A stretch of DNA of 64,000 bases, from NCBI GenBank assembly GCA_027923505.1, contig BROI01000002.1, positions 744,001-808,000 of the forward strand. Reading direction: 5' to 3'. Positions within the stretch are counted from its first letter, which is position 1, and every line of letters begins with the position of its first letter. Below, in pieces: positions 1 to 64,000 of the stretch. This DNA comes from Mayamaea pseudoterrestris. Its lineage: Eukaryota; Bacillariophyta; Bacillariophyceae; Sellaphorales; Sellaphoraceae. The translations under genes and the position numbers were made by a program. The notes beneath the pieces were generated by a model. That model was not told where the DNA came from, did no database searches, and saw only the letters and a program-made list of their open reading frames with translations.

Positions 1-3000
1 CTGCCAGCCATGCCATTGCTCCCTTGGCTGTTGCCGGAGGCTTTCACGCCATGCAAGCGGTGTACAATCGACTGGGCGGAAACGATGACAATGTTGATGA
101 CGACCTGCCTGGCATTAACGAATTTATATCGCAATCAAAACACTTGGGCCAGCAAGAAGGCATGACAAATGCAGCTCGATGGAATCAGATGCAGCATGCC
201 TTGAACCAAAGTGCCATGCAAGAGTCGGCGCGAGGCGGTACGGGTTTCTTTGTGCAAAGCAACAAGTAAGTTCGGTTTGGATGACTGCCTGCGTTTTTTA
301 AGCATCATAAATTTCGCTCACGATCAATGTTTCGTCTTCCTTTCGATAGCTATCAAAACGTTTTGCAAAGCATGGCCAAATCTGCAAGTCAGCAGGCTGC
401 CGCATCCGTTGGCAATGCATCGTCGGGTATGGCGTCCGCTGCACTAGCACCAGTTGCCATGTCGATTGCGGTAAAGGTTGTTATCGCGGTAGCAGTAGGT
501 GTTGCAGCAAGTGCTGTTGGAATTACTGCTGGGGTCTTGAGTGGCAGCAAGTCTCCTCTGGCAAAGTTCAAAAACTTGAACAACCCCGGACTTGTATCAA
601 GTCGACCAGATCCAAACAATGGAAACAGTGCGCAACAAGAACTGGAGATACCCGACTCGGAGGAGCTTACATACGGAGCTATTGATTTTGCTAGTATAAA
701 CCCAACAGTGGCGCCGAGTTATAATAACTTCTTTCCTACCGCTACCACTCCAACAAGGATACCCACGTTCGCCACAACATTGAGCCCGGTCAGTTCCACC
801 TTTTCTCCATCGCAAGCAACGACAGGCCCAACAGCTGCAGCATCAGTCATCGGGCAAACGGCCGGTCCCACTAACTTGTCCACGAGTGCACCCTCGGCAG
901 TGGCAACGCTATCGCCTTTAGCGGCACCAACAGCTCCTCCGGTTCCAAGCTTATTTACTACGCCTCCGACGACGGCAACGTTTGAGCCAACGACCGCTAC
1001 AAACTCACCTACGGCTGCTTTGACGACAAACCCAACAATAGTCGCCACCCCGTCTTCCTCTGGAGGTGGAATTCAAACTTCATCACCTGCTGCCATTGTC
1101 CCAACGATTACGACGACAGGGGCCCCGACAGCGACTACGACGAGTGTTCCAGCAAGGGCTACAAACTCTCCGACGCAAGCGACGACCGGGCCAACAGCTG
1201 GAACGACAGATCTTCCAACCTTAATATCACCAGGCCTGGGAAGACCTGGCGTGACTGTAACAGTAGGACCAACTGTTTTATCTACTTCGCTGCCTACCCC
1301 GCTTGTCGCCGCAAGGCCGGGCGTGTCAGTCACATCTGCTCCTTCAGCTATCCCGCTGAGCCAAAATTTTGCACCCGTTAGTACAAGACCTACAGTTGCA
1401 CCATCGGGAGGATTTCCGATTAGTCCAGTAACCATCGCGCCCTCGACTGCCGTTCCTGTTGCGTCTCCGACACCGGTGACATTGGTGCCTTCTGCATCGC
1501 CGCAAACTGGAGCACCTTCCACTGTATCGCCTACGACGGCAACAGAGGCACCGACGGGGCCATTCGTGCCGACACTGGCCCCAGTATTTAGTATATCACC
1601 AGCAACATCACCTGCAGTTACAACAACAGATGTGCCAACAAAAGCTCCGACTTTATCGTTGACAAGATCACCAGCACTGACTTCGACATCACCAGTCGCT
1701 GCTCTGCCTACTCAAGCGCCCGTCTTTTTAATTGTGCCAACAACAGAATCACCCTCGATTACACCTACTAAAACACCTGTCTTTGCCCCAACTCTACCTG
1801 TCGCACCCTCATCAACAAGTTCACCGACGCAAAACCCATTTGAGGTGCCTAGCAAAGCCCCATTACTTTTCTCTTCCCCTATTAGAATTCCTACAGTTTT
1901 GCCGACTGCAAACCCATTCGGCGCACCAAACGCAGCTCCTACCGCATCACCATCAAGAGGTCCCATCAAGAGTCCAACAGATTTCCCACTTGTATCTCCG
2001 ACAAGGGCTCCCAATGCAAATCCCACTTTTTTCCCATCAAAAAACCCAACCACTGATATCACAGCGGCGCCAACTGTAACTCCTACAAAGTCACCTTTTG
2101 GGGAATCTGTCGATGTTCCCACCAAAATCCCATCTGAAGCTCCTGCTACTTCCCCAAACAGCGCTCCTAGCCAGTTGCCTTCAAATCAACCAGTCACGGA
2201 TGCCACAGAGGCACCATCTACACTGCCAAGTAGCACACCCAATGAAATTTCAAGCCAAGTGCCATCTGCGAGTCCAATCAAGGTTGCCACGGAAGTGCCC
2301 TCTTTGTTGCCGAGTGGCACTTCAAACATAGCTCCCTCTGCAAGGCCTTCCCAAACACCAGCTGAAGGTCCAACAGAGGCACCATCTTCGTTGCCAAGCC
2401 GCATACCCATCACAGCTCCCAGCACTTTGCCATCTCAAAATCCTTTTTCGGATGCTATGGCGTCTCCAAGCCAGTTGCCATCTGGAAGTCCAATCAAGGT
2501 TGCCACTGAAGTGCCCTCTTTGTTGCCAAGTGGCACCCCAAACATAGCTCCCTCTGCAAGGCCTTCCCAAACACCAGCTGAAGGCCCAACAGAGGCACCA
2601 TCTTCGTTGCCAAGTAGCACACCGAATGAAATTCCAAGCCAAATGCCGTCTGAGAGTCCAAATAAGGTTGCCACTGAAGTGCCCTCTTTGTTGCCGAGTG
2701 GCATTCAAAACATAGCTCCCTTTGCAAGGCCTTCCCAAACACCAGCTGAAGGTCCATCAGAGGCACCATCTTCGTTGCCAAGCAGCATACCCATCACAGT
2801 TCCTAGCACTTTGCCATCTCAAAATCCTTTTTTGGATGCTATGGCGTCTCCAAGCCGGTTGCCATCTGGAATTCCAATCAAGGTTGCCACTGAAGTGCCC
2901 TCTTTGTTGCCAAGTGGCACCCCAAACACAACTCCCTCTACAAGGCCTTCCCATACGCCAGCTGAGGGTCCAACAGAGGCACCATCTTCATTGCCAAGCA

Positions 3001-5133
3001 GCACACCCATCACAGTTCCCAGCACTTTGCCATCTTACAAACCCTTTGTAGATGGCATGGAGTCTCCAAGTCAATTGCCATCTGGAAGTCCAGCCATGGG
3101 GGCTGCCACTGAAGTGCCATCTTTGTTGCCAAGTGGTTATCCGATCACAGCTTCCTTCGCATTGCCCTCTAGTACACCAGCTGTGGGTCTAGCAGAGGCG
3201 CCATCTTCGTTGCCAAGCAGCACACCCATTACAGTTCCCAGCACTTTGCCATCTTACAAACCCTTTGTAGATGGCATGGAGTCTCCAAGTCAATTGCCAT
3301 CTGGAAGTCCAGCCATGGGGGCTGCCACTGAAATGCCATCTTTGTTGCCAAGTGGTTATCCAATCACAGCTTCCTCTGCATTGCCCTCTAGTACACCAGC
3401 TGTGGGTTTAGCAGAGGCGCCATCTTCGTTGCCAAGCAGCACACCCATTACAGTTCCCAGCACTTTGCCATCTTACAAACCCTTTGTAGATGGCATGGAG
3501 TTTCCAAGTCAATTGCCATCTGGAAGTCCAGCCATGGGGGCTGCCACTGAAGTGCCGTCTTCGTTGCCAAGTGAGTTTCCAATCACAGCTTCCTCCACAT
3601 TGCCTTCTCATACACCAGCTGAGGGTCCAGCAGAGACGCCATCGTCGTTGCCAAGCAGCACACCAATTACAGCACCTACAGGTTCTCCTTCCCAGAGCCC
3701 AGTCAATGATCCCACAAAAATGCCTTCTGAATCACCAACATATGCACCCTTGGCAATTCCTACCCACATGCCTACGAGCGCACCAATTGAAGCCCCTACA
3801 AAAGTAAGTCTACGCTTTGCCGCAGTGTTGTTACCACATATATGTTCTCATAACCATGTTTTCTTTGTGTAGACCCCAACTAACGCGCCAAGCCAAGCTC
3901 CTACGGACAATCCAACAAAGGTATTTAAGTTAAAGCTTTGCCATTGTTGCACTCTCCCAGTTTCACTCATGCTGTCCCATTTCTTTTCACAGGAACCAAC
4001 AAAGGTACCAAGCCAAGCACCTACTGACAATCCCACAAAGGTAAAAGCTTTATAGCTTCTCAATTGTTGCACACTTATTGTTAAGCTTCACACTCCTAAC
4101 GACCTAATTTTGTACACAGAAACCAACAGGTGTACCAAGCAAAGCTCCGACTGCCCAGCCCACAAAGGTAAGTTGGCAAGGCTTGTACATCCTCGCACCT
4201 TGCTAAGTGTTTAATGCTCAGCAGGCACTTGTGTACCTACAGGATCCAACAAAGGTACCAAGCAAAGCTCCAACTGCCAAGCCAACAAAGGTAAGACTGT
4301 CATGGCTTTTTTGTTGCCGCACATTTTTGAGCTTCATATTCTCAGTGACACACACTACTACACAGAAACCAACCAAGAAACCCACCAAGAAACCTAGCAA
4401 AGCTCCTACAAAAAGTCCCACTGCGTCCTCATCTTGTGATGTTCAACGACAGTGCTGGGATGGATATAGACGTTGGGACAATCGCATTTTGTTTTGTAAA
4501 AAGAATGACAGGACTGCCTCATGCATAGAGCCCAAATCCCTTGGAGGCCAACAGAAGGGTGGTTATTGCGGGAGATGTAGAAGTGACCGTAATGATGATT
4601 TTGTCAAAGCGACATTTGGTGATGATACAGAAAACCTTGCAGTTAAGCCAACGCAAGAGCCAGAGACAGCAAACAAGCCAGTGTCAGCAAGTCGCATACG
4701 GTCCACTGACGAGCCAACGGATCCTCCCAGGACCAGAGAGCCCACTGATCCGCCCAGAACAAGAGAGCCCACTGATCCGCCCAGAACAAGAGAGCCAACT
4801 GATCCATTCAGGACCAGAGAGCCAACTGATCCTCCAAGGACACGAGAACCGACTGATCCACCAAGGACTAGGGAGCCAACTGATCCACCCAAAACAAGAG
4901 AGCCAACTAATCCTCCAAGGACACGAGAGCCAACTGATCCACCAAGGACTAGGGAGCCGACTGATCCTCCCAGGACCAGAGAGCCAACTGATCCGCCCAG
5001 AACGAGAGAGCCAACTAACCCTCCAAAAACTGACGAACCGACTAATCCGCCAAGAACCGAAGAACCAACCAATCCTCCAAAAACAGAGGAACCTACGCGA
5101 CAACCAGAGCCTGAAGCGGAGCCAACTGTATAA
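1..5133 (+). CDS. Giant PT-rich single-pass membrane protein, 5' end cut by window (paralog A)
   Basis: Seven exons are visible: 1-265, 350-3803, 3873-3920, 3993-4040, 4120-4167, 4243-4290 and 4366-5133. The 5' end lies outside the window. The order is an acidic cytosolic-type segment; a hydrophobic Ala/Val helix (about nt 430-535) that looks like one membrane span; about 1,000 residues of Thr/Pro/Ser repeats of the APTxxPS and PSxLPS kind; a six-cysteine module (nt 4432-4580, starting SSCDVQRQC); and a 9-residue tail repeat EPTDPPRTR. The exon 1/exon 2 junction is supported by the same junction in the paralog at 9316-13695. PT-rich stalks of this type are common in diatom surface proteins; a cell-surface or wall role is inference. 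Exons 3 to 6 are each exactly 48 bases and phase 0. I cannot assign a named family. Confidence 0.82.
2200..3690 (+). repeat. 216-base (72-residue) coding tandem repeats in paralog A
   Basis: The segment beginning ACACCCATCACAGTTCCCAG recurs at about 3007, 3223 and 3439 with a 216-base period and very few differences. A more diverged version of the period is seen upstream (AATCAAGGTTGCCAC at about 2276, 2492 and 2876), with one shorter step near 2661. The period is a multiple of three, so copy-number change keeps the frame. Each unit carries several PSxLPS steps of the protein stalk. Confidence 0.85.
3804..4365 (+). repeat. Tandem intron/48-base-exon cassettes in paralog A
   Basis: Five introns (3804-3872, 3921-3992, 4041-4119, 4168-4242, 4291-4365; 69 to 79 bases) separate four exons of exactly 48 bases. 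Each exon encodes 16 residues on the pattern xPTxVPSxAPTxxPTK. All exons end AAG before GT and all junctions are phase 0. The introns share pieces (GCTTTGCC or similar followed by TTGTTGC, in introns 1, 2, 3 and 5), so whole exon-intron units appear to have been duplicated. Confidence 0.85.
4705..5095 (+). repeat. 27-base repeats coding EPTDPPRTR
   Basis: About fourteen consecutive 27-base units encode EPTDPPRTR or close variants (NPP, PPK, TDE, TEE forms near the end) at the C terminus of paralog A. The basic/acidic alternation resembles the 18-residue tail repeat of paralog B. Confidence 0.85.
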
Positions 5134-5516
5134 TGATTACGTGAATTCTACAGCTAAAGTTTCACTTAAATATGTAACTATTTGTTTGATTGCATCATAT
5201 TTGAAAGTTTGAAAGTACTGTACCGGCACAAAAAGCAGAGCATGGCTTGATGCAGGGAAACATCCTGGCTGTTTCACGTACCCCCGCTTGAGCTCCGCCA
5301 TTGTCTGAACTGTTTGTTGAGGCTTCTGTTAGTATCTTGGTCGACGGAAGACACCTTCGTTTACCGCATTCATTCGACGCCTCCCGTGCCGCGAATATGT
5401 CGCAGCGAGTATAACGACGACGCACCGCGAGTGTGATAACCGGTACGACGTATTGTACATCGATCGTCGACAACAACATTCTCGCCATGGTGCATGGTGC
5501 ACCGCAACAATAAGCG
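5134..5516. other. Intergenic, 383 bases
   Basis: The gap lies between the stop of PT-rich paralog A and the start of the mTERF-ankyrin gene. It should hold the first gene's 3' end and the second gene's promoter. I see no further gene or repeat. Confidence 0.6.
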
Positions 5517-7264
5517 ATGCAACTGTCTGCCTTTATAATGAAACGGAGACGCGCTCAACTCATTGCTAATATACTCGCAGTCTTCCTGTGGACGCTTGTT
5601 GCGATATCCGAGGCATTTCTGCCATTCAAGGCGTCTGTAAGGTTCGTCGCCTCTACCCAACCATCACTCATTCGATCAGCACGTTTAGTTGCAGCTACTA
5701 GCGATTCAAGCATTCCTGCTTTGCCCGAATCAAAAGCGACAGAGACTGATAATAGACCCCATGAGCAGCGCGCAAAGTGTCCTCGCCCAGCGAGACGATT
5801 GAATCATGCCTTTAAATACCTTTACCGACATGACTGCGATGACCTTGATGATGACATGAATGCCACTAGTTACTTTCTCCAACAAAATTACACAATGACC
5901 GAAATAAATCGCATGAATGCTTCCTTTCCACCACTACTGCAACTTTCCGTCAAGCGACATTTGCATCCCAAGATGCGATTTCTACGCCAAACCATGAAAC
6001 TCCAAAACAATCAACTCGATCAAGTCCCTCCGCAATTCTTTGGGGCGCGTCTCGAGGCTGCCATTGCGCCTCGTCATGCTTTACTCGTTCATTTCAAGCT
6101 GCCTCATGGACAAGACTTGTTGCGGCCGTCGAATGAAGGGGCCCATGGAACTAATAGTTTTGCCAGTTTCTCTTCGACGCTGTTGAATGACTTCTTAATT
6201 TCCTGCCGCGACGCTAAGCGATTCGCAACCCTTTGTCAGTCGTGGCAGCAGCAGAACATGAATACAACTACTGCTGCTGCTGCACCTATATCAGCTCAAC
6301 AAGTCAAGGCGTTTGACGTCTTGTTTGCGCGCGGACTCATGTCGGCGGCACGAAACGAGCACCAAGGTTTGACCTATCTCAACGACGACGAATCGTCAAT
6401 CAACAAGACGACTGCGTCATGGCCGCTGGATTTTGTCAATGTAACGTCGGGCGAGCTCGTTCGCCTCTTGATTTTGCATGGCGCCAATCCGCGGGAGCGT
6501 GACCGACGCGGAGCAACACTTGTCCATTGGGCGGCGGGGACGGGAAATTTGGAAGGTCTCGTGGAGCTGCTTCCTCATGCAGTGACATTTGCTTGCGACA
6601 AGAGTTGTGGCCGACAAAATGGCGGAGTATGGCTGCAATCGGAGCGCGACGGTGCCACGCCACTGCATTGGGCCGTCGCTGGCTGCAATGCACGGCACTT
6701 TGGAACGGGTGGACATGTTGACATTGCCAAATTTCTCCTCTCACAAGTGAGTTTTGACGAGCGACAGCAATACATGGATCAGCGCACCATGGATGGCAAC
6801 TCGGCACTCATGTGGGCGGCGTGGTCGGGTTCGTTCGACTGCGTCAGGCTGCTCGTTGAGCGTGGGGCAAAGGCAGGAGGAACCAACAGGAATGGCTGCA
6901 GCTTGGCGCATTGGGCAACATCAGGTAAATAATTGTAAGTGTACAGTTGCGACTTTCACAATGGGGCTAACGAAATCTTTACTCCTTCCTCAATCCAGGA
7001 GGAAGTCTGGCGGTGTGTCAGTATCTTCATGAGCACACTTGTATTGATTTCTCGGCTCCCAACTCCGGAGGTCACACACCCCTTACTCATGCCGTGGCGT
7101 TCGGACGAGCCGACGTTGTCAAATGGTTACGAGAAAGCGTCCTGGCAGCAGATGTTACAGATGACGCTGCTCTTCGGTTGGCGCAAGACTTTGTTGAATG
7201 GAAAAATGACGATGAAGCTCGTCGGCAAGTGCTGCAGTTGTTCATGGACTCTCCGTCGAATTAA
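5517..7264 (+). CDS. Plastid-targeted mTERF-like protein with C-terminal ankyrin repeats
   Basis: Two exons (5517-6924 and 6999-7264, phase 1 junction giving ATSGGSLAVCQYLHEH) encode 557 residues. The N terminus has a basic start, a hydrophobic core (LIANILAVFLWTLVAI) and the site SEAFLPF, an ASAFAP-like plastid signal. Residues about 90 to 190 contain mTERF-like helical repeats: MTEINRMNASFPPLLQLSV, HPKMRFLRQTM and LDQVPPQFFGARLEAAIAPR. From about residue 295 to the end come five or six ankyrin repeats (GATLVHWAAGTGNLEGLVEL, GATPLHWAVAGCN, GNSALMWAAWSGSFDCVRLL, GHTPLTHAVAFGRADVVKWL). mTERF proteins bind nucleic acid and act in organelle transcription or RNA handling; the ankyrin part should bind a protein. 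The start could instead be the Met at 5538. The mTERF call rests on pattern, not a search. Confidence 0.8.
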
Positions 7265-7312
7265 TTGTTGTGTCAATATAGAAAAAGTTATGATAAAAAA
7301 GAACACTAGTAA

Positions 7313-8971
7313 CTAGCTTTCTTTGTAAATTCGCAAAATGATAGGATCGAAGCATTTCAAAATACCGCGCCGCTCAGCTTCAGCGAGCGGCATGTTGGTG
7401 TCTGTAACTCGGTGCAATGCACTCTCGGTCACAACTAAGAACTCGTTATTCCATCCGGATCCGCACAGATGCGCTGGAAAGTCCGCAAGTATACGCTCAA
7501 TCGTGTCGGTTCTAGCCAGAAAGATGTGCGACGAAGTCAGTGTAACATTGTTACCATCATCCACTGCCATGATTAGCTCAACGAAGAATCGATCCATAAC
7601 ATTCTTGATCCGCTTTGCGTCGCCTGTTGCTTTGCTTTTCATCTGCATTTGTCTCACCTTGACTGCCGCCGCTGATGGCTTTTTGCCTTTGCTCTTTGCG
7701 TCAAGAGCTGTAAATTGTAACATGATGCGATCGTAGACTGGACCTGTTGCGACTTCAAATCCATCCTTTGCACAAGAATTTTTAGTATTTGTAGCTACCT
7801 GTGGACAATCGGCATCAATCGGCATACTTTCGCCGCCAGATTCAGTATTTTCTATTGTAAATGAATCCACTTCTTCCACCGAGGCTGTGGGTGCTTCATT
7901 ATCGGCGTCGTAGACACGAATCACAAGCCGGTCAAATTCGGAAATGAATCCTTGAAAAACAGCTTCATGCAGCCGCTGCAGCGTAGGCAGTCGCCTGTAA
8001 TCAAATGCAATTCCATCGCAGTGTTCCATCAATGCCGGCATGACGCGTCGGCGCACCAATAGTTCCGTTTGCTTGTCTGCAGAAACAGTGAAGGAGGAAG
8101 CAATTCTGCCCATTGTGTCCTGCGGCGAAAAGTAGCGATACTCCTCCTTGACTGCCGATTCGTCATCAATACCATCTAACACCAGGCAGCGAAAATACAA
8201 TCTATCATGTTGTTGCAGTTCCGGCCGTCCAGTGGCGCGGCTTTTGATGAGCATTCGCTGGACTTGCTCAGAAACAGTCTTGCTCTTGCCCTGAGCTTGC
8301 TGGTCCAATTTTTGTATCCGCTCATCCAATTTTCGATTCCGCTCCCGCTCCTTAGCTGTCGCTTTCATTTTGTTTCTCCTTTGCTCCATCTTTGCCGCCG
8401 CCAACGCTTGCTCCGCATCTTGGTGGTCGTCCATGAATCGTTTCGTGACGGCACTCAATACTTGGGACGGCATTTGCGATTGTCCAAGTGGCAAATCATT
8501 GCCAACGAGTTGCACGCGGGTTTGAATATTATCACTTGCGTCCTGAATAATCTGCTGATTGTTGTATTGACGATCGTCGTACTTGTCTTGCGACACGCCA
8601 ATGGCGTCGTGAATGCTCACGTCGTTTGCCAAGATGTAAATTTTGCCGGAAGGAAACCAGCCAGCGTCAAATAAAGTCTTGCTGCGAAGACCCGTCGTCT
8701 CGGCAAACGTACCAAGAGGCCAGTCGGTAACGTCTTTGGGCGGATGCATGGTGCAGTCCCAGATGGAGACGCCGTCATGATCAATCAGCAAGCTCCACAA
8801 GGTGCACGGCGTGCGGTTTTCGCATTCCACAGTGGCCCTCTCAAAGAGCTCCCGCAACGAGGTATCCGCTGGTGAATCATGGCATATTGTAATCAATGAA
8901 TTGTCTTTCCGATTCACTGAGTGAGTAATCAGGGATTTGGAGACAGCAATGGTTATGCGAGAGTCGCCCAT
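7313..8971 (-). CDS. Protein with UBX-like N terminus and two ZFAND1-like ubiquitin-like domains
   Basis: One uninterrupted frame of 552 residues, ending 48 bases from the convergent mTERF-ankyrin gene. Residues about 1 to 115 look like a ubiquitin-fold domain ending SKTLFDAGWFPSGKIYIL, the way UBX-type domains end. A basic, charged helix follows (residues 190 to 245, KMEQRRNKMKATAKERERNR), probably coiled coil. Then come two copies of one module: a lead-in SKATG, a DRLYFRC or DRFFVEL strand, a long strand-helix core, and an ending LVIRVYD or IILRIYK. The lead-in and strand pattern resemble the C-terminal ubiquitin-like domain of ZFAND1, a proteasome/p97 adaptor. No zinc finger is present. 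A link to the ubiquitin-p97 system is inference from these resemblances. Confidence 0.7.
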   Translation of the reverse strand: MGDSRITIAVSKSLITHSVNRKDNSLITICHDSPADTSLRELFERATVECENRTPCTLWSLLIDHDGVSIWDCTMHPPKDVTDWPLGTFAETTGLRSKTLFDAGWFPSGKIYILANDVSIHDAIGVSQDKYDDRQYNNQQIIQDASDNIQTRVQLVGNDLPLGQSQMPSQVLSAVTKRFMDDHQDAEQALAAAKMEQRRNKMKATAKERERNRKLDERIQKLDQQAQGKSKTVSEQVQRMLIKSRATGRPELQQHDRLYFRCLVLDGIDDESAVKEEYRYFSPQDTMGRIASSFTVSADKQTELLVRRRVMPALMEHCDGIAFDYRRLPTLQRLHEAVFQGFISEFDRLVIRVYDADNEAPTASVEEVDSFTIENTESGGESMPIDADCPQVATNTKNSCAKDGFEVATGPVYDRIMLQFTALDAKSKGKKPSAAAVKVRQMQMKSKATGDAKRIKNVMDRFFVELIMAVDDGNNVTLTSSHIFLARTDTIERILADFPAHLCGSGWNNEFLVVTESALHRVTDTNMPLAEAERRGILKCFDPIILRIYKES

Positions 8972-9315
8972 TGTCCATGGTGAGATTCGGTTTGCGGCTC
9001 TCGGCGTCGCCTCGACAAGCGCGAACGTGAGTAACGGACCGACATCTCATACCAATGAAAGGGCATGTTTGTGCCATTGACGTCATCGCACGACGTCAAG
9101 AACCAATTATAATCATTGCCCTACGATGAGGCAATAAGAAATACGCGTTAACGGCGAATTCTACGACTACGTGCAGTCTTTAATGACTCAAGCACGATCG
9201 ATCGCAGTGTCCGCTGGTCGTTGTCCTCGAATGGCCATGGTGGGAAAGAATTTTGCTGCGGTTTTGATTTTGCACTCCAAGACGTTGTTTTGCAAGCAGT
9301 AAATAACAATACACC
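8972..9315. other. Divergent intergenic region, 344 bases
   Basis: This gap separates the starts of two diverging genes (minus-strand ubiquitin-fold protein and plus-strand PT-rich paralog B), so it must carry both promoters. It contains CAACGTCATCGCACGACGTCAAG-like matter, i.e. two GACGTCA/GACGTCAT-like motifs (about 9078-9100) that could be bZIP/CRE sites. No gene is seen. Confidence 0.45.
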
Positions 9316-12300
9316 ATGCCTGTTTGGTTTCCTGCAATAGATCAGCTTGAAACCTTTATTACCGAGCCAGCAAGGCTGCAGCAATCGGGCTACATTGACG
9401 ACGACTCGTTCGATACGGCCGAGGGATCGCTGGAGCGATTGGAGGAAGACAACTACTTTGAATCGAATGAAGACTTTGGAAATACAAGCATGGCCTTTGA
9501 TGGTGATGATTTAATGCTCGATGATAATGACATGTTTTACTTTGACAGCATGAGAGACATGAATGACTTTGAGAACAACAAGTAAGTCTTCGCATCTCGG
9601 GTCACGAGAGTGCTTCACTGTCAATTCAGCAATTCAGCAATTCAGCGCTTAAGTGAAACCTAGAGTGAGCTATGAGAGGGCCTCGTCGTTGTGGCGATTT
9701 GTCACCGGAGCAAACATCTCACATAGTGTTACTCTTTATTCCTGTAAACAGTGATGCGAACGTATCAAGCAACGCCGCAGCACATTTAGGCACCACTGCC
9801 GCGATGAAAGCGGCGCAATGGGGTCTGGGAGGTGCTGCCGCTGGCATTCTTGGAATGTGGGACGTTTTAATGGACAGTGGTGGCTCTTTGAACATTGATG
9901 ATGGAGATTTATAGTTTGATGAAACTCCTGACCTAATAAATGATACCAACTACTTGTCCGAAGATAGTATGAACTTATCCAAGTTGCTTTTGAGTGAAGA
10001 TGACCAAAGTCCGCTTGACGCTGATGCAACTCCAAAAAGCGCAGCAGAAGGTCCAGGCATAAGCTCATTAGCAGCTCCAGTTGCAGTGGCTGGTGGCATC
10101 CAGGCCATGCGCGCCGTGTACAGTCGATTGCGCAGTATGCAGAACGATGACTTGGATGAGGACACGCCCGGCGTTCAGGAGTTAATGTCTCAAATGCCGC
10201 CGGGACACTCCACGGCGAAAAGTGTCCCCGATGCAAGTCGGTGGGCTCAAATGCAGCAGAGTATGAATCAAAGTGTCGCGCAGGAATCTACTCGTGGCGG
10301 TGCAGGATTCTTCATGAACTCCACAGCGTAAGTGGAAAAACAAATGAGCGCCAGATGCTTGATAAAATTGGTCCAAACTTGACTAACAATGTCTTTTGTT
10401 CACTTCTTCATCCAATGGCAGCTACGAAAAGACGTTGAGCAGTATGGCTCAAGCTGCCGGGCAGTACGCTGCTGGCACGGTCGCTGGTGCATCGACGGGA
10501 ATGGCTTCGGCTGCCGTTGCTCCTGTGGCCATGGGGTTGGCGGCAAAGGCAGCCATTGCAGTTGCTGTTGCCGTATCGATAGCGGTTGCTGGCAGCACTA
10601 TCGGTTTGATGAGTAAGGACATGATGGCGAAGTTTGGAGTGCCCGGTCAATTACCGGGGTCTGTTGCAGGCGATGGAAATGCGGATGGAAAGGATGGTAC
10701 CGGTTCCACGGCCTTTAACGACGCTCTTGCTGTGCCTGACTCTCAATCACTCAATTTTGGAGCAATAGACTTTGCAAGTTTGAATCCGTCGATAGCGCCA
10801 AATTTCTTCACGGAGGTGCCGACGAAGGCAGAATTCCCTTTTGCGTCGCCTGTTTCGTCGTATCGGTCACCATTGCCTTCTACACCATTAAGCACTAGCA
10901 CTAATACGCCTTCCCTTATCCTTGCTGCCTCTCCAGCTACAAGTGCTGCTCCCAATCCGAGTGTAAGTGGAGCTACCGGTCCACCAGTGTCTCAGCCTTC
11001 GAGGAGTCGATCTGCTGCGCCTGCTGCATCGCTTTTCACCAGTCCGTCGTCGAGCGGCACTTTTGAGCCCACCACAGCTACTGGTGCTCCAACTGCCGAC
11101 AATACCGGAGCTAGCATTCCAACTGCACAAAATGTGGTAAAGAAAACCAGTGCACCTACGTCAATTGTCGATAAATTGGCGAGTGCATCACCAACGGTTA
11201 CCTCAGTTACTTTGACGAGTGCGCCAGTAGAGAATACGCTGGTTACATCTGCTCCCGTCGCAGATGACGCATCACCTGCCACGGCGACTGCGACCCCTGC
11301 CGTGACAAGTTTAGTTCCGAGCTTGAAGCAGTTAACACGAAGTACGGGTGTACCTGTTGGACCCGTTTCAGAAAATCCCACTTCTGTTGCTCCGGTGGTA
11401 ACGCTTGTCACGCCTTCCACTGCGCCACAGACGGAGTTGCCTATAGGCCAATCGCCAATACGAAGCACAGGCACAACAGTAACTAATGCTCCCGTTCCTG
11501 GAAATCCGTCTGTTTCTCTTGTCACCCCTGCATTGGCATCTCAAGCGAGCCAAGCGCCCGTTGCACAAATTACCGGTGCGCCTCTTGCAACATCTGCTCC
11601 TGGTTTGACTTCACGTTTGACGCCTTCAAGGTCGCCGCAAGCGATAGTTTCGACAAGTCGAACGCCCGTTGCGCAAAATACTGTTGCACCTGTCGGGGAT
11701 ACACCAATAACCTCCGCTCCCGCCTTAGTAAATCAGCCAGTGTCACTATTTTTACCAACCTTTGCGCCACAGTCGGTGGTTTCACCTAGCCAAGCGCCCA
11801 ATTTGCAAAGAACGGTTGGGCCTGTTGAAAGTGCGCCTTTTTCCGCCGCTCCCGTCTCTGTAAATACGCCAGTATCTATATTTTCACCGACCTTGGCACC
11901 TCAGCCAGTGCTTCTAACAAGCAACGCACCTGCAACACAAAGTACGGATGCACCTGGCGGAGGCGCGCAAGCAACCTCCGCTCCCATCTCTGTAACTCAG
12001 CCAGTGTCATTATTTTCACCAACCTTGGCCCCTCAATCAGTGCTACAGCCAAGCCAGGCCCCCATCACGCAAAGCACAGGTGCACCAGGTGGAGGCGCAC
12101 AAGCTACCTCCGCTCCTGTCTTTGCAAGTCAACCAGTTTCACTGTTTTCCCCAACCCTGGCGCCTCAGTTGGGGCTTTTGCCAAGCCAGGGACCCAGCAT
12201 GCAAATGACGAGTGCACCTGCCGGAGGCGCACAACCAAGCGCACCATCTTTGGCGCCTCAGTCAGTTCTTCCGCCGCCAAGCCAGGCACCCAACACGCAA

Positions 12301-13695
12301 AGCACGGGTGCACCAGGCGGAGGCGCACAAGCAACCTCCGCTCCTGTAAGTCAGCCGGTTTCACTGTTTTCACCAACCTTGGCACCTCATTTGGGGCTTT
12401 CGCCAAGCCAGGCACCCATCGTGCAAATGACGAGTGCACCTGCCGGTGGCGCACAAGCAACCTCCGCGCCCACCAAAATACCGAGCAATACCCAATCATT
12501 CGGGCCGACACTTACTCCTAGTCGCTTACCAACAATAACACCAGCAATTACACAATCGCCTGTTTCAGTTCCTACCATGCTACCGTCCAACGCTCCAATC
12601 AAGGTGGTCACGGAGGTGCCAGCAGGATCGCCGACAAATACACCTGTTACAATTTTTACAGCAATACCCACAAGCGCTCCAATCGAAAAGGTTACAAGTG
12701 TGCCATCAAAGTCGCCGACAACCACACCTGTTTCAGCTCCTTTAAATTTGCCTTCCAACACTCCACCCAAAATGCCTGCTTTGTCCCCAACTATGTCACC
12801 AGTTTCAGCGCCTACATCTTGTGATGTACTACCTCAGTGCTACGATGGTAGTCAATATTTCCCGAATCGAATTTTATACTGTAAGAAAAATGGAAGGACT
12901 GACTGCATAACACCCGAGTCATTGAGTGGTCAAGATAATGGTGGGAAATGCGGCGACTGTAGCACCGCTGGGTCCTTGCTACGTGTTGCGCATGGTGAGA
13001 CAGATGAAGCTACATCTGCACCTGTTAGAAAGTCTGGTCGAAAGCCTACTCCTAAGCCTACTCGGAAGCCTGTTAGAGCTACACGAAGGCCGACTCGTCG
13101 TCCTAGACCAACAAACAAACCGACGCGACGGCCAAAGCCAATTGCCAAACCTGTTGCCTTTATCCGGACGACGCCAGCTGACGAGCCAGTCCGACGTGCA
13201 AGTCTTACGGACAAACCTACTCGCGCTCCCAAACCTACCGGTACCAACGAATCGACCAGACAAAAAGTGACGGGGCGTCCGACGGATCCGCCTAAAACGG
13301 ATCGCCCAACGAGGCCACCAAGAACCGAGAGACCAACAGACCCACCCAAGACGGATCGCCCAACAAGAGCACCAAGGACTGATAAACAAACAGACCCACC
13401 TAAGACGGATCGCCCAACAAGAGCACCAAGGACAGATAAACCGACAGACCCACCTAAGACGGATCGCCCAACAAGAGCACCAAGGACCGATAAACCGACA
13501 GATCCACCTAAGACGGATCGCCCAACGAGACCACCAAGGACCGATAAACCGACAGATCCACCTGAGACGGATCGCCCTACGAGACCACCAAGGACTGATA
13601 AACCGACAGATCCGCCCAAGACGGATCAGCCCACGAAACCACCGAAGGCGGAAGATGAGGTTATAGCTGATGAAACCGGCAAAGGGCTGAAGTGA
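9316..13695 (+). CDS. Giant PT-rich single-pass membrane protein (paralog B), with an in-frame TAG
   Basis: Three exons: 9316-9581, 9752-10327 and 10422-13695 (1,371 codon positions). The N-terminal 250 residues are acidic and resemble the visible start of paralog A (VAVAGGIQAMRAVYSRL, ARWAQMQQ..NQS). A long Ala/Val helix follows (nt 10495-10610), probably the only membrane span, then about 750 residues of Thr/Pro/Ser/Ala repeats, a six-cysteine module (nt 12818-12965, starting TSCDVLPQC) and a basic/proline tail repeat TDPPKTDRPTRAPRTDKP. TAG at 9912-9914 falls inside otherwise open, acidic, native-looking sequence (NIDDGDL before, FDETPDLINDTNY after). The donors here are strong GTAAGT, so a hidden intron with a weak donor is possible but not obvious. 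Unlike paralog A, the region up to the cysteine module has no introns. A surface or wall role is inference. Confidence 0.75.
11880..12480 (+). repeat. 132-base (44-residue) coding repeats in paralog B
   Basis: The unit QPVSLFSPTLAPQ, PSQAP, QSTGAPGGGAQATSAP recurs. Its start (TTTTCACCAACCTTGGC or similar) lies at about 11882, 12014 and 12146, a 132-base step, with further shortened or altered units to about 12480. Confidence 0.8.
13280..13645 (+). repeat. 54-base repeats coding the TDPPKTDRPTRAPRTDKP tail
   Basis: About seven tandem 54-base units, each 18 codons, form the C terminus of paralog B. They differ at few positions (RAP or RPP, KTD or ETD). The steps GATCGCCCAAC at about 13354, 13408 and 13462 show the period directly. 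Confidence 0.85.
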
Positions 13696-13844
13696 GCTTC
13701 ACCTGCAAGTTGATACTCTCACTTTTGTAAAGGGCTGTTCGGCGTGAAAAACTGAAAGTAGTGTCCACGCACGCCTGTCGTTGTATTCGATAGTGCATTC
13801 TACTGTAAATATCCTATGTAATGAACTTCAGTGTAAAATGATAC

Positions 13845-15944
13845 CTAAATAGTCCCAAACAGCCTGTTTCCTGTATCTGTATTCCCCGTTCCGGTGTATT
13901 GATTAGAGGAAACCCTCAATGCCAAGAATCGAACGCGAGGGTATTCTTTAGGGAGGTCGCTGGCAGCCACCTCCTGTATAACAGAGGTTAGAACGTATAC
14001 CTGCGGAGCAGAGGTTGTCTGGCTGATGGCTGCTAAGAAGTTGCGTATCGTGCCTCCCTTGTTAACAACAGAGTCAACGACAATAATTTGTTCCGCAGAC
14101 AGGGCTTGTGAAGGTAAATCGAGCCCAGCGTAATGTATAAACTGTGCATCTGGAAAACATTCGAAGACCCCTCGAGCCATAGGCTCCCCACCTCGCATAA
14201 GTGCGACAATAGCAATTCGCTTTCCAGCCGTTTTCACTCCTAGGAAGTCGCCTTGCTGGACATGGCGGAAGCGGCATGACTCAGTAAGGCTAGGCGCAAT
14301 CTGCAAAAGTTTCGCAGTCAAGTAGCGTCCAATCTGGACGTGCACGCTTTGAAGTTGGGGACCCTGGAAGTCGGCACGACGAGAATTTGTCGCGAGTATC
14401 TTGGCAAATGAGTCGTCGGTAAAATGCGTAATGGAATGGATCTTTCGCGTCGCGAGATCATCCAACAAACTTGTCAAATTTCCTACTTTTAGTCCATTAT
14501 GGTAGGCAATGCTATCATTGTCGGCTGGTAATCCCATTTGATACAAGCGCCTGCAATCTCCTGCAACACAGTCGTTGATGAAGCACTGCATAGAGCTGCT
14601 GTGATGCTTGGGATCGACAACAACATATCCCCGATCAGCTGCTTGCAACATAGGAACATCCAAAGCTGTGAAGTCGATGACAAGGTATGCGTCAATCAAT
14701 ATTATCGGGTACAGTGTCACTCATAGCGCCGCACAGTACTTACTTGAATCGCCAAAGGCCATCACGAGACATCCCCGATGCAGACGTCGAAGCTCCTCTA
14801 CTACAATAGCCTTCGCTGACGGGTCAACTACATAATCATGCAGTTCGAGATGATTTCCAGCAATTACAGACATACTGTCCGCCAAGTCATGACTCATTAA
14901 AGCAGCCTGCCAAGTTTCGCGTATTGAGCTCGACACAAGTATGGGTCGCACAAATGGCGGTAAGCGCTGAAGAAATTCTACCCAATCTTTGTGGAACATA
15001 ACCTGCTTCGATCCGACCTCGCTAGCAAAGGCTTGATAGTCCGCAACGGACATTACGCTGCTGTAAAGCATTGCCACTTCAATAAATGGTCGGAAAGGGT
15101 ACCCCGCAAATCGAGTGAAGATATCTTGAAGCGGGTCGCTGCCTATATATAACTCCTTGCACCTTTGCATGTGATCAAAAAACAGACGACCCGTGTCCTG
15201 CGGAGTGATAGTTTTATCGCCATCAATGAGGAGGAAGACATCTGCTGCAGGAACTTTCTGTACGGCGGCTCGTAAAGCCGACCGAGTTTGAAGTCGGCAC
15301 GTATCGATCCGAGGCTCGAGTAGTTCAGAAAGAAACTGACCTGCGTCGTCACTTTGGTTAAGTAGGTTGAAAGACCGACAGTGTCGCGGTAGACTTGATT
15401 TCTCGTGATCGAGCCACTTTTGAAGCACACCAACCGTGAGTGTATCTCTCAAGCGAGAACCCGACAGAGTGTCGGCTGCCCTTTGATCATGTATAGTCTG
15501 AGGAGATACATCGAGGTAGAGAATCATGTCGTACGTTTCTCTGTCCTCGTCGCTGAAAACATTGTCAAAGGAGACGTCACCGCTCGCTGACACCACTGGA
15601 AAAGAGAAATGCCCAGCGACAACTGTTACTCCTTTCAACTCGCGGATACGTTGCACAGCAGCCGACCGAAGTTTTGCTTGTGAGGACAAATCAAGACGCT
15701 TAAAATCCTCTAGGTCGTCGCCGTCGCCATTCTCTCGCATCACCTGAAGGATCATTTCGCTGCCCTCAATACAACGCCACTCCCTGTGCTGCTGCTTAAG
15801 TGATGCGAGGCAATGGCTCTTACCCGACCCCGAAATGCCGTACAGACCAACAACGCAAGAAAATATCATCGTATGTTTTGTTTCAGAAAAGGGCTTGGCG
15901 TTGAAAGTTTTGTTTTGTGGAGGGCCGATGATCGTAGCCTCCAT
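13845..15944 (-). CDS. P-loop kinase / HAD phosphatase / uracil phosphoribosyltransferase fusion
   Basis: Two exons on the minus strand (15944-14744 and 14665-13845; intron 14743-14666, GTAAGT...CACAG) encode 673 residues. The junction rebuilds the HAD motif GDSTLDVPML, which supports it. Domains in order: an AAA_33-type P-loop (GLYGISGSGKSHCL, residue about 34); a HAD-like domain with motif I LIDGDKTITPQDTG, motif II SSSIRETW and motif IV GDSTLDVPM; and a UPRT-like domain with a PRPP-loop-like VVDSVVNKGGTIRNF and the C-terminal YTGTGNTDTGNRLFGT, close to the uracil site of UPRTases. The combined activities suggest nucleoside/nucleobase salvage or repair; the substrates of the first two domains are unknown. 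Similar triple fusions exist in fungi as far as I recall. A later start at 15869 (MIFSCVVGLYG) is possible. Confidence 0.85.
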
Positions 15945-16049
15945 TTACAACAAAACCCAAGCAAAATGACGACGTGGCCAAAACGGAGAAGATACGGCTG
16001 TATCCTCAACCAAAATCAAACTGCAAGTCCCTTGCAACTCGTCGCCATC

Positions 16050-17582
16050 TCATTTCGCTTGCGAATATTTTAAACCGGATCGCAACCTACCGTAAAACAA
16101 CCCCGTCAAACTCTGCGCTGCAGGGCTGACAAAAATCTCGTTGTGGCGCGACACGTCGTCATCAGTTGCCCGCTTCGACTTCTTTGGTCGTTTCTTCTTG
16201 TTTCGTTTCAATTTGATCCGCTCATTGGCCATGAAATCTTCTTGAGTCATATGCTTTGTTTTGGTACAAGCTGAGTTTGTCGAAGGTGTGGATGGCAATT
16301 CTTGCTCCACATCGTCCGCCAATCTTGATTCTTCCTCGAACGATCGTAAAAGAGTCTGTCCCATCAGCCTGTTTAAGTTGCTGTCAGTTGTTCGACCAGA
16401 TTGATACAAGTTTGGCTTGCTTTGTGCAGGGTAAATCAACTCATGGGCCGGGCGCCTGTTGTTGTCTCGCTTGCTCTCACGCAACGCGGCTGCAGCAGTC
16501 TTCATTTGCGCCTCCATGACACTGGGATGCACCCGAACGAGTCGATAGATTGTGTTTAGATCCTGCGAAAGCTGGCACGGCATGAGACGTGTAATGGGGT
16601 CTGGATGCAAGACGGCGTCGGGCGCCGCCTCGAAAAGCTCCTTGACTCCGCCCTGCCATACATGGCCACGAAGAAGTGCAGTGTGAAGGATCCATCGGCC
16701 GTGTTCGTTTGGATCTTTAAATCGTGCTGCTTGCGGATGTATATCTAATAGTCGATACAATACTTGCTCCTGTCGAGGTCTGTACTTGTCGGCAATACTT
16801 GCTTCGGATATCGTCATGTCCATGGCCGAAAGCGCCGCGTAGTGTAGCGGCAGTCGCCCTGTCTTGTCAACTAGAAAAGCTTGATGGGAGTACTGACTCA
16901 ATAAGTAATCCCATATTTCCTTTGGCGTATTTGTAACGCCTAGCGATGCTGCTGCGTGAAGCACGAGTGATTCGTCCCCTCGATGCATGGCAATGCGGCG
17001 CAAGAGTAGCTCCATCTTTTGCCAAAAAATGGTCGCGTAATTGCTAGCTATGTCTGTTGAATGCTTGCGGCCCTCCCATAGCGCTGTCATTGGCGTTTGG
17101 TATGCGCTGTCGCTGCCCTTTGCGTGAATTGCCTTGGTAGTCAAAACGGCAGCAGTGTCCGGATGCGCTGTCAAGAGCTCCTTTAATACATCCAGCGAAG
17201 CATTCTCTCGGCATGCGTAGTGCAGCGGCAAGTTCCCAGAGTCGTCAGGCATAATTGCGGAGCGTGGAGTCACGCCAAGTAGCTTGCGAATGAATCGAGC
17301 CGGCGGCTTGTTGCGACACGCCAACGATAGCGGCGTCATGGCAGTGACTGGGTCTATGTAAAAGACGTCCAGAGGAAATCGCTCCAAGCGCTTCTCGGCA
17401 AACTGCCATCGCTTCTTGCTTATTATTTTGTAGAGTTCACAGGATCCAGAAGCAAGAAATTGGTCATCGCCCAGCTGATCGAGCAGAAACGATGAGGCGC
17501 TATCATCAAGTGAGTTTGAACACGTCGGATCTGGGGACGGAGCCGCCTTGCCAAGGCGCGACGCTTCCTTGTCCTCTCGCAT
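16050..17582 (-). CDS. Ankyrin-repeat protein
   Basis: About 510 residues starting MREDKEASRLGK. Ankyrin-type repeats run from about residue 60 to 340: TAMTPLSLACRNKPPARFIR, SGNLPLHYACRENASLDVLK, GRLPLHYAALSAMD and a RWILHTALLRGHVWQGGVKE unit. The spacing, with long inserts between repeats and LL.HP.AA phrases, is typical of stramenopile ankyrin proteins. The C terminus is basic (KRNKKKRPKKSKR), possibly a nuclear signal. The frame stays open upstream to 17885, but that part is rich in Trp, Cys and Arg and looks non-coding; another frame (17506-17733) reads a more natural peptide and could be a first exon. A GTAGGT near 16093 could also begin a last intron. Both ends are therefore uncertain. 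Confidence 0.65.
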   Translation of the reverse strand: MREDKEASRLGKAAPSPDPTCSNSLDDSASSFLLDQLGDDQFLASGSCELYKIISKKRWQFAEKRLERFPLDVFYIDPVTAMTPLSLACRNKPPARFIRKLLGVTPRSAIMPDDSGNLPLHYACRENASLDVLKELLTAHPDTAAVLTTKAIHAKGSDSAYQTPMTALWEGRKHSTDIASNYATIFWQKMELLLRRIAMHRGDESLVLHAAASLGVTNTPKEIWDYLLSQYSHQAFLVDKTGRLPLHYAALSAMDMTISEASIADKYRPRQEQVLYRLLDIHPQAARFKDPNEHGRWILHTALLRGHVWQGGVKELFEAAPDAVLHPDPITRLMPCQLSQDLNTIYRLVRVHPSVMEAQMKTAAAALRESKRDNNRRPAHELIYPAQSKPNLYQSGRTTDSNLNRLMGQTLLRSFEEESRLADDVEQELPSTPSTNSACTKTKHMTQEDFMANERIKLKRNKKKRPKKSKRATDDDVSRHNEIFVSPAAQSLTGLFYGRLRSGLKYSQAK

Positions 17583-19040
17583 TCGCGTCTTGCATGGACT
17601 GGTCCAGGAACGCCAGGATGCGACGCACTTTTCGTTCATGTTTCGGAGGAATGAAATAGAAGAAGTAGAGGTGCGCGCGTCCGTCGAAAAACGTAACGAG
17701 GCAGATGACCAAGTTTTCGCTCTCAAACCACAAAAGATCCTGGCAAAGCTACAGTTGCCAATGACGGCGACAAGATCCTCGGAGCAAAAGGCCTGCCAGC
17801 ATTTTTGCTTGCCCAATTTACAAATGCTACTTTGGCTTGCGCAAAAGTGCAATCCATGCATGTTTGACTTCCACTTGCATCTCAATCGCAGTTTCTGTTG
17901 GAAGGCTTGCGTGCGCGCGCGTCCAGGTTTTAACGCTTGGTTTTATCTTCCATAATTCGGGATTGGTACGACCGTTTTTTGTGACCATCACTAACAGTAG
18001 TGGACAGCATAACCTGAATAAGCAGTCATATGTCCCGAAGCCAATGATATTTTTCCCTATAAATCTAGCACTTGATAGAGCTAGGCTTAAAGAATACGGG
18101 GTCCAAGTTTGGTGAAAATCACTTCGGCACATCTAGAGATGCGCCAGCTGTTGTGATGGATTTTTGCAACCGGGACTCGTTTCGCCACTTTTCACAAGCG
18201 CGTTTCGCATCGCCAAAATGGACCAATTTCACCACCCAGCGATAACGAAGGAACGACAAGTACTGAAAAGCTACAAACACAACGATCCATTTGTATAAAC
18301 CCACAAGGTGATGATGTTATGTTGTACTGCATCAAAATGATGTAAATTAGGTCCCCAGAGCTGCATCACATTTGAGCCATAACCCCATTTTGGCACCTTG
18401 GGTCATTAATATCTTTCGACACCATTGGTTGCTTGACGTAATGAGGGTCATTCCTGAGTCGTATTGATGAATACTCCATGATGAAAGCCCTAATTCACGA
18501 ATCTAAACTTATTCAGGTTATGCTGTCCAGCACTGTAAGTAAGGCAAAAGTCACCGAGAACAAATGGTATCTTTGCATATCACTTAAGAATACTTAGGAA
18601 GGGTCCAAAAGGTCAGTCTCGCGATGCATCTAGTAAAAAAAGGTCCAGCGGACCCTTTCGTAACCGTTAAACCGTAAACGTGACCGACTGGCTCTCGAAT
18701 TGCATCGAATGGCCTCACTTAACAGGCTATCACGCGATCGATCGCGACGTTTGTATCAGCTGTGTCCTGGCTCCACATTTCGCATACGCGGGAACTGCAA
18801 AACCAAATAAGATACTACTACCACTAATCGAAATCTTATGTCATTACGCTCCGTTTGCGCTTATAATATTTTTTATACGATAGCTATAGCTTGTGAAATA
18901 TGGTCCCCCAATTAGCAAGTCGAGACGTTCTTGGCAACGGATTGGCTGGCGCGCAACTGCTTCTAAGTATGTGACGTCATGAGTCCCGGTCCGCGAGGGT
19001 CCAGCGACAGTAAAGCAGTGACAAGATCTTCGTCGCGACC
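17583..19040. other. Non-coding stretch with transposon-like debris
   Basis: About 1.4 kb with no convincing gene; open frames are short and lack family features. It holds a spaced inverted repeat (18001-18022 and 18508-18529) and a smaller palindromic pair, AAGGGTCC at 18599-18606 against GGACCCTT at 18650-18657. The right end must contain the TAN1 promoter. Confidence 0.6.
18001..18529. repeat. Spaced inverted repeat, 22-base arms
   Basis: The 22 bases at 18001-18022 (starting TGGACAGCATAACCTGAATA) occur as the exact reverse complement at 18508-18529. Weaker matching continues outward (TAACAGTAG against TTACAGTGC). The enclosed 485 bases are AT-rich and non-coding. This fits a decayed non-autonomous DNA transposon or MITE, but no target-site duplication was recognised. 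Confidence 0.55.
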
Positions 19041-20258
19041 ATGGAACCAATTCATTCGTTTTTAAAGAAGGGCCACCAAAGCACCATGCCTCGTTCCAAT
19101 GGCGGCGCAGGCCGTAGACAAAAGTACAACTCTGGTGGAAGCAACAAGAATAAGAAGACATACAGCAATCATAATCCGGCTCGTGGCGGTCCAGGAGTGC
19201 TTTGGACGTGCGAGCCTGGCAAGGAGCGACGGTGCTTGCGCGAAGGACTAGATATTTTGCAGCATTACCTTGCGGATGATGTAGCGATGAAGAAACCTGA
19301 GGTAGATGATGACTTCAAGCAGAAACAGCAGACGGATGCTTCCAACGAGCAAGGTAAAGAAGGCGAACCGAAGCTCACTCTCGATGATGAGATTGCCATG
19401 CTCAAGAATCGAAACAAAAGCAAGAATGGAAAGTCATTGTCAGATTTGCCCTTTCAGGAGTACGAGACGGGTTGTAAGGGTACTGTATTTATGCTTTATA
19501 CAGGGTCTACTCGTGCCGATGCAGTCATTGCCGAACAAGACTGTACCAGCAGCGATCAACCGCAAGCAAAGAAAGCTCGCCTTGAAGAGACCGACAGTGT
19601 TGCCGCAGCTGTAACAGCGACCACGACAAAATGCGCGTCCGATGGGGACGAGGCAAGTGACCCGCAGTCACAGGAAAAGGTTGCGCTGCCAATCTCACCA
19701 GATGAATCAACTTGGCAAGTACTTCCTACCGTTCTGACCATTTTTGAAGATCAGATCAAGGATGCGGCCCTAGCGGCCACTGCAGCAGTACAGGACGACG
19801 ATGACAATAAAATATCGGACCAAGGTTCTAAAGGATCTGCTTTGGGCAGTCAGCCTGTTTCAAGCAGTAGCCACATTCCTACCTCTCGTTTCATGACTCG
19901 CATGATTCCCATTCAAGCGACTTGCTTCGCCAAAGCGCAAGAGGTCCAAGATACCTTTGCATTGCTGCTTGAACAGCACGTTAGCGCTCAAGACTCGAAA
20001 CATACGTTTGCCATTTCAACCAAGCGTCGGTGCTGCGAGCACTTGAAGAGTCAAGAAGTGATTCAAGCCATTGGTGGGCAGGTGGCGAAACTTCGACCAA
20101 ACTGGACGGTGAATCTCCGGCAGCCAGACTTTACAGTCATTGTGGAAACCTGCAAGACTCTTGTTGGAATTTCCATATTGCCGAGTAGTTACTTGTCGGT
20201 GGTGCGCAACTTTAATTTGGCCGAGCTTCGTACCAACATTGGAGTGGCGACGGAATGA
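19041..20258 (+). CDS. TAN1: THUMP-domain tRNA acetylation cofactor (TAN1/THUMPD1)
   Basis: One exon, 405 residues. Family features: the N-terminal GVLWTCEPGKERRCLREGLD (Tan1 proteins have G..VTC...KE..C.RE), the central TSRFMTRMIPIQATCFAKAQ, and the THUMP core FAISTKRRC, VIQAIGGQVAKLRPNWTVNL and VRNFNLAEL. The partner of this family is the acetyltransferase Kre33/NAT10, and the pair makes N4-acetylcytidine at position 12 of serine and leucine tRNAs. The 150-residue acidic, low-complexity insert (about residues 85 to 265) between the two halves is longer than in yeast. An alternative start is the Met at 19086 (MPRSNGGAGRRQKY). Confidence 0.92.
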   Translation: MEPIHSFLKKGHQSTMPRSNGGAGRRQKYNSGGSNKNKKTYSNHNPARGGPGVLWTCEPGKERRCLREGLDILQHYLADDVAMKKPEVDDDFKQKQQTDASNEQGKEGEPKLTLDDEIAMLKNRNKSKNGKSLSDLPFQEYETGCKGTVFMLYTGSTRADAVIAEQDCTSSDQPQAKKARLEETDSVAAAVTATTTKCASDGDEASDPQSQEKVALPISPDESTWQVLPTVLTIFEDQIKDAALAATAAVQDDDDNKISDQGSKGSALGSQPVSSSSHIPTSRFMTRMIPIQATCFAKAQEVQDTFALLLEQHVSAQDSKHTFAISTKRRCCEHLKSQEVIQAIGGQVAKLRPNWTVNLRQPDFTVIVETCKTLVGISILPSSYLSVVRNFNLAELRTNIGVATE

Positions 20259-20508
20259 TTTAGTTTAATCGAGGAAGGTCTCAAATTAATAATCGTCGTA
20301 CTGCTGCAATCTCAATAGCGACTTGGTTTTAGTCAATGTAACTGCGCAATAATTTGGGCTACCGAAATAGCTGGAGACCAGACAGAACTTGGTCGCGATC
20401 AAAGCTGAGTAACGAAGCGACGGACCGACTCGGATCCTTCGACACGATCGAACCAGCGCACAAAAGTGAGCGAAGAGCGATGGAGGGAATCATCAAAAAA
20501 TCACCATC

Positions 20509-21368
20509 ATGCTTGTCACATCCTTAATAAATCAGCTTCCACCTCATGCAAATGCTCTCTTATTATCAAGATTTGGAGTTGAGCATGGGGATTTTATTGG
20601 ATTTGCACAAAACGCTGCGTCATGGATGGACGATGAATGCATCGGATCGTCGTCAAATTGCATCCAAACGCTGACCTCTGTTATTAAAAGCTCCATCCAC
20701 CCAAGTCTGCTTCTATCCTTATCAGCTACTGGTCAGTTTAAAGGCGAGGTTGTCATGATACTGTAATATCAAGCTCTCATACACCAGCGCATCTTTTAGA
20801 CTCGTCGTCTACAGAATTCGCTCCAGTTCTAAACATTCCAGCACTCATTTCCTTTGTCGTGGTTGCATTGGCCTTTGTTTCCTTGCAGATTCGTGTCACA
20901 TCCATTGGAGATGCCGCAGACCGTCGAACAGACGCTTTAAAGGCACTCAGAACGATCAAGTCGCTGCAACTAGAGGGCAAGGCTACCACGGAACAAGTCG
21001 ATGAAGCATTGCGAAAGTACGAACAAACCTTTTCGGAAGTGGAGCAACTACGAAACGTCTTGCCAGGCGTAAGGATACGACCGCCGCCGGTGACTGCTGG
21101 TTTGGCTCAAACGAGAATGAAGGAAAACGAGGCTGCAGCCAAGCAGTTCTTGGGGATTGAGCCGACTGCGGCAGACGTAGAAGAGAATGATATCAACAGT
21201 GAGAAGGGGAATGGAAGGCTTGCACTACCTTTGGTGGCAATACTGGTTTTAGTCTTAATCAGTCAAATGGGTTTGCTGATGTTGCTGGCGAACGACCCGA
21301 TGTCGTCGTCCATGGATCCGACCATGACGACCACGGAAATATTAGATGCAATTAGCAATTTAGAATAA
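20509..21368 (+). CDS. Two-helix membrane protein of unknown function
   Basis: Two exons, 20509-20731 and 20788-21368, with a short 56-base intron (GTCAGT...ACCAG), give 267 residues. A first membrane helix is LNIPALISFVVVALAFVSLQ; then a charged helical segment (DRRTDALKALRTIKSLQLEG, ATTEQVDEALRKYEQTF), then PGVRIRPPP; a second helix, LALPLVAILVLVLISQMGLL, lies near the C terminus. I do not recognise the family. The short N-terminal exon lacks an obvious signal peptide. The second exon is well supported; the first, and the intron, are inferred from frame continuity. Confidence 0.65.
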
Positions 21369-21418
21369 CATACGTCGACGATAAATGTCTCTCATAAATT
21401 AAATTATGATATATTTAA

Positions 21419-22606
21419 CTATGCAGCTTCGTCAGCCGGTGAGAGAGGATCAAAGTCGGGCAGAGGCATCCACTCCTCATGTCCAGCCGTCCCACACCCA
21501 TCAATCTCCTCCTCAAACTCAAAGGACGGCAGAGGCGGTCGCTCTAATCCTCCCAGCACATGCCCCGTCCGCCATAGAGGCTTCTTTACTGCATCTCGGA
21601 CCTCGACAAAATGTCCATTGTTTCCGGGTACAGATCCATTTACGTAAAGCAGATTGCGTCCTCGGTCAATCTTGATGACTCGCAAGCTTTGCGTCGTCAC
21701 GCGGGTTCCACCCATGCGGCCTGCCATCTTTTTACCCTTGAACACCTTTCCAGGATCCTGGCACTGCCCAGTGGATCCATGTGCCCGATGAGCCTTGGAA
21801 ACGCCGTGCGATGCCGGCAAACCACCAAAGCCATGACGTTTCATGGGCCCCTGAAAACCCTTACCCTTGCTAATTGCCGAAACATCAATATTTTGACCCG
21901 GACAAAAGTGACGAGCATGAATTTGACTCCCAATTGGTAAAAAGTGCGACTCGTCCGAAACAAGAAACTCGCGCACCAAGTAGGGTGGATTCTCATCTTC
22001 ACTCTGCAAAATCTCCGCATATTGACCCAAGACACTTCTACCAACATTTTTACGCTTTCGCTGACCAGCAACAACCCGCATGGCCGAGTAGCCATTCTTC
22101 TCCAACGTCTTGTGTCCCAAGACAATGTTGTTATCCAAATACAAGACCGTGCAAGGATGGCGCACTCCCCAGTCATCAAAGAGAGGCATCATTCCAACCT
22201 TGATGGCGAGCGCGCCGCATCGCTTGTCGCGAAGCGTCCAGGGACGCTCCTTGCCGTGGAGCTCGTATTCAAAGTCTTCCAGTTTATAGCTGACTTGCAA
22301 GGGGCGCTTGCGCATGCCTGGTTTCCAATCTGGAATGATTTTGCTAGAATGCTCCTGCTCAAGCTCCTCCAATTGCTCCTTTATAATTTCTTCAATCTCT
22401 TGAGGAGTAAGTTTATTGTTGTTATTTAGAGTTTGGATTGTGCTATCTATATTGTTATTCTTGTCGCTTGCAAGGATTCGCGAAGTGTGGAAACTGACGG
22501 CGCACAGCGACGGTGCGATTACTGCAGTGGGACGCACGAGCGACAGTCTCGCTTGCTGAGACGCTAAAGTTCGCGTTATCAGTCGCCGACTGGCTGATGC
22601 AAGCAT
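21419..22606 (-). CDS. MRPL3: Mitochondrial large-subunit ribosomal protein uL3m
   Basis: One exon, 395 residues. The core is uL3: LAIKVGMMPLFDDWGVRHPC, YSAMRVVAGQRKRKNVGRS, the signature SKGKGFQGPMKRHGFGGLPA, SHGVSKAHRAHGSTGQC, KGKKMAGRMGGTRVTTQSL and VNGSVPGNNGHFVEVRDA. uL3 binds near the peptidyl-transferase centre. The first 45 residues are rich in Arg, Ser and Ala without acidic residues and end FHTSRIL, a mitochondrial presequence; there is no plastid-type AF site. The protein has an extra linker (residues 50 to 110) before the conserved core and an acidic C-terminal tail. Confidence 0.95.
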   Translation of the reverse strand: MLASASRRLITRTLASQQARLSLVRPTAVIAPSLCAVSFHTSRILASDKNNNIDSTIQTLNNNNKLTPQEIEEIIKEQLEELEQEHSSKIIPDWKPGMRKRPLQVSYKLEDFEYELHGKERPWTLRDKRCGALAIKVGMMPLFDDWGVRHPCTVLYLDNNIVLGHKTLEKNGYSAMRVVAGQRKRKNVGRSVLGQYAEILQSEDENPPYLVREFLVSDESHFLPIGSQIHARHFCPGQNIDVSAISKGKGFQGPMKRHGFGGLPASHGVSKAHRAHGSTGQCQDPGKVFKGKKMAGRMGGTRVTTQSLRVIKIDRGRNLLYVNGSVPGNNGHFVEVRDAVKKPLWRTGHVLGGLERPPLPSFEFEEEIDGCGTAGHEEWMPLPDFDPLSPADEAA

Positions 22607-23404
22607 CTTTGCTGCTTCTTACTATTTTGCGAACAAGGTCAAATCAAGGAGGCGATGCTGATGATGCTTGGGCGTCAAGGAAGGGCGAGAGGTTGTGGTT
22701 GTGGTTTTGCGAGTCTTTCTTATTGCTCATCGATTCACGAGTAATGTGTCAGCAAGTCATGCTACGACGCGAGCGCGACAGTACGATGCCGCGTCTCGCT
22801 ATGTCGCGTCTCGCATTTTTTGGTGTGCATAACTACCGGTACTGTACCGGTAACTACCTCTGCTTGGGTGCCGATCCTGCGGCGCTGCAACAAGATGGCT
22901 CACTTTCTTACAATCCAATTGGGCCAAGCCCAAAGACTCCTCGTTGTTTCCCAAGTTTCACCAGTCATTCTATACACAACTGCTTGCACTTTGTAAATAA
23001 AAAGGCCAACTCCGTAGGAGACGATAGTACGATGGACACGTGTTTTCGGCGAACTCCGTCTCCGAGTTTTCCTCGTGCCTGGTGGCGCGATTCTCGCTCT
23101 TGCTTGCATGCCGGCGCGCAAAATGCATGTGTCTACCTTCATTGTGCCGAAAATCAACCGCGGGACCTAGCAAAGTATGCAGCTGTAGCAAATGCTTGGT
23201 AAAGAGTAGTTGTACATGTATAGTTATTCATCTTTTGTTATTAAGCAGTTAGACTGGATCGCGGCCACGGGTTATAGCTTCGCATGCAGCATTGATTCGC
23301 ATATTGTATATACCTTCTCATGCAAGGCTGTAGAAATACTTTATGTATCATGCTCTATAACATTCTCTATATTGTCTATAATTCTAACCTGCAAGCAGTT
23401 CCTT
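22607..23404. other. Intergenic, 798 bases
   Basis: This lies upstream of uL3m and downstream of a convergent minus-strand gene. The long plus-strand frame here (22513-23202) begins inside the uL3m gene and has no family-like features. A small CCGGTACTGTACCGGTA palindrome sits at about 22836-22852. No other gene or RNA was recognised. Confidence 0.55.
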
Positions 23405-23971
23405 TTATGAGAGTTTTGCATCAAACTGTGCCAAATGAGCGGCTCTTGTGCGATCATGCTTGGAATGCCGAGCGCTAATGTGGCTCAATGAAACAGAATC
23501 GACAGCGCCAAACTTCTTCATGTCGCTGGCTTGCTTGCGCAACAAAACTGACTGAAACTTGTTCGACATGTGATAGTTGTTGTTTCCAAATATCTTGGCA
23601 ATGGAACCTTCCAGACCTCGAGCACAAAATCGGTCTTCGTCCATCATTGAAACTTTGCCCCGAAGAACAATAATTTCCTTGAGCGTGGCCCTCGTGTCTC
23701 GTCGAATGGCATCGTAGTCTTCATCTTGTAGCCAGCAATCTTCTGCGTCGTTTGATTCAATGTCATGGTAACGGTTGGCAAATTCGGCAATACAGACGCC
23801 CTTTCCTTGTTGCTTGGGACGTTTGTTGAGTTGTTGCTTCGGACATGGCTGACCAAGCTCTGATAATGTGCGCTTGATGCAAGCACGAGGAGAGACAGTC
23901 GATTCCTCCTTGCGCCCAATAGCAGATGCCTTGGAGGCAAAGGGGATGAGTGCGTTCATGGCAGCGTGCAT
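23405..23971 (-). CDS. Small conserved-looking stramenopile protein (EDRFCARGLE family)
   Basis: About 188 residues starting MHAAMNALIPFASK. The frame stays open to 24196, but that extension is Arg-rich and lacks features. The core has DCWLQDEDYDAIRRDTRATL followed by MMDEDRFCARGLEGSIAKIF, and ends in a basic helix. I recall the arrangement W..EDY...R then CARGLE from many short diatom proteins with no known role; no enzyme motif is visible. It could be nuclear, given the basic patch KQQLNKRPKQQGK. Function unknown. Confidence 0.6.
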   Translation of the reverse strand: MHAAMNALIPFASKASAIGRKEESTVSPRACIKRTLSELGQPCPKQQLNKRPKQQGKGVCIAEFANRYHDIESNDAEDCWLQDEDYDAIRRDTRATLKEIIVLRGKVSMMDEDRFCARGLEGSIAKIFGNNNYHMSNKFQSVLLRKQASDMKKFGAVDSVSLSHISARHSKHDRTRAAHLAQFDAKLS

Positions 23972-24317
23972 TTTGGTTTTATGAGCACCATCAGCGAGTC
24001 GTTTTCTCACACGGACCGTGACCGACGTTTTTGGTGGAGTTGCGCGATCCGTGACCGAGGGAACAAGAAGTGGCGCGCTGGCTTGCCGCCTGGCGCGTAT
24101 GTAGACTCGGAACCTGTATCGTGCATACAGTGTTGTACTTTCTAAAGCAGTCTGTGGATAATTTTCATCATCGCACCGGCACTCGCTGACGCACACTCAT
24201 CATTCGCGCGTTGACGCTGCACGGGCGAATGCCGATCACCATGAGGATCGCCTGCCGTCAATTTTGCTGTATTACCGATAGTCGAGAATCAACTTAACAA
24301 GCCCAACCTTTTAAATT

Positions 24318-25082
24318 ATGAGAAGCGAATTGTGTATTGTTGTCGCGGCAAGTTGCTGGCTGCCACTCTGCAGTGGATTCTTCGTCACTGCACCTTCGTC
24401 GTCCATTTCGACTTTTTCGACGACGCGTCAATCCAAAAGTACATTTCTTTTGGCAGCCGTCGCATTGGAACCAGAACCAGAAGGTGGCGAGGAAGTGGTC
24501 ACACAAAATACAGTGCCTGGATGCCGCATCAAAAAGATGGCAGCCGTGCCCGAAATCAGCAGTGACGATGGAGATGTCTACGAGTTTTGGTTGACGGCAA
24601 CGGCAGAAGCTGCCATGATTCAGGAGATCCGAACGACTGTTCTCAAAGATGCTGCCAAGAAGGCCAACTTTCCGGGGTTCCGAAAGGTGAATATAAGATT
24701 GTTTAATGGTTGTGAATGCCGCGTGTAATGCTTTTTTATACTCGTTCCGACTCACAGCGCACCTTTTCTTACAACACAGGGCCAAGTTCCCGAGTATGCG
24801 CAACCTCAGATTACTGGATTTGCCGTCCAGGAATCAATCATCAAGACTGTACAATCTGCGGTGGATGCGTACGGTTTGAAAGCATTGTCTGGCAGTGATG
24901 GCGAGGTCACTGTCAAGGAAGATGTCGCTAGCTTGGCCAAAGCTTACAAGAAAGGAGACTCCATACAGTTCACCGGCACTTTCAAAGCGGCAATGCCTAT
25001 AACAGCATCGGCAGCATCGGTGAATGAAAATGACGCAGTAACGGACGCAAGCGTCATTGATGTGGCCGCAGAAGCAGCATAA
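24318..25082 (+). CDS. Plastid trigger-factor ribosome-binding domain protein
   Basis: Two exons (24318-24686 and 24780-25082, phase 0) encode 223 residues. The junction rebuilds NFPGFRKGQVP, the trigger-factor signature by which the chaperone docks on ribosomal protein uL23. The N terminus is a signal peptide (CIVVAASCWLPLCSG) followed by FFVTAP, a plastid entry signal. Only the ribosome-binding domain is present: there is no PPIase domain and no long C-terminal chaperone arms, and the protein ends in an Ala-rich tail. Land plants have a similar short, plastid TIG-like protein. It probably binds plastid ribosomes; whether it chaperones nascent chains alone is unknown. Confidence 0.85.
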
Positions 25083-25631
25083 TGCGTCTCGAGTCTGCGC
25101 CTGAAAGCACGAAACGTAACCTATCGTTAGGCAGTATCTGCTAGCTAATTTCGTCATCTTGCCTCGTATACAGTCGATTTATCCGCATCTTGATCGTGCC
25201 TGCCTGCTGTTGGCACGAACGAGGTTCACTCTGCCAATGCATCCTTCTCTGTCGCCATGGAGATGCGTCTTTTATCGTCTGCTAAGCATCATAGTTCACA
25301 CTGTATAGTCTTCATGAGCCTTGAAACATACTTATTCATGAATGGCTACCAGTTACAGGTAGAAGTAATGCAAACACGACCAACTACCGGTACATACAGT
25401 AAATGAATCGCATCGGTACTTCAAAAAGTGTCTTGCGGCAGTTTCAATTTCAAATAGCTCGCGCCAGCCACCGCGTAGATTCAGTACCAAAGGCTACAGG
25501 CCATTCCTTGACGACGTTCGTTCCAACAACTTCTTCGGCGCGAGGTTGCTCCTCATCTTCTCCGGCTCTCCTTCATTGAATGATCCGTTGATACGTGTGT
25601 GTATACATATATAGACTAGTTATTACTCACC
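25083..25631. other. Intergenic, 549 bases
   Basis: This is the 3' flank of the trigger-factor-like gene and promoter of the CDPK. I see a purine/pyrimidine-mixed, non-coding stretch with an alternating TGTGTGTATACATATATA run at about 25595-25613 close to the CDPK start. No gene recognised. Confidence 0.5.
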
Positions 25632-28435
25632 ATGGGTTGCGGTCATAGCAAGGCAGCATCTGCCATGCAGGACGGGCAGTCGAGGGGTAAGAAGAACAAG
25701 CACATACAGCAACAGTCGCGTCGCCAATGAATATTCTGTAGGGGCAGCAGCAGCATCTAACAATCACTGTCCGTCTCTGTTGCATCAGATGTTAATTTCA
25801 AAGCCCATTCTCATTCCACAAAAACATCCGATGAATCCATTAGCAGAACCGCCACGTTCATTGGCAAGCTTGCCGGCAATAACGTCGACGTTACCACCAC
25901 CATCAAGCCAATCTTGGATCCAGCCTCGAGCATTCCACACCGACGTTCCTCGGCCCGACAGACCAAGCCCAACGACTGGACCGTGCGGCCCGGCTACAGC
26001 AGCGGCGCCTCGTCGCTGGATGGAAGTACAGGCGACTTGAGCGACGACGGAAGTGTTTCGCCAAAGTCGTCGGTCAAGCGCGTTTCGTCGCGCAACTCGC
26101 TGGATCTTTCCAGGCACTCCGAGCGACTGGGGCTTGACGATTTGAGGCAGTGCATGGCGGAGAATGGAGATATATGTCAGAGTATTGTACGGATTGAGTC
26201 GTCCTTTGGAAAACCGATTGAGGAGGTTTATGACGGAGTTCACCAAGGTCCTGTGCTTGGATCGGGCGTCGCTGGAGTCGTTCGTCTCGTGACCCATCGA
26301 GCGACGGGTCTCAAGTATGCAGTCAAAACTCTTGATTTAGGTAGGTCTCAATGATTTTATTTTTCGTGTTGCAGTTAATGTCCATTCTCACATTGATCGA
26401 TCCGTTTGTTTTCGTCGCAGCTCTCATTGATACTGTGGAAGGCGTCAAGCAGCTTCGAGATGAAATCTTCATCATGTGCCAGCTAGACCACCCAAACATT
26501 GTTCGCATCGATGAAGTCTACGAGTCAACCAACGAAATATACATTGTACAAGAGCTGTGTCTCGGAGGTGACCTTTTTGATCGCTTGGATCAAAAGGAGG
26601 ACTATCATTACACGGAGGCCGCATGCGCGCGCCTTGTCAAACAAATGGTCAGCGCTGTGAGGTACCTTCACTCGAAGGGTATTGTACACAGGGACCTAAA
26701 GTTAGAGAATTTCCTTTTCAACAACTCTGCGGACAATTCGGATCTAAAGATGATAGATTTCGGACTATCGAAGCATTTTGATATGGGCCAAACGCACACG
26801 GAAATGGTGGGCACGCCGTACACGGTTGCACCGGAAATTATTCGCGGTACCTACGACGAGGCGTGTGACCTTTGGAGCCTGGGAGTCATTACATATCTAT
26901 TGCTGAGCGGTGAGACTCCCTTTGGTGGACTCGACGGCGAGAACATGCTTGTAGTGAGACAGAACATTATGCGAGCGCAAGTAACCTTCAAACCCGCAGA
27001 TGTTTGGGCGAATGTTAGTCCCGAGGGCAAGGCATTTGTGAAGAAATTACTCCAAGCTGATCCGAAGAAACGGCCGACTGCCAAGGAAGCGCAGAAGGAC
27101 GAGTGGATTCAAGTTTGGGCCAAAAAGGTAAGTCCGAATGATGAGCTTTCGCAATTTCTATTTTATTACCTATGCTAATGTGTATGCCCACAATCGTTCA
27201 GGACGCGAAGGAAGGTGGGAGCCTCAACCCGAAAACTGTTAAAGCCTTGATGGCGTTCAAGGAGTCGACGCAAATGCAAAAGATACTCTCGGAAGTTCTG
27301 AGCTTTACCCTTTTGCCGGAGCAGATGCTGGAGTTGAGGACAGAGTTTGAGAAAATTGACACAAATGGTGATGGTGAAATATCGCTTGATGCTTTGAAGA
27401 AAGTGTTGATGGAAAGTGATACTGGATCTCTTGGTGCACAAGAGATTGACGATATATTTGAATCGATCCGTTTCAACAAGAGCGAACCTATCGTTCGTTG
27501 GCATGAATTTCTCGCTGCTGGATTGTCGCAGGCTCGGGTTGACGATCGCAATCTTAGAATTGCGTTTGACCGACTTGATAGTGATCGAAAAGGGTGAGTC
27601 TCTATGTTTCGCTTTTTAAACCGCTGAGATTTATTTGATTATTTACTAACATTATGTCAGGTTCATATCATTCGAGGACCTGCAAGGCCTCATGGGAGGT
27701 AGCACCGCATCTGAAGAACTTGAAAAAATATGGAAGGACAGTTTGCTCCTAGTCAAGTCGCATTTAAATCAAATCACGTTTGAAAGCTTCAAGCAATTGA
27801 TGAAAGGACAAGGTAAAAACGACAGTCGATCTGCCTTCGTTGCGCTTAACACCAGCAAACGTGCTGGCGAGAGCGCTCAGTTCATGCTTCCGGAACAATC
27901 GTTGACTATGGTAACGGAAGGCGTTGAGATGGAAGCCATCCTGCCTGTGAGTGAGGATGAAGAAGACGAAATGATTCCCATGCCTCATTACACTAAGAAG
28001 AGGTCGCGATCTTTCGAAGAAAAGGTGTCGACATGGCAAGACACCCATAGCAAGAGCGAATCTTTTTTGCCTTCCACGCAAGCAAATGACATTTCAATGT
28101 CGTTCATTGTCAATGCAGATGGACTGGACTTGGAGACAGACCATGGAGCTTCCTCTCTTCTTGTCAATCGAGCCGTTTATCGTAAACATCGAGGAATGCG
28201 ACTTGCCGTTGCTGAAGCATCAAAGCAGTTTGACAAAAAGCGCACGGAAATTCGCGACAAAGACACGAATGTTGCAAGTCACGCTGGTCTCATCATGAAA
28301 CGCGGTTCGGCGCCTCCAGTCGCCTTGGAAGACGCTCATCGGCAAGCGTTATTCCAAGCAGCTGCGAATCGAGCTGGTCGTCGACGTTCACGAAATCATA
28401 CAAAGACTGTGTCTGACGTTACAGGCCTCCTTTAG
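25632..28435 (+). CDS. Calcium-dependent protein kinase (CDPK) with N-myristoylation site
   Basis: Five exons (25632-25686, 25789-26340, 26421-27127, 27202-27593, 27661-28435) give 826 residues. The tiny first exon starts MGCGHSKA, a myristoylation plus palmitoylation signal, so membrane attachment is likely. Kinase domain about 172 to 430: glycine loop LGSGVAGVV, AVKTL lysine, HRDLKLENFLF, MIDFGLS and GTPYTVAPEII. After the autoinhibitory junction come EF-hands: a canonical DTNGDGEISLDALKK, a degenerate one at FNKSEPIVRWHEFL, a third DSDRKGFISFEDLQ (imperfect), and a weak fourth at HLNQITFESFKQL. About 200 residues follow the EF-hands, longer than typical CDPKs, with a Ser/Arg-rich patch. 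The protein should phosphorylate Ser/Thr on calcium rise. Substrates unknown. Confidence 0.93.
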
Positions 28436-28473
28436 TACATATATATGGAATTTGAAGTATGTTTACACTAGCT

Positions 28474-31238
28474 TTACTTAAATTCGTCCCTGAGCTGCTG
28501 TAGCATCTCTATCATCTCGGATACCTTTTTCTCGCCCTCCACGTTGTTGTCGCGGGTGCGAATGTTCACCGTTCCATTCTTTACCTCTTGCTCTCCGACA
28601 ACGAGCTGGAAATTGTATTGAGCGATTTGTGCGTTTCGAACCTTCTTTTGGAATGTATTCTTCGACAGATCGACGTCAGCATAGAAACCGGCTGAGTGTA
28701 GCTGCTTTCGAACGTCGTCGCAATAATCATTCCAGTCGGCATGCACAGGGATGACTGATACTTGTCGCGGACTCAACCACAACGGCCACTTGCCTCCGTA
28801 ATGTTCGCACAGCACGGCAAACATTCGTTCGACACTTCCCAACATTGCGCGGTGAATCATTACCGGTCGGGCAAATTGCTTGCCTTCCTCCTTACTTGCC
28901 GTTGTGTATTGCAAGTCGAAACGAATTGGTAGTTGGAAATCAAGCTGGATCGTGGCACATTGGTGGACGCGCTCCATTGCATCCATGACCTTAATATCAA
29001 TCTTGGGTCCGTAAAATGCACCATCTCCAGGGTTGACGCGCCATGTACCCTTGCCGGAGAACGTGTCCATCGCTTCAGCTAAGGCCGCTTCGGCTCGATT
29101 CCACAGGTCAATTTCGCCCAGCGCTTTCTTGGGGCGCGTCGATAATTCGAGTTTGTAAGTCATGCCGAAAATATCGTAAACGTATTTCATAAATTCCAAA
29201 GCAGCAATTACTTCGGCCGTGATTTGATCCTCGCGGCAATAGATATGAGCATCGTCTTGCTGGAACCGACGGACTCGAGTCAAGCCGCTGAGTGCTCCCG
29301 ATAATTCGTTGCGGTGCAAGACACCAAAATCAGCCATGCGAATTGGTAAATCACGATATGACCGAATGGCACCAGCAAAAATTAGGCAGTGTCCAGGACA
29401 ATTCATGGGCTTCATTGCCCATTCTTGTCCCTCAACGTCGAAGCAAAACATGGCGTCCTTGTAATGCATGGCGTGGCCAGATTTGTGCCACAAATCTAGG
29501 TTGTAAATGTTTGGTGTGATGACTTCGTCGTAGCCGCGTACCCAGTATTGCTGCTTGATAAACTCAACCAGCTTGTTGTAGATGCGCGCCCCATGCGGCA
29601 GCCAAAAGGCGCTGCCCGCCGACAAATCGTGGAACATGACGAGCTGCTGCTTGCTGGCAATAACTCGATGGTCTCGCTCCTTGGCCTGGAAAGGGAATTA
29701 ACAGGTATACAGAGTGAGAATGGAGGACGAATTGTTGTTTTCCAAACACTATCGGAGCGACTAGGGAAAGCTCAGAAGAATCAGCGGATAATGCTTGTCG
29801 GTCATGTGGTTTCCGAGAATGAGATTCATTTTTGTTTCCTCACAGCTTTGTGTAAGACTACACGAAAGCAAAAATTCCACGAACTAACCTTTTCCTGATT
29901 CTCCTTCCATACTTTCAGCATTTTCTTATCCGGAAAGCTAACGCCGTACATGCGCTGGAGTGTATCATTGTCGGCCTCGCCTAACCAGTAGGTCGAAGAG
30001 TGCCGAGTTGCGCTAAACGCCTTGACCTTGCCCGTATGCGAAAGATGCGGACCCCGGCACAAGTCAATCAAGTCTCCGCAGCGGTAGACGGTGGTGCGCG
30101 AACCATCCGGAACCTTTGTGGTGAGAATGTTCACCTTGAACGGATTGTCCGCAAAAAGTTCCAAACCTTCCTCCTTGGTAATGACCATGCGTTCGAATGG
30201 CTGCTTCTCCTTGACAATTTTTGACACTTCTGCTTCGACCGATGAGTCTGCATCAATTTGTTTGGTACGGAAAAGTGGAACGATTAATAGTGTGAGATGA
30301 TGCGCGAAGTCTAAATCGCGATAAGCGTAGCAGACAACATCGCTTCAAAGAACAGTTGACTACAACTCACAATCATCTTCCTTCAACGCATCCGTTCCCA
30401 TGAAGGAATCATAGTAGAAACCACCAGCTAGTGGCGGCCCAATGGTCAATTTGCAACCAAACAAATGTTCCAGCGCTTCACCCATCATGTGCGCCGACGA
30501 GTGCCAAAAGACCGTCTTGGCGTCGGCGTCGCCTTCAAACTTGAGTAGCTCCAGTTTGGAAACGTTACCAACTAGTGGTCGCGTCATGTCCCACAGAAAG
30601 GTCATGTTGTTTTCGTTCTTGTCGCCATTTGCGTCATTATCAGCATCATCGTCACTACCAATCAAAAGCGTATCGGGCGCCTCCATACCGTCTCGTTCCA
30701 AACTATAGTCGCTGCAAAAGTCTGCGTACGTGACGCGCGCTACCGTCGCCGCATCGGCCAGTCCCTGCGAAATTTCGCATGCCACACTATATGGCGTGGT
30801 GACGTATGACGTGAAGGCTTGCTGATTCTTGTCATGCGTCAATACTTTGCCGTCAGGCATGGTGATTGTAATTGGCACTGGCACTTGTGCGGAAGCTTCC
30901 TCCAGTCGACGCTGCTTGATTTGATCGTAGGTTGACACGCGATGTTGGAGCCACGCAGGTTGCTTGGTGCGTGCTGTAAAAGAGTCTCCTCCAATCTTTT
31001 TGCTGCTGCTCGCGTCCATCTTTGGACCACTTCCAGCAACGGCACGACGGCCCTGTCCGCCGCCTCCAGCTGATGAAGATGGCTTTGGAGTAGTAGCAGC
31101 AGCAGCAGCAGCAGGTTCACTAGGCGTCGCACTTGCAGCATTCCAATCCGGTTGGGCGACGCCAGGTGCATCCAGAACGGTCCATTTTGGGGTTGATTGC
31201 ACGGCAACGGCTGCAGCGTCCTTGGAAGGTTTGCCCAT
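28474..31238 (-). CDS. TARS: Threonyl-tRNA synthetase
   Basis: Three exons on the minus strand (31238-30371, 30247-29889, 29685-28474) give 812 residues. Order: a low-complexity N-terminal extension of about 110 residues with helix [23 protein letters not shown] domain ([14 protein letters not shown]); editing domain with [17 protein letters not shown] and [16 protein letters not shown]; class II core with motif 1 [19 protein letters not shown], zinc-binding MNCPGHC, motif 2 [20 protein letters not shown] and motif 3 [15 protein letters not shown]; and the anticodon-binding domain to the end. It charges tRNA-Thr and clears mischarged Ser-tRNA. No clear targeting peptide is seen, so this is probably the cytosolic enzyme; another start could make an organellar form. 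Exon junctions restore [13 protein letters not shown] and [13 protein letters not shown]. Confidence 0.96.
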
Positions 31239-31600
31239 GATGCTGATACTAGGAGAAATGTCTGATTGCTATAATAGAGAAATCTCTCGCACGGGAAAGA
31301 GGACAAGAAGTGTAGCACGGAAAGATGCAAAGGATCGGCAATGGTGATGGAAGAGGATGAGCGGTTCCTGGTGGGTGACATACTGTCGCACTGGTTCTGA
31401 AGATCTTTTCCTCGTGCGACGGCCAGGCGCCGAAATCGTCCCTCGACCATGATGAGCAGCGGTCCACACAAAATTGGTTCATCCTCCTTGCCTGGCAATC
31501 ATCAAATACTTTTGTCAAACTATTTTAGCTCGAATCGAAGATTAGGTAGATCTGCGACTCGGTAACTCACGTATTATTTTGCAACTACTTTAACTGAAAA
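31239..31600. other. Divergent intergenic region, 362 bases
   Basis: This gap separates the start of threonyl-tRNA synthetase (minus) from the start of the next gene (plus), so it should hold both promoters. No further gene or repeat is recognised. Confidence 0.55.
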
Positions 31601-34093
31601 ATGGAAACGATTGCGGCTGCTGCTCCGACGGAAGAAATCGTGAGCGATCCTTCGCCGGAAGAAGCGGATATGAAGGCACCAACGATCACAGATCCTGCCC
31701 CTATCAATGGAGACGAACAAGTAGATTCTGCTGCTGCTGAAGATGAACAAACTCCTGCGGAAACTCGTACCGTCGAGGAGCAAACTGGGTTGCCGCCAGG
31801 CGCGACCTATATTTCGGCCCCTCCAGCGCTTACTGCAGAAAATGATGACGACGACGACGGAGAAGATCTCTTTGGAGACTCGGATGAAGACGACGACGAT
31901 GATGACGATGAAGAAGAAACTAGTTCTGCTGCCCCAATCGAAACTGTTGCATCCTCGCCTCCTCCTGTTGCCAACGGCGGTAATGACGCAGCTGCTGCTG
32001 CAACTTCTCCTCCGCCAGACAGCAGCAACAACCCCATTGACGAAATCGTATCTGAACCAAAATTGGCTTCCATTCCCCGCAAGCAGCCATCAACTCCAAC
32101 GTCAGCTGCTTCACCTCCAGCAGCAGCAAAGACTTTCTCCTCACCACCATCCACTACTTCGACTGCCGCTTCGTTTGGTCTACCCTCCACGACCAAGATT
32201 CCCAAGTCCGTCACGCCCCAAATTCTCAACGGCAAGCTACTCGACTTACTCAAAACGCTTCCGGTGCACATGATGAACGACGCCCTTCAAGAGTACGACG
32301 ACGCCGTGGACGTGAAGGGCTACTCGTCCATTCGCAACCACGGCGCCTACTTGCATGGCGTGGTCAAGCGCTACGTGAGTGTCCAGGAGCGAGCGAATAG
32401 TGAAGGCTCCAACGTGTTGCCCATGGGCGAGTCGCTCACGCCGACGATCAACGAGCGACTGGAGCAATTGGTTTCGTCCGGATTTTGTACGCGGGATGAA
32501 ATGAACGATAAAGTCAAGAGTAAAATTCGCATGCTTTCGGAAAAGGATGCGCTCTTTGCTTTGGATGAGTTGCGTACGGTGGATCGGGCGTCCATTCGCA
32601 ACTTTGGTTCCTACTTTATGGGTAAGTATGAGAAGAGATGGATCGATGGATGATGGGAAAATTGTCCTTACAAGAAATGTTTTGGTGTCTCACTCTCATG
32701 CTATTCTTTTACAGGTATTCTCAATCGGTACATGCGTGGAGATGTTACTTCCAAGGCTCGTCCTTCACACCATGAACAACCGTCCGAGCGCCACCAGCAG
32801 CGCGGTGGCAGAACCAAGGATCGTCAGTATCGTGATTCAGCGTCCAATTTTCATCCTCCTGATCGCGATCGGTCTAGGGATCGTTACGGCAATGAGGGCA
32901 TGCGTCAGCCAAATCCATATGGACCTCCTCAGCCGCAAGCTTACGACAATCGTCAAAATGCGTATACGCAGCCGCCACAGCCTCCTCAGTGGCAGCAGAT
33001 GAATCAGCAGGCGCCGCCAAACAATCGTTCCATGATGCCTGGAAATCAGCAGGGACACATGTCTGGGAATTACGATAATAGTTACTTGCCACCTCTTCCA
33101 GCACAAGCGCCACCGCAGCAGCAGCAGCCGTATCAGATGCAAATGAACAGCAACTCGAGTAACAATCCCATGTTCAACTCGCAAGGATATCCCCCGCAGA
33201 ACTTGCAGCAGCAGCAACCTCCTTCCTCGTTCGATAATAATCAAACCTACTATCAGAACCCGCAATCAATGATTGGACAGTCGCAGCAACAGCATCCGCC
33301 ATCTCAGTACGGCATGCAGCAGATGCCCCCGCAGATGAACCAGCCACCGGCTGTATACTCGCCGCCGCAACAACAACCGCAAACGGGATATGGTGCTAGT
33401 GGCCCAATGATGAACAGCCACCAGGTTGGAGGCGGCCCCGGAATTGTGCCTGGTTCGTACGGCCCATCGTCTGGTGCCGGGCCTCATGGATTACCCGGGT
33501 CATATAATCCTCCTACTGGTAGTAATTGGCAGCAACAGCCGCCGCCGCAGCTCGATATTATGGGTCTTGCGGACAAGGCTGCGTCAGCTGTTCAGGCGTT
33601 ATCCTCGCAAAGGGGAATGCCGCAGCAGCACCATCAGCATCACCAACCTCCACCAATGATGAGCAATTATGGAGCGCCATCTATGAGCCAACAGCCAATG
33701 CCAGGACAGTATCAACCGTACGGCGGCGGCGCACCTAGTAGTGGCTTGCCTCCCATGGCGCATCCAGGCATGCAACAGCCATCTTACCAAACTGCAACGG
33801 GTCCGCCACAAATGCAGCAGCAGGGCAACGATGCTTTTAAACGACGCACTCAAGCGAGGATAGAAGATCTACCTCCGTCGGTTCAGTACGCTGTGCAGAA
33901 CATCCAGGCCACTGGAGCCGTCGATGGTCCACTTGATCCGGGCATTCTGGGCATGATCTTCGATCTTCCAGAAGATCTGGCCCTAGGTGCGATCCAGCGC
34001 TTTTCTGCTATTGATCGGAGCGCCATGCGAAGCAAGACGGCGTATTTGGCTGGACTCTTGCGACGCGAACTGGAGAAGATTAATCGACGTTAA
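31601..34093 (+). CDS. Q/P-rich protein with three hnRNP-Q-acidic-like modules
   Basis: Two exons (31601-32621, 32715-34093) give 799 residues. The first 200 residues are acidic and Ser/Thr/Pro-rich (an EDDDDDG tract). Two helical modules follow: [20 protein letters not shown] ending [15 protein letters not shown], and [20 protein letters not shown] ending FGSYFMGILNRYM, split by the intron. A third is at the C terminus: [13 protein letters not shown] ending [16 protein letters not shown]. The pattern, L..LP...A...L..F........IRN..AYL.G...R, matches the acidic (NURR) domain of hnRNP Q/R and related proteins. Between modules 2 and 3 lie about 350 residues rich in Gln, Pro, Asn, Gly and Met, a prion-like linker. 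No RRM is present. An RNP-granule scaffold role is inference. Confidence 0.8.
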
Positions 34094-34191
34094 TATTGTT
34101 TAGTCTATAGCACTCGTACGTCATGTTTATTGTTCTGTAAACCATGATCGTGTTTGGCCATTCCAAATATTTTAACTTTACTCGCTAATTA

Positions 34192-37100
34192 TTATTTACT
34201 CATGAGCTGTCGAACGCCTTCCCAGTCGCCAGGTGGTATACGATTCCGTCGTTGCATATATTGGATGAGGCATCTACAAGCGCCATCTCCGAATGAATTT
34301 CGAACGCGTATGACCTCTTCATCGTCGCAAGTCTCATCAAAGAGCTGATCCTCCATATTTTCGTTATCAAGGTCGATGTAGCCTTCTTCGAGTACGGTTC
34401 GTATCATAATATTGTCGGCTTCCCTTAGTATCTTGCAAGCAGATTCCCACTTGCCCTCTAAGTAGAGATCGACCCCTTCTTTAAAGGTATGCATGAAGTC
34501 GGCGGTGACGTGTTGTCGCATGGCCTTGAGGTCCTGATCAGTTTCCCATATGGCACTTGAGTACAGTTCAGCGTCAAGGTCAGCAAGCTCAGGCGGCCGC
34601 TCAAAGAGGAAAAAGTTGACGCCTTCGTATCGCGCATCATATGTAAAGATCCGCTGTGGTACACTGCTGCCTTTAACAAAAACGGTATCAAGATGCCGCA
34701 GTTTCTGCCGCGCAGCTCGCGACATCAATTCTTCAACAGCTTGGCTCATGAGAAGTGTGACACCATATTGCTTGGAGGCGCTCATCATTCTAGACGCCAT
34801 GTTGACGTGAGGCGAAAGATATGTGGCGTCAATTTTGTGTTCGCTTCCCACGGCTCCTTCAACTGCCCAACCAGCATCCATGCCGTAGATAGCACTGGCG
34901 AAGTATGCGCCAACACCACCACCGAGGCGAAAATCCTGACGCCAACTCTGCAACTTCCGATCGCGATGAATCCCAGCAAAAGACTTTAACAAACCCAACA
35001 AAGCTCTATCTGTAAAAGCCTGGATGCCTGGTAAGCTTGCCAGAGCAACCTGACCCTCCGTTGCGTCCGTTGCATTTCGCTTCTTCATCTGCTTCATTTT
35101 AGCTTTCATACTGCGTGTGACTTTGGTGCTGGTGTTAAAAACGACATCTGTCGCCCTTTTCTTCTTGTCATGTACATCGGTGAAGTCTCCGATACGGAAA
35201 ACCATTAAGAACGCGCCACCCAAGTTTTTGTTGCATTGTCCAGAATCACCAAGAGCCCACCTGTATACCTCCTCGTGCACCACCTTTGCAACATCATTTA
35301 TAAGGATTAATACATCATTACCAAGATCCAAAACTCGCGAGAAATCGTTTACAGCGACAAAACCAAACAGAGCATAGACGCGTTTGCCCGGAACAGTAGG
35401 ATTAAAAACCACGGTGGCTCCAGCCTCCGTGCGAGCAAGGTTAGCGGAAATAATTCCAGCACCAGCGACTCCCCAACACTTTCTCAAAAGATCGGCAATC
35501 TTGGAAATTGCAGTTATGAGCTGCTCAGTTTCATAATTTCCAAGCTGGTCACCGCCTTCGGGTATCAATGCGTCAGCATGCGCGAGTGGATTCTCAGCAT
35601 CTGATGAGGGACAGGTGACATGAGCTCCGCAACAAAGAGATAGACGTACAAAAGCAACTAACATATACCACTTACATCTCACGACAATTTTCAGCATGCG
35701 CCTCAGCGGTTCCAAAACAAGCCGTGCAATGTCGCCTCGCATTACTGCGAGCGAGGATAATGTTAAAACGAGCATGCATACCATCAGTATGAAAAGAGTC
35801 AACATGCTATCACATGGAAATGCATATTTTGTCAGATGTGCGATTCGTAATAGCGCAATAGCGCATCATGTTGATAGTTACTTACGTGAAAGAAATTACA
35901 TCGCCTTGTTCCATAAAGGCAGTCACTTGGAAGTCTGCCGTGCCCAACCCAAAATCAACAGCTATGTCCTCATTTACTTGCGTGTATTCGACGATACCCT
36001 CAACGCGAGCTCCGAGTCTTTCGGCAAAATATTCTGATGAAGCTAGGGAGGGATCAAGTGGATTGAAAGTGGCCCAAAATTCACATTGGCTCACCTTGGA
36101 CAAAGACTCAGGACATGCGGTTATGACTCCCGAAGCCTCTTGCCAGTCACATCGAACAGGCAGAACTTGCGCCCAGAGAAGCAAAGGAATATCATACGTG
36201 CCACCTTGTTCGTCAATCTTATAGTCAGTTGTCGCTTGAGCTGTGCTCTCTACCCATGAAAAAACAGCGTTGCGCAGATAATCGCATTCATCGGTAGAGT
36301 TGGAAAGCAAATTATTCTGCGCGAGTAACTTAACCAGCTTATCGGAAGATTGATTGGATGATCCTAATGTATAAATAACAGGATAGACAGCGACCATCAA
36401 CATACTAGCACAGAAACCAAGTGAGTGAGTGTTTAAACCATGCAAGGAATGTCACGGAAAAACTTACAGTAGCGCCAGAGATCGATGAGTGTTGACGGCC
36501 ACAAGTGATGTCCCTATGTTTGCGGCCTTCTTGAGCTGTCGATCATGGGCCGATGTGGGCCCTGTGGGTGCATCCTTGTCAGTTTCGTCCTGTCAAATAC
36601 GAACGAGATATTTTTTAGTAAGTACGGAGCAGTAGTAGACGAAAGTCAGACAATTGTTGCAGAGTGTAGAGCGTACCTCCAATAGAGTTGGAGATTTTCT
36701 AAACCAACTTCGAGCTGCTGTGCCCGACTCTGGTCCCCCCACAAATATAGTTTGAAGAAGAGCTAACAAGAAATAAAGTCGTAAGTACGACCAGTTCCTT
36801 TCGCTAGAAATACACGAACATCGCGCAGCGTACTTACTCGTTCCTTGTCCATCTAAGTCTTCGTCAAACATGCTTCGAATCCACATTTGCTTCCAATGAC
36901 GAATAAGTGCAAACATTCGCAAAAACATCAATCCAATGACAAACCGTCCTTGTGTCATTTTGACTCTCGTGGACCCTGTGACTGCCAACATTGCGGCATG
37001 CTGCATACTGAAGGCGACGCTTCCAGGTGCATCGCATCTATCGCGCAAAATACATGGCATTTCAGGAATGAATAGGATCAATGCGAGCGATTCACAAAAT

Positions 37101-38852
37101 AGATGAAAACTGTCAACGTGTCGTGCAATAGATGGCTGGAAGGCTCGCTCTGATTTAACAGCTTGATTGTAGTCCCAAGGTCGCGTCAGATACTCAAAGA
37201 AAAGTTCCACGACGAGAACGCACCATACAACTCTGAAAATATTTCGAGTCGGTGAGAAATCACAAACGGTGTTCGATGACGCAACGAGCAACTTACAGTT
37301 CCAATACTGCGGATGCGCGATCCTTCGAAGGCGGTAGGAACGCGTAGGTAAACGGCTCAATCATGAGATATATAAAGCTACAGAAAACCAGCAGATTAAT
37401 GCACGTCAACTTGATTCGGCAGCCATAGCCACGTTCGCCCGTCAAAACGTGTGTTGCAACCGTCTTGGCCGATTTTCTCGTGTCAACAAACCATGGAATG
37501 AGATTGTACACAACGAATCTATCCCACCATTCCATAACAAGTTCTAGCCTTGACGCCATTCGTATATCCTTCTTCAGCTCCTCATCAGTATTAGCAACCG
37601 CCCGCGTCGTTCGCTTGGCAGCTTCCTCGGCCGCTTCCAAACCCGCCGATCCACCAGCGCACGGCTCCATCCATTGCGGATCAGCTCGTTGCTCGGTCCC
37701 AGTGTCGTGGCGCCGCACCGTGTAGTATCGCTCATCCTCATCAAAGTGAACCGTTACAACCGTGCAAAGCACAAAATTGTACGGCCCATTTCGCTCAGGC
37801 TCCGTTTTGCCTTCTCGAGCAGAATATCCATACATGTTGACTGGATCAATTGAAAAATCCATGGGGTCATCCTCATGGTTTGTAATGTTCAGCAGCGTGA
37901 GCATGCAAAGAACCGCTTCGTCTTGTCCAAACTGAGTCGTCCGCAAGGACGGAACCGACGCGGACGCTGCCACGACCGAGGCAGCCGCTAGTACATTGTC
38001 CCAGTCTGCCGACGATCCATCCCCAAGTCGATGGACGGCGTCGGACATGTTGAATCGACTGCTTCCGCCACTGCTGCTGTTTGTAAGGTTGGACATGCGA
38101 CTGTGACGATGCTGCTGTATTGAAAAACGAGTCGACTGCGTAATGGATTGATGGCGTCTTCTGCGATGGTTCATACTACCCATGCTAGAGTTTTGATCAT
38201 CCGAAAGTGCGCTGAGTTGCGACTGAATCGACGGTCGAAGGTAAACGTGCGGTCGACGCCCGCCCCGACGAGCACTGGTGCGAATTTCATCCGGCGAACC
38301 GACAGTGGGACGCCGGGTAAGCGGCGGTGTCATTAATAGTTCACTACTTGATCCTCCCGGAAGAGGTGCCGACTTGATTGTCCGCCCTCCAGAACTTCCT
38401 GAAAGGCGAATGGAATTGTCTCGTCGCGATAAGAATTTGCCCAATCGTTGGATTGACTTTGTCGACGAGCTTGGCGTGCTGGGAGTCATTGGCGACAAGC
38501 CACTCACGTCATCAGCTGCATAGCGCAAATGAGCGCTGCTTCCTATTTCTTCAGGAAGAGATTCCGTTCCTTCGTAAAGAGGTTGCAGTGAGTTTGATGA
38601 AGCAAGCATGTCATCCATGGAGCCTTCCGTATAGGATGCAATTGATTCGGATCCTTCATGATGTTCGTAACCATAAACGTCTTCCTCGTAGCCATAATCG
38701 GGAACAGTCTCTCCTTTATCATATCCTTGCTCCATGTCCTCATAGTCTTCGTCAAGTTCGTCCTCGCCCTCGCTGTCAAGCTCCGCCATTCTCTGAGCGG
38801 CTTCGGCCATTTCATCGAGGAGCGACCCTCGCTTGCTGCTTCTCTTTGGCAT
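34192..38852 (-). CDS. Voltage-sensor-like membrane protein fused to a class III (pseudo)cyclase
   Basis: Seven exons on the minus strand: 38852-37297, 37232-36838, 36762-36677, 36589-36468, 36404-35886, 35806-35676 and 35600-34192 (1,405 residues; all phases agree). Order: a 470-residue acidic, Ser-rich cytosolic N terminus; four hydrophobic helices about 480-640, the fourth being Arg-bearing (FVIGLMFLRMFALIRHWKQM); a fifth helix ending LMLMVAVYPVIYTL; a 150-residue ectodomain with several cysteines; a sixth helix (MLTLFILMVCMLVLTLSS), then a linker DIARLVLEPLRRML; a class III cyclase fold (YALFGFVAVNDFSRV, KNLGGAFLMVF, WAVEGAVGSEHKIDATYL, SPHVNMASRM). Where active cyclases have Asp (FADI or CDIR; GD), this has Ala and Gly, so both metal-binding residues appear lost while the Asn and Arg of VN.ASR remain. 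The earlier frame up to 39008 is probably 5' UTR. It may act as a regulatory partner of an active cyclase. Confidence 0.85.
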
Positions 38853-39149
38853 AGTACCCTTTCGTCTATTGCGAGTACTGTGTAATATGCAACTACCGTA
38901 TGTACCAGCAGGTGTACTCTGGTCATGCAAAAGAATCCGGCCTGCGAAAGCACTGTGGCATCGCGAGGGACATTCATTCATAAGGAGAGCCGATGGGACA
39001 TCAATCAATGCGCGCCAGCCATGCTTTGCTTTTAACTTGATCCTTAACTGTGATTCGGTCTGAATCAGTCGTCATCACCATGGGCCGTCCAGATCCTCCG
39101 CGGCAAATCAAGCGCTGCTTGCTTTTGTTGAATAGACTGTGAGAGAAGT

Positions 39150-40743
39150 ATGATGATTACAGCTCGACGAGCAATCCTTCAAAAGGCGACTGCTGCCCGA
39201 GGAGTCCGAGCTGCGTCGTCGGAAGCAGCCAAAATGGTGACGGGGTGCGTGAATCAAGTGGATGGAGTGATGGAGCGAACTAATATTCTGTGATATATTG
39301 ACTAACTCCTGCTATTTCATATACAACCTTCTATGTAAACGGCGTCATATCTGCAGTACATTCAACTTCCTTTCCGATCAGGACCGCATCTTTACCAACC
39401 TTTACGGCGAGCAGGACTGGCGATTGGCCGACGCCACCAAGCGCGGCGACTGGCACTTGACCAAGGAAATCATGTGCATGGGCCCCGATTGGATCGTTCA
39501 GGAGATCAAGGATTCTGGATTGCGCGGCCGCGGAGGCGCCGGCTTTCCATCCGGACTCAAGTGGTCCTTCATGCCCAAGGTGACCGATGGACGGCCGTCC
39601 TTTCTATGTGTCAATGCCGACGAGTCGGAACCAGGTACCTGCAAGGATCGCGAAATTATGCGCAAGGATCCGCACAAGCTTGTGGAAGGATGCTTGATTG
39701 CGGGTTATGCCATGCGCGCGAGAGCGGCTTACATTTATATTCGCGGCGAGTACTTCAATGAGGCTGTCGTTATGGATGAGGCGATTCATGAAGCGTATGC
39801 GGCAGGTTTGATTGGAAAGAATGCCTGCGGATCGGGATATGACTTTGATATCTACTTGCATCGTGGAGCTGGAGCGTACATTTGCGGAGAAGAAACGGCG
39901 CTGATTGAGAGTCTTGAGGGAAAGCAAGGCAAGCCTCGCCTCAAGCCGCCATTTCCGGCTGGTGTTGGCGTCTTTGGATGTCCCTCGACTGTTACCAACG
40001 TTGAAACGGTTGCCGTCGCTCCTACCATTCTCCGTCGGGGTGCCAGTTGGTTTGCATCATTCGGCAATGAGAACAACCGCGGTACCAAGCTCTTTGCAAT
40101 TAGTGGACACGTGAAGAACCCCATTGTCGTTGAGGAAAGCATGTCGATTCCGTTGCGAGACTTGATTGAAAAGCATTGCGGAGGCATGCGTCACGGATGG
40201 GACAGCGTTCAAGCCTGCATTCCAGGTGGATCGTCAGTCCCCGTCCTGAGCAAGCCTCAATGTGACGAAGCAATCATGGAGTTTGATGACCTTCGCGCCA
40301 AGGGGTCGGGTCTTGGAACGGCTGCTGTCACCATGTTTGACAATACCGTTGACATGGTCGGCGCCATTCGTCGCTTGTCACATTTTTACAAGCACGAGTC
40401 ATGCGGGCAATGCACGCCATGTCGCGAAGGTACTGGCTGGCTCGAGGACATTTTGATTCGCATGGAAAAGGGTGACGCCGACAAGCGTGAGATTCCCATG
40501 CTTGAGGAGATTTCGCGACAGATTGAAGGACACACAATTTGTGCGCTTGGTGACGCTGCCGCCTGGCCAGTGCAAGGTTTGTTGAGGCATTTCAAAAAGG
40601 ACATTGAGGACCGCATTGATGATCCAAGCTCGTTTGATGCAGAAGCTGCCTTCCAAAAGGCATACAGTGGAGATCCATTTGCCAACCACAACTGGGTTAA
40701 GAAGCATGGTGGTGGCTTGGCGTACGGTAGCGCCAAGGCTTAG
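39150..40743 (+). CDS. NDUFV1: NADH dehydrogenase (complex I) 51 kDa flavoprotein subunit
   Basis: A short first exon from 39150 ([20 protein letters not shown], a basic mitochondrial presequence) joins a main exon starting at 39357. I favour a donor at 39248 (GTGAAT), which keeps [17 protein letters not shown] in frame; another junction is possible. The subunit holds FMN and the N3 4Fe4S cluster and oxidises NADH at the tip of complex I. Visible motifs: FMN/NADH region [16 protein letters not shown] and [38 protein letters not shown]; cluster ligands [12 protein letters not shown] plus [16 protein letters not shown]. The length (about 500 residues) is as usual. Confidence 0.95.
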
Positions 40744-41088
40744 GGTTGCTGCGGTCGGCGATGCTTTATAGAGTTTAGTGCTGTTACAACCAATCACCTA
40801 GATTTTACCGCTAGATATGCTGCAACCGCATGTTAATTTTATCATATGTCAAGGCTGGTAGTAAAAAATATGTCAGCGGGTTCACCATAACATCATTTCG
40901 TGCAACCAATGATACAGTACAGGAGCTCTAGTAACTCGCACAAATAAAAATGAAAAGCAAAGCCGGAGCGACATTAATCGACTTCATCACGCTGCCGCTC
41001 GTTTTTGTCACGTTTCCTTTGCTTACAGTTTCCATCAACACTTTCTCTTTGTTCATACGCCGGATCGAATCAACGAACATACAGCAAT
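40744..41088. other. Intergenic, 345 bases
   Basis: 3' flank of NDUFV1 and promoter of the signal peptidase subunit gene. An in-frame ATG at 41005 precedes the chosen SPCS3 start, but the intervening peptide does not resemble the family. Nothing else seen. Confidence 0.5.
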
Positions 41089-41720
41089 ATGCATACAGTG
41101 TGGGTTCGACTAAATGCCGTAGTATTCTTTGGTTTGACAGTCTTGCTTTGCTTGTCGGGCTTGGCGGCTGTTTCCAAGTTTGGCCACAGCTACAAATACA
41201 AGCCAGGTATGACTTGCGCCATTTCGAGATGCAGTAGCTGATTAGTTTTGTATTGTCTGTGTGTATATATTAAAATGTTCCCGCTCATCGTCTTTCTTAC
41301 TCATTTTGCATTGTATCAGACATTCAAACACTAAAACTGAATACACTGCGATCGCTCAAGAGCCACGGCGGCGTCGACCGAGCACTATTGAGTTTTGATT
41401 TAAAGGTCGACTTGGAACCAGCGTTTCACTGGAACATTAAACAACTTTTTGTATACGTGGTGGCCTTGTACGATTCGGAGGATGGAGAGAATGAAGTGGT
41501 TCTTTGGGACAAGATTGTGGAAGCTGCTGACGATAAACTGATTGACGAGCGAAACGTCTTTGTCAAGTATGCTTTGCTGGACAAGGGAGATGATTTGAGA
41601 GGAAAGGAGGTGACGCTGCAGCTACAATGGGATCACATGCCAATTACAGGGCTGCTGCATATGGACAAGCAACCACTGGAAGGATGCAGCAAGTTCCAGC
41701 TGCCGACGGATTACCAGTAA
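41089..41720 (+). CDS. SPCS3: Signal peptidase complex subunit 3 (SPC22/23)
   Basis: Two exons (41089-41206 and 41320-41720; phase 1 junction, KPDIQTL) give 172 residues. It starts MHTVWVRLNAVVFFGLTVLL, with a single membrane anchor (VFFGLTVLLCLSGLAAVSKF). The lumenal part has the family pattern: LSFDLKVDLEPAFHWNIKQL, FVYVVALYDSE, NEVVLWDKIV and a closing Q.QWD-type LQLQWDHMPITGLL. The complex sits in the ER membrane and removes signal peptides; this subunit is essential for its activity in yeast. Length matches the usual 165 to 190 residues. Confidence 0.93.
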
Positions 41721-42330
41721 GCGCTGGCGACTGCCGCAGTTGACTTGAGGATATAATAGACCTTTTAATGTGTTTTCGTGGGTATAGCTTGGCGTTTTAT
41801 GAATTGATTTACCGGTATTTTTTATGGTCGTAAAGTGTTTAGTGCTCGATGAAAGGTGACGAACCCTAGCTTAAAGCAAAGTGAATCCTCTCACTTTCAG
41901 TATCGTCGATAAATTGTTGTACTACATAGCTTTTGCAGTCCGCGTCTTTGCTTGGCTTCGCTTTAAAGCAAAAGTAAAAGTCGAGGACTCGAGTGATTGA
42001 GTAGCTAAAGGTACGCCGTCATAACCACTGCGACTCAAAAGGTGACACGGCGCGTCGACCATGACGACAAACAGATGGAATCCATTTTGGGCTTCCTCTC
42101 CACAACAACACAGGGACAAAGAAACAATCAAACCATCCCATCGTGCGAAACACAAGCAAAGGTGTAGAGTAGACGGAATCTGGTTGATTTAGTCAGCGAC
42201 GTAAAGTACTGGAAATCAAGTAACTCTCGAGTCGAACGTCCCTCGTATTCGCTATTGCGGCGTCTTCATTGGTTAACGCATCACTATTTTACCTTGCTGT
42301 CACAAGTTACTACTAGACGACAATCAAGAA
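41721..42330. other. Intergenic, 610 bases
   Basis: Between SPCS3 and the receptor-kinase gene. Only short open frames without family features were found. The last 100 bases should carry the kinase promoter. Confidence 0.55.
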
Positions 42331-45300
42331 ATGAAGGATAATTGCTCTAATGAATCTTGCGAGTCGCTGTTGAAAAAGCAAAATCAAAGGGCTTTGCATG
42401 AGCACCAGGGGCAGCTTACACACGCAACTCGTTCAGACGCGCCAAGGCAAACCATGCCACTTAACGAGGACGCCTTGCAACTTGACGACGAATGCATACA
42501 CCCCATATATCAGCCAAGACGGATACGTCGTTTTGCTGCCTGTGGAGGATTTCTGGGAGGCTGTATAGGAATGTTGTTGCTGACCTTGCTCAAGAATCAC
42601 TTTGGGCTTGATGAGACTGCGCTGCAATCCTTGTTACACACGCACTGCAGAGCTTCTCCCAGAGTAAGAGGAAACAGACTTTTATCATCGTATAAAACAG
42701 ATGAATATTTAAAGCCATATTCGAAAACAAGAGCAGACAAGAGCATTCAGATGCATTCCTCTTCAAGCGGCCGACGAAATCTCGTTGAATCAGCAACTGA
42801 CAATCATGGACCTTCCCTCGTCATTGCCGGCAAAATGACCGTCGTGGATGCTCCCTGCAACATTGCCCAATTGAATTTGAAGAATAACGAGTGGAGCCTT
42901 AGTGAACGTATTCAGCTCTCCCTCTACAATTCCTACTCGGGCGGCGAAGTTTACAGCCTGTTGGCCAATCATACGACGAGCAGTATAACAAGCGTCGCGG
43001 ATGAGGAGGAAGCCAGCAGCAGCAGTAAAAGCAGCAATAATTTACATTCTATCATGCAGCGAAGATCCATTCAGCCAATTACGACTGGTTCCGGCGAACT
43101 CATCGTGGTAGGTGCATTTGACACTACGTATCGAAACAGCCAAGTCACATACTGCTCCGTCGGCATGTGGGACGGATCACAACTATCCAAGGTTGGTGAA
43201 GGCTTGTGCAACTCTGCCTTGAGCAAGGGCATGAAGATTACCTGCGCGGCGCTCGCTGGCCCTCACGATGTTTACATTGCCGGTTCCTTTCAAACACAAG
43301 TTTGGAGCGGCGACGAGCATGCCTTTGTCCGTATCTACAATATTGCTCATTTCAACGCCTTGGAGCAAATGTGGTCGCCGCTGAACGTTGGTCAAATCAC
43401 TTGCTCGTGGTGCACCGTGACGGTGCTGGCGCTGGCCTGGGACTCCAAGCGCCGACAGTTGCATGTTGCTGGAAAGTTTAATGCGATTGACGGACGCAAC
43501 GTGCCGGCTGGGTTGGCCGTTTACGACTTTGATTCCGGTCACTTGGTGGCGCATCCTGGTGGCGGATTGACCATGCGCAATATCACACAGGACGGTGTAG
43601 GGACGGCCTTGCAAATGGATGAGGAGAGTGGTGTGCTGTACGTCATGGGCTCGTTCGAACGCTTGACGGCGACGAACGAGATTTGCCTAGGTTTAGCAGC
43701 GTATGAGATTGAAGCGGATCGCTGGACATGCTTGGCGGATGCGGCTCATACTGTCCTGCCAACAGGTGGTGGCAACATGCTATTGACGCCGTATGGTCTC
43801 ATGGTGGCAGGTAAAATTACGAACAAGACGACTTGGCCTGATTCCGATCGGCCGTACACCATTGCGCTACTAAAAACTACGCTCAAGACTCGTAACGAAA
43901 AGACGGAGGGGAAGCATGACGAAGTCATTGTCGAGGAGAAGCAGTATCATGCGTTCAACTGGTCGTGGCTTCCTGGATTCAAAGGTCATGACGAACCATT
44001 GCATGCCTTATCAAATGGTTTTGCTACCTACGAAGGCACTGTATTCATTGCTGGCGACAACTTTGTAGCAAAATGGTCGTATCAACCAAAGTCACAGTCG
44101 GAGGACGATAAAAATCGCGGCTTACTGGACACGTCGCGCTACAGTAGTCGCCCGCAGGAAATTGTGCCAGTCACGGAAGTTCTATCCGGCGAACAAGTGC
44201 GAGGCGCGATCATGGCAATTTCGCAAATGATGCCCATGTCAGAAGACGGAAATGGAGGACCCGGACAAGTCAACATTACCATTATTGTTTATTGCGTTGC
44301 TGCTGGCTGTGTACTTGGCGTAATTGGCGCTATTCTTTGCAACAAAAATATTACTACTGCTCTTTTCCCGTTCTTGCAAAAAGACAAAGACTTCAAGGGT
44401 TTTACTCTCGATACCCTCACATATAGTGCGATTGAAAACTCAAGTATCATGGAGGCTTATAACAAGGCCATGAGAACACGCTACGTTGAGCAGCCCAACC
44501 TGCTCACCATAATCGACCCACAAGAAATATTCTTGCAGCGAATCATTGGAGAAGGAACGTTTGGACGCGTTTGGAGTGCAAAATGGAGAAGCGCTAGTGT
44601 TGCTGTTAAGGAATTTGTATTTGCCCAGGCAGCTGTCGCAGGTCGATCGTCTATGCAAAATGAAATAGTGGAAGAGATTATTGGAGAAGCTGGAATGATG
44701 GCGATTTTGCGCCACCCTAATGTCCTACAGCTCTTTGGCTGCTCGCTCACAGCACAAGCTATCTGGATTGTCAGTGAGCTTTGTTCGCTGGGTAGTCTCC
44801 GGCAGGTACTTGACGACAACTCGCAGGTGCTACCGGTTGAAAGAAGGCTCAGTCTTGCCTTGCAGATAGCGGAGGGAATGACATATCTGCACAATCAAGA
44901 ACCGCCCATTATACATCGAGATCTCAAGAGTCATAATATTTTTATTCATGAGACATTTACGGATGCTGAGGATGCGAGTACATCCTCCGGCAAGAACAAG
45001 AACCGACGACACGCCGGGGATCCGTACGACAAGCTAGACACCCATTCGACTCTACTTGCAAAGATTGGTGATTGGGGCTCTGCTCGTGCGGCGCTGTCTG
45101 GTTCGAGAACGATGACTCATGGAATGGGCACAGCATGTTGGCTCGGTGAGTTTGATTGTGTGTGATTTCCAGGTCGTCTTTGTGGCATTTCGATGTTATT
45201 TTTCTAAACCGCATGCTCTCCTTTTATGCATAGCTCCTGAAGTAATTAAGCATGCGCGCTCTTCAAAGTTCAGTGATGTATACGGCTATGGCATTATTCT

Positions 45301-45580
45301 GTGGGAGCTGGCAACGAGAGAGGAAGTCTACCAAGGCCTCGAGACAACGCAAATTATTGCCAAGGTTGCTAACGAATGCCTAAGGCCGCCTGTCCCTCCA
45401 GATTGTCCATGGAAGGATATCATGGTCAAATGTTGGGCCGAGAACCCGCATGATCGTTTAGAGTTCAAAGACATTGTACGTGAACTTGGGGCAGTGTTGA
45501 ACGAGATTTTAAGAAAGAGCGTTACCATCATTCGCGAGCAAGATGGAGAGGACGACTCTTCTAGCGTGCTGGACCTCTAA
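42331..45580 (+). CDS. Receptor-like TKL kinase with propeller-type ectodomain
   Basis: Two exons (42331-45145, 45234-45580; phase 1 junction WLAPEVIKHA) give 1,053 residues. A cytosolic N tail precedes one hydrophobic helix (residues 70-88, GGFLGGCIGMLLLTLL), then about 500 residues of repeated strands such as GELIVVGAFDT, VGMWDGSQLSKVGEGL, VYIAGSF and LYVMGSFERL, the W-D-G/GxF style of Rax2-like or kelch propellers. A second helix (647-670, VYCVAAGCVLGVIGAIL) leads to a tyrosine-kinase-like Ser/Thr kinase (731-1040): GEGTFGRVWSAKW, AVKEF, HRDLKSHNIF, KIGDWGSA in place of DFG, and APEVIKHARSSKFSDVYGYG. With two helices, the propeller probably faces outside. DWG keeps the metal-binding Asp, so activity is likely. 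Ligand unknown. Confidence 0.85.
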
Positions 45581-45659
45581 ATCATCTATGCTGCACAAAT
45601 CTCGGCTACTTTAAAATGCATTTACTATAGCTTGCATATATATTATATAATTTGTGTAA

Positions 45660-48446
45660 TCAACTTGCATCAAAATCTATCGTAGCCGTGATAATGGAAG
45701 CAAACAGTCTTACCTCGTCCAATAAATGGTCAGCATCCGACGTCCCTAACTCATCGACAGAAAGTGTCAGCTTGACCCGCTTAATCGGAGGGGCTGAAGT
45801 GTCTCCATTTCCGTTCTTGTCGCTGCTTATGCATTTAAAGCACGACAAGGCGACGGATGTTCGTGTTGGTGGATGGAATGGGGAATTAACTGTCATCGAC
45901 ACATGAAGTGGCACAATTTTAAGAAATGCATCATTCGCCGCGGCGACAAACGAACAAAAGTTTTGCTGTACATGAGATGTCTTCTTAGTCACAGCATCCG
46001 TTTTTACTTGTGCCTCAATCAATTCTTGGTCCAAGAAAACACTTATAGGAGGAGTCGGGAGGAACGCCAAATCGTCCATCGCAGGAACTGGATCGCCTGC
46101 GGCATCAATGACGGCGCCCAAGCCCAGTCCCGCACCCACTGCAATCGGAGTCAACCCGTACAGCGCAGCCGCTCCGCAACATTTAGTCAGAGACAGCTTA
46201 ACATCAGCCGCTGAGGACAAAATGGCTCGCTCGCGTAGTGTGCTAGACTTGTCATCAAAGTCATCCCATTCTCCCCCAATGCCAATGCGCTCTCCTAAAA
46301 TATTCATTGAGCGCACCAATCCATCAAAGAGCTGACGAACAGCTCGTCCACTTGAGGTAGCCGCCGCGGCTCGTCTTCGATTCGACGGCAAGGCAGCAAT
46401 TCTCACAGACATTGACTCGCTCGCTGTCTCACTGTTGCATGCAAGCTCGCCAAGCAACTTGGTTTGACGAGAAAATGTGGGAGTAAATGATCCAGTGCGG
46501 GTGTCACATTCCAGTCGAAACAAAATGGACATGCGGTAATTTATATGATTCTCTTCATCTCTGACATATCCATGATAATCAATTCGAGCAGTCACAGCAA
46601 TACTTCCACGATGAGCAGTCAACATCATCCAGCTGGGTAAAAGTCGGCTTTGCGTGTTCTGCAGCGTTTTAACGACAGCCGAACACCTTCGTACTGCACA
46701 AAGCCGCGTTGCTGCCAAGAGTGCGTTGCTAACCGACAATTCTAATGGATTGGAAGTTGACTCGATAATTTCATGACCAATGGCTCGCAGATATGGATCA
46801 GTATTGATCTGCTCCAACATGGACCGACCGCCACTTAATAATACGCGGATGCCAAAATTCACTTGTGCAGAAATTATTAATCGCAGCTGACTCGTTTTCG
46901 TTGCATCGGATTGACGATGATCAAACTCAGCGTGAGTTTCTGCCGCACCAGGAGCACCCTCACTCATTGTCAGTTCTCCCATTGACGGCGCACCAAACGA
47001 ATCATCCACTCTCCAAAACGACACTGTCACAGCTCCCAAGAGCCCGTCGTTGGCATTCCCTGCTGCATTGCCGTCAAAGAAGCGCACCGGATCAACGTGA
47101 ACCGCGTGCGTCGCGGCAGCAGCCACGGCACCCCAAACGCCTCGTCGCAAGGCTTGCGCCTGCGCCGACAGCAATTCTAGCTGCCACGATAGTGCAAACG
47201 TATGCGCAACCTCAAAGAGCGCCTGCAGTGGTTGTGCTGGCGTATCGTCCATGTCATCCATGTCGACATCTCCGGAAGCATCGCTTGTCGAAGCACTCTT
47301 TCGCTGCTTATATTCTACTTCTTGCTTTGCCATGGCTCTGGCCGCCAAACGATGCAAATCGTAACGCTGCCTATGTGAACTCTCCAGCTGATGCGTAAAT
47401 TCTCCCGTTTTGGCGTGAACGCTCACGTCGAGCGAAAGCAACGTCCATGTCGGTTCGTCCTCATCCACTTCATCGCCGCCGCTGCTGCTCGAAAAGACGG
47501 TTAACAGTGCCATGATTGGGTACTGCGGCTCATTGTCATTGTCGTCATCATTTCGAATTGCAGTATTATGTATGTTCTTTGGTGTCCCGTATACCAATCT
47601 TACAATACCTCCGCGAACAATGAGCTTCCACAAGGGAGGTGGCATGTCACCCTTCCGCCGCCGCCGCCAACCCACTTCTCCGTTCACCAGCTTGCGCCTA
47701 ACCACCAACTCCCACTCCTGCTGCAGTCTCGCCTTGCTCCACTGCGTCTCAACTGTTGCATTACTACTTAGTTTCAAGTTACTTGGCAAATCGTACCAGC
47801 CTCGACCAATCATGACATCCAGCGCCCCGAACAAGTCATGCGGCGGCGCCCTCGCGGAAAACAATTGCCCATGAAAAAAGTACAGCATATCCTGCGCCTC
47901 ATCGGCCTGCTGCCAGTGCGAGTGCGCGTGCCGCAACGTTTTTCCGCAGAGTGACACGATGCGCGACAGGGCCGTGGTGGCGTTGGAGGCGGTCAATGCG
48001 GCAACGTGCGTCAAGCTTTTCGTGTGTGCGTGCAGCCGCCAGACGAGTTCGTGCCGGCGCTGCGCGAAGGAGAGATTGGACATTTGCTCACGTATTTTGC
48101 TGCTAGTTGCTGCTGCTGTATTGCTTTCTTCCGCGGCTGCTGCAGCGTCATCCTCGTTGTTATTGAAGCCGGTCGTCGTTCCAGTCGCCGCCATGGTCAC
48201 GACTTCAAGCTCGCCATGCGCCATATTGTAAAAGTCCGAGTACAAGGCATCCGTGGACGCCAGCAAGACTTGGGTCAATGGTGACACCAGTAGACTCCCA
48301 TCGGTGGGATCGACGGATAGTTCGAGGCGACGAGGTGTCACTGGTTGCTCTCGCTTTGAGTAGTAGGGTGATGACGTTGCGGCGCTGCCATTGTAGTCAT
48401 ACGTTGACATGCTTTGATTCGAAAAAGCTACGCGCAAGCAAGTCAC
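45660..48446 (-). CDS. MED14: Mediator complex subunit 14 (MED14/RGR1-like)
   Basis: One exon, 928 residues from 48446 (or 916 from the Met at 48410, MSTYDYNGSAATS). MED14 is the backbone joining head, middle and tail of the Mediator complex, which links activators to RNA polymerase II. The best evidence lies at residues 120 to 240: RRHELVWRLHAHTKSLTHVA, then HWQQADEAQDMLYFFHGQLF and SARAPPHDLFGALDVMIGRG followed by WYDLP. Plant MED14 reads AADSLFFMHEGLQQARAPIYDVPSAIEVLLTGSYQRLP at this place in the same order. The next region also follows the family (PLWKLIVRGGIVRLVYG; LLSLDVSVHAKTGEF; LLSAQAQALRRGVWGA). Low-complexity inserts are Ala/Asp-rich. The length is between yeast and plant forms' core portions. 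Confidence 0.82.
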   Translation of the reverse strand: MTCLRVAFSNQSMSTYDYNGSAATSSPYYSKREQPVTPRRLELSVDPTDGSLLVSPLTQVLLASTDALYSDFYNMAHGELEVVTMAATGTTTGFNNNEDDAAAAAEESNTAAATSSKIREQMSNLSFAQRRHELVWRLHAHTKSLTHVAALTASNATTALSRIVSLCGKTLRHAHSHWQQADEAQDMLYFFHGQLFSARAPPHDLFGALDVMIGRGWYDLPSNLKLSSNATVETQWSKARLQQEWELVVRRKLVNGEVGWRRRRKGDMPPPLWKLIVRGGIVRLVYGTPKNIHNTAIRNDDDNDNEPQYPIMALLTVFSSSSGGDEVDEDEPTWTLLSLDVSVHAKTGEFTHQLESSHRQRYDLHRLAARAMAKQEVEYKQRKSASTSDASGDVDMDDMDDTPAQPLQALFEVAHTFALSWQLELLSAQAQALRRGVWGAVAAAATHAVHVDPVRFFDGNAAGNANDGLLGAVTVSFWRVDDSFGAPSMGELTMSEGAPGAAETHAEFDHRQSDATKTSQLRLIISAQVNFGIRVLLSGGRSMLEQINTDPYLRAIGHEIIESTSNPLELSVSNALLAATRLCAVRRCSAVVKTLQNTQSRLLPSWMMLTAHRGSIAVTARIDYHGYVRDEENHINYRMSILFRLECDTRTGSFTPTFSRQTKLLGELACNSETASESMSVRIAALPSNRRRAAAATSSGRAVRQLFDGLVRSMNILGERIGIGGEWDDFDDKSSTLRERAILSSAADVKLSLTKCCGAAALYGLTPIAVGAGLGLGAVIDAAGDPVPAMDDLAFLPTPPISVFLDQELIEAQVKTDAVTKKTSHVQQNFCSFVAAANDAFLKIVPLHVSMTVNSPFHPPTRTSVALSCFKCISSDKNGNGDTSAPPIKRVKLTLSVDELGTSDADHLLDEVRLFASIITATIDFDAS

Positions 48447-48539
48447 GCTATTAGCAAGCCGTTCCTATGAATAACAGCGTAGACGTTTTAGATTACTCAA
48501 GCATATCTTTGATCAAAAGGCGAACATCCAAAGCGCCAT

Positions 48540-49540
48540 GATGTCGCAGCGCAACCAAACCAATGGTGCGAGCGCAATTTTCCACCTCGTCCCAGAAAGG
48601 GTTTGGAAATCGACCGCGACATTGACTGCATACGACGTATATAGTTGTACTACAACACCTTTTCGTTGGCAGCCATTGCCCATTCACCAAAATGCGACTG
48701 CAAGTGAAAGCTCCTGGCGTAGTCATTGCAACTATTTGTACAACGCCATGTCTCGCCTTTCACTGTCCATTCACTGGAGTTTCCTTGACGAGGATACAAT
48801 ATGATCCACTATTTTCTTCATCTCCTTCCGCAGTTACCTTCGACAACGACCTACAAATCAATTCCATAGAAGAGGCATCAAACATACTTACAATATGGGA
48901 TAGCTATTTCAGCGGTAGTCAATCAGCTGGACAGGCAGTCGATGAGAATAACGATTCACTGTCAATCGACGTCAATCAAGTCGCCCAATCAGTTCTATTC
49001 TTGACTCATCAAGCAGCCATTCAACGAGTTAATGACCCCTCAAGCGGTCGCATTATGCTTGGAATTTGTGCCAGTTCGGCTTCTCAAGGAATCGAAACGC
49101 TCAAATCATGGGTGTCGACGCTCAAACTTCCGCGAGGCTTGCTGCATGGCATGGATGACGCCGGTGTTCCCTTGCAAATCGACGGAGGCGTATACATCAA
49201 GTACAATTCAGGCGGGGTCTACACTTTTGCCGACATTAAAAAGTCAGGTCGAGGGTTCGACTCGCTATGGAAGCCGGGAGATGCCATGCTCGAGAATTAC
49301 GATGGAACCTATCGAGGAGTTTACTTTCAAGTTGAAATTGGAGATGATACCTTTCGACAGTACCTTTGCCCGCTTGATCTGTTTGATGCGAACGTAAATA
49401 GTTGAACGTAAGTTGTAAAGATTTTTTAAGCAGCTCTTCTATGTCAGTTTTATACATGCTGGTAGTTGAGAGCGCGGTGAAGCTTCATCTCAGCGACGGA
49501 GAATTTCGACGAGATGTCGCAGCGCAACCAAACCAATGGT
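48540..49540. repeat. 28-base direct repeat on both sides of the DUF1824 gene
   Basis: An identical 28-base sequence beginning GATGTCGCAGCGCAACCAAA occurs at 48540-48567 and 49513-49540, in the same direction, just before and just after the DUF1824 gene. On the minus strand both copies can be read TIGLVALRH in open frames. It is too long to be chance in this window; its origin is not clear. Confidence 0.7.
48692..49405 (+). CDS. Plastid-targeted DUF1824-like protein
   Basis: One exon, 237 residues. The N terminus VKAPGVVIATICTTPCLA followed by FHCPF is a signal peptide with an aromatic residue at the cut, so plastid import is likely. The body resembles DUF1824, a family of cyanobacteria and plastids: MLGICASSASQGIETLKSWV, then DGGVYIKYNSGGVYTF, YDGTYRGVYFQVEI and the closing YLCPLDLFD; cyanobacterial members have VYIKFN, Y.G..RGVL and a closing GHLPLDLF. 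Function of the family is unknown. The gene ends only 190 bases before the retroelement. Confidence 0.75.
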   Translation: MRLQVKAPGVVIATICTTPCLAFHCPFTGVSLTRIQYDPLFSSSPSAVTFDNDLQINSIEEASNILTIWDSYFSGSQSAGQAVDENNDSLSIDVNQVAQSVLFLTHQAAIQRVNDPSSGRIMLGICASSASQGIETLKSWVSTLKLPRGLLHGMDDAGVPLQIDGGVYIKYNSGGVYTFADIKKSGRGFDSLWKPGDAMLENYDGTYRGVYFQVEIGDDTFRQYLCPLDLFDANVNS

Positions 49541-49594
49541 CTCGATTAAAATCTCATCGTACCGGTACAAGTACCCAGGCTTCCCTTCTCCGCC

Positions 49595-49896
49595 GAGTCG
49601 AAACAATTAAGGTTCAGGCCCTGCCAGTGTCCGTTTGTTTCGGTTGATCCTCATGGCTGGATATCTGTTAATATCCAGTATCTGTGAATACTCAAGTTAC
49701 TTAAGCTACAGAAGCAAGCCGACGTTACAAACACGTCGGCAACGGTCCCCTTAAAGTAGCGGTAACAACTAAATCAAATCATTCTATTGCAAAGTACACG
49801 CAATCGTCTCGTTCCCCTCTTCTTACCAAGTTAGCAGACTGATCATCTCCTACTTGACCAAGTACTCAAGGTAACTCGACACAAGTTGCATTGATA
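49595..49896 (+). repeat. LTR, outer left copy
   Basis: 302 bases from GAGTCGAAAC to TTGCATTGATA. It is preceded by CGCC, which recurs after the right LTR. Confidence 0.88.
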
Positions 49897-49965
49897 GGTT
49901 ATTCGTCCCAATCACGCGCCCTACTGCCGCTACAAAATCTCGTTCTAGACCCCGAGAAAAGCATC

Positions 49966-51559
49966 ATGTCTACCGACAACAACGACACCGACACGGAGCA
50001 GTACTTCGACACTCCTCCTCCTAAACCCCGAGCTGGCTCTCCAACATCTGCTGCAGCTGATCTTGCCACGCTCATCACAGCTCTCAAGTCGATTCCATCC
50101 GACCAGCTTAAGATCCTCCTCCAAGCCGTCCAACCGACCGACGCGTCGTCGCCTGGAGACTCTCCTCCCAAGGATGAAACCTCTATTCCAACGGCCAACG
50201 AATATGTTTCCCTCATTGGTGGTTACCTCGATGCCGAGCGCAAGATTGCCTTCTGTGGAGGCAAACCGAATCTTGACTACACGCTCCCCCAAGTGCTCGA
50301 GGACGACCCGCTCGCCAAGCACATCCCCAAGACGCCAGCTTGTCACCGCGATTTGACAATGAAGCGTGCTGCTCAGGATTACGCCATTCGCATTGCTTTC
50401 AAGCCTTCCATTGGCAAGTTAGAGAAGGCGATGCCGATGTTCGCCTGGGGCGAGCTCATCCTTCGTGCGCTTGAAACGACTGGCGGCGATTCCGTCACTT
50501 ACTCGCTGTCGAGAGACAACAAGACGCGCGTTAGTGTTTGTACCAACTTTGATGTACTCACGCTCGCTCACGTTATCGCTCAAAGCAAGAAGGATGTCGC
50601 CAATTGGCGTCCAATGGACCACGAGAACAGCTCGATGGCGATCGAGTTCGTGTTGAATCACTTGAGCACGGCGATCCAACAGATTGTCGAGCCTCGCCGA
50701 AAGGAAGATGATACCTTCGCTATCTTCTTTATGCGCATCGCTCAAGCCAACGCTGATCTTTCATACGAAGCTGCCGACAAGATGAAGGCAGAGCTCCGTG
50801 CTTACAAATTGACCGACGTTTCCTACCAAGACGTTCACCATTTTGGTGCCAAGTTCCTCAACACTGAGCGCCAGCTTCACAATGGCAAACGCTGGGACCA
50901 CTCCCTTGGATTAATCTTCATTAGAGAGCTCTCCAAGTGTCCTTCGGAAGTTATGCGTGTAACGTTCATTGGCATTGGAGAACGGTACGACACTGCTCTT
51001 CGTGAAATCAATCCCCTCTCCTACGACGAGCAGCGCTCTCGCATGTTCAGTTTAAACGTTCATATCTCCCAGTTGGTTGAACGCGCTGACGATCTTTACG
51101 CTCAGATCAAAGCAGTTGATGGAGGATGGCCTCCGCTTGTCAATATTGTCGACAAGAAAGCGCCCGATATCAACTCGTTGACGAAACTCAGCCACGCCGA
51201 GCAAGCTGCTCTCATCTCAAGCGGCCAAGTTGACATCAACAATCTCGTTCAATCCAAGGTCAAAGAGCTCCGCACAAAGGACAAGAAGCAGTTGGAGGCT
51301 TACAAGAAGCGATTCGCCAAGCAGTCGCCAACTGGCGACACCAAGGCTCCAAACACGACTCCTTCTGGCGATTCCACCAAGACCGCCGAAAAGCGAGCTG
51401 AACGCCCTTTACCAGCATGGCGCACAAAGCCGCCTGCTGCCAACAATAAAGACGAAGTCAAGGAGGTTGGCAAGTACAAGTTCCAGTGGTGCGACAAGTG
51501 CTCCAAGTGGGTGTGGAATCATACGTCTGCAACGCACAAATCCAAGTCGCCCGAGGCAA
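49966..51559 (+). CDS. Copia gag, partial duplicate copy
   Basis: A 5' copy of the element's gag beginning MSTDNNDTD, matching the downstream gag copy throughout. It is cut by the internal LTR and is therefore a fragment of an older or recombined copy. Confidence 0.85.
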
Positions 51560-51861
51560 GAGTCGAAACAATTAAGGTTCAGGCCCTGCCAGTGTCCGTT
51601 TGTTTCGGTTGATCCTCATGGCTGGATATCTGTTAATATCCAGTATCTGTGAATACTCAAGTTACTTAAGCTACAGAAGCAAGCCGACGTTACAAACACG
51701 TCGGCAACGGTCCCCTTAAAGTAGCGGTAACAACTAAATCAAATCATTCTATTGCAAAGTACACGCAATCGTCTCGTTCCCCTCTTCTTACCAAGTTAGC
51801 AGACTGATCATCTCCTACTTGACCAAGTACTCAAGGTAACTCGACACAAGTTGCATTGATA
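51560..51861 (+). repeat. LTR, internal copy
   Basis: 302 bases, same ends as the outer copies. It lies inside gag sequence, as expected if one element had entered another or two copies had recombined. Confidence 0.88.
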
Positions 51862-51930
51862 GGTTATTCGTCCCAATCACGCGCCCTACTGCCGCTACAA
51901 AATCTCGTTCTAGACCCCGAGAAAAGCATC

Positions 51931-53604
51931 ATGTCTACCGACAACAACGACACCGACACGGAGCAGTACTTCGACACTCCTCCTCCTAAACCCCGAGCTG
52001 GCTCTCCAACATCTGCTGCAGCTGATCTTGCCACGCTCATCACAGCTCTCAAGTCGATTCCATCCGACCAGCTTAAGATCCTCCTCCAAGCCGTCCAACC
52101 GACCGACGCGTCGTCGCCTGGAGACTCTCCTCCCAAGGATGAAACCTCTATTCCAACGGCCAACGAATATGTTTCCCTCATTGGTGGTTACCTCGATGCC
52201 GAGCGCAAGATTGCCTTCTGTGGAGGCAAACCGAATCTTGACTACACGCTCCCCCAAGTGCTCGAGGACGACCCGCTCGCCAAGCACATCCCCAAGACGC
52301 CAGCTTGTCACCGCGATTTGACAATGAAGCGTGCTGCTCAGGATTACGCCATTCGCATTGCTTTCAAGCCTTCCATTGGCAAGTTAGAGAAGGCGATGCC
52401 GATGTTCGCCTGGGGCGAGCTCATCCTTCGTGCGCTTGAAACGACTGGCGGCGATTCCGTCACTTACTCGCTGTCGAGAGACAACAAGACGCGCGTTAGT
52501 GTTTGTACCAACTTTGATGTACTCACGCTCGCTCACGTTATCGCTCAAAGCAAGAAGGATGTCGCCAATTGGCGTCCAATGGACCACGAGAACAGCTCGA
52601 TGGCGATCGAGTTCGTGTTGAATCACTTGAGCACGGCGATCCAACAGATTGTCGAGCCTCGCCGAAAGGAAGATGATACCTTCGCTATCTTCTTTATGCG
52701 CATCGCTCAAGCCAACGCTGATCTTTCATACGAAGCTGCCGACAAGATGAAGGCAGAGCTCCGTGCTTACAAATTGACCGACGTTTCCTACCAAGACGTT
52801 CACCATTTTGGTGCCAAGTTCCTCAACACTGAGCGCCAGCTTCACAATGGCAAACGCTGGGACCACTCCCTTGGATTAATCTTCATTAGAGAGCTCTCCA
52901 AGTGTCCTTCGGAAGTTATGCGTGTAACGTTCATTGGCATTGGAGAACGGTACGACACTGCTCTTCGTGAAATCAATCCCCTCTCCTACGACGAGCAGCG
53001 CTCTCGCATGTTCAGTTTAAACGTTCATATCTCCCAGTTGGTTGAACGCGCTGACGATCTTTACGCTCAGATCAAAGCAGTTGATGGAGGATGGCCTCCG
53101 CTTGTCAATATTGTCGACAAGAAAGCGCCCGATATCAACTCGTTGACGAAACTCAGCCACGCCGAGCAAGCTGCTCTCATCTCAAGCGGCCAAGTTGACA
53201 TCAACAATCTCGTTCAATCCAAGGTCAAAGAGCTCCGCACAAAGGACAAGAAGCAGTTGGAGGCTTACAAGAAGCGATTCGCCAAGCAGTCGCCAACTGG
53301 CGACACCAAGGCTCCAAACACGACTCCTTCTGGCGATTCCACCAAGACCGCCGAAAAGCGAGCTGAACGCCCTTTACCAGCATGGCGCACAAAGCCGCCT
53401 GCTGCCAACAATAAAGACGAAGTCAAGGAGGTTGGCAAGTACAAGTTCCAGTGGTGCGACAAGTGCTCCAAGTGGGTGTGGAATCATACGTCTGCAACGC
53501 ACAAATCCAAGTCGCCCGAGGCAAACAACTTCATTCTTGCCGACTCCGCCAACGTGTTTGAAGAATTCACCGACTACGCTCCCTTCGCTGACAGTCAGGA
53601 ATGA
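51931..53604 (+). CDS. Copia gag
   Basis: Capsid-type protein of about 557 residues. Its C-terminal quarter carries a CxxC...H...H zinc-binding motif (WCDKCSKWVWNHTSATH) after a long helical domain. The gag start is taken at MSTDNND. Confidence 0.85.
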   Translation: MSTDNNDTDTEQYFDTPPPKPRAGSPTSAAADLATLITALKSIPSDQLKILLQAVQPTDASSPGDSPPKDETSIPTANEYVSLIGGYLDAERKIAFCGGKPNLDYTLPQVLEDDPLAKHIPKTPACHRDLTMKRAAQDYAIRIAFKPSIGKLEKAMPMFAWGELILRALETTGGDSVTYSLSRDNKTRVSVCTNFDVLTLAHVIAQSKKDVANWRPMDHENSSMAIEFVLNHLSTAIQQIVEPRRKEDDTFAIFFMRIAQANADLSYEAADKMKAELRAYKLTDVSYQDVHHFGAKFLNTERQLHNGKRWDHSLGLIFIRELSKCPSEVMRVTFIGIGERYDTALREINPLSYDEQRSRMFSLNVHISQLVERADDLYAQIKAVDGGWPPLVNIVDKKAPDINSLTKLSHAEQAALISSGQVDINNLVQSKVKELRTKDKKQLEAYKKRFAKQSPTGDTKAPNTTPSGDSTKTAEKRAERPLPAWRTKPPAANNKDEVKEVGKYKFQWCDKCSKWVWNHTSATHKSKSPEANNFILADSANVFEEFTDYAPFADSQE

Positions 53605-53700
53605 CTTGAATGCGGAAGGACGCCGCCTCTTCTTCTCTTTGTTCAAGCGTTTTGTTTCAAGACTGCCTTCGCCCGGTTCATCCTCAAGCCCGTCGCCGCC

Positions 53701-56700
53701 ATGCTCCTCTTGGCTGCACTGAGTATGCTTCCTACCGTCCTACCGGCCGTCCTTGAATCAGTTTGCGCTTGCGCATTGAGTGGACTTGCGCTCAATCAAT
53801 GGTTCTGGTCTTCGACTCTCGCCAACGCCTCTTCGTTTGCTTGCAATGCGCTCAGTCTTTCGCGCGCTGCGCTCGCTCTTCCAACGTTTCTTCGCTGGTT
53901 TTGGTTTGAGTTACTTACGACTACGCTCGAGAGGGAGATGATGTTGCTGTGGATGACAGTTATCCTCGAAGCATTAGCTCTTTCCTATCACCTTTCTCCG
54001 AGTCGCCCCCAACCAACTAGAGACAAGCTCCGTCAAAAACAAAAACACTACGACAAACGCAAGAACTCTACTGACGAACGTCAACTTTCCGTCCAATCAA
54101 AACGTCGCATTCGCCAACAGAAACGATTGAAAAGAACGCTCCGTGTCCCACTCATCTATAGCTATCACCGTTCCTATCCAACAAGATTGCGCAGCGACGG
54201 CATCTATCGTCAAAGAGTCCATTGCCCTCGTTTCGAGACCCTTCCAGACGCCAAGACTGTTCCCATTGAAGTCATTAAGGGGTACAATGGCTTGTTTACG
54301 ACCCTCGTCGAGTCCAAGGCATGCCGATGGTTCGACAATCCCATCTCCCAATTTAATTCCCTCGTCGAGTACCCCAGCCTCATGGACTACCTTGGCGCGC
54401 TCGCTCCTCTCGAGTTTAACAACGTTACCTTCCAAGCAGACTCTACAGTCAATGACTTTGCATTCTCTCCAAGCAATGCTGCTCGATCCTCCACGTTCGA
54501 AATCATTCACGACAGCGGCGCTTCTGCAACCGTCGCCAATCACTTGGATGACTTCGTCCCTGGTACTTACCGCAAAAGCACAAAGAAGATCATTGCAAAA
54601 GGACTCGCATCTGGATTGCAAGTGGTCGGCCATGGCATAATTGACTGGACTCTTGATGGCAACGACGGCAAGCCGCTACGAGTCCGTTGCCAAGCTCTCT
54701 ACATTCCCGACAGTCCGCGCAAGTTACTGTGCCCTCAACAGTACACGCGATACCACAAGCTACACGATCGCGAGGCGAATTTAACGTTTGCTATTAATGG
54801 AGAAGGATTCTGGTACTTTGATCTACACAAACAAGGACGCCCGTCCCTTCTTCACGGCTCGCTCGATCCAGTCACCAACCTACCGACTTCTACAGCAATT
54901 GCAACTCAAGATAGCCCTGAAACACTTCATGCTGAGTTTAATGCATGTGTAACAGACGCTCGAAACGCCAACCTGTCGCCCGCTCAAAAGCTCCTTCTTC
55001 AATGGCATTTCAAGTGCGGCCACGCCAGCTTCCGCAGCATTCAAAACCTTCTACGCTCTGGTCGCCTCGCTACAAGCGATGAGATGCGCAAGCTCCATAA
55101 AGCAGCAGCCTCCTGTGAGATCCCGCGGTGCGCTGCTTGCGAATTTGGAAAGGCAAAACGTCGACCCGCGCCCGGAACGAGTCGTCAACCAACGCCTCGA
55201 GCCGATGGATCGCTCAAGCAAGGAAAGCTTCGACCAGGACAACAAGTCTCCGTTGATCACTACATCTGCAGTCAAAAGGGACGCCTCTATACGTCTCGCG
55301 GCAAAACGTCGACCGACTCAATGTTCAGCGGCGGCGCGCTCTTTGTTGACCACGCAAGTGGATACGTCTTCGTCGACCATCAAGTTGTTATGAACACTCA
55401 TGAAACTCTTCGCTCCAAGTGGAACTTTGAAAAGGTTGCAAGGGATTGCGGCGTTTCAATTGAAAGCTACTTGTCTGATAACGCTGCGTGTTTCACCAGT
55501 CACGAGTACACCGAGCATCTTTCCAAATTCAAGCAGACGACTGTCTTTGCAGGCGTCGGCGCCCATCATCAAAACGGAATAGCAGAACGAAACATTCAAA
55601 CCATTATGAATATGGCAAGAACGATGCTTATCCATGCTAACATGCACTGGACTGACGTTGATGACATGTCGCTCTGGCCGATGGCCGTCGACTACGCAGT
55701 TTACATCTTCAATCGCATGCCAAACGTCGCTACTGGCCAAGCTCCCATTGACATCTTTACTGGTACCATCTGGGCAAGTCACAAGTTCCATCACCTCCAC
55801 GTTTTTGGATCGCCCGCCTACGTTCTTGATCCTCGCATGCAAGACGGCAAGTCCATTCCTCGTTGGAAAGTGCGCTCACGCCGCGGGATCTTTGTCGGCT
55901 TCTCCAGCAAGCACTCAGCTACCGTTCCACTTGTCCTCAATCTGAATACATTAACAATCAGTCCTCAGTATCACGTTACGCATGACGATTGGTTTACTAC
56001 AGTTGACGCTCTTCCTGATTCGCCTCCCAATTTTACGGACGACAGATGGACGAGTCTCTTTGCGACAAGCAAGTACATCTATCCGTTCGACGACGATGAC
56101 CCCCTTCCTGCTCTCAATCCTGAGTGGGAGGACAACTTTGATGCCTCAGCTGCTCGCCAAGACGCTATCCATGCAGCACAGACTCCTTCTACTGCTCCAG
56201 TTTTACCTGCTCCCGCCGCTCCGCCAGCGGTTGCTCCAGTTCCTTCCAATGATTCTCCGCCCGTCACAGACGCTCCGCCTACGAATCAGAGGGAGACAAG
56301 GCCTCCTGAAATTCATTCGCCTCACGAAACTACAGAACCACAGCTTCAGAGGGAGCAGAGGGAGCAATTAGACTACATTGATGGCAATCCTTTGCGCTCG
56401 TCCGCACCTACACCGCGTGTCGCAGCCGATGTCACAGTCAATCCCAGTCCACCAAACGCATCAAACGAGTCCACGATCCTGACGACAGCTCCCACGCTCG
56501 CACAACAACCACAACAACAAGCAAGTGATCCTCCTTTACGACGCTCTGCACGTTTACGTGATCGACCACCTGAGCCAGTCATTACTCGAGCTCAGAGACT
56601 CCGTCATGCTCGCGACGAAATGATTGAAACCAATATGCTGTTAGCAGAGCATGCGCACGCGGAATACCCTTACTCAATTGGTTTAACGCAAGTGCTACTC

Positions 56701-58293
56701 GCCTCGACGAACGATCCCGACACACTCCGCTACGATGAAGCGATGCGCGCTGATGACTCTGAAGAGTTCAGGAAAGCCGCAGGAATAGAGATCAAGTCGC
56801 TCGAAGACCATGGAACATGGGTTGTCATACCAAGGACCAAGGTTCCTCAAGGAAAGCAAATCATCCCCGGCACATGGACCTTTCGCCGCAAGCGAACGCC
56901 CAGCGGTGAGCTTAAGAAACACAAAGCTCGCTTCTGCGTTCGAGGAGACCTACAGAAGGACGTATTCGAAACGTTTGCACCAGTCGTTCAATGGAGCACC
57001 GTTCGTGTCCTCATGGTATTCGCCTTGACGTTCGGCTACAAAACCAAGTGCATTGATTTCACCAACGCTTTCGTGCAAGCAGAACTAAAGGATCCAATCT
57101 ACATTCAATTCCCTCGCGGCTTTCAACACAAAGACGGTCATCAATCAAGCGATTACTGTTTAAAGTTGCTCAAGTCGTGCTACGGAACGAAGATCGCCCC
57201 AAAGCTCTTCTACGAACACTTACGCGACCGACTCGTCGAGCTCGGGTTCACTCAAAGCTTCTTCGATCCCTGTCTCTTCTACCGCAATGGACAAATCATC
57301 GCCTGTTACGTTGACGATTGCATCTGCGTCGCCCGTACCGACAAGGAGCTACAGACCATCATCGACGACCTTCGCTCCAAGTTCACGCTCACCGAAGAAG
57401 GCGATCTCAGTCAATATCTTGGCATTGATATAAAGCGCTCTGGCAAGTCTTTCACGCTCACTCAAACGGGTCTGATTGACAGTATCATTCAAGCTACTGG
57501 AATGGAGGCTGCTAACGGAGTCTTCACGCCCGCCAACGACACGCTCGGCAAGAACGCCGATTTACCTGATCATCAAGAGAGCTGGAGCTACAACTCGCTA
57601 ATCGGCAAGCTTCTTTATCTCGCTGGTAACTCGCGTCCTGATATTGCTTTCGCTGTCAATCAATGCGCAAGATTCAATCACTGTCCTAAAAAGCCACACT
57701 TTGACGCCGTTAAACGCATCGTCCGCTATCTCATCAAGACTCGTGAACAAGGACTCATCATGACGCCCGAAGGCAACCTCACGGTTGACTGTTACGTTGA
57801 TGCCGACTTTGCTGGTTTATATGGAAAGGAAGACGGTCAAGACCCAGTGTGCGCTCAATCCCGTACCGGATACCTCATTATGCTCGGTGGCTGCCCCGTC
57901 TTTTGGCAAAGCAAGCTACAAACCGAAATTGCTCTATCTACAATGGAATCCGAGTACGTTGCTCTTTCTTCAAGTCTTCGCCAAGTCATTCCTATCCAAG
58001 CAATCGTCAAGGAAATGGGAAACAAAATGAAGCAACGCATTCAAGTAAACGCGCGCTCCTACTGCACCGTTTACGAAGACAACGCAGGCTGCCTCGCGCT
58101 CGCCAATGCCCCTCATCTAACGCCTCGCTCTCGCCATTACGCTACTAAGTATCACCACTTTAAGCACCACGTAAAGCAGGGCACGATCAAAGTCGTTAAG
58201 ATTGATACCAAGGAGCAACGAGCCGATATCTTTACAAAGGCGCTGCCCCAAGTCACATTCGAGCACCTCCGCCGTCTCCTTATGGGATGGTAA
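53701..58293 (+). CDS. Copia pol polyprotein (protease, integrase, reverse transcriptase, RNase H)
   Basis: A long frame of about 1,530 residues. In order: an N-terminal hydrophobic/basic section; aspartic protease near residue 265; zinc-binding and catalytic integrase domains about 430 to 700; a Pro/Ser-rich linker; reverse transcriptase about 1040 to 1280; RNase H about 1360 to 1500. This order (integrase before reverse transcriptase) defines the Copia superfamily. Confidence 0.9.
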   Translation: MLLLAALSMLPTVLPAVLESVCACALSGLALNQWFWSSTLANASSFACNALSLSRAALALPTFLRWFWFELLTTTLEREMMLLWMTVILEALALSYHLSPSRPQPTRDKLRQKQKHYDKRKNSTDERQLSVQSKRRIRQQKRLKRTLRVPLIYSYHRSYPTRLRSDGIYRQRVHCPRFETLPDAKTVPIEVIKGYNGLFTTLVESKACRWFDNPISQFNSLVEYPSLMDYLGALAPLEFNNVTFQADSTVNDFAFSPSNAARSSTFEIIHDSGASATVANHLDDFVPGTYRKSTKKIIAKGLASGLQVVGHGIIDWTLDGNDGKPLRVRCQALYIPDSPRKLLCPQQYTRYHKLHDREANLTFAINGEGFWYFDLHKQGRPSLLHGSLDPVTNLPTSTAIATQDSPETLHAEFNACVTDARNANLSPAQKLLLQWHFKCGHASFRSIQNLLRSGRLATSDEMRKLHKAAASCEIPRCAACEFGKAKRRPAPGTSRQPTPRADGSLKQGKLRPGQQVSVDHYICSQKGRLYTSRGKTSTDSMFSGGALFVDHASGYVFVDHQVVMNTHETLRSKWNFEKVARDCGVSIESYLSDNAACFTSHEYTEHLSKFKQTTVFAGVGAHHQNGIAERNIQTIMNMARTMLIHANMHWTDVDDMSLWPMAVDYAVYIFNRMPNVATGQAPIDIFTGTIWASHKFHHLHVFGSPAYVLDPRMQDGKSIPRWKVRSRRGIFVGFSSKHSATVPLVLNLNTLTISPQYHVTHDDWFTTVDALPDSPPNFTDDRWTSLFATSKYIYPFDDDDPLPALNPEWEDNFDASAARQDAIHAAQTPSTAPVLPAPAAPPAVAPVPSNDSPPVTDAPPTNQRETRPPEIHSPHETTEPQLQREQREQLDYIDGNPLRSSAPTPRVAADVTVNPSPPNASNESTILTTAPTLAQQPQQQASDPPLRRSARLRDRPPEPVITRAQRLRHARDEMIETNMLLAEHAHAEYPYSIGLTQVLLASTNDPDTLRYDEAMRADDSEEFRKAAGIEIKSLEDHGTWVVIPRTKVPQGKQIIPGTWTFRRKRTPSGELKKHKARFCVRGDLQKDVFETFAPVVQWSTVRVLMVFALTFGYKTKCIDFTNAFVQAELKDPIYIQFPRGFQHKDGHQSSDYCLKLLKSCYGTKIAPKLFYEHLRDRLVELGFTQSFFDPCLFYRNGQIIACYVDDCICVARTDKELQTIIDDLRSKFTLTEEGDLSQYLGIDIKRSGKSFTLTQTGLIDSIIQATGMEAANGVFTPANDTLGKNADLPDHQESWSYNSLIGKLLYLAGNSRPDIAFAVNQCARFNHCPKKPHFDAVKRIVRYLIKTREQGLIMTPEGNLTVDCYVDADFAGLYGKEDGQDPVCAQSRTGYLIMLGGCPVFWQSKLQTEIALSTMESEYVALSSSLRQVIPIQAIVKEMGNKMKQRIQVNARSYCTVYEDNAGCLALANAPHLTPRSRHYATKYHHFKHHVKQGTIKVVKIDTKEQRADIFTKALPQVTFEHLRRLLMGW

Positions 58294-58349
58294 GTTGCTC
58301 ATCTTCTCTGTTATTTGTCTCTATGTCTATAACATCGATCCAAGAGGGA

Positions 58350-58651
58350 GAGTCGAAACAATTAAGGTTCAGGCCCTGCCAGTGTCCGTTTGTTTCGGTT
58401 GATCCTCATGGCTGGATATCTGTTAATATCCAGTATCTGTGAATACTCAAGTTACTTAAGCTACAAAAGCAAGCCGACGTTACAAACACGTCGGCAACGG
58501 TCCCCTTAAAGTAGCGGTAACAACTAAATCAAATCATTCTATTGCAAAGTACACGCAATCGTCTCGTTCCCCTCTTCTTACCAAGTTAGCAGACTGATCA
58601 TCTCCTACTTGACCAAGTACTCAAGGTAACTCGACACAAGTTGCATTGATA
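58350..58651 (+). repeat. LTR, outer right copy
   Basis: 302 bases, preceded by a purine run (AAGAGGGA) that fits a polypurine tract, and followed by CGCCG, matching the left flank. Confidence 0.88.
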
Positions 58652-58714
58652 CGCCGCTGCTGCGTGCCATTTCCATATCGGTAGTCAACTGCAGAAAGGA
58701 TTTCAGACATCATC

Positions 58715-60076
58715 ATGTTCAAGTCGAATACAGCTATGCATATATGCCTATTTCTATTCGCTGCTTTGTTTTGCAGCAGTGACGCTTTCGTGGTAAACTC
58801 TTTCAGTCACGCCGTTCCAGCAAGAAACAGTGTCGACTCGAGGAAACAGCATGATGCACAATCTTTGCTGTATGCCGCCAATGAACAATCATCCGAAGCC
58901 ATCAAGCAAAACATTGAAGTCATGCGACTAGAAGCGAAGCGACGATTGGAGGCGCTCCATGTACGCATGGAGGAGTTGAAGCAGCATCAAGTTGAAACGC
59001 AAGAGAAGACTAGTGAGCAAACTATAACAGTGCGCGACAAGGACGGCTCGGCTACTGCAGAATTGACAGCTACAAGCAATGCAGCAATAGTAGACACTGT
59101 ACGGACGCAAAACGCCGACAATAACTATTCACTCGATAGCATGGAAGGGGATTGGGTGGAGTCAACCATTGCATCATCACAATCAGCAACAGCTGCTGCT
59201 ACCTCACCAGTAGTCGCAGTGCCGCCATATCTAAATACTCGCATTGACACGGATCTCTTGACAGACACGCGATGGAAGGTGGCCTACAATATTGGCCGCG
59301 AAGCTGGAACATGGATGCCAAAGGAGTGGGGCAGGTCGGGAGACCGATTGATATTTCAAATTGTCATGGACTTTACCAATGAACCGTCGTTTGACCGGGA
59401 CGACTTTTTCCAAGGCGTTGCTGGTGCCAAAGTACTCAATGTCGTGGAAGCGTGGGTGCTTCCAAGTGGTGTGGGTCGAAATAGTCATGGCAGGCAAGCC
59501 ATGCGCGTCAAAGCAACGGGCGCCTACAAGATACTACCGGGCCTTGGGCCGTGCGGCACCAACATTGTGCGCTTCTACGTGGAACTTGAGGATCAAGTCA
59601 GTGCAACACCCGATTCGGACGTTTCCTGTCCTCAAGGACGAGTGTATGCCACCTGCGGGTACTTTCCAAAGCGCTCCAAACAAAATGGAGTTGCCTCGTG
59701 GAAGGAACGAATGGATGATGAGCATCATGCGTACGTCGTTCGATACGAGCAACTGCAGCGACAGATTGAAGCCGATGGCCGGCTCTTTAGCTTGGAAAAG
59801 ATAAAGCTCATGAAGGAATCCTACATGGTGAGACAAGAATTGGAGCAAGCAACCATGCGTCTGCAGGAGGCTCGTCAGCGAGACCCCGAAAGGTCGCAGC
59901 TCCGCATGACGCGCGATGGCCGCGTCGGATTGACCAAAGAGGGTGGTGTTTGTCGCAAGGTCCAAAAGGGAGTGGCAATGGAGTATCATATACTGGGACG
60001 CATTGAGCTGGCTTGCATTGACAAGCATGAGGCGCATGACGACTACCAAGAATTGGTTCATCAGCTGCATCCCTGA
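58715..60076 (+). CDS. Plastid-targeted protein of unknown function
   Basis: One exon, 453 residues. The signal peptide (AMHICLFLFAALFCSS) ends at DAFVVNSF, an ASAFAP-like plastid signal. A coiled-coil segment follows (EAIKQNIEVMRLEAKRRLEA), then a low-complexity linker, then a globular part from about residue 170: WKVAYNIGREAGTWMPKEWG, SGDRLIFQIVMDFTNEP, GAYKILPGLGPCGTNIVRFY, CPQGRVYATCGYFP. This phrase order looks like a conserved algal plastid family, but I cannot name it. A second helical, charged region (IEADGRLFSLEKIKLMKESY) precedes the end. The retroelement ends only 63 bases upstream of the start, so its LTR may influence the promoter. Confidence 0.8.
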   Translation: MFKSNTAMHICLFLFAALFCSSDAFVVNSFSHAVPARNSVDSRKQHDAQSLLYAANEQSSEAIKQNIEVMRLEAKRRLEALHVRMEELKQHQVETQEKTSEQTITVRDKDGSATAELTATSNAAIVDTVRTQNADNNYSLDSMEGDWVESTIASSQSATAAATSPVVAVPPYLNTRIDTDLLTDTRWKVAYNIGREAGTWMPKEWGRSGDRLIFQIVMDFTNEPSFDRDDFFQGVAGAKVLNVVEAWVLPSGVGRNSHGRQAMRVKATGAYKILPGLGPCGTNIVRFYVELEDQVSATPDSDVSCPQGRVYATCGYFPKRSKQNGVASWKERMDDEHHAYVVRYEQLQRQIEADGRLFSLEKIKLMKESYMVRQELEQATMRLQEARQRDPERSQLRMTRDGRVGLTKEGGVCRKVQKGVAMEYHILGRIELACIDKHEAHDDYQELVHQLHP

Positions 60077-60178
60077 ATTCTTGGCTGACAAACTGGCATG
60101 CGCACAACTACGTATACGCACCATCTCCTATTCACTCACTCATGCATCTTATATATTAAGCACCCATTCTATTTTTTA

Positions 60179-60904
60179 TCATAGTTTTGAATCATTGTCA
60201 TTATTCGCAAACAAGGATCGATACGCCGCCGCTTCCTCGGCCATTTGCGCTAACGTTCGATCCGTTCGATCCTTGTCGTCAGCGACTGCTAGCGTGCTGT
60301 TCACAACAAGTTCATCACGCGGAGCCCATACACTCAACTCATCGTAAACGTCATCGTTGCGTTCAAAGTCATACGCGCGTCGCGGCAAAATGTGTACGTG
60401 AACATGCGGAACGCTCTGTCCAGCTGCTCGGCCATCCTGCACAGCCACGTTGAAGGCATTGCAATCTGTATAGTGTTGCTTTAGCATGGTTTGCGTCGCC
60501 CGCACCACCAGCCAAAGGTCGATATATTCTTCGTTTGTCAAGTCTTGCAGCTGTGGAACGACGCGTTTCGGACTGACCAACACGTGGCCCGAAACGATGG
60601 GACGCAGATTGCAAAAGCCAAAGGATAGGTGCGTGCGGTGAAAGATGGAATCAGCCGGAATAATGAACCTCCCAAACAACAAATCTCCTTCCTCCTTCAA
60701 GTCTTTGGATGCTGTCATACTAGTTGTTGTCAATGATTTTCGTATTAATGAGATTCTTGCTTGACTTGACGCAGTAGAGGCGCGAGGAAAAAGTGCAAAG
60801 GATGTTGCTGCTCCTCCACCTTGTCTTCTTCCAAGACGAAAGCCGCAACTGGTACGCGATGAAAGACAGTATACACAGAAAGGGTAGCTATGTCGGTTCA
60901 GCAT
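60179..60904 (-). CDS. FHIT: FHIT-like HIT-family hydrolase
   Basis: One exon, 241 residues from 60904, or 179 from the Met at 60718. The HIT core is complete: LLFGRFIIPADSIFHRTHLS, SGHVLVSPKRVVPQLQDL, FNVAVQDGRAAGQSVPHVHV and the triad HVHVHILPR. FHIT enzymes cleave diadenosine triphosphate (Ap3A) and similar nucleotides. The 62-residue N-terminal extension is rich in Arg and Ser with no acidic residues, so it may be a mitochondrial presequence, with a cytosolic form from the later Met. It runs convergent with the plastid protein gene, 102 bases apart. Confidence 0.9.
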   Translation of the reverse strand: MLNRHSYPFCVYCLSSRTSCGFRLGRRQGGGAATSFALFPRASTASSQARISLIRKSLTTTSMTASKDLKEEGDLLFGRFIIPADSIFHRTHLSFGFCNLRPIVSGHVLVSPKRVVPQLQDLTNEEYIDLWLVVRATQTMLKQHYTDCNAFNVAVQDGRAAGQSVPHVHVHILPRRAYDFERNDDVYDELSVWAPRDELVVNSTLAVADDKDRTDRTLAQMAEEAAAYRSLFANNDNDSKL

Positions 60905-61435
60905 TGGCTAGATATTATAAATGATGCACATGTCTGCATGTATGATGATGGGCTGAATTTTTTTTTGATCCAGTTGCTGGTTGCTAGCCTACCGGTATGA
61001 ACGGAAACGGATCCGTCGTCACCGCCGCGCTCATCCGAGTCGTGGTGAGACTCTTGCGCATGCTGAATGATTAGTTGTCTCCGGGTTGCTTTCAGGATCC
61101 GTCCGTGTAATCGGATCTTGATCGTGTTTTGCGCAATGCGAAAGATTGAGCTGCTGCACCTTGCTGCTTTGCCGATGACAATGGTTCAACAATCTAATAC
61201 AGCATGATGTGTGGATGAGATAAGCAGTTGTAAGAAAGTTGCTAGCAATTCGATGCTGTAATTAAAAATGCTGATGAAGGAGCAGAGTGAGTTTCTACTT
61301 TCCATGCTCACCAATCGCTATTAGAGACTACTTTGTAGGTTGAACAGACATATGTTATTCACAGTACTTTTAACCGACTGTTTAAAACTTTAAAATTGTA
61401 CAAAACTATCAAAATCGTTTGCATACGAGTACATT
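60905..61435. other. Intergenic, 531 bases
   Basis: Upstream of the HIT gene and downstream of the next minus-strand gene. A TTTTTTTT run lies near 60960. No gene or RNA recognised. Confidence 0.55.
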
Positions 61436-62074
61436 CTACAACCCGACCATTCGTTGAACCTTTTTCCTCCACAAACCATCGCGCGTGCTTTGATAGCGCT
61501 GTTGCTTGATTTTCTCCACGGCCAAGATAGTAGCTCGCACTTCGCCACGGGCGTAACCATTGTTGCGGAGCCATTCCTCGCGGATCATGCGTGGCAGCAG
61601 CATGGCTTCCTTGGGGCGGCTCTCCGGTTTGGCTTGCTCGTAGTCGTCAAGTGAGACTTTCTGTTTGTCAAAGGCTGCCCATCGAATCGTCAGTGGAGGA
61701 CCGCCGCTGACTGATGGGTTGTCTCCCAGTAGAATGCCGTGCGAGTAAATTGCAACATCTCCAAAGGATACGGATTTCTTCAGTGGCAGCAGATGCTTGT
61801 TGAAGTTCGAAACGCTTCGTTCCAGTGACTCTGCATGAGACCGAATCTTCAGACATCCCTTTCCTTCATCGCGATGTTCACTGCTTTCGCTATTGATGGA
61901 AAAAAGCTCAAACCCAGAGTCGAGTTGAATGGTTTGCTCGGCATCGCTCGCCTGTTTTTCGGCGCGTCGCTTTCGAAGAAAACGAAGGGTACTACTGCCT
62001 TTCTTCTCGGCTGCAACCTCCTCCGTTGGTGCGATGGACTTGTTGGTAATGGTCATGCTACAATATCTGGCCAT
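61436..62074 (-). CDS. Stramenopile-type conserved protein with a LGDNPSVSGGPPLTI motif
   Basis: One exon, 212 residues. After a basic, low-complexity N terminus the core reads KKSVSFGDVAIYSHGILLGD and NPSVSGGPPLTIRWAAF, then LDDYEQAKPESRPKEAMLL, MIREEWLRNNGYARGEVRAT and IKQQRYQSTRDGLW. I recall many diatom proteins with the same order (VSFG.V....LGDNPSVS.GPPL, then DEYE, then R...L...G.S..EI) and no assigned role. The SFG..V segment near basic residues resembles protein phosphatase 1-docking motifs (KSVSF, of the RVxF class); that reading is inference. Function unknown. Confidence 0.72.
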   Translation of the reverse strand: MARYCSMTITNKSIAPTEEVAAEKKGSSTLRFLRKRRAEKQASDAEQTIQLDSGFELFSINSESSEHRDEGKGCLKIRSHAESLERSVSNFNKHLLPLKKSVSFGDVAIYSHGILLGDNPSVSGGPPLTIRWAAFDKQKVSLDDYEQAKPESRPKEAMLLPRMIREEWLRNNGYARGEVRATILAVEKIKQQRYQSTRDGLWRKKVQRMVGL

Positions 62075-63645
62075 GGTGAGGTAGAATTTAGGTCGCTAAT
62101 GAGGTCGTTGTAGCGGGCGTAAGCTTTGTGGAGGTTTGTTATGATGTACTGGATCGCGTGGTGCGTGAGGTTGCACCTCCGTCTGCTTCCGATCCTCGCA
62201 GAGGAAGTTGGTCCCGAAAGAACGCGTGCGTCAGGCTGAGATATTCCGACTGTGACGCTTTTAGTAGTCATCGGAATTCTCAACATAGACTTATGCCTCG
62301 TCTGGACAGTTGCTTCCATTGTCTACATTGAAGCTGAATAAGAAGGGAGTGACAGGCCCAACCAAATATCATTCATTTCTGATTGATTGAGGTCGAGGGC
62401 AATTGAAAACATAAATGACCTTGACAAACTGGCAAAGTTGTTGCGCAATTACATCCCGGTTTTGGATCAACGCAAATGCAGCTACAGCGGTACATAGAGA
62501 TACTTCCCCCTACTCGAACTTCTCATTGATAGTGCGAAGCAAGGAGGAGTGAGATGCATATGCAAGTGCCATTGCATATCCGTGATGCCGCTTTATCCGA
62601 GAGAAGAAGGACCTGAGCCATCGATCTAGAAGCTGCAAGGATGCATTTTAAAATATGACGCACGAGAGCTATGGATCAAGACAAATACAATCTAGAAATA
62701 ATGCTGGCATACGGTAAGAGCCTATTTAAAGAATACTCCTTTACTGCAAAGATTATGCAATAACCAACCGAGCGCTGTCTTTGTTGCCCTCACGCACTCA
62801 CGCATGCCGCGGCAATATATTGAAATGTGAGGTAAACTGAGAACAAGCAGAAAAATAAAGCATGAGTAGACTACAAATGCATGTTCACCGCGATAAACGT
62901 AGTGATCAAGAAAACACTCGGACATCCAAGGAAGTTGTTTTGCTCCAGGGGACGTTGCCCGTCAGCGAATACTGCAAACGTTTATGGGAAGTTCATCATC
63001 ATTGTGTTCAATAGCAACAATCTTGTTGTCTTGGTTAATTCTTACCTTGCGAGAAAAAGGTCTTGGTTATTGATGCTTGCAATGGAACGAAACATCTGAC
63101 ACTCGGTGCGGCAGCGGCAGTGCGGTGAACAGGTAGCTGCCGTGCGGCGACAAGCGTCTGGCCAGTAACGTCGCGTCCAACATCAATCGTTATGGCGTAG
63201 GAGTGATCCTCAATTAAAAATCGGAGCCCGCGTGCCGAGTGAAAAGGTGCTCTTGCTCGCTGTGGGTCGAGTTTTGAGCAAGCCAAATCATTTGCTTGCC
63301 GCACGGGATCAGCTCATCGAGTGCAAGCGTGAAGTCCCTGGTGGCCAGTGAACGATTGTCACTTCATATTTCAGCTTTTGCATCGAATCTGTGCAATGGA
63401 TGGTGTAGTGTACACAGGATTGTTGCGAGATGCGAGATGTGAGGTGATTCATATCGGATGCGATGCGCAACATTCGATGGATGTGCGTGGCTGTCGCAGC
63501 ACGACTGAATCTTTTAAGCGCGATCTTGACGTCGCAGCAACGTCAGCGGCGCGGCGGATGGTGACCATGACGAAGAAGCGAGAGCTTGATCGGCAGACAC
63601 CGACACGCCATTATAGTCACGTATTGTACCCTTGGCAGCGCAACA
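62075..63645. other. Long intergenic stretch, 1.57 kb
   Basis: No convincing gene: open frames are short, overlap in both directions and lack family features. The stretch is a promoter region on both sides (gene to the left reads away, gene to the right begins at 63646). No RNA gene or repeat was recognised by eye. Confidence 0.5.
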
Positions 63646-64000
63646 ATGAAGATGCTAATTACTATAATGCTCCTTATGGGCTCCTGCGCGGCATGGTCAT
63701 CATCACCGTCGCGTCGGTCGTTTCTCGATCAAGTCGCCGCGTCAACGACAGCCATTGTCGGTGGCATGTCCTTGGCGGCGACCAACAATCTGCAACCGGC
63801 CATCGCCGTCAGCGGCTTGAACAAGGTCAATGCTCGTTTGGCTGGATTCGGGCTGGTGCCGTATGAAGGCCTTCCGGATGGATTCACGGTGCTTTCCGAA
63901 ATTTGGGGACGAGGAAAGAACCGATTTCCATTGCTGGTATCCTTTGCCCATCCCATAACGTGGGTCGTGACGCTTCCAAGCAACAATGTCAATGGAGAGG
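63646..64000 (+). CDS. Thylakoid-lumen protein, start of gene, 3' end outside window
   Basis: Read from ATG at 63646 in a frame open to the window end (118 codons). The presequence has three parts: a signal peptide MKMLITIMLLMGSCAA with W at the cut (plastid entry), then SSSPSRRSFLDQVAASTTAI, which holds a twin-arginine motif (SRRSFL) before a hydrophobic stretch VGGMSLAA, the mark of Tat transport into thylakoids. The mature part starts near TNNLQPAIAVSG and continues KVNARLAGFGLVPYEGLPDG, FTVLSEIWGRGKNRFPLL, FAHPITWVVTLPSNNVNG. That order recalls lumenal proteins of diatom plastids distantly like PsbP, but I would not name it. The longer plus frame over the same bases (63348-63866) is a shadow. 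Confidence 0.75.
   Translation, partial: MKMLITIMLLMGSCAAWSSSPSRRSFLDQVAASTTAIVGGMSLAATNNLQPAIAVSGLNKVNARLAGFGLVPYEGLPDGFTVLSEIWGRGKNRFPLLVSFAHPITWVVTLPSNNVNGE

Follow-up and report, generated by a model that had tools for sequence, protein, structure and literature searches.

A pore-less, voltage-sensor-like membrane protein of Mayamaea pseudoterrestris carries a class III cyclase-like domain that has lost both metal-binding aspartates

In mammalian transmembrane adenylyl cyclases, C1 and C2 lie in one chain. Fusions of an ion channel to an adenylyl cyclase are said to have been described by Weber et al. in 2004 for Paramecium, Tetrahymena, and Plasmodium, and the Paramecium enzyme reportedly comes with a K+ channel pore and is regulated by membrane potential. 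The first-pass annotation of the locus described here had referred to such fusions as known in alveolates, but stramenopiles also have a published pore-less family: work on Phytophthora (2025) reports, in its section on this family, proteins of stramenopiles and alveolates that combine a voltage sensor with a cyclase and lack pore homology (PMC12223298). Two such paralogs of Phytophthora parasitica, PPTG_13136 and PPTG_13761, are given there as 38.75% identical and as both residing in zoospore membranes (PMC12223298). As to the division of labor within the mammalian enzymes, the metal-binding Asp residues come from C1, those for substrate and transition state come from C2, and homodimers of C2, devoid of metal residues, are inactive, according to the relevant passages of PMC4174876. 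In the NeoR/RGC rhodopsin-cyclases of chytrids, two membrane-sensor cyclases pair as an obligate heterodimer. No residue with a known role in catalysis is missing from RGC1 and RGC2, and the passages at hand ascribe the obligate pairing to other parts of the proteins (PMC8815786). The role of the membrane domains in transmembrane adenylyl cyclases is called an open question in PMC12414865.

The window analyzed here—the whole stretch of 64,000 nucleotides—has a eukaryotic gene structure. On its minus strand, seven exons splice into 1,405 codons plus a stop codon (Table 1), and this splice model agrees exactly with the coordinates and the protein length given in the first pass. Each of the six introns, 63–87 nt long, runs from GT to AG, and the final codon is the only in-frame stop of the spliced chain. 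A codon-usage model built from ten further open reading frames in the window preferred the gene frame in six of the seven exons; in exon 6 (131 nt), another frame outscored it (0.19 vs 0.07 bits per codon).

Table 1 Features of the gene within the window (positions are those of the window).
Feature	Position	Strand	Evidence
Whole gene, 7 exons, 1,405 aa	34192..38852	-	six GT..AG introns, no internal stop
Exons 1 to 7	38852-37297, 37232-36838, 36762-36677, 36589-36468, 36404-35886, 35806-35676, 35600-34192	-	splice model
N-terminal segment, residues ~310-396 (DPVNMYGY...YYTVRRHDTGTEQRADPQWMEP)	37665..37925	-	Pfam: 0 families
S1-like helix, residues 475-505	37338..37430	-	hydropathy
S2-like helix, residues 513-538, interrupted by intron 1	37175..37316	-	hydropathy
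S3-like helix, residues 554-583	37040..37129	-	hydropathy
S4-like helix, residues 611-638	36875..36958	-	hydropathy, i+3 charge register
TM5, residues 713-735, interrupted by intron 4	36359..36490	-	hydropathy
Putative extracellular loop, residues 736-882, carrying four Cys and two N-glycosylation sequons	35918..36358	-	
TM6, residues 886-916, interrupted by intron 5	35737..35908	-	hydropathy
Class III cyclase-like domain, residues 1011-1256 (analyst-set boundaries)	34642..35379	-	
Position of metal Asp 1 (Ala1019)	35353..35355	-	Asp in 79/79 bacterial cyclases
Position of metal Asp 2 (Gly1065)	35215..35217	-	Asp in 79/79 bacterial cyclases
Base-contact Thr1196 through transition-state Asn1203 and Arg1207	34789..34824	-	alignment to 79 bacterial cyclases
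C-terminal extension, residues 1257-1405	34195..34641	-	no Pfam family above cut-off

Several other loci of the window have features of their own. A Copia-type element (49595–58649) contains three 100% identical 300-nt repeats (starting at 49595, 51560, and 58350) and two copies of a gag-like frame, as if two elements had been joined via an LTR; it is probably a recent insertion. Two adjacent genes (31601–32653 and 32732–34093) each match the hnRNP Q acidic domain, at E 8.8e-13 and, below threshold, 7.6e-05. A single frame at 5517–6932 combines an mTERF match with subsequent ankyrin repeats, and its signal-peptide-like start ends near SEAF, a feature of ochrophyte proteins that are targeted to plastids. 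Two neighboring proteins begin in a signal-peptide-like manner with a SEAF or SDAF motif, which points to a photosynthetic stramenopile as the source. A protein kinase is encoded at 42331–45165, its first part showing a sub-threshold match to the Rax2 beta-propeller. Finally, two long Pro/Ser/Thr repeat proteins (327–5133 and 10396–13695) have N-termini that look alike by eye, as does a Cys-bearing stretch in the frames 4207–5133 and 10396–13695.

The first ~310 residues of the 1,405-residue protein, by eye rich in Ser and charged residues, yielded no domain, and the segment ahead of S1 (Table 1) has a domain-like look without any Pfam match. Further along the chain, hydropathy peaks near residues 480, 513, 563, 611, 716, and 889. 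The S4-like peak reaches 1.39 and barely exceeds the 1.33 found at residues 287 and 1026, neither of which we took as a membrane helix. Within this helix, a single i+3 register holds R615, R624, R630, and K633, with I618, M621, and A627 intervening, and H631 and R638 fall outside it; judged by these residues, S4 may at best be a thinned voltage sensor. With E values of up to 10 allowed, Pfam channel profiles, Ion_trans included, returned no family from a 309-aa fragment that covers the helices, a null result that is subject to the HMMER filters, which discard weak matches. The 147-residue loop between TM5 and TM6 has its cysteines at positions 760, 805, 817, and 827 and its sequons at 737 and 755, and the linker PLRRMLKIV joins TM6 to the cyclase-like domain. 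Sequence inspection and the Pfam search, which gave no channel match, revealed neither a pore helix nor a selectivity filter. FGLG at residues 871–874, just ahead of TM6, was considered as a K+ filter and rejected, as it follows a charged stretch and has no pore helix; the predicted fold of the loop (exon 5) was likewise discarded at a mean pLDDT of 35.2. Of the first-pass annotation, the pair of helices flanking a Cys-bearing loop is upheld, and so is its statement that no pore is evident. As to its voltage-sensor module, the missing Pfam channel match and the thinned S4 leave the S1–S4-like helices hinting weakly at voltage sensing or voltage dependence.

The last part of the chain resembles the class III cyclase fold, both by sequence comparison and in a predicted structure. 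The Pfam profile Guanylate_cyc matched below threshold (16.3 bits against a cut-off of 21.9; 18.6 for the last exon alone). A tblastn search of plasmids retrieved a Rhizobium cyclase (E 2e-8; residues 187–267 of the domain piece), and a PDB sequence search returned 13 sequences up to E 0.1, with CyaB of Pseudomonas aeruginosa as the best (E 0.0052). When a profile was built from 17 bacterial cyclases, residues 1175–1256 matched at E 1.1e-20 (4.8e-18 over the 1,540 window segments), a value that flatters the second half of the domain because similarity to the query, mostly within that half, had decided the ranking of the comparator loci; residues 1033–1107 scored just 0.5 bits, with KyiGD paired to KNLGG. 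An AlphaFold2 model of the domain (271 residues, 11-row alignment) attained a mean pLDDT of 62.4 and a pTM of 0.61. Foldseek aligned it to 127 PDB chains at E ≤0.001 (best OaPAC, 6.6e-10; CyaC 1wc0_A with a TM of 0.74 by target length), matches that denote compatibility more than discovery since the model input included bacterial cyclases. Together, the tblastn, CyaB, and Foldseek results bear out the fold that had been assigned from the letters. The domain further contains a VNxASR transition-state motif and, relative to the bacterial enzymes, an insertion of ~50 residues just past the second metal position.

In an E-INS-i alignment, the two metal-binding Asp residues that are present in all 79 bacterial cyclases fall on Ala1019 and Gly1065. 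By contrast, Lys1061, Asn1203, and Arg1207 (each 79/79) as well as Lys1246 (75/79) are kept, and Thr1196 occupies the second base-contact position; Ser is found there in 60 of the comparators and Thr in 19. A second comparator set, which overlaps the first, has the two Asp, the Lys, the Asn, and the Arg in 27 of 27 sequences; bacterial cyclases were the only comparators for the catalytic positions. Were two of the seven catalytic positions lost at random, the chance of hitting exactly the metal pair would be 1 in 21. Following the residue roles known for class III cyclases, we take Lys1061 to contact the base, Asn1203 and Arg1207 to act on the transition state, and Lys1246 to contact the phosphate. 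Part of these assignments derives from passages of PMC4174876. Both substitutions and the retained Asn–Arg pair are thus as the first-pass annotation had them. By alignment, the domain lacks the two metal Asp residues of a catalytic class III cyclase and has the residues of a C2-like domain, that is, those for base, transition state, and phosphate.

Two alternatives can be weighed at this point. A catalytic cyclase might hold its metals in another way, for instance through Asp1022, which the translation places three residues past Ala1019, or through other nearby acidic residues, and the intact substrate residues would suit such an enzyme; we nevertheless consider this very improbable, as each of the 79 enzymes in the comparison has both Asp and the fold model is too uncertain near the second site (pLDDT <50, model residues 72–75) to reveal a substitute. 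Alternatively, this may be a lineage-specific copy that is drifting towards loss of function, as the sub-threshold Pfam cyclase score and the lack of an Ion_trans match could indicate. We regard that as unlikely, too: the seven exons are intact, six of them with coding-like codon use, the splice sites are canonical, and among the seven tallied catalytic positions the losses are limited to the metal pair. The intact 1,405-codon frame likewise argues against decay.

The placement of the second Asp is aligner-dependent, a difficulty that arises from the ~50-residue insertion following that site. Among the five stored alignments, A1, A2, A4, and A5 (with 7, 7, 17, and 10 rows, respectively) place Asp 1 on Ala1019, and the three rows of A3 place it on a Thr; the counterpart of Asp 2 is Gly1065 in A1, A2, and A5 but a Gln in the other two. 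E-INS-i put the pair on Ala1019 and Gly1065 in 17/17, 79/79, and 27/27 rows; default and L-INS-i MAFFT (17 rows) left a gap at Gly1065, and one further L-INS-i run set Asp 1 and Asp 2 on Arg and Gln, as seen by eye. An Asp of this chain at either metal site—the outcome set beforehand as speaking against the loss—occurred in none of the alignments checked, the five stored ones included. A5 had been chosen from random subsets (in 35 of 60, the aligned fractions added up to 1 or more) for aligning both Asp sites and was then fed into the fold prediction, so the resulting model cannot serve as separate proof where the second metal site is concerned. The plasmid comparators derive from 203 records at E up to 10, of which eight were taken and seven used in A1 and A2. 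For the genome comparators, 263 of 383 pattern stretches were confirmed, the best 80 of the 263 were kept, and 79 were used once L064 (96 aa) had been left out as short; 17 comparators remained at <80% identity. Most of these 80 come from Rhizobium, and their ranking followed similarity to the query, mainly to its second half. An apparent faster divergence of the metal half (20% vs 36% identity, 17 loci) was consequently withdrawn as an effect of locus selection: relative to the plasmid cyclases L001, L002, L007, and L008, the metal and substrate halves show about equal identities (31.7/30.0, 26.7/28.3, 25.0/30.8, and 30.0/28.7%, respectively), and we dropped the divergence argument.

As in mammalian C2, the metal Asp pair is gone and the substrate and transition-state residues are kept, and we therefore read the protein, with a probability of roughly 0.45, as a C2-like half that would need a metal-bearing (C1-like) partner from another gene. 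The proposal that it is the regulatory half of a heterodimer is modified accordingly: half of a heterodimer is still the best reading, but the kept base Lys, Thr, Asn, Arg, and phosphate Lys suggest a substrate-holding half rather than a mere regulator. A six-helix membrane receptor would then carry a cytosolic C2-like cyclase domain that might hold the purine and stabilize the transition state and would be unable to bind the catalytic metals. On its own or paired with itself, such a chain would be inactive, and one working active site could form at the interface with the C1-like partner. Movement of S4 and/or a ligand at the Cys-bearing loop might be relayed through TM6 and the PLRRMLKIV linker to the output of the dimer. 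We count the occurrence of both P. parasitica paralogs in zoospore membranes in favor of a heterodimer. A further-reaching and rather doubtful version is a two-gene asymmetric cyclase in which a metal chain and a substrate/transition-state chain would each have their own membrane sensor, such that output would need two membrane inputs (voltage and/or ligand) to agree.

A second cyclase was not found in the window: with E values of up to 1 admitted, this gene alone among 1,540 six-frame segments gave a match to the cyclase profile. This lack of a visible partner, together with the loss of both metal residues and the insertion directly past the second metal position, would fit a pseudo-enzyme whose fold never provides an active site and instead serves as a module for dimerization or for sensing nucleotides, perhaps as an inhibitor of, or a scaffold for, other cyclases. 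We deem this explanation possible, albeit on the unlikely side: the other five tallied catalytic positions are retained, as are their surroundings (42% identity to the Rhizobium cyclase over 81 residues), which a mere scaffold would not need. Dropping the divergence argument lowered our estimate for the C2-like half from 0.50 to the present value and, slightly, that for the two-gene cyclase, and raised those for the pseudo-enzyme and the drifting copy. Searches of sequence collections gave no match in phages (tblastn), one pattern stretch and no relative in viral contigs with the last-exon protein, no hit to either of two degenerate patterns in viral contigs, and none to the first of these patterns in prokaryote genomes; across the viral, plasmid, and prokaryotic collections, no eukaryotic relative was found.

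How, then, does the putative C2-like half compare with described systems? With PPTG_13136 and PPTG_13761 it shares a pore-less voltage-sensor-like bundle followed by a class III cyclase domain, as characterized in the family section of PMC12223298; a helix bundle and then a cyclase in one chain, with no pore helix, is the arrangement that defines this family and is found here. Cyclase domain lengths are close as well (239 and 242 residues in the two PPTG proteins, 246 here with analyst-set boundaries), and membership of the family would follow from domain order and domain length. A match to the PPTG_13136 antibody peptide, for which the published letters were compared, was rejected as proof of family, since its best ungapped score of 31 was reached by 40 of 500 shuffles. 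There are differences, too: the PPTG proteins match both Ion_trans and Guanylate_cyc in Pfam, whereas our protein has no Ion_trans match and a sub-threshold Guanylate_cyc match, and its helices begin at about residue 475 rather than at residue 81 (family section of PMC12223298). Both metal Asp residues are lost here; metal residues are undiscussed in that family section, and the term 'active site' is absent from the main text of the paper (PMC12223298). Given that this work already describes the fusion and the missing pore, the architecture is known, and what sets this protein apart is the selective loss of the metal site within it. Judged by titles and the starts of abstracts, there was no other metal-less member among the literature matches listed, which is not proof of absence.

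A protein in which the metal site alone is lost and a channel-like membrane module is kept would be a case in which nature has set sensing apart from catalysis, and it would offer a test of whether voltage-sensor/cyclase proteins act as heterodimers. Synthesis of cAMP or cGMP by single members of this family should accordingly not be assumed. The Paramecium, Tetrahymena, and Plasmodium fusions resemble our protein in joining a channel-like membrane part to a class III cyclase; unlike in the Paramecium enzyme, a pore helix is not seen and the metal residues are lost. Mammalian C2, as treated in the relevant passages of PMC4174876, likewise lacks the metal Asp residues and has the substrate and transition-state residues, but the present chain would be a lone half with a membrane module of its own. 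A working precedent for a heterodimeric membrane cyclase is NeoR/RGC, with the difference that RGC1 and RGC2, in the portions of PMC8815786 that describe them, retain their catalytic residues.
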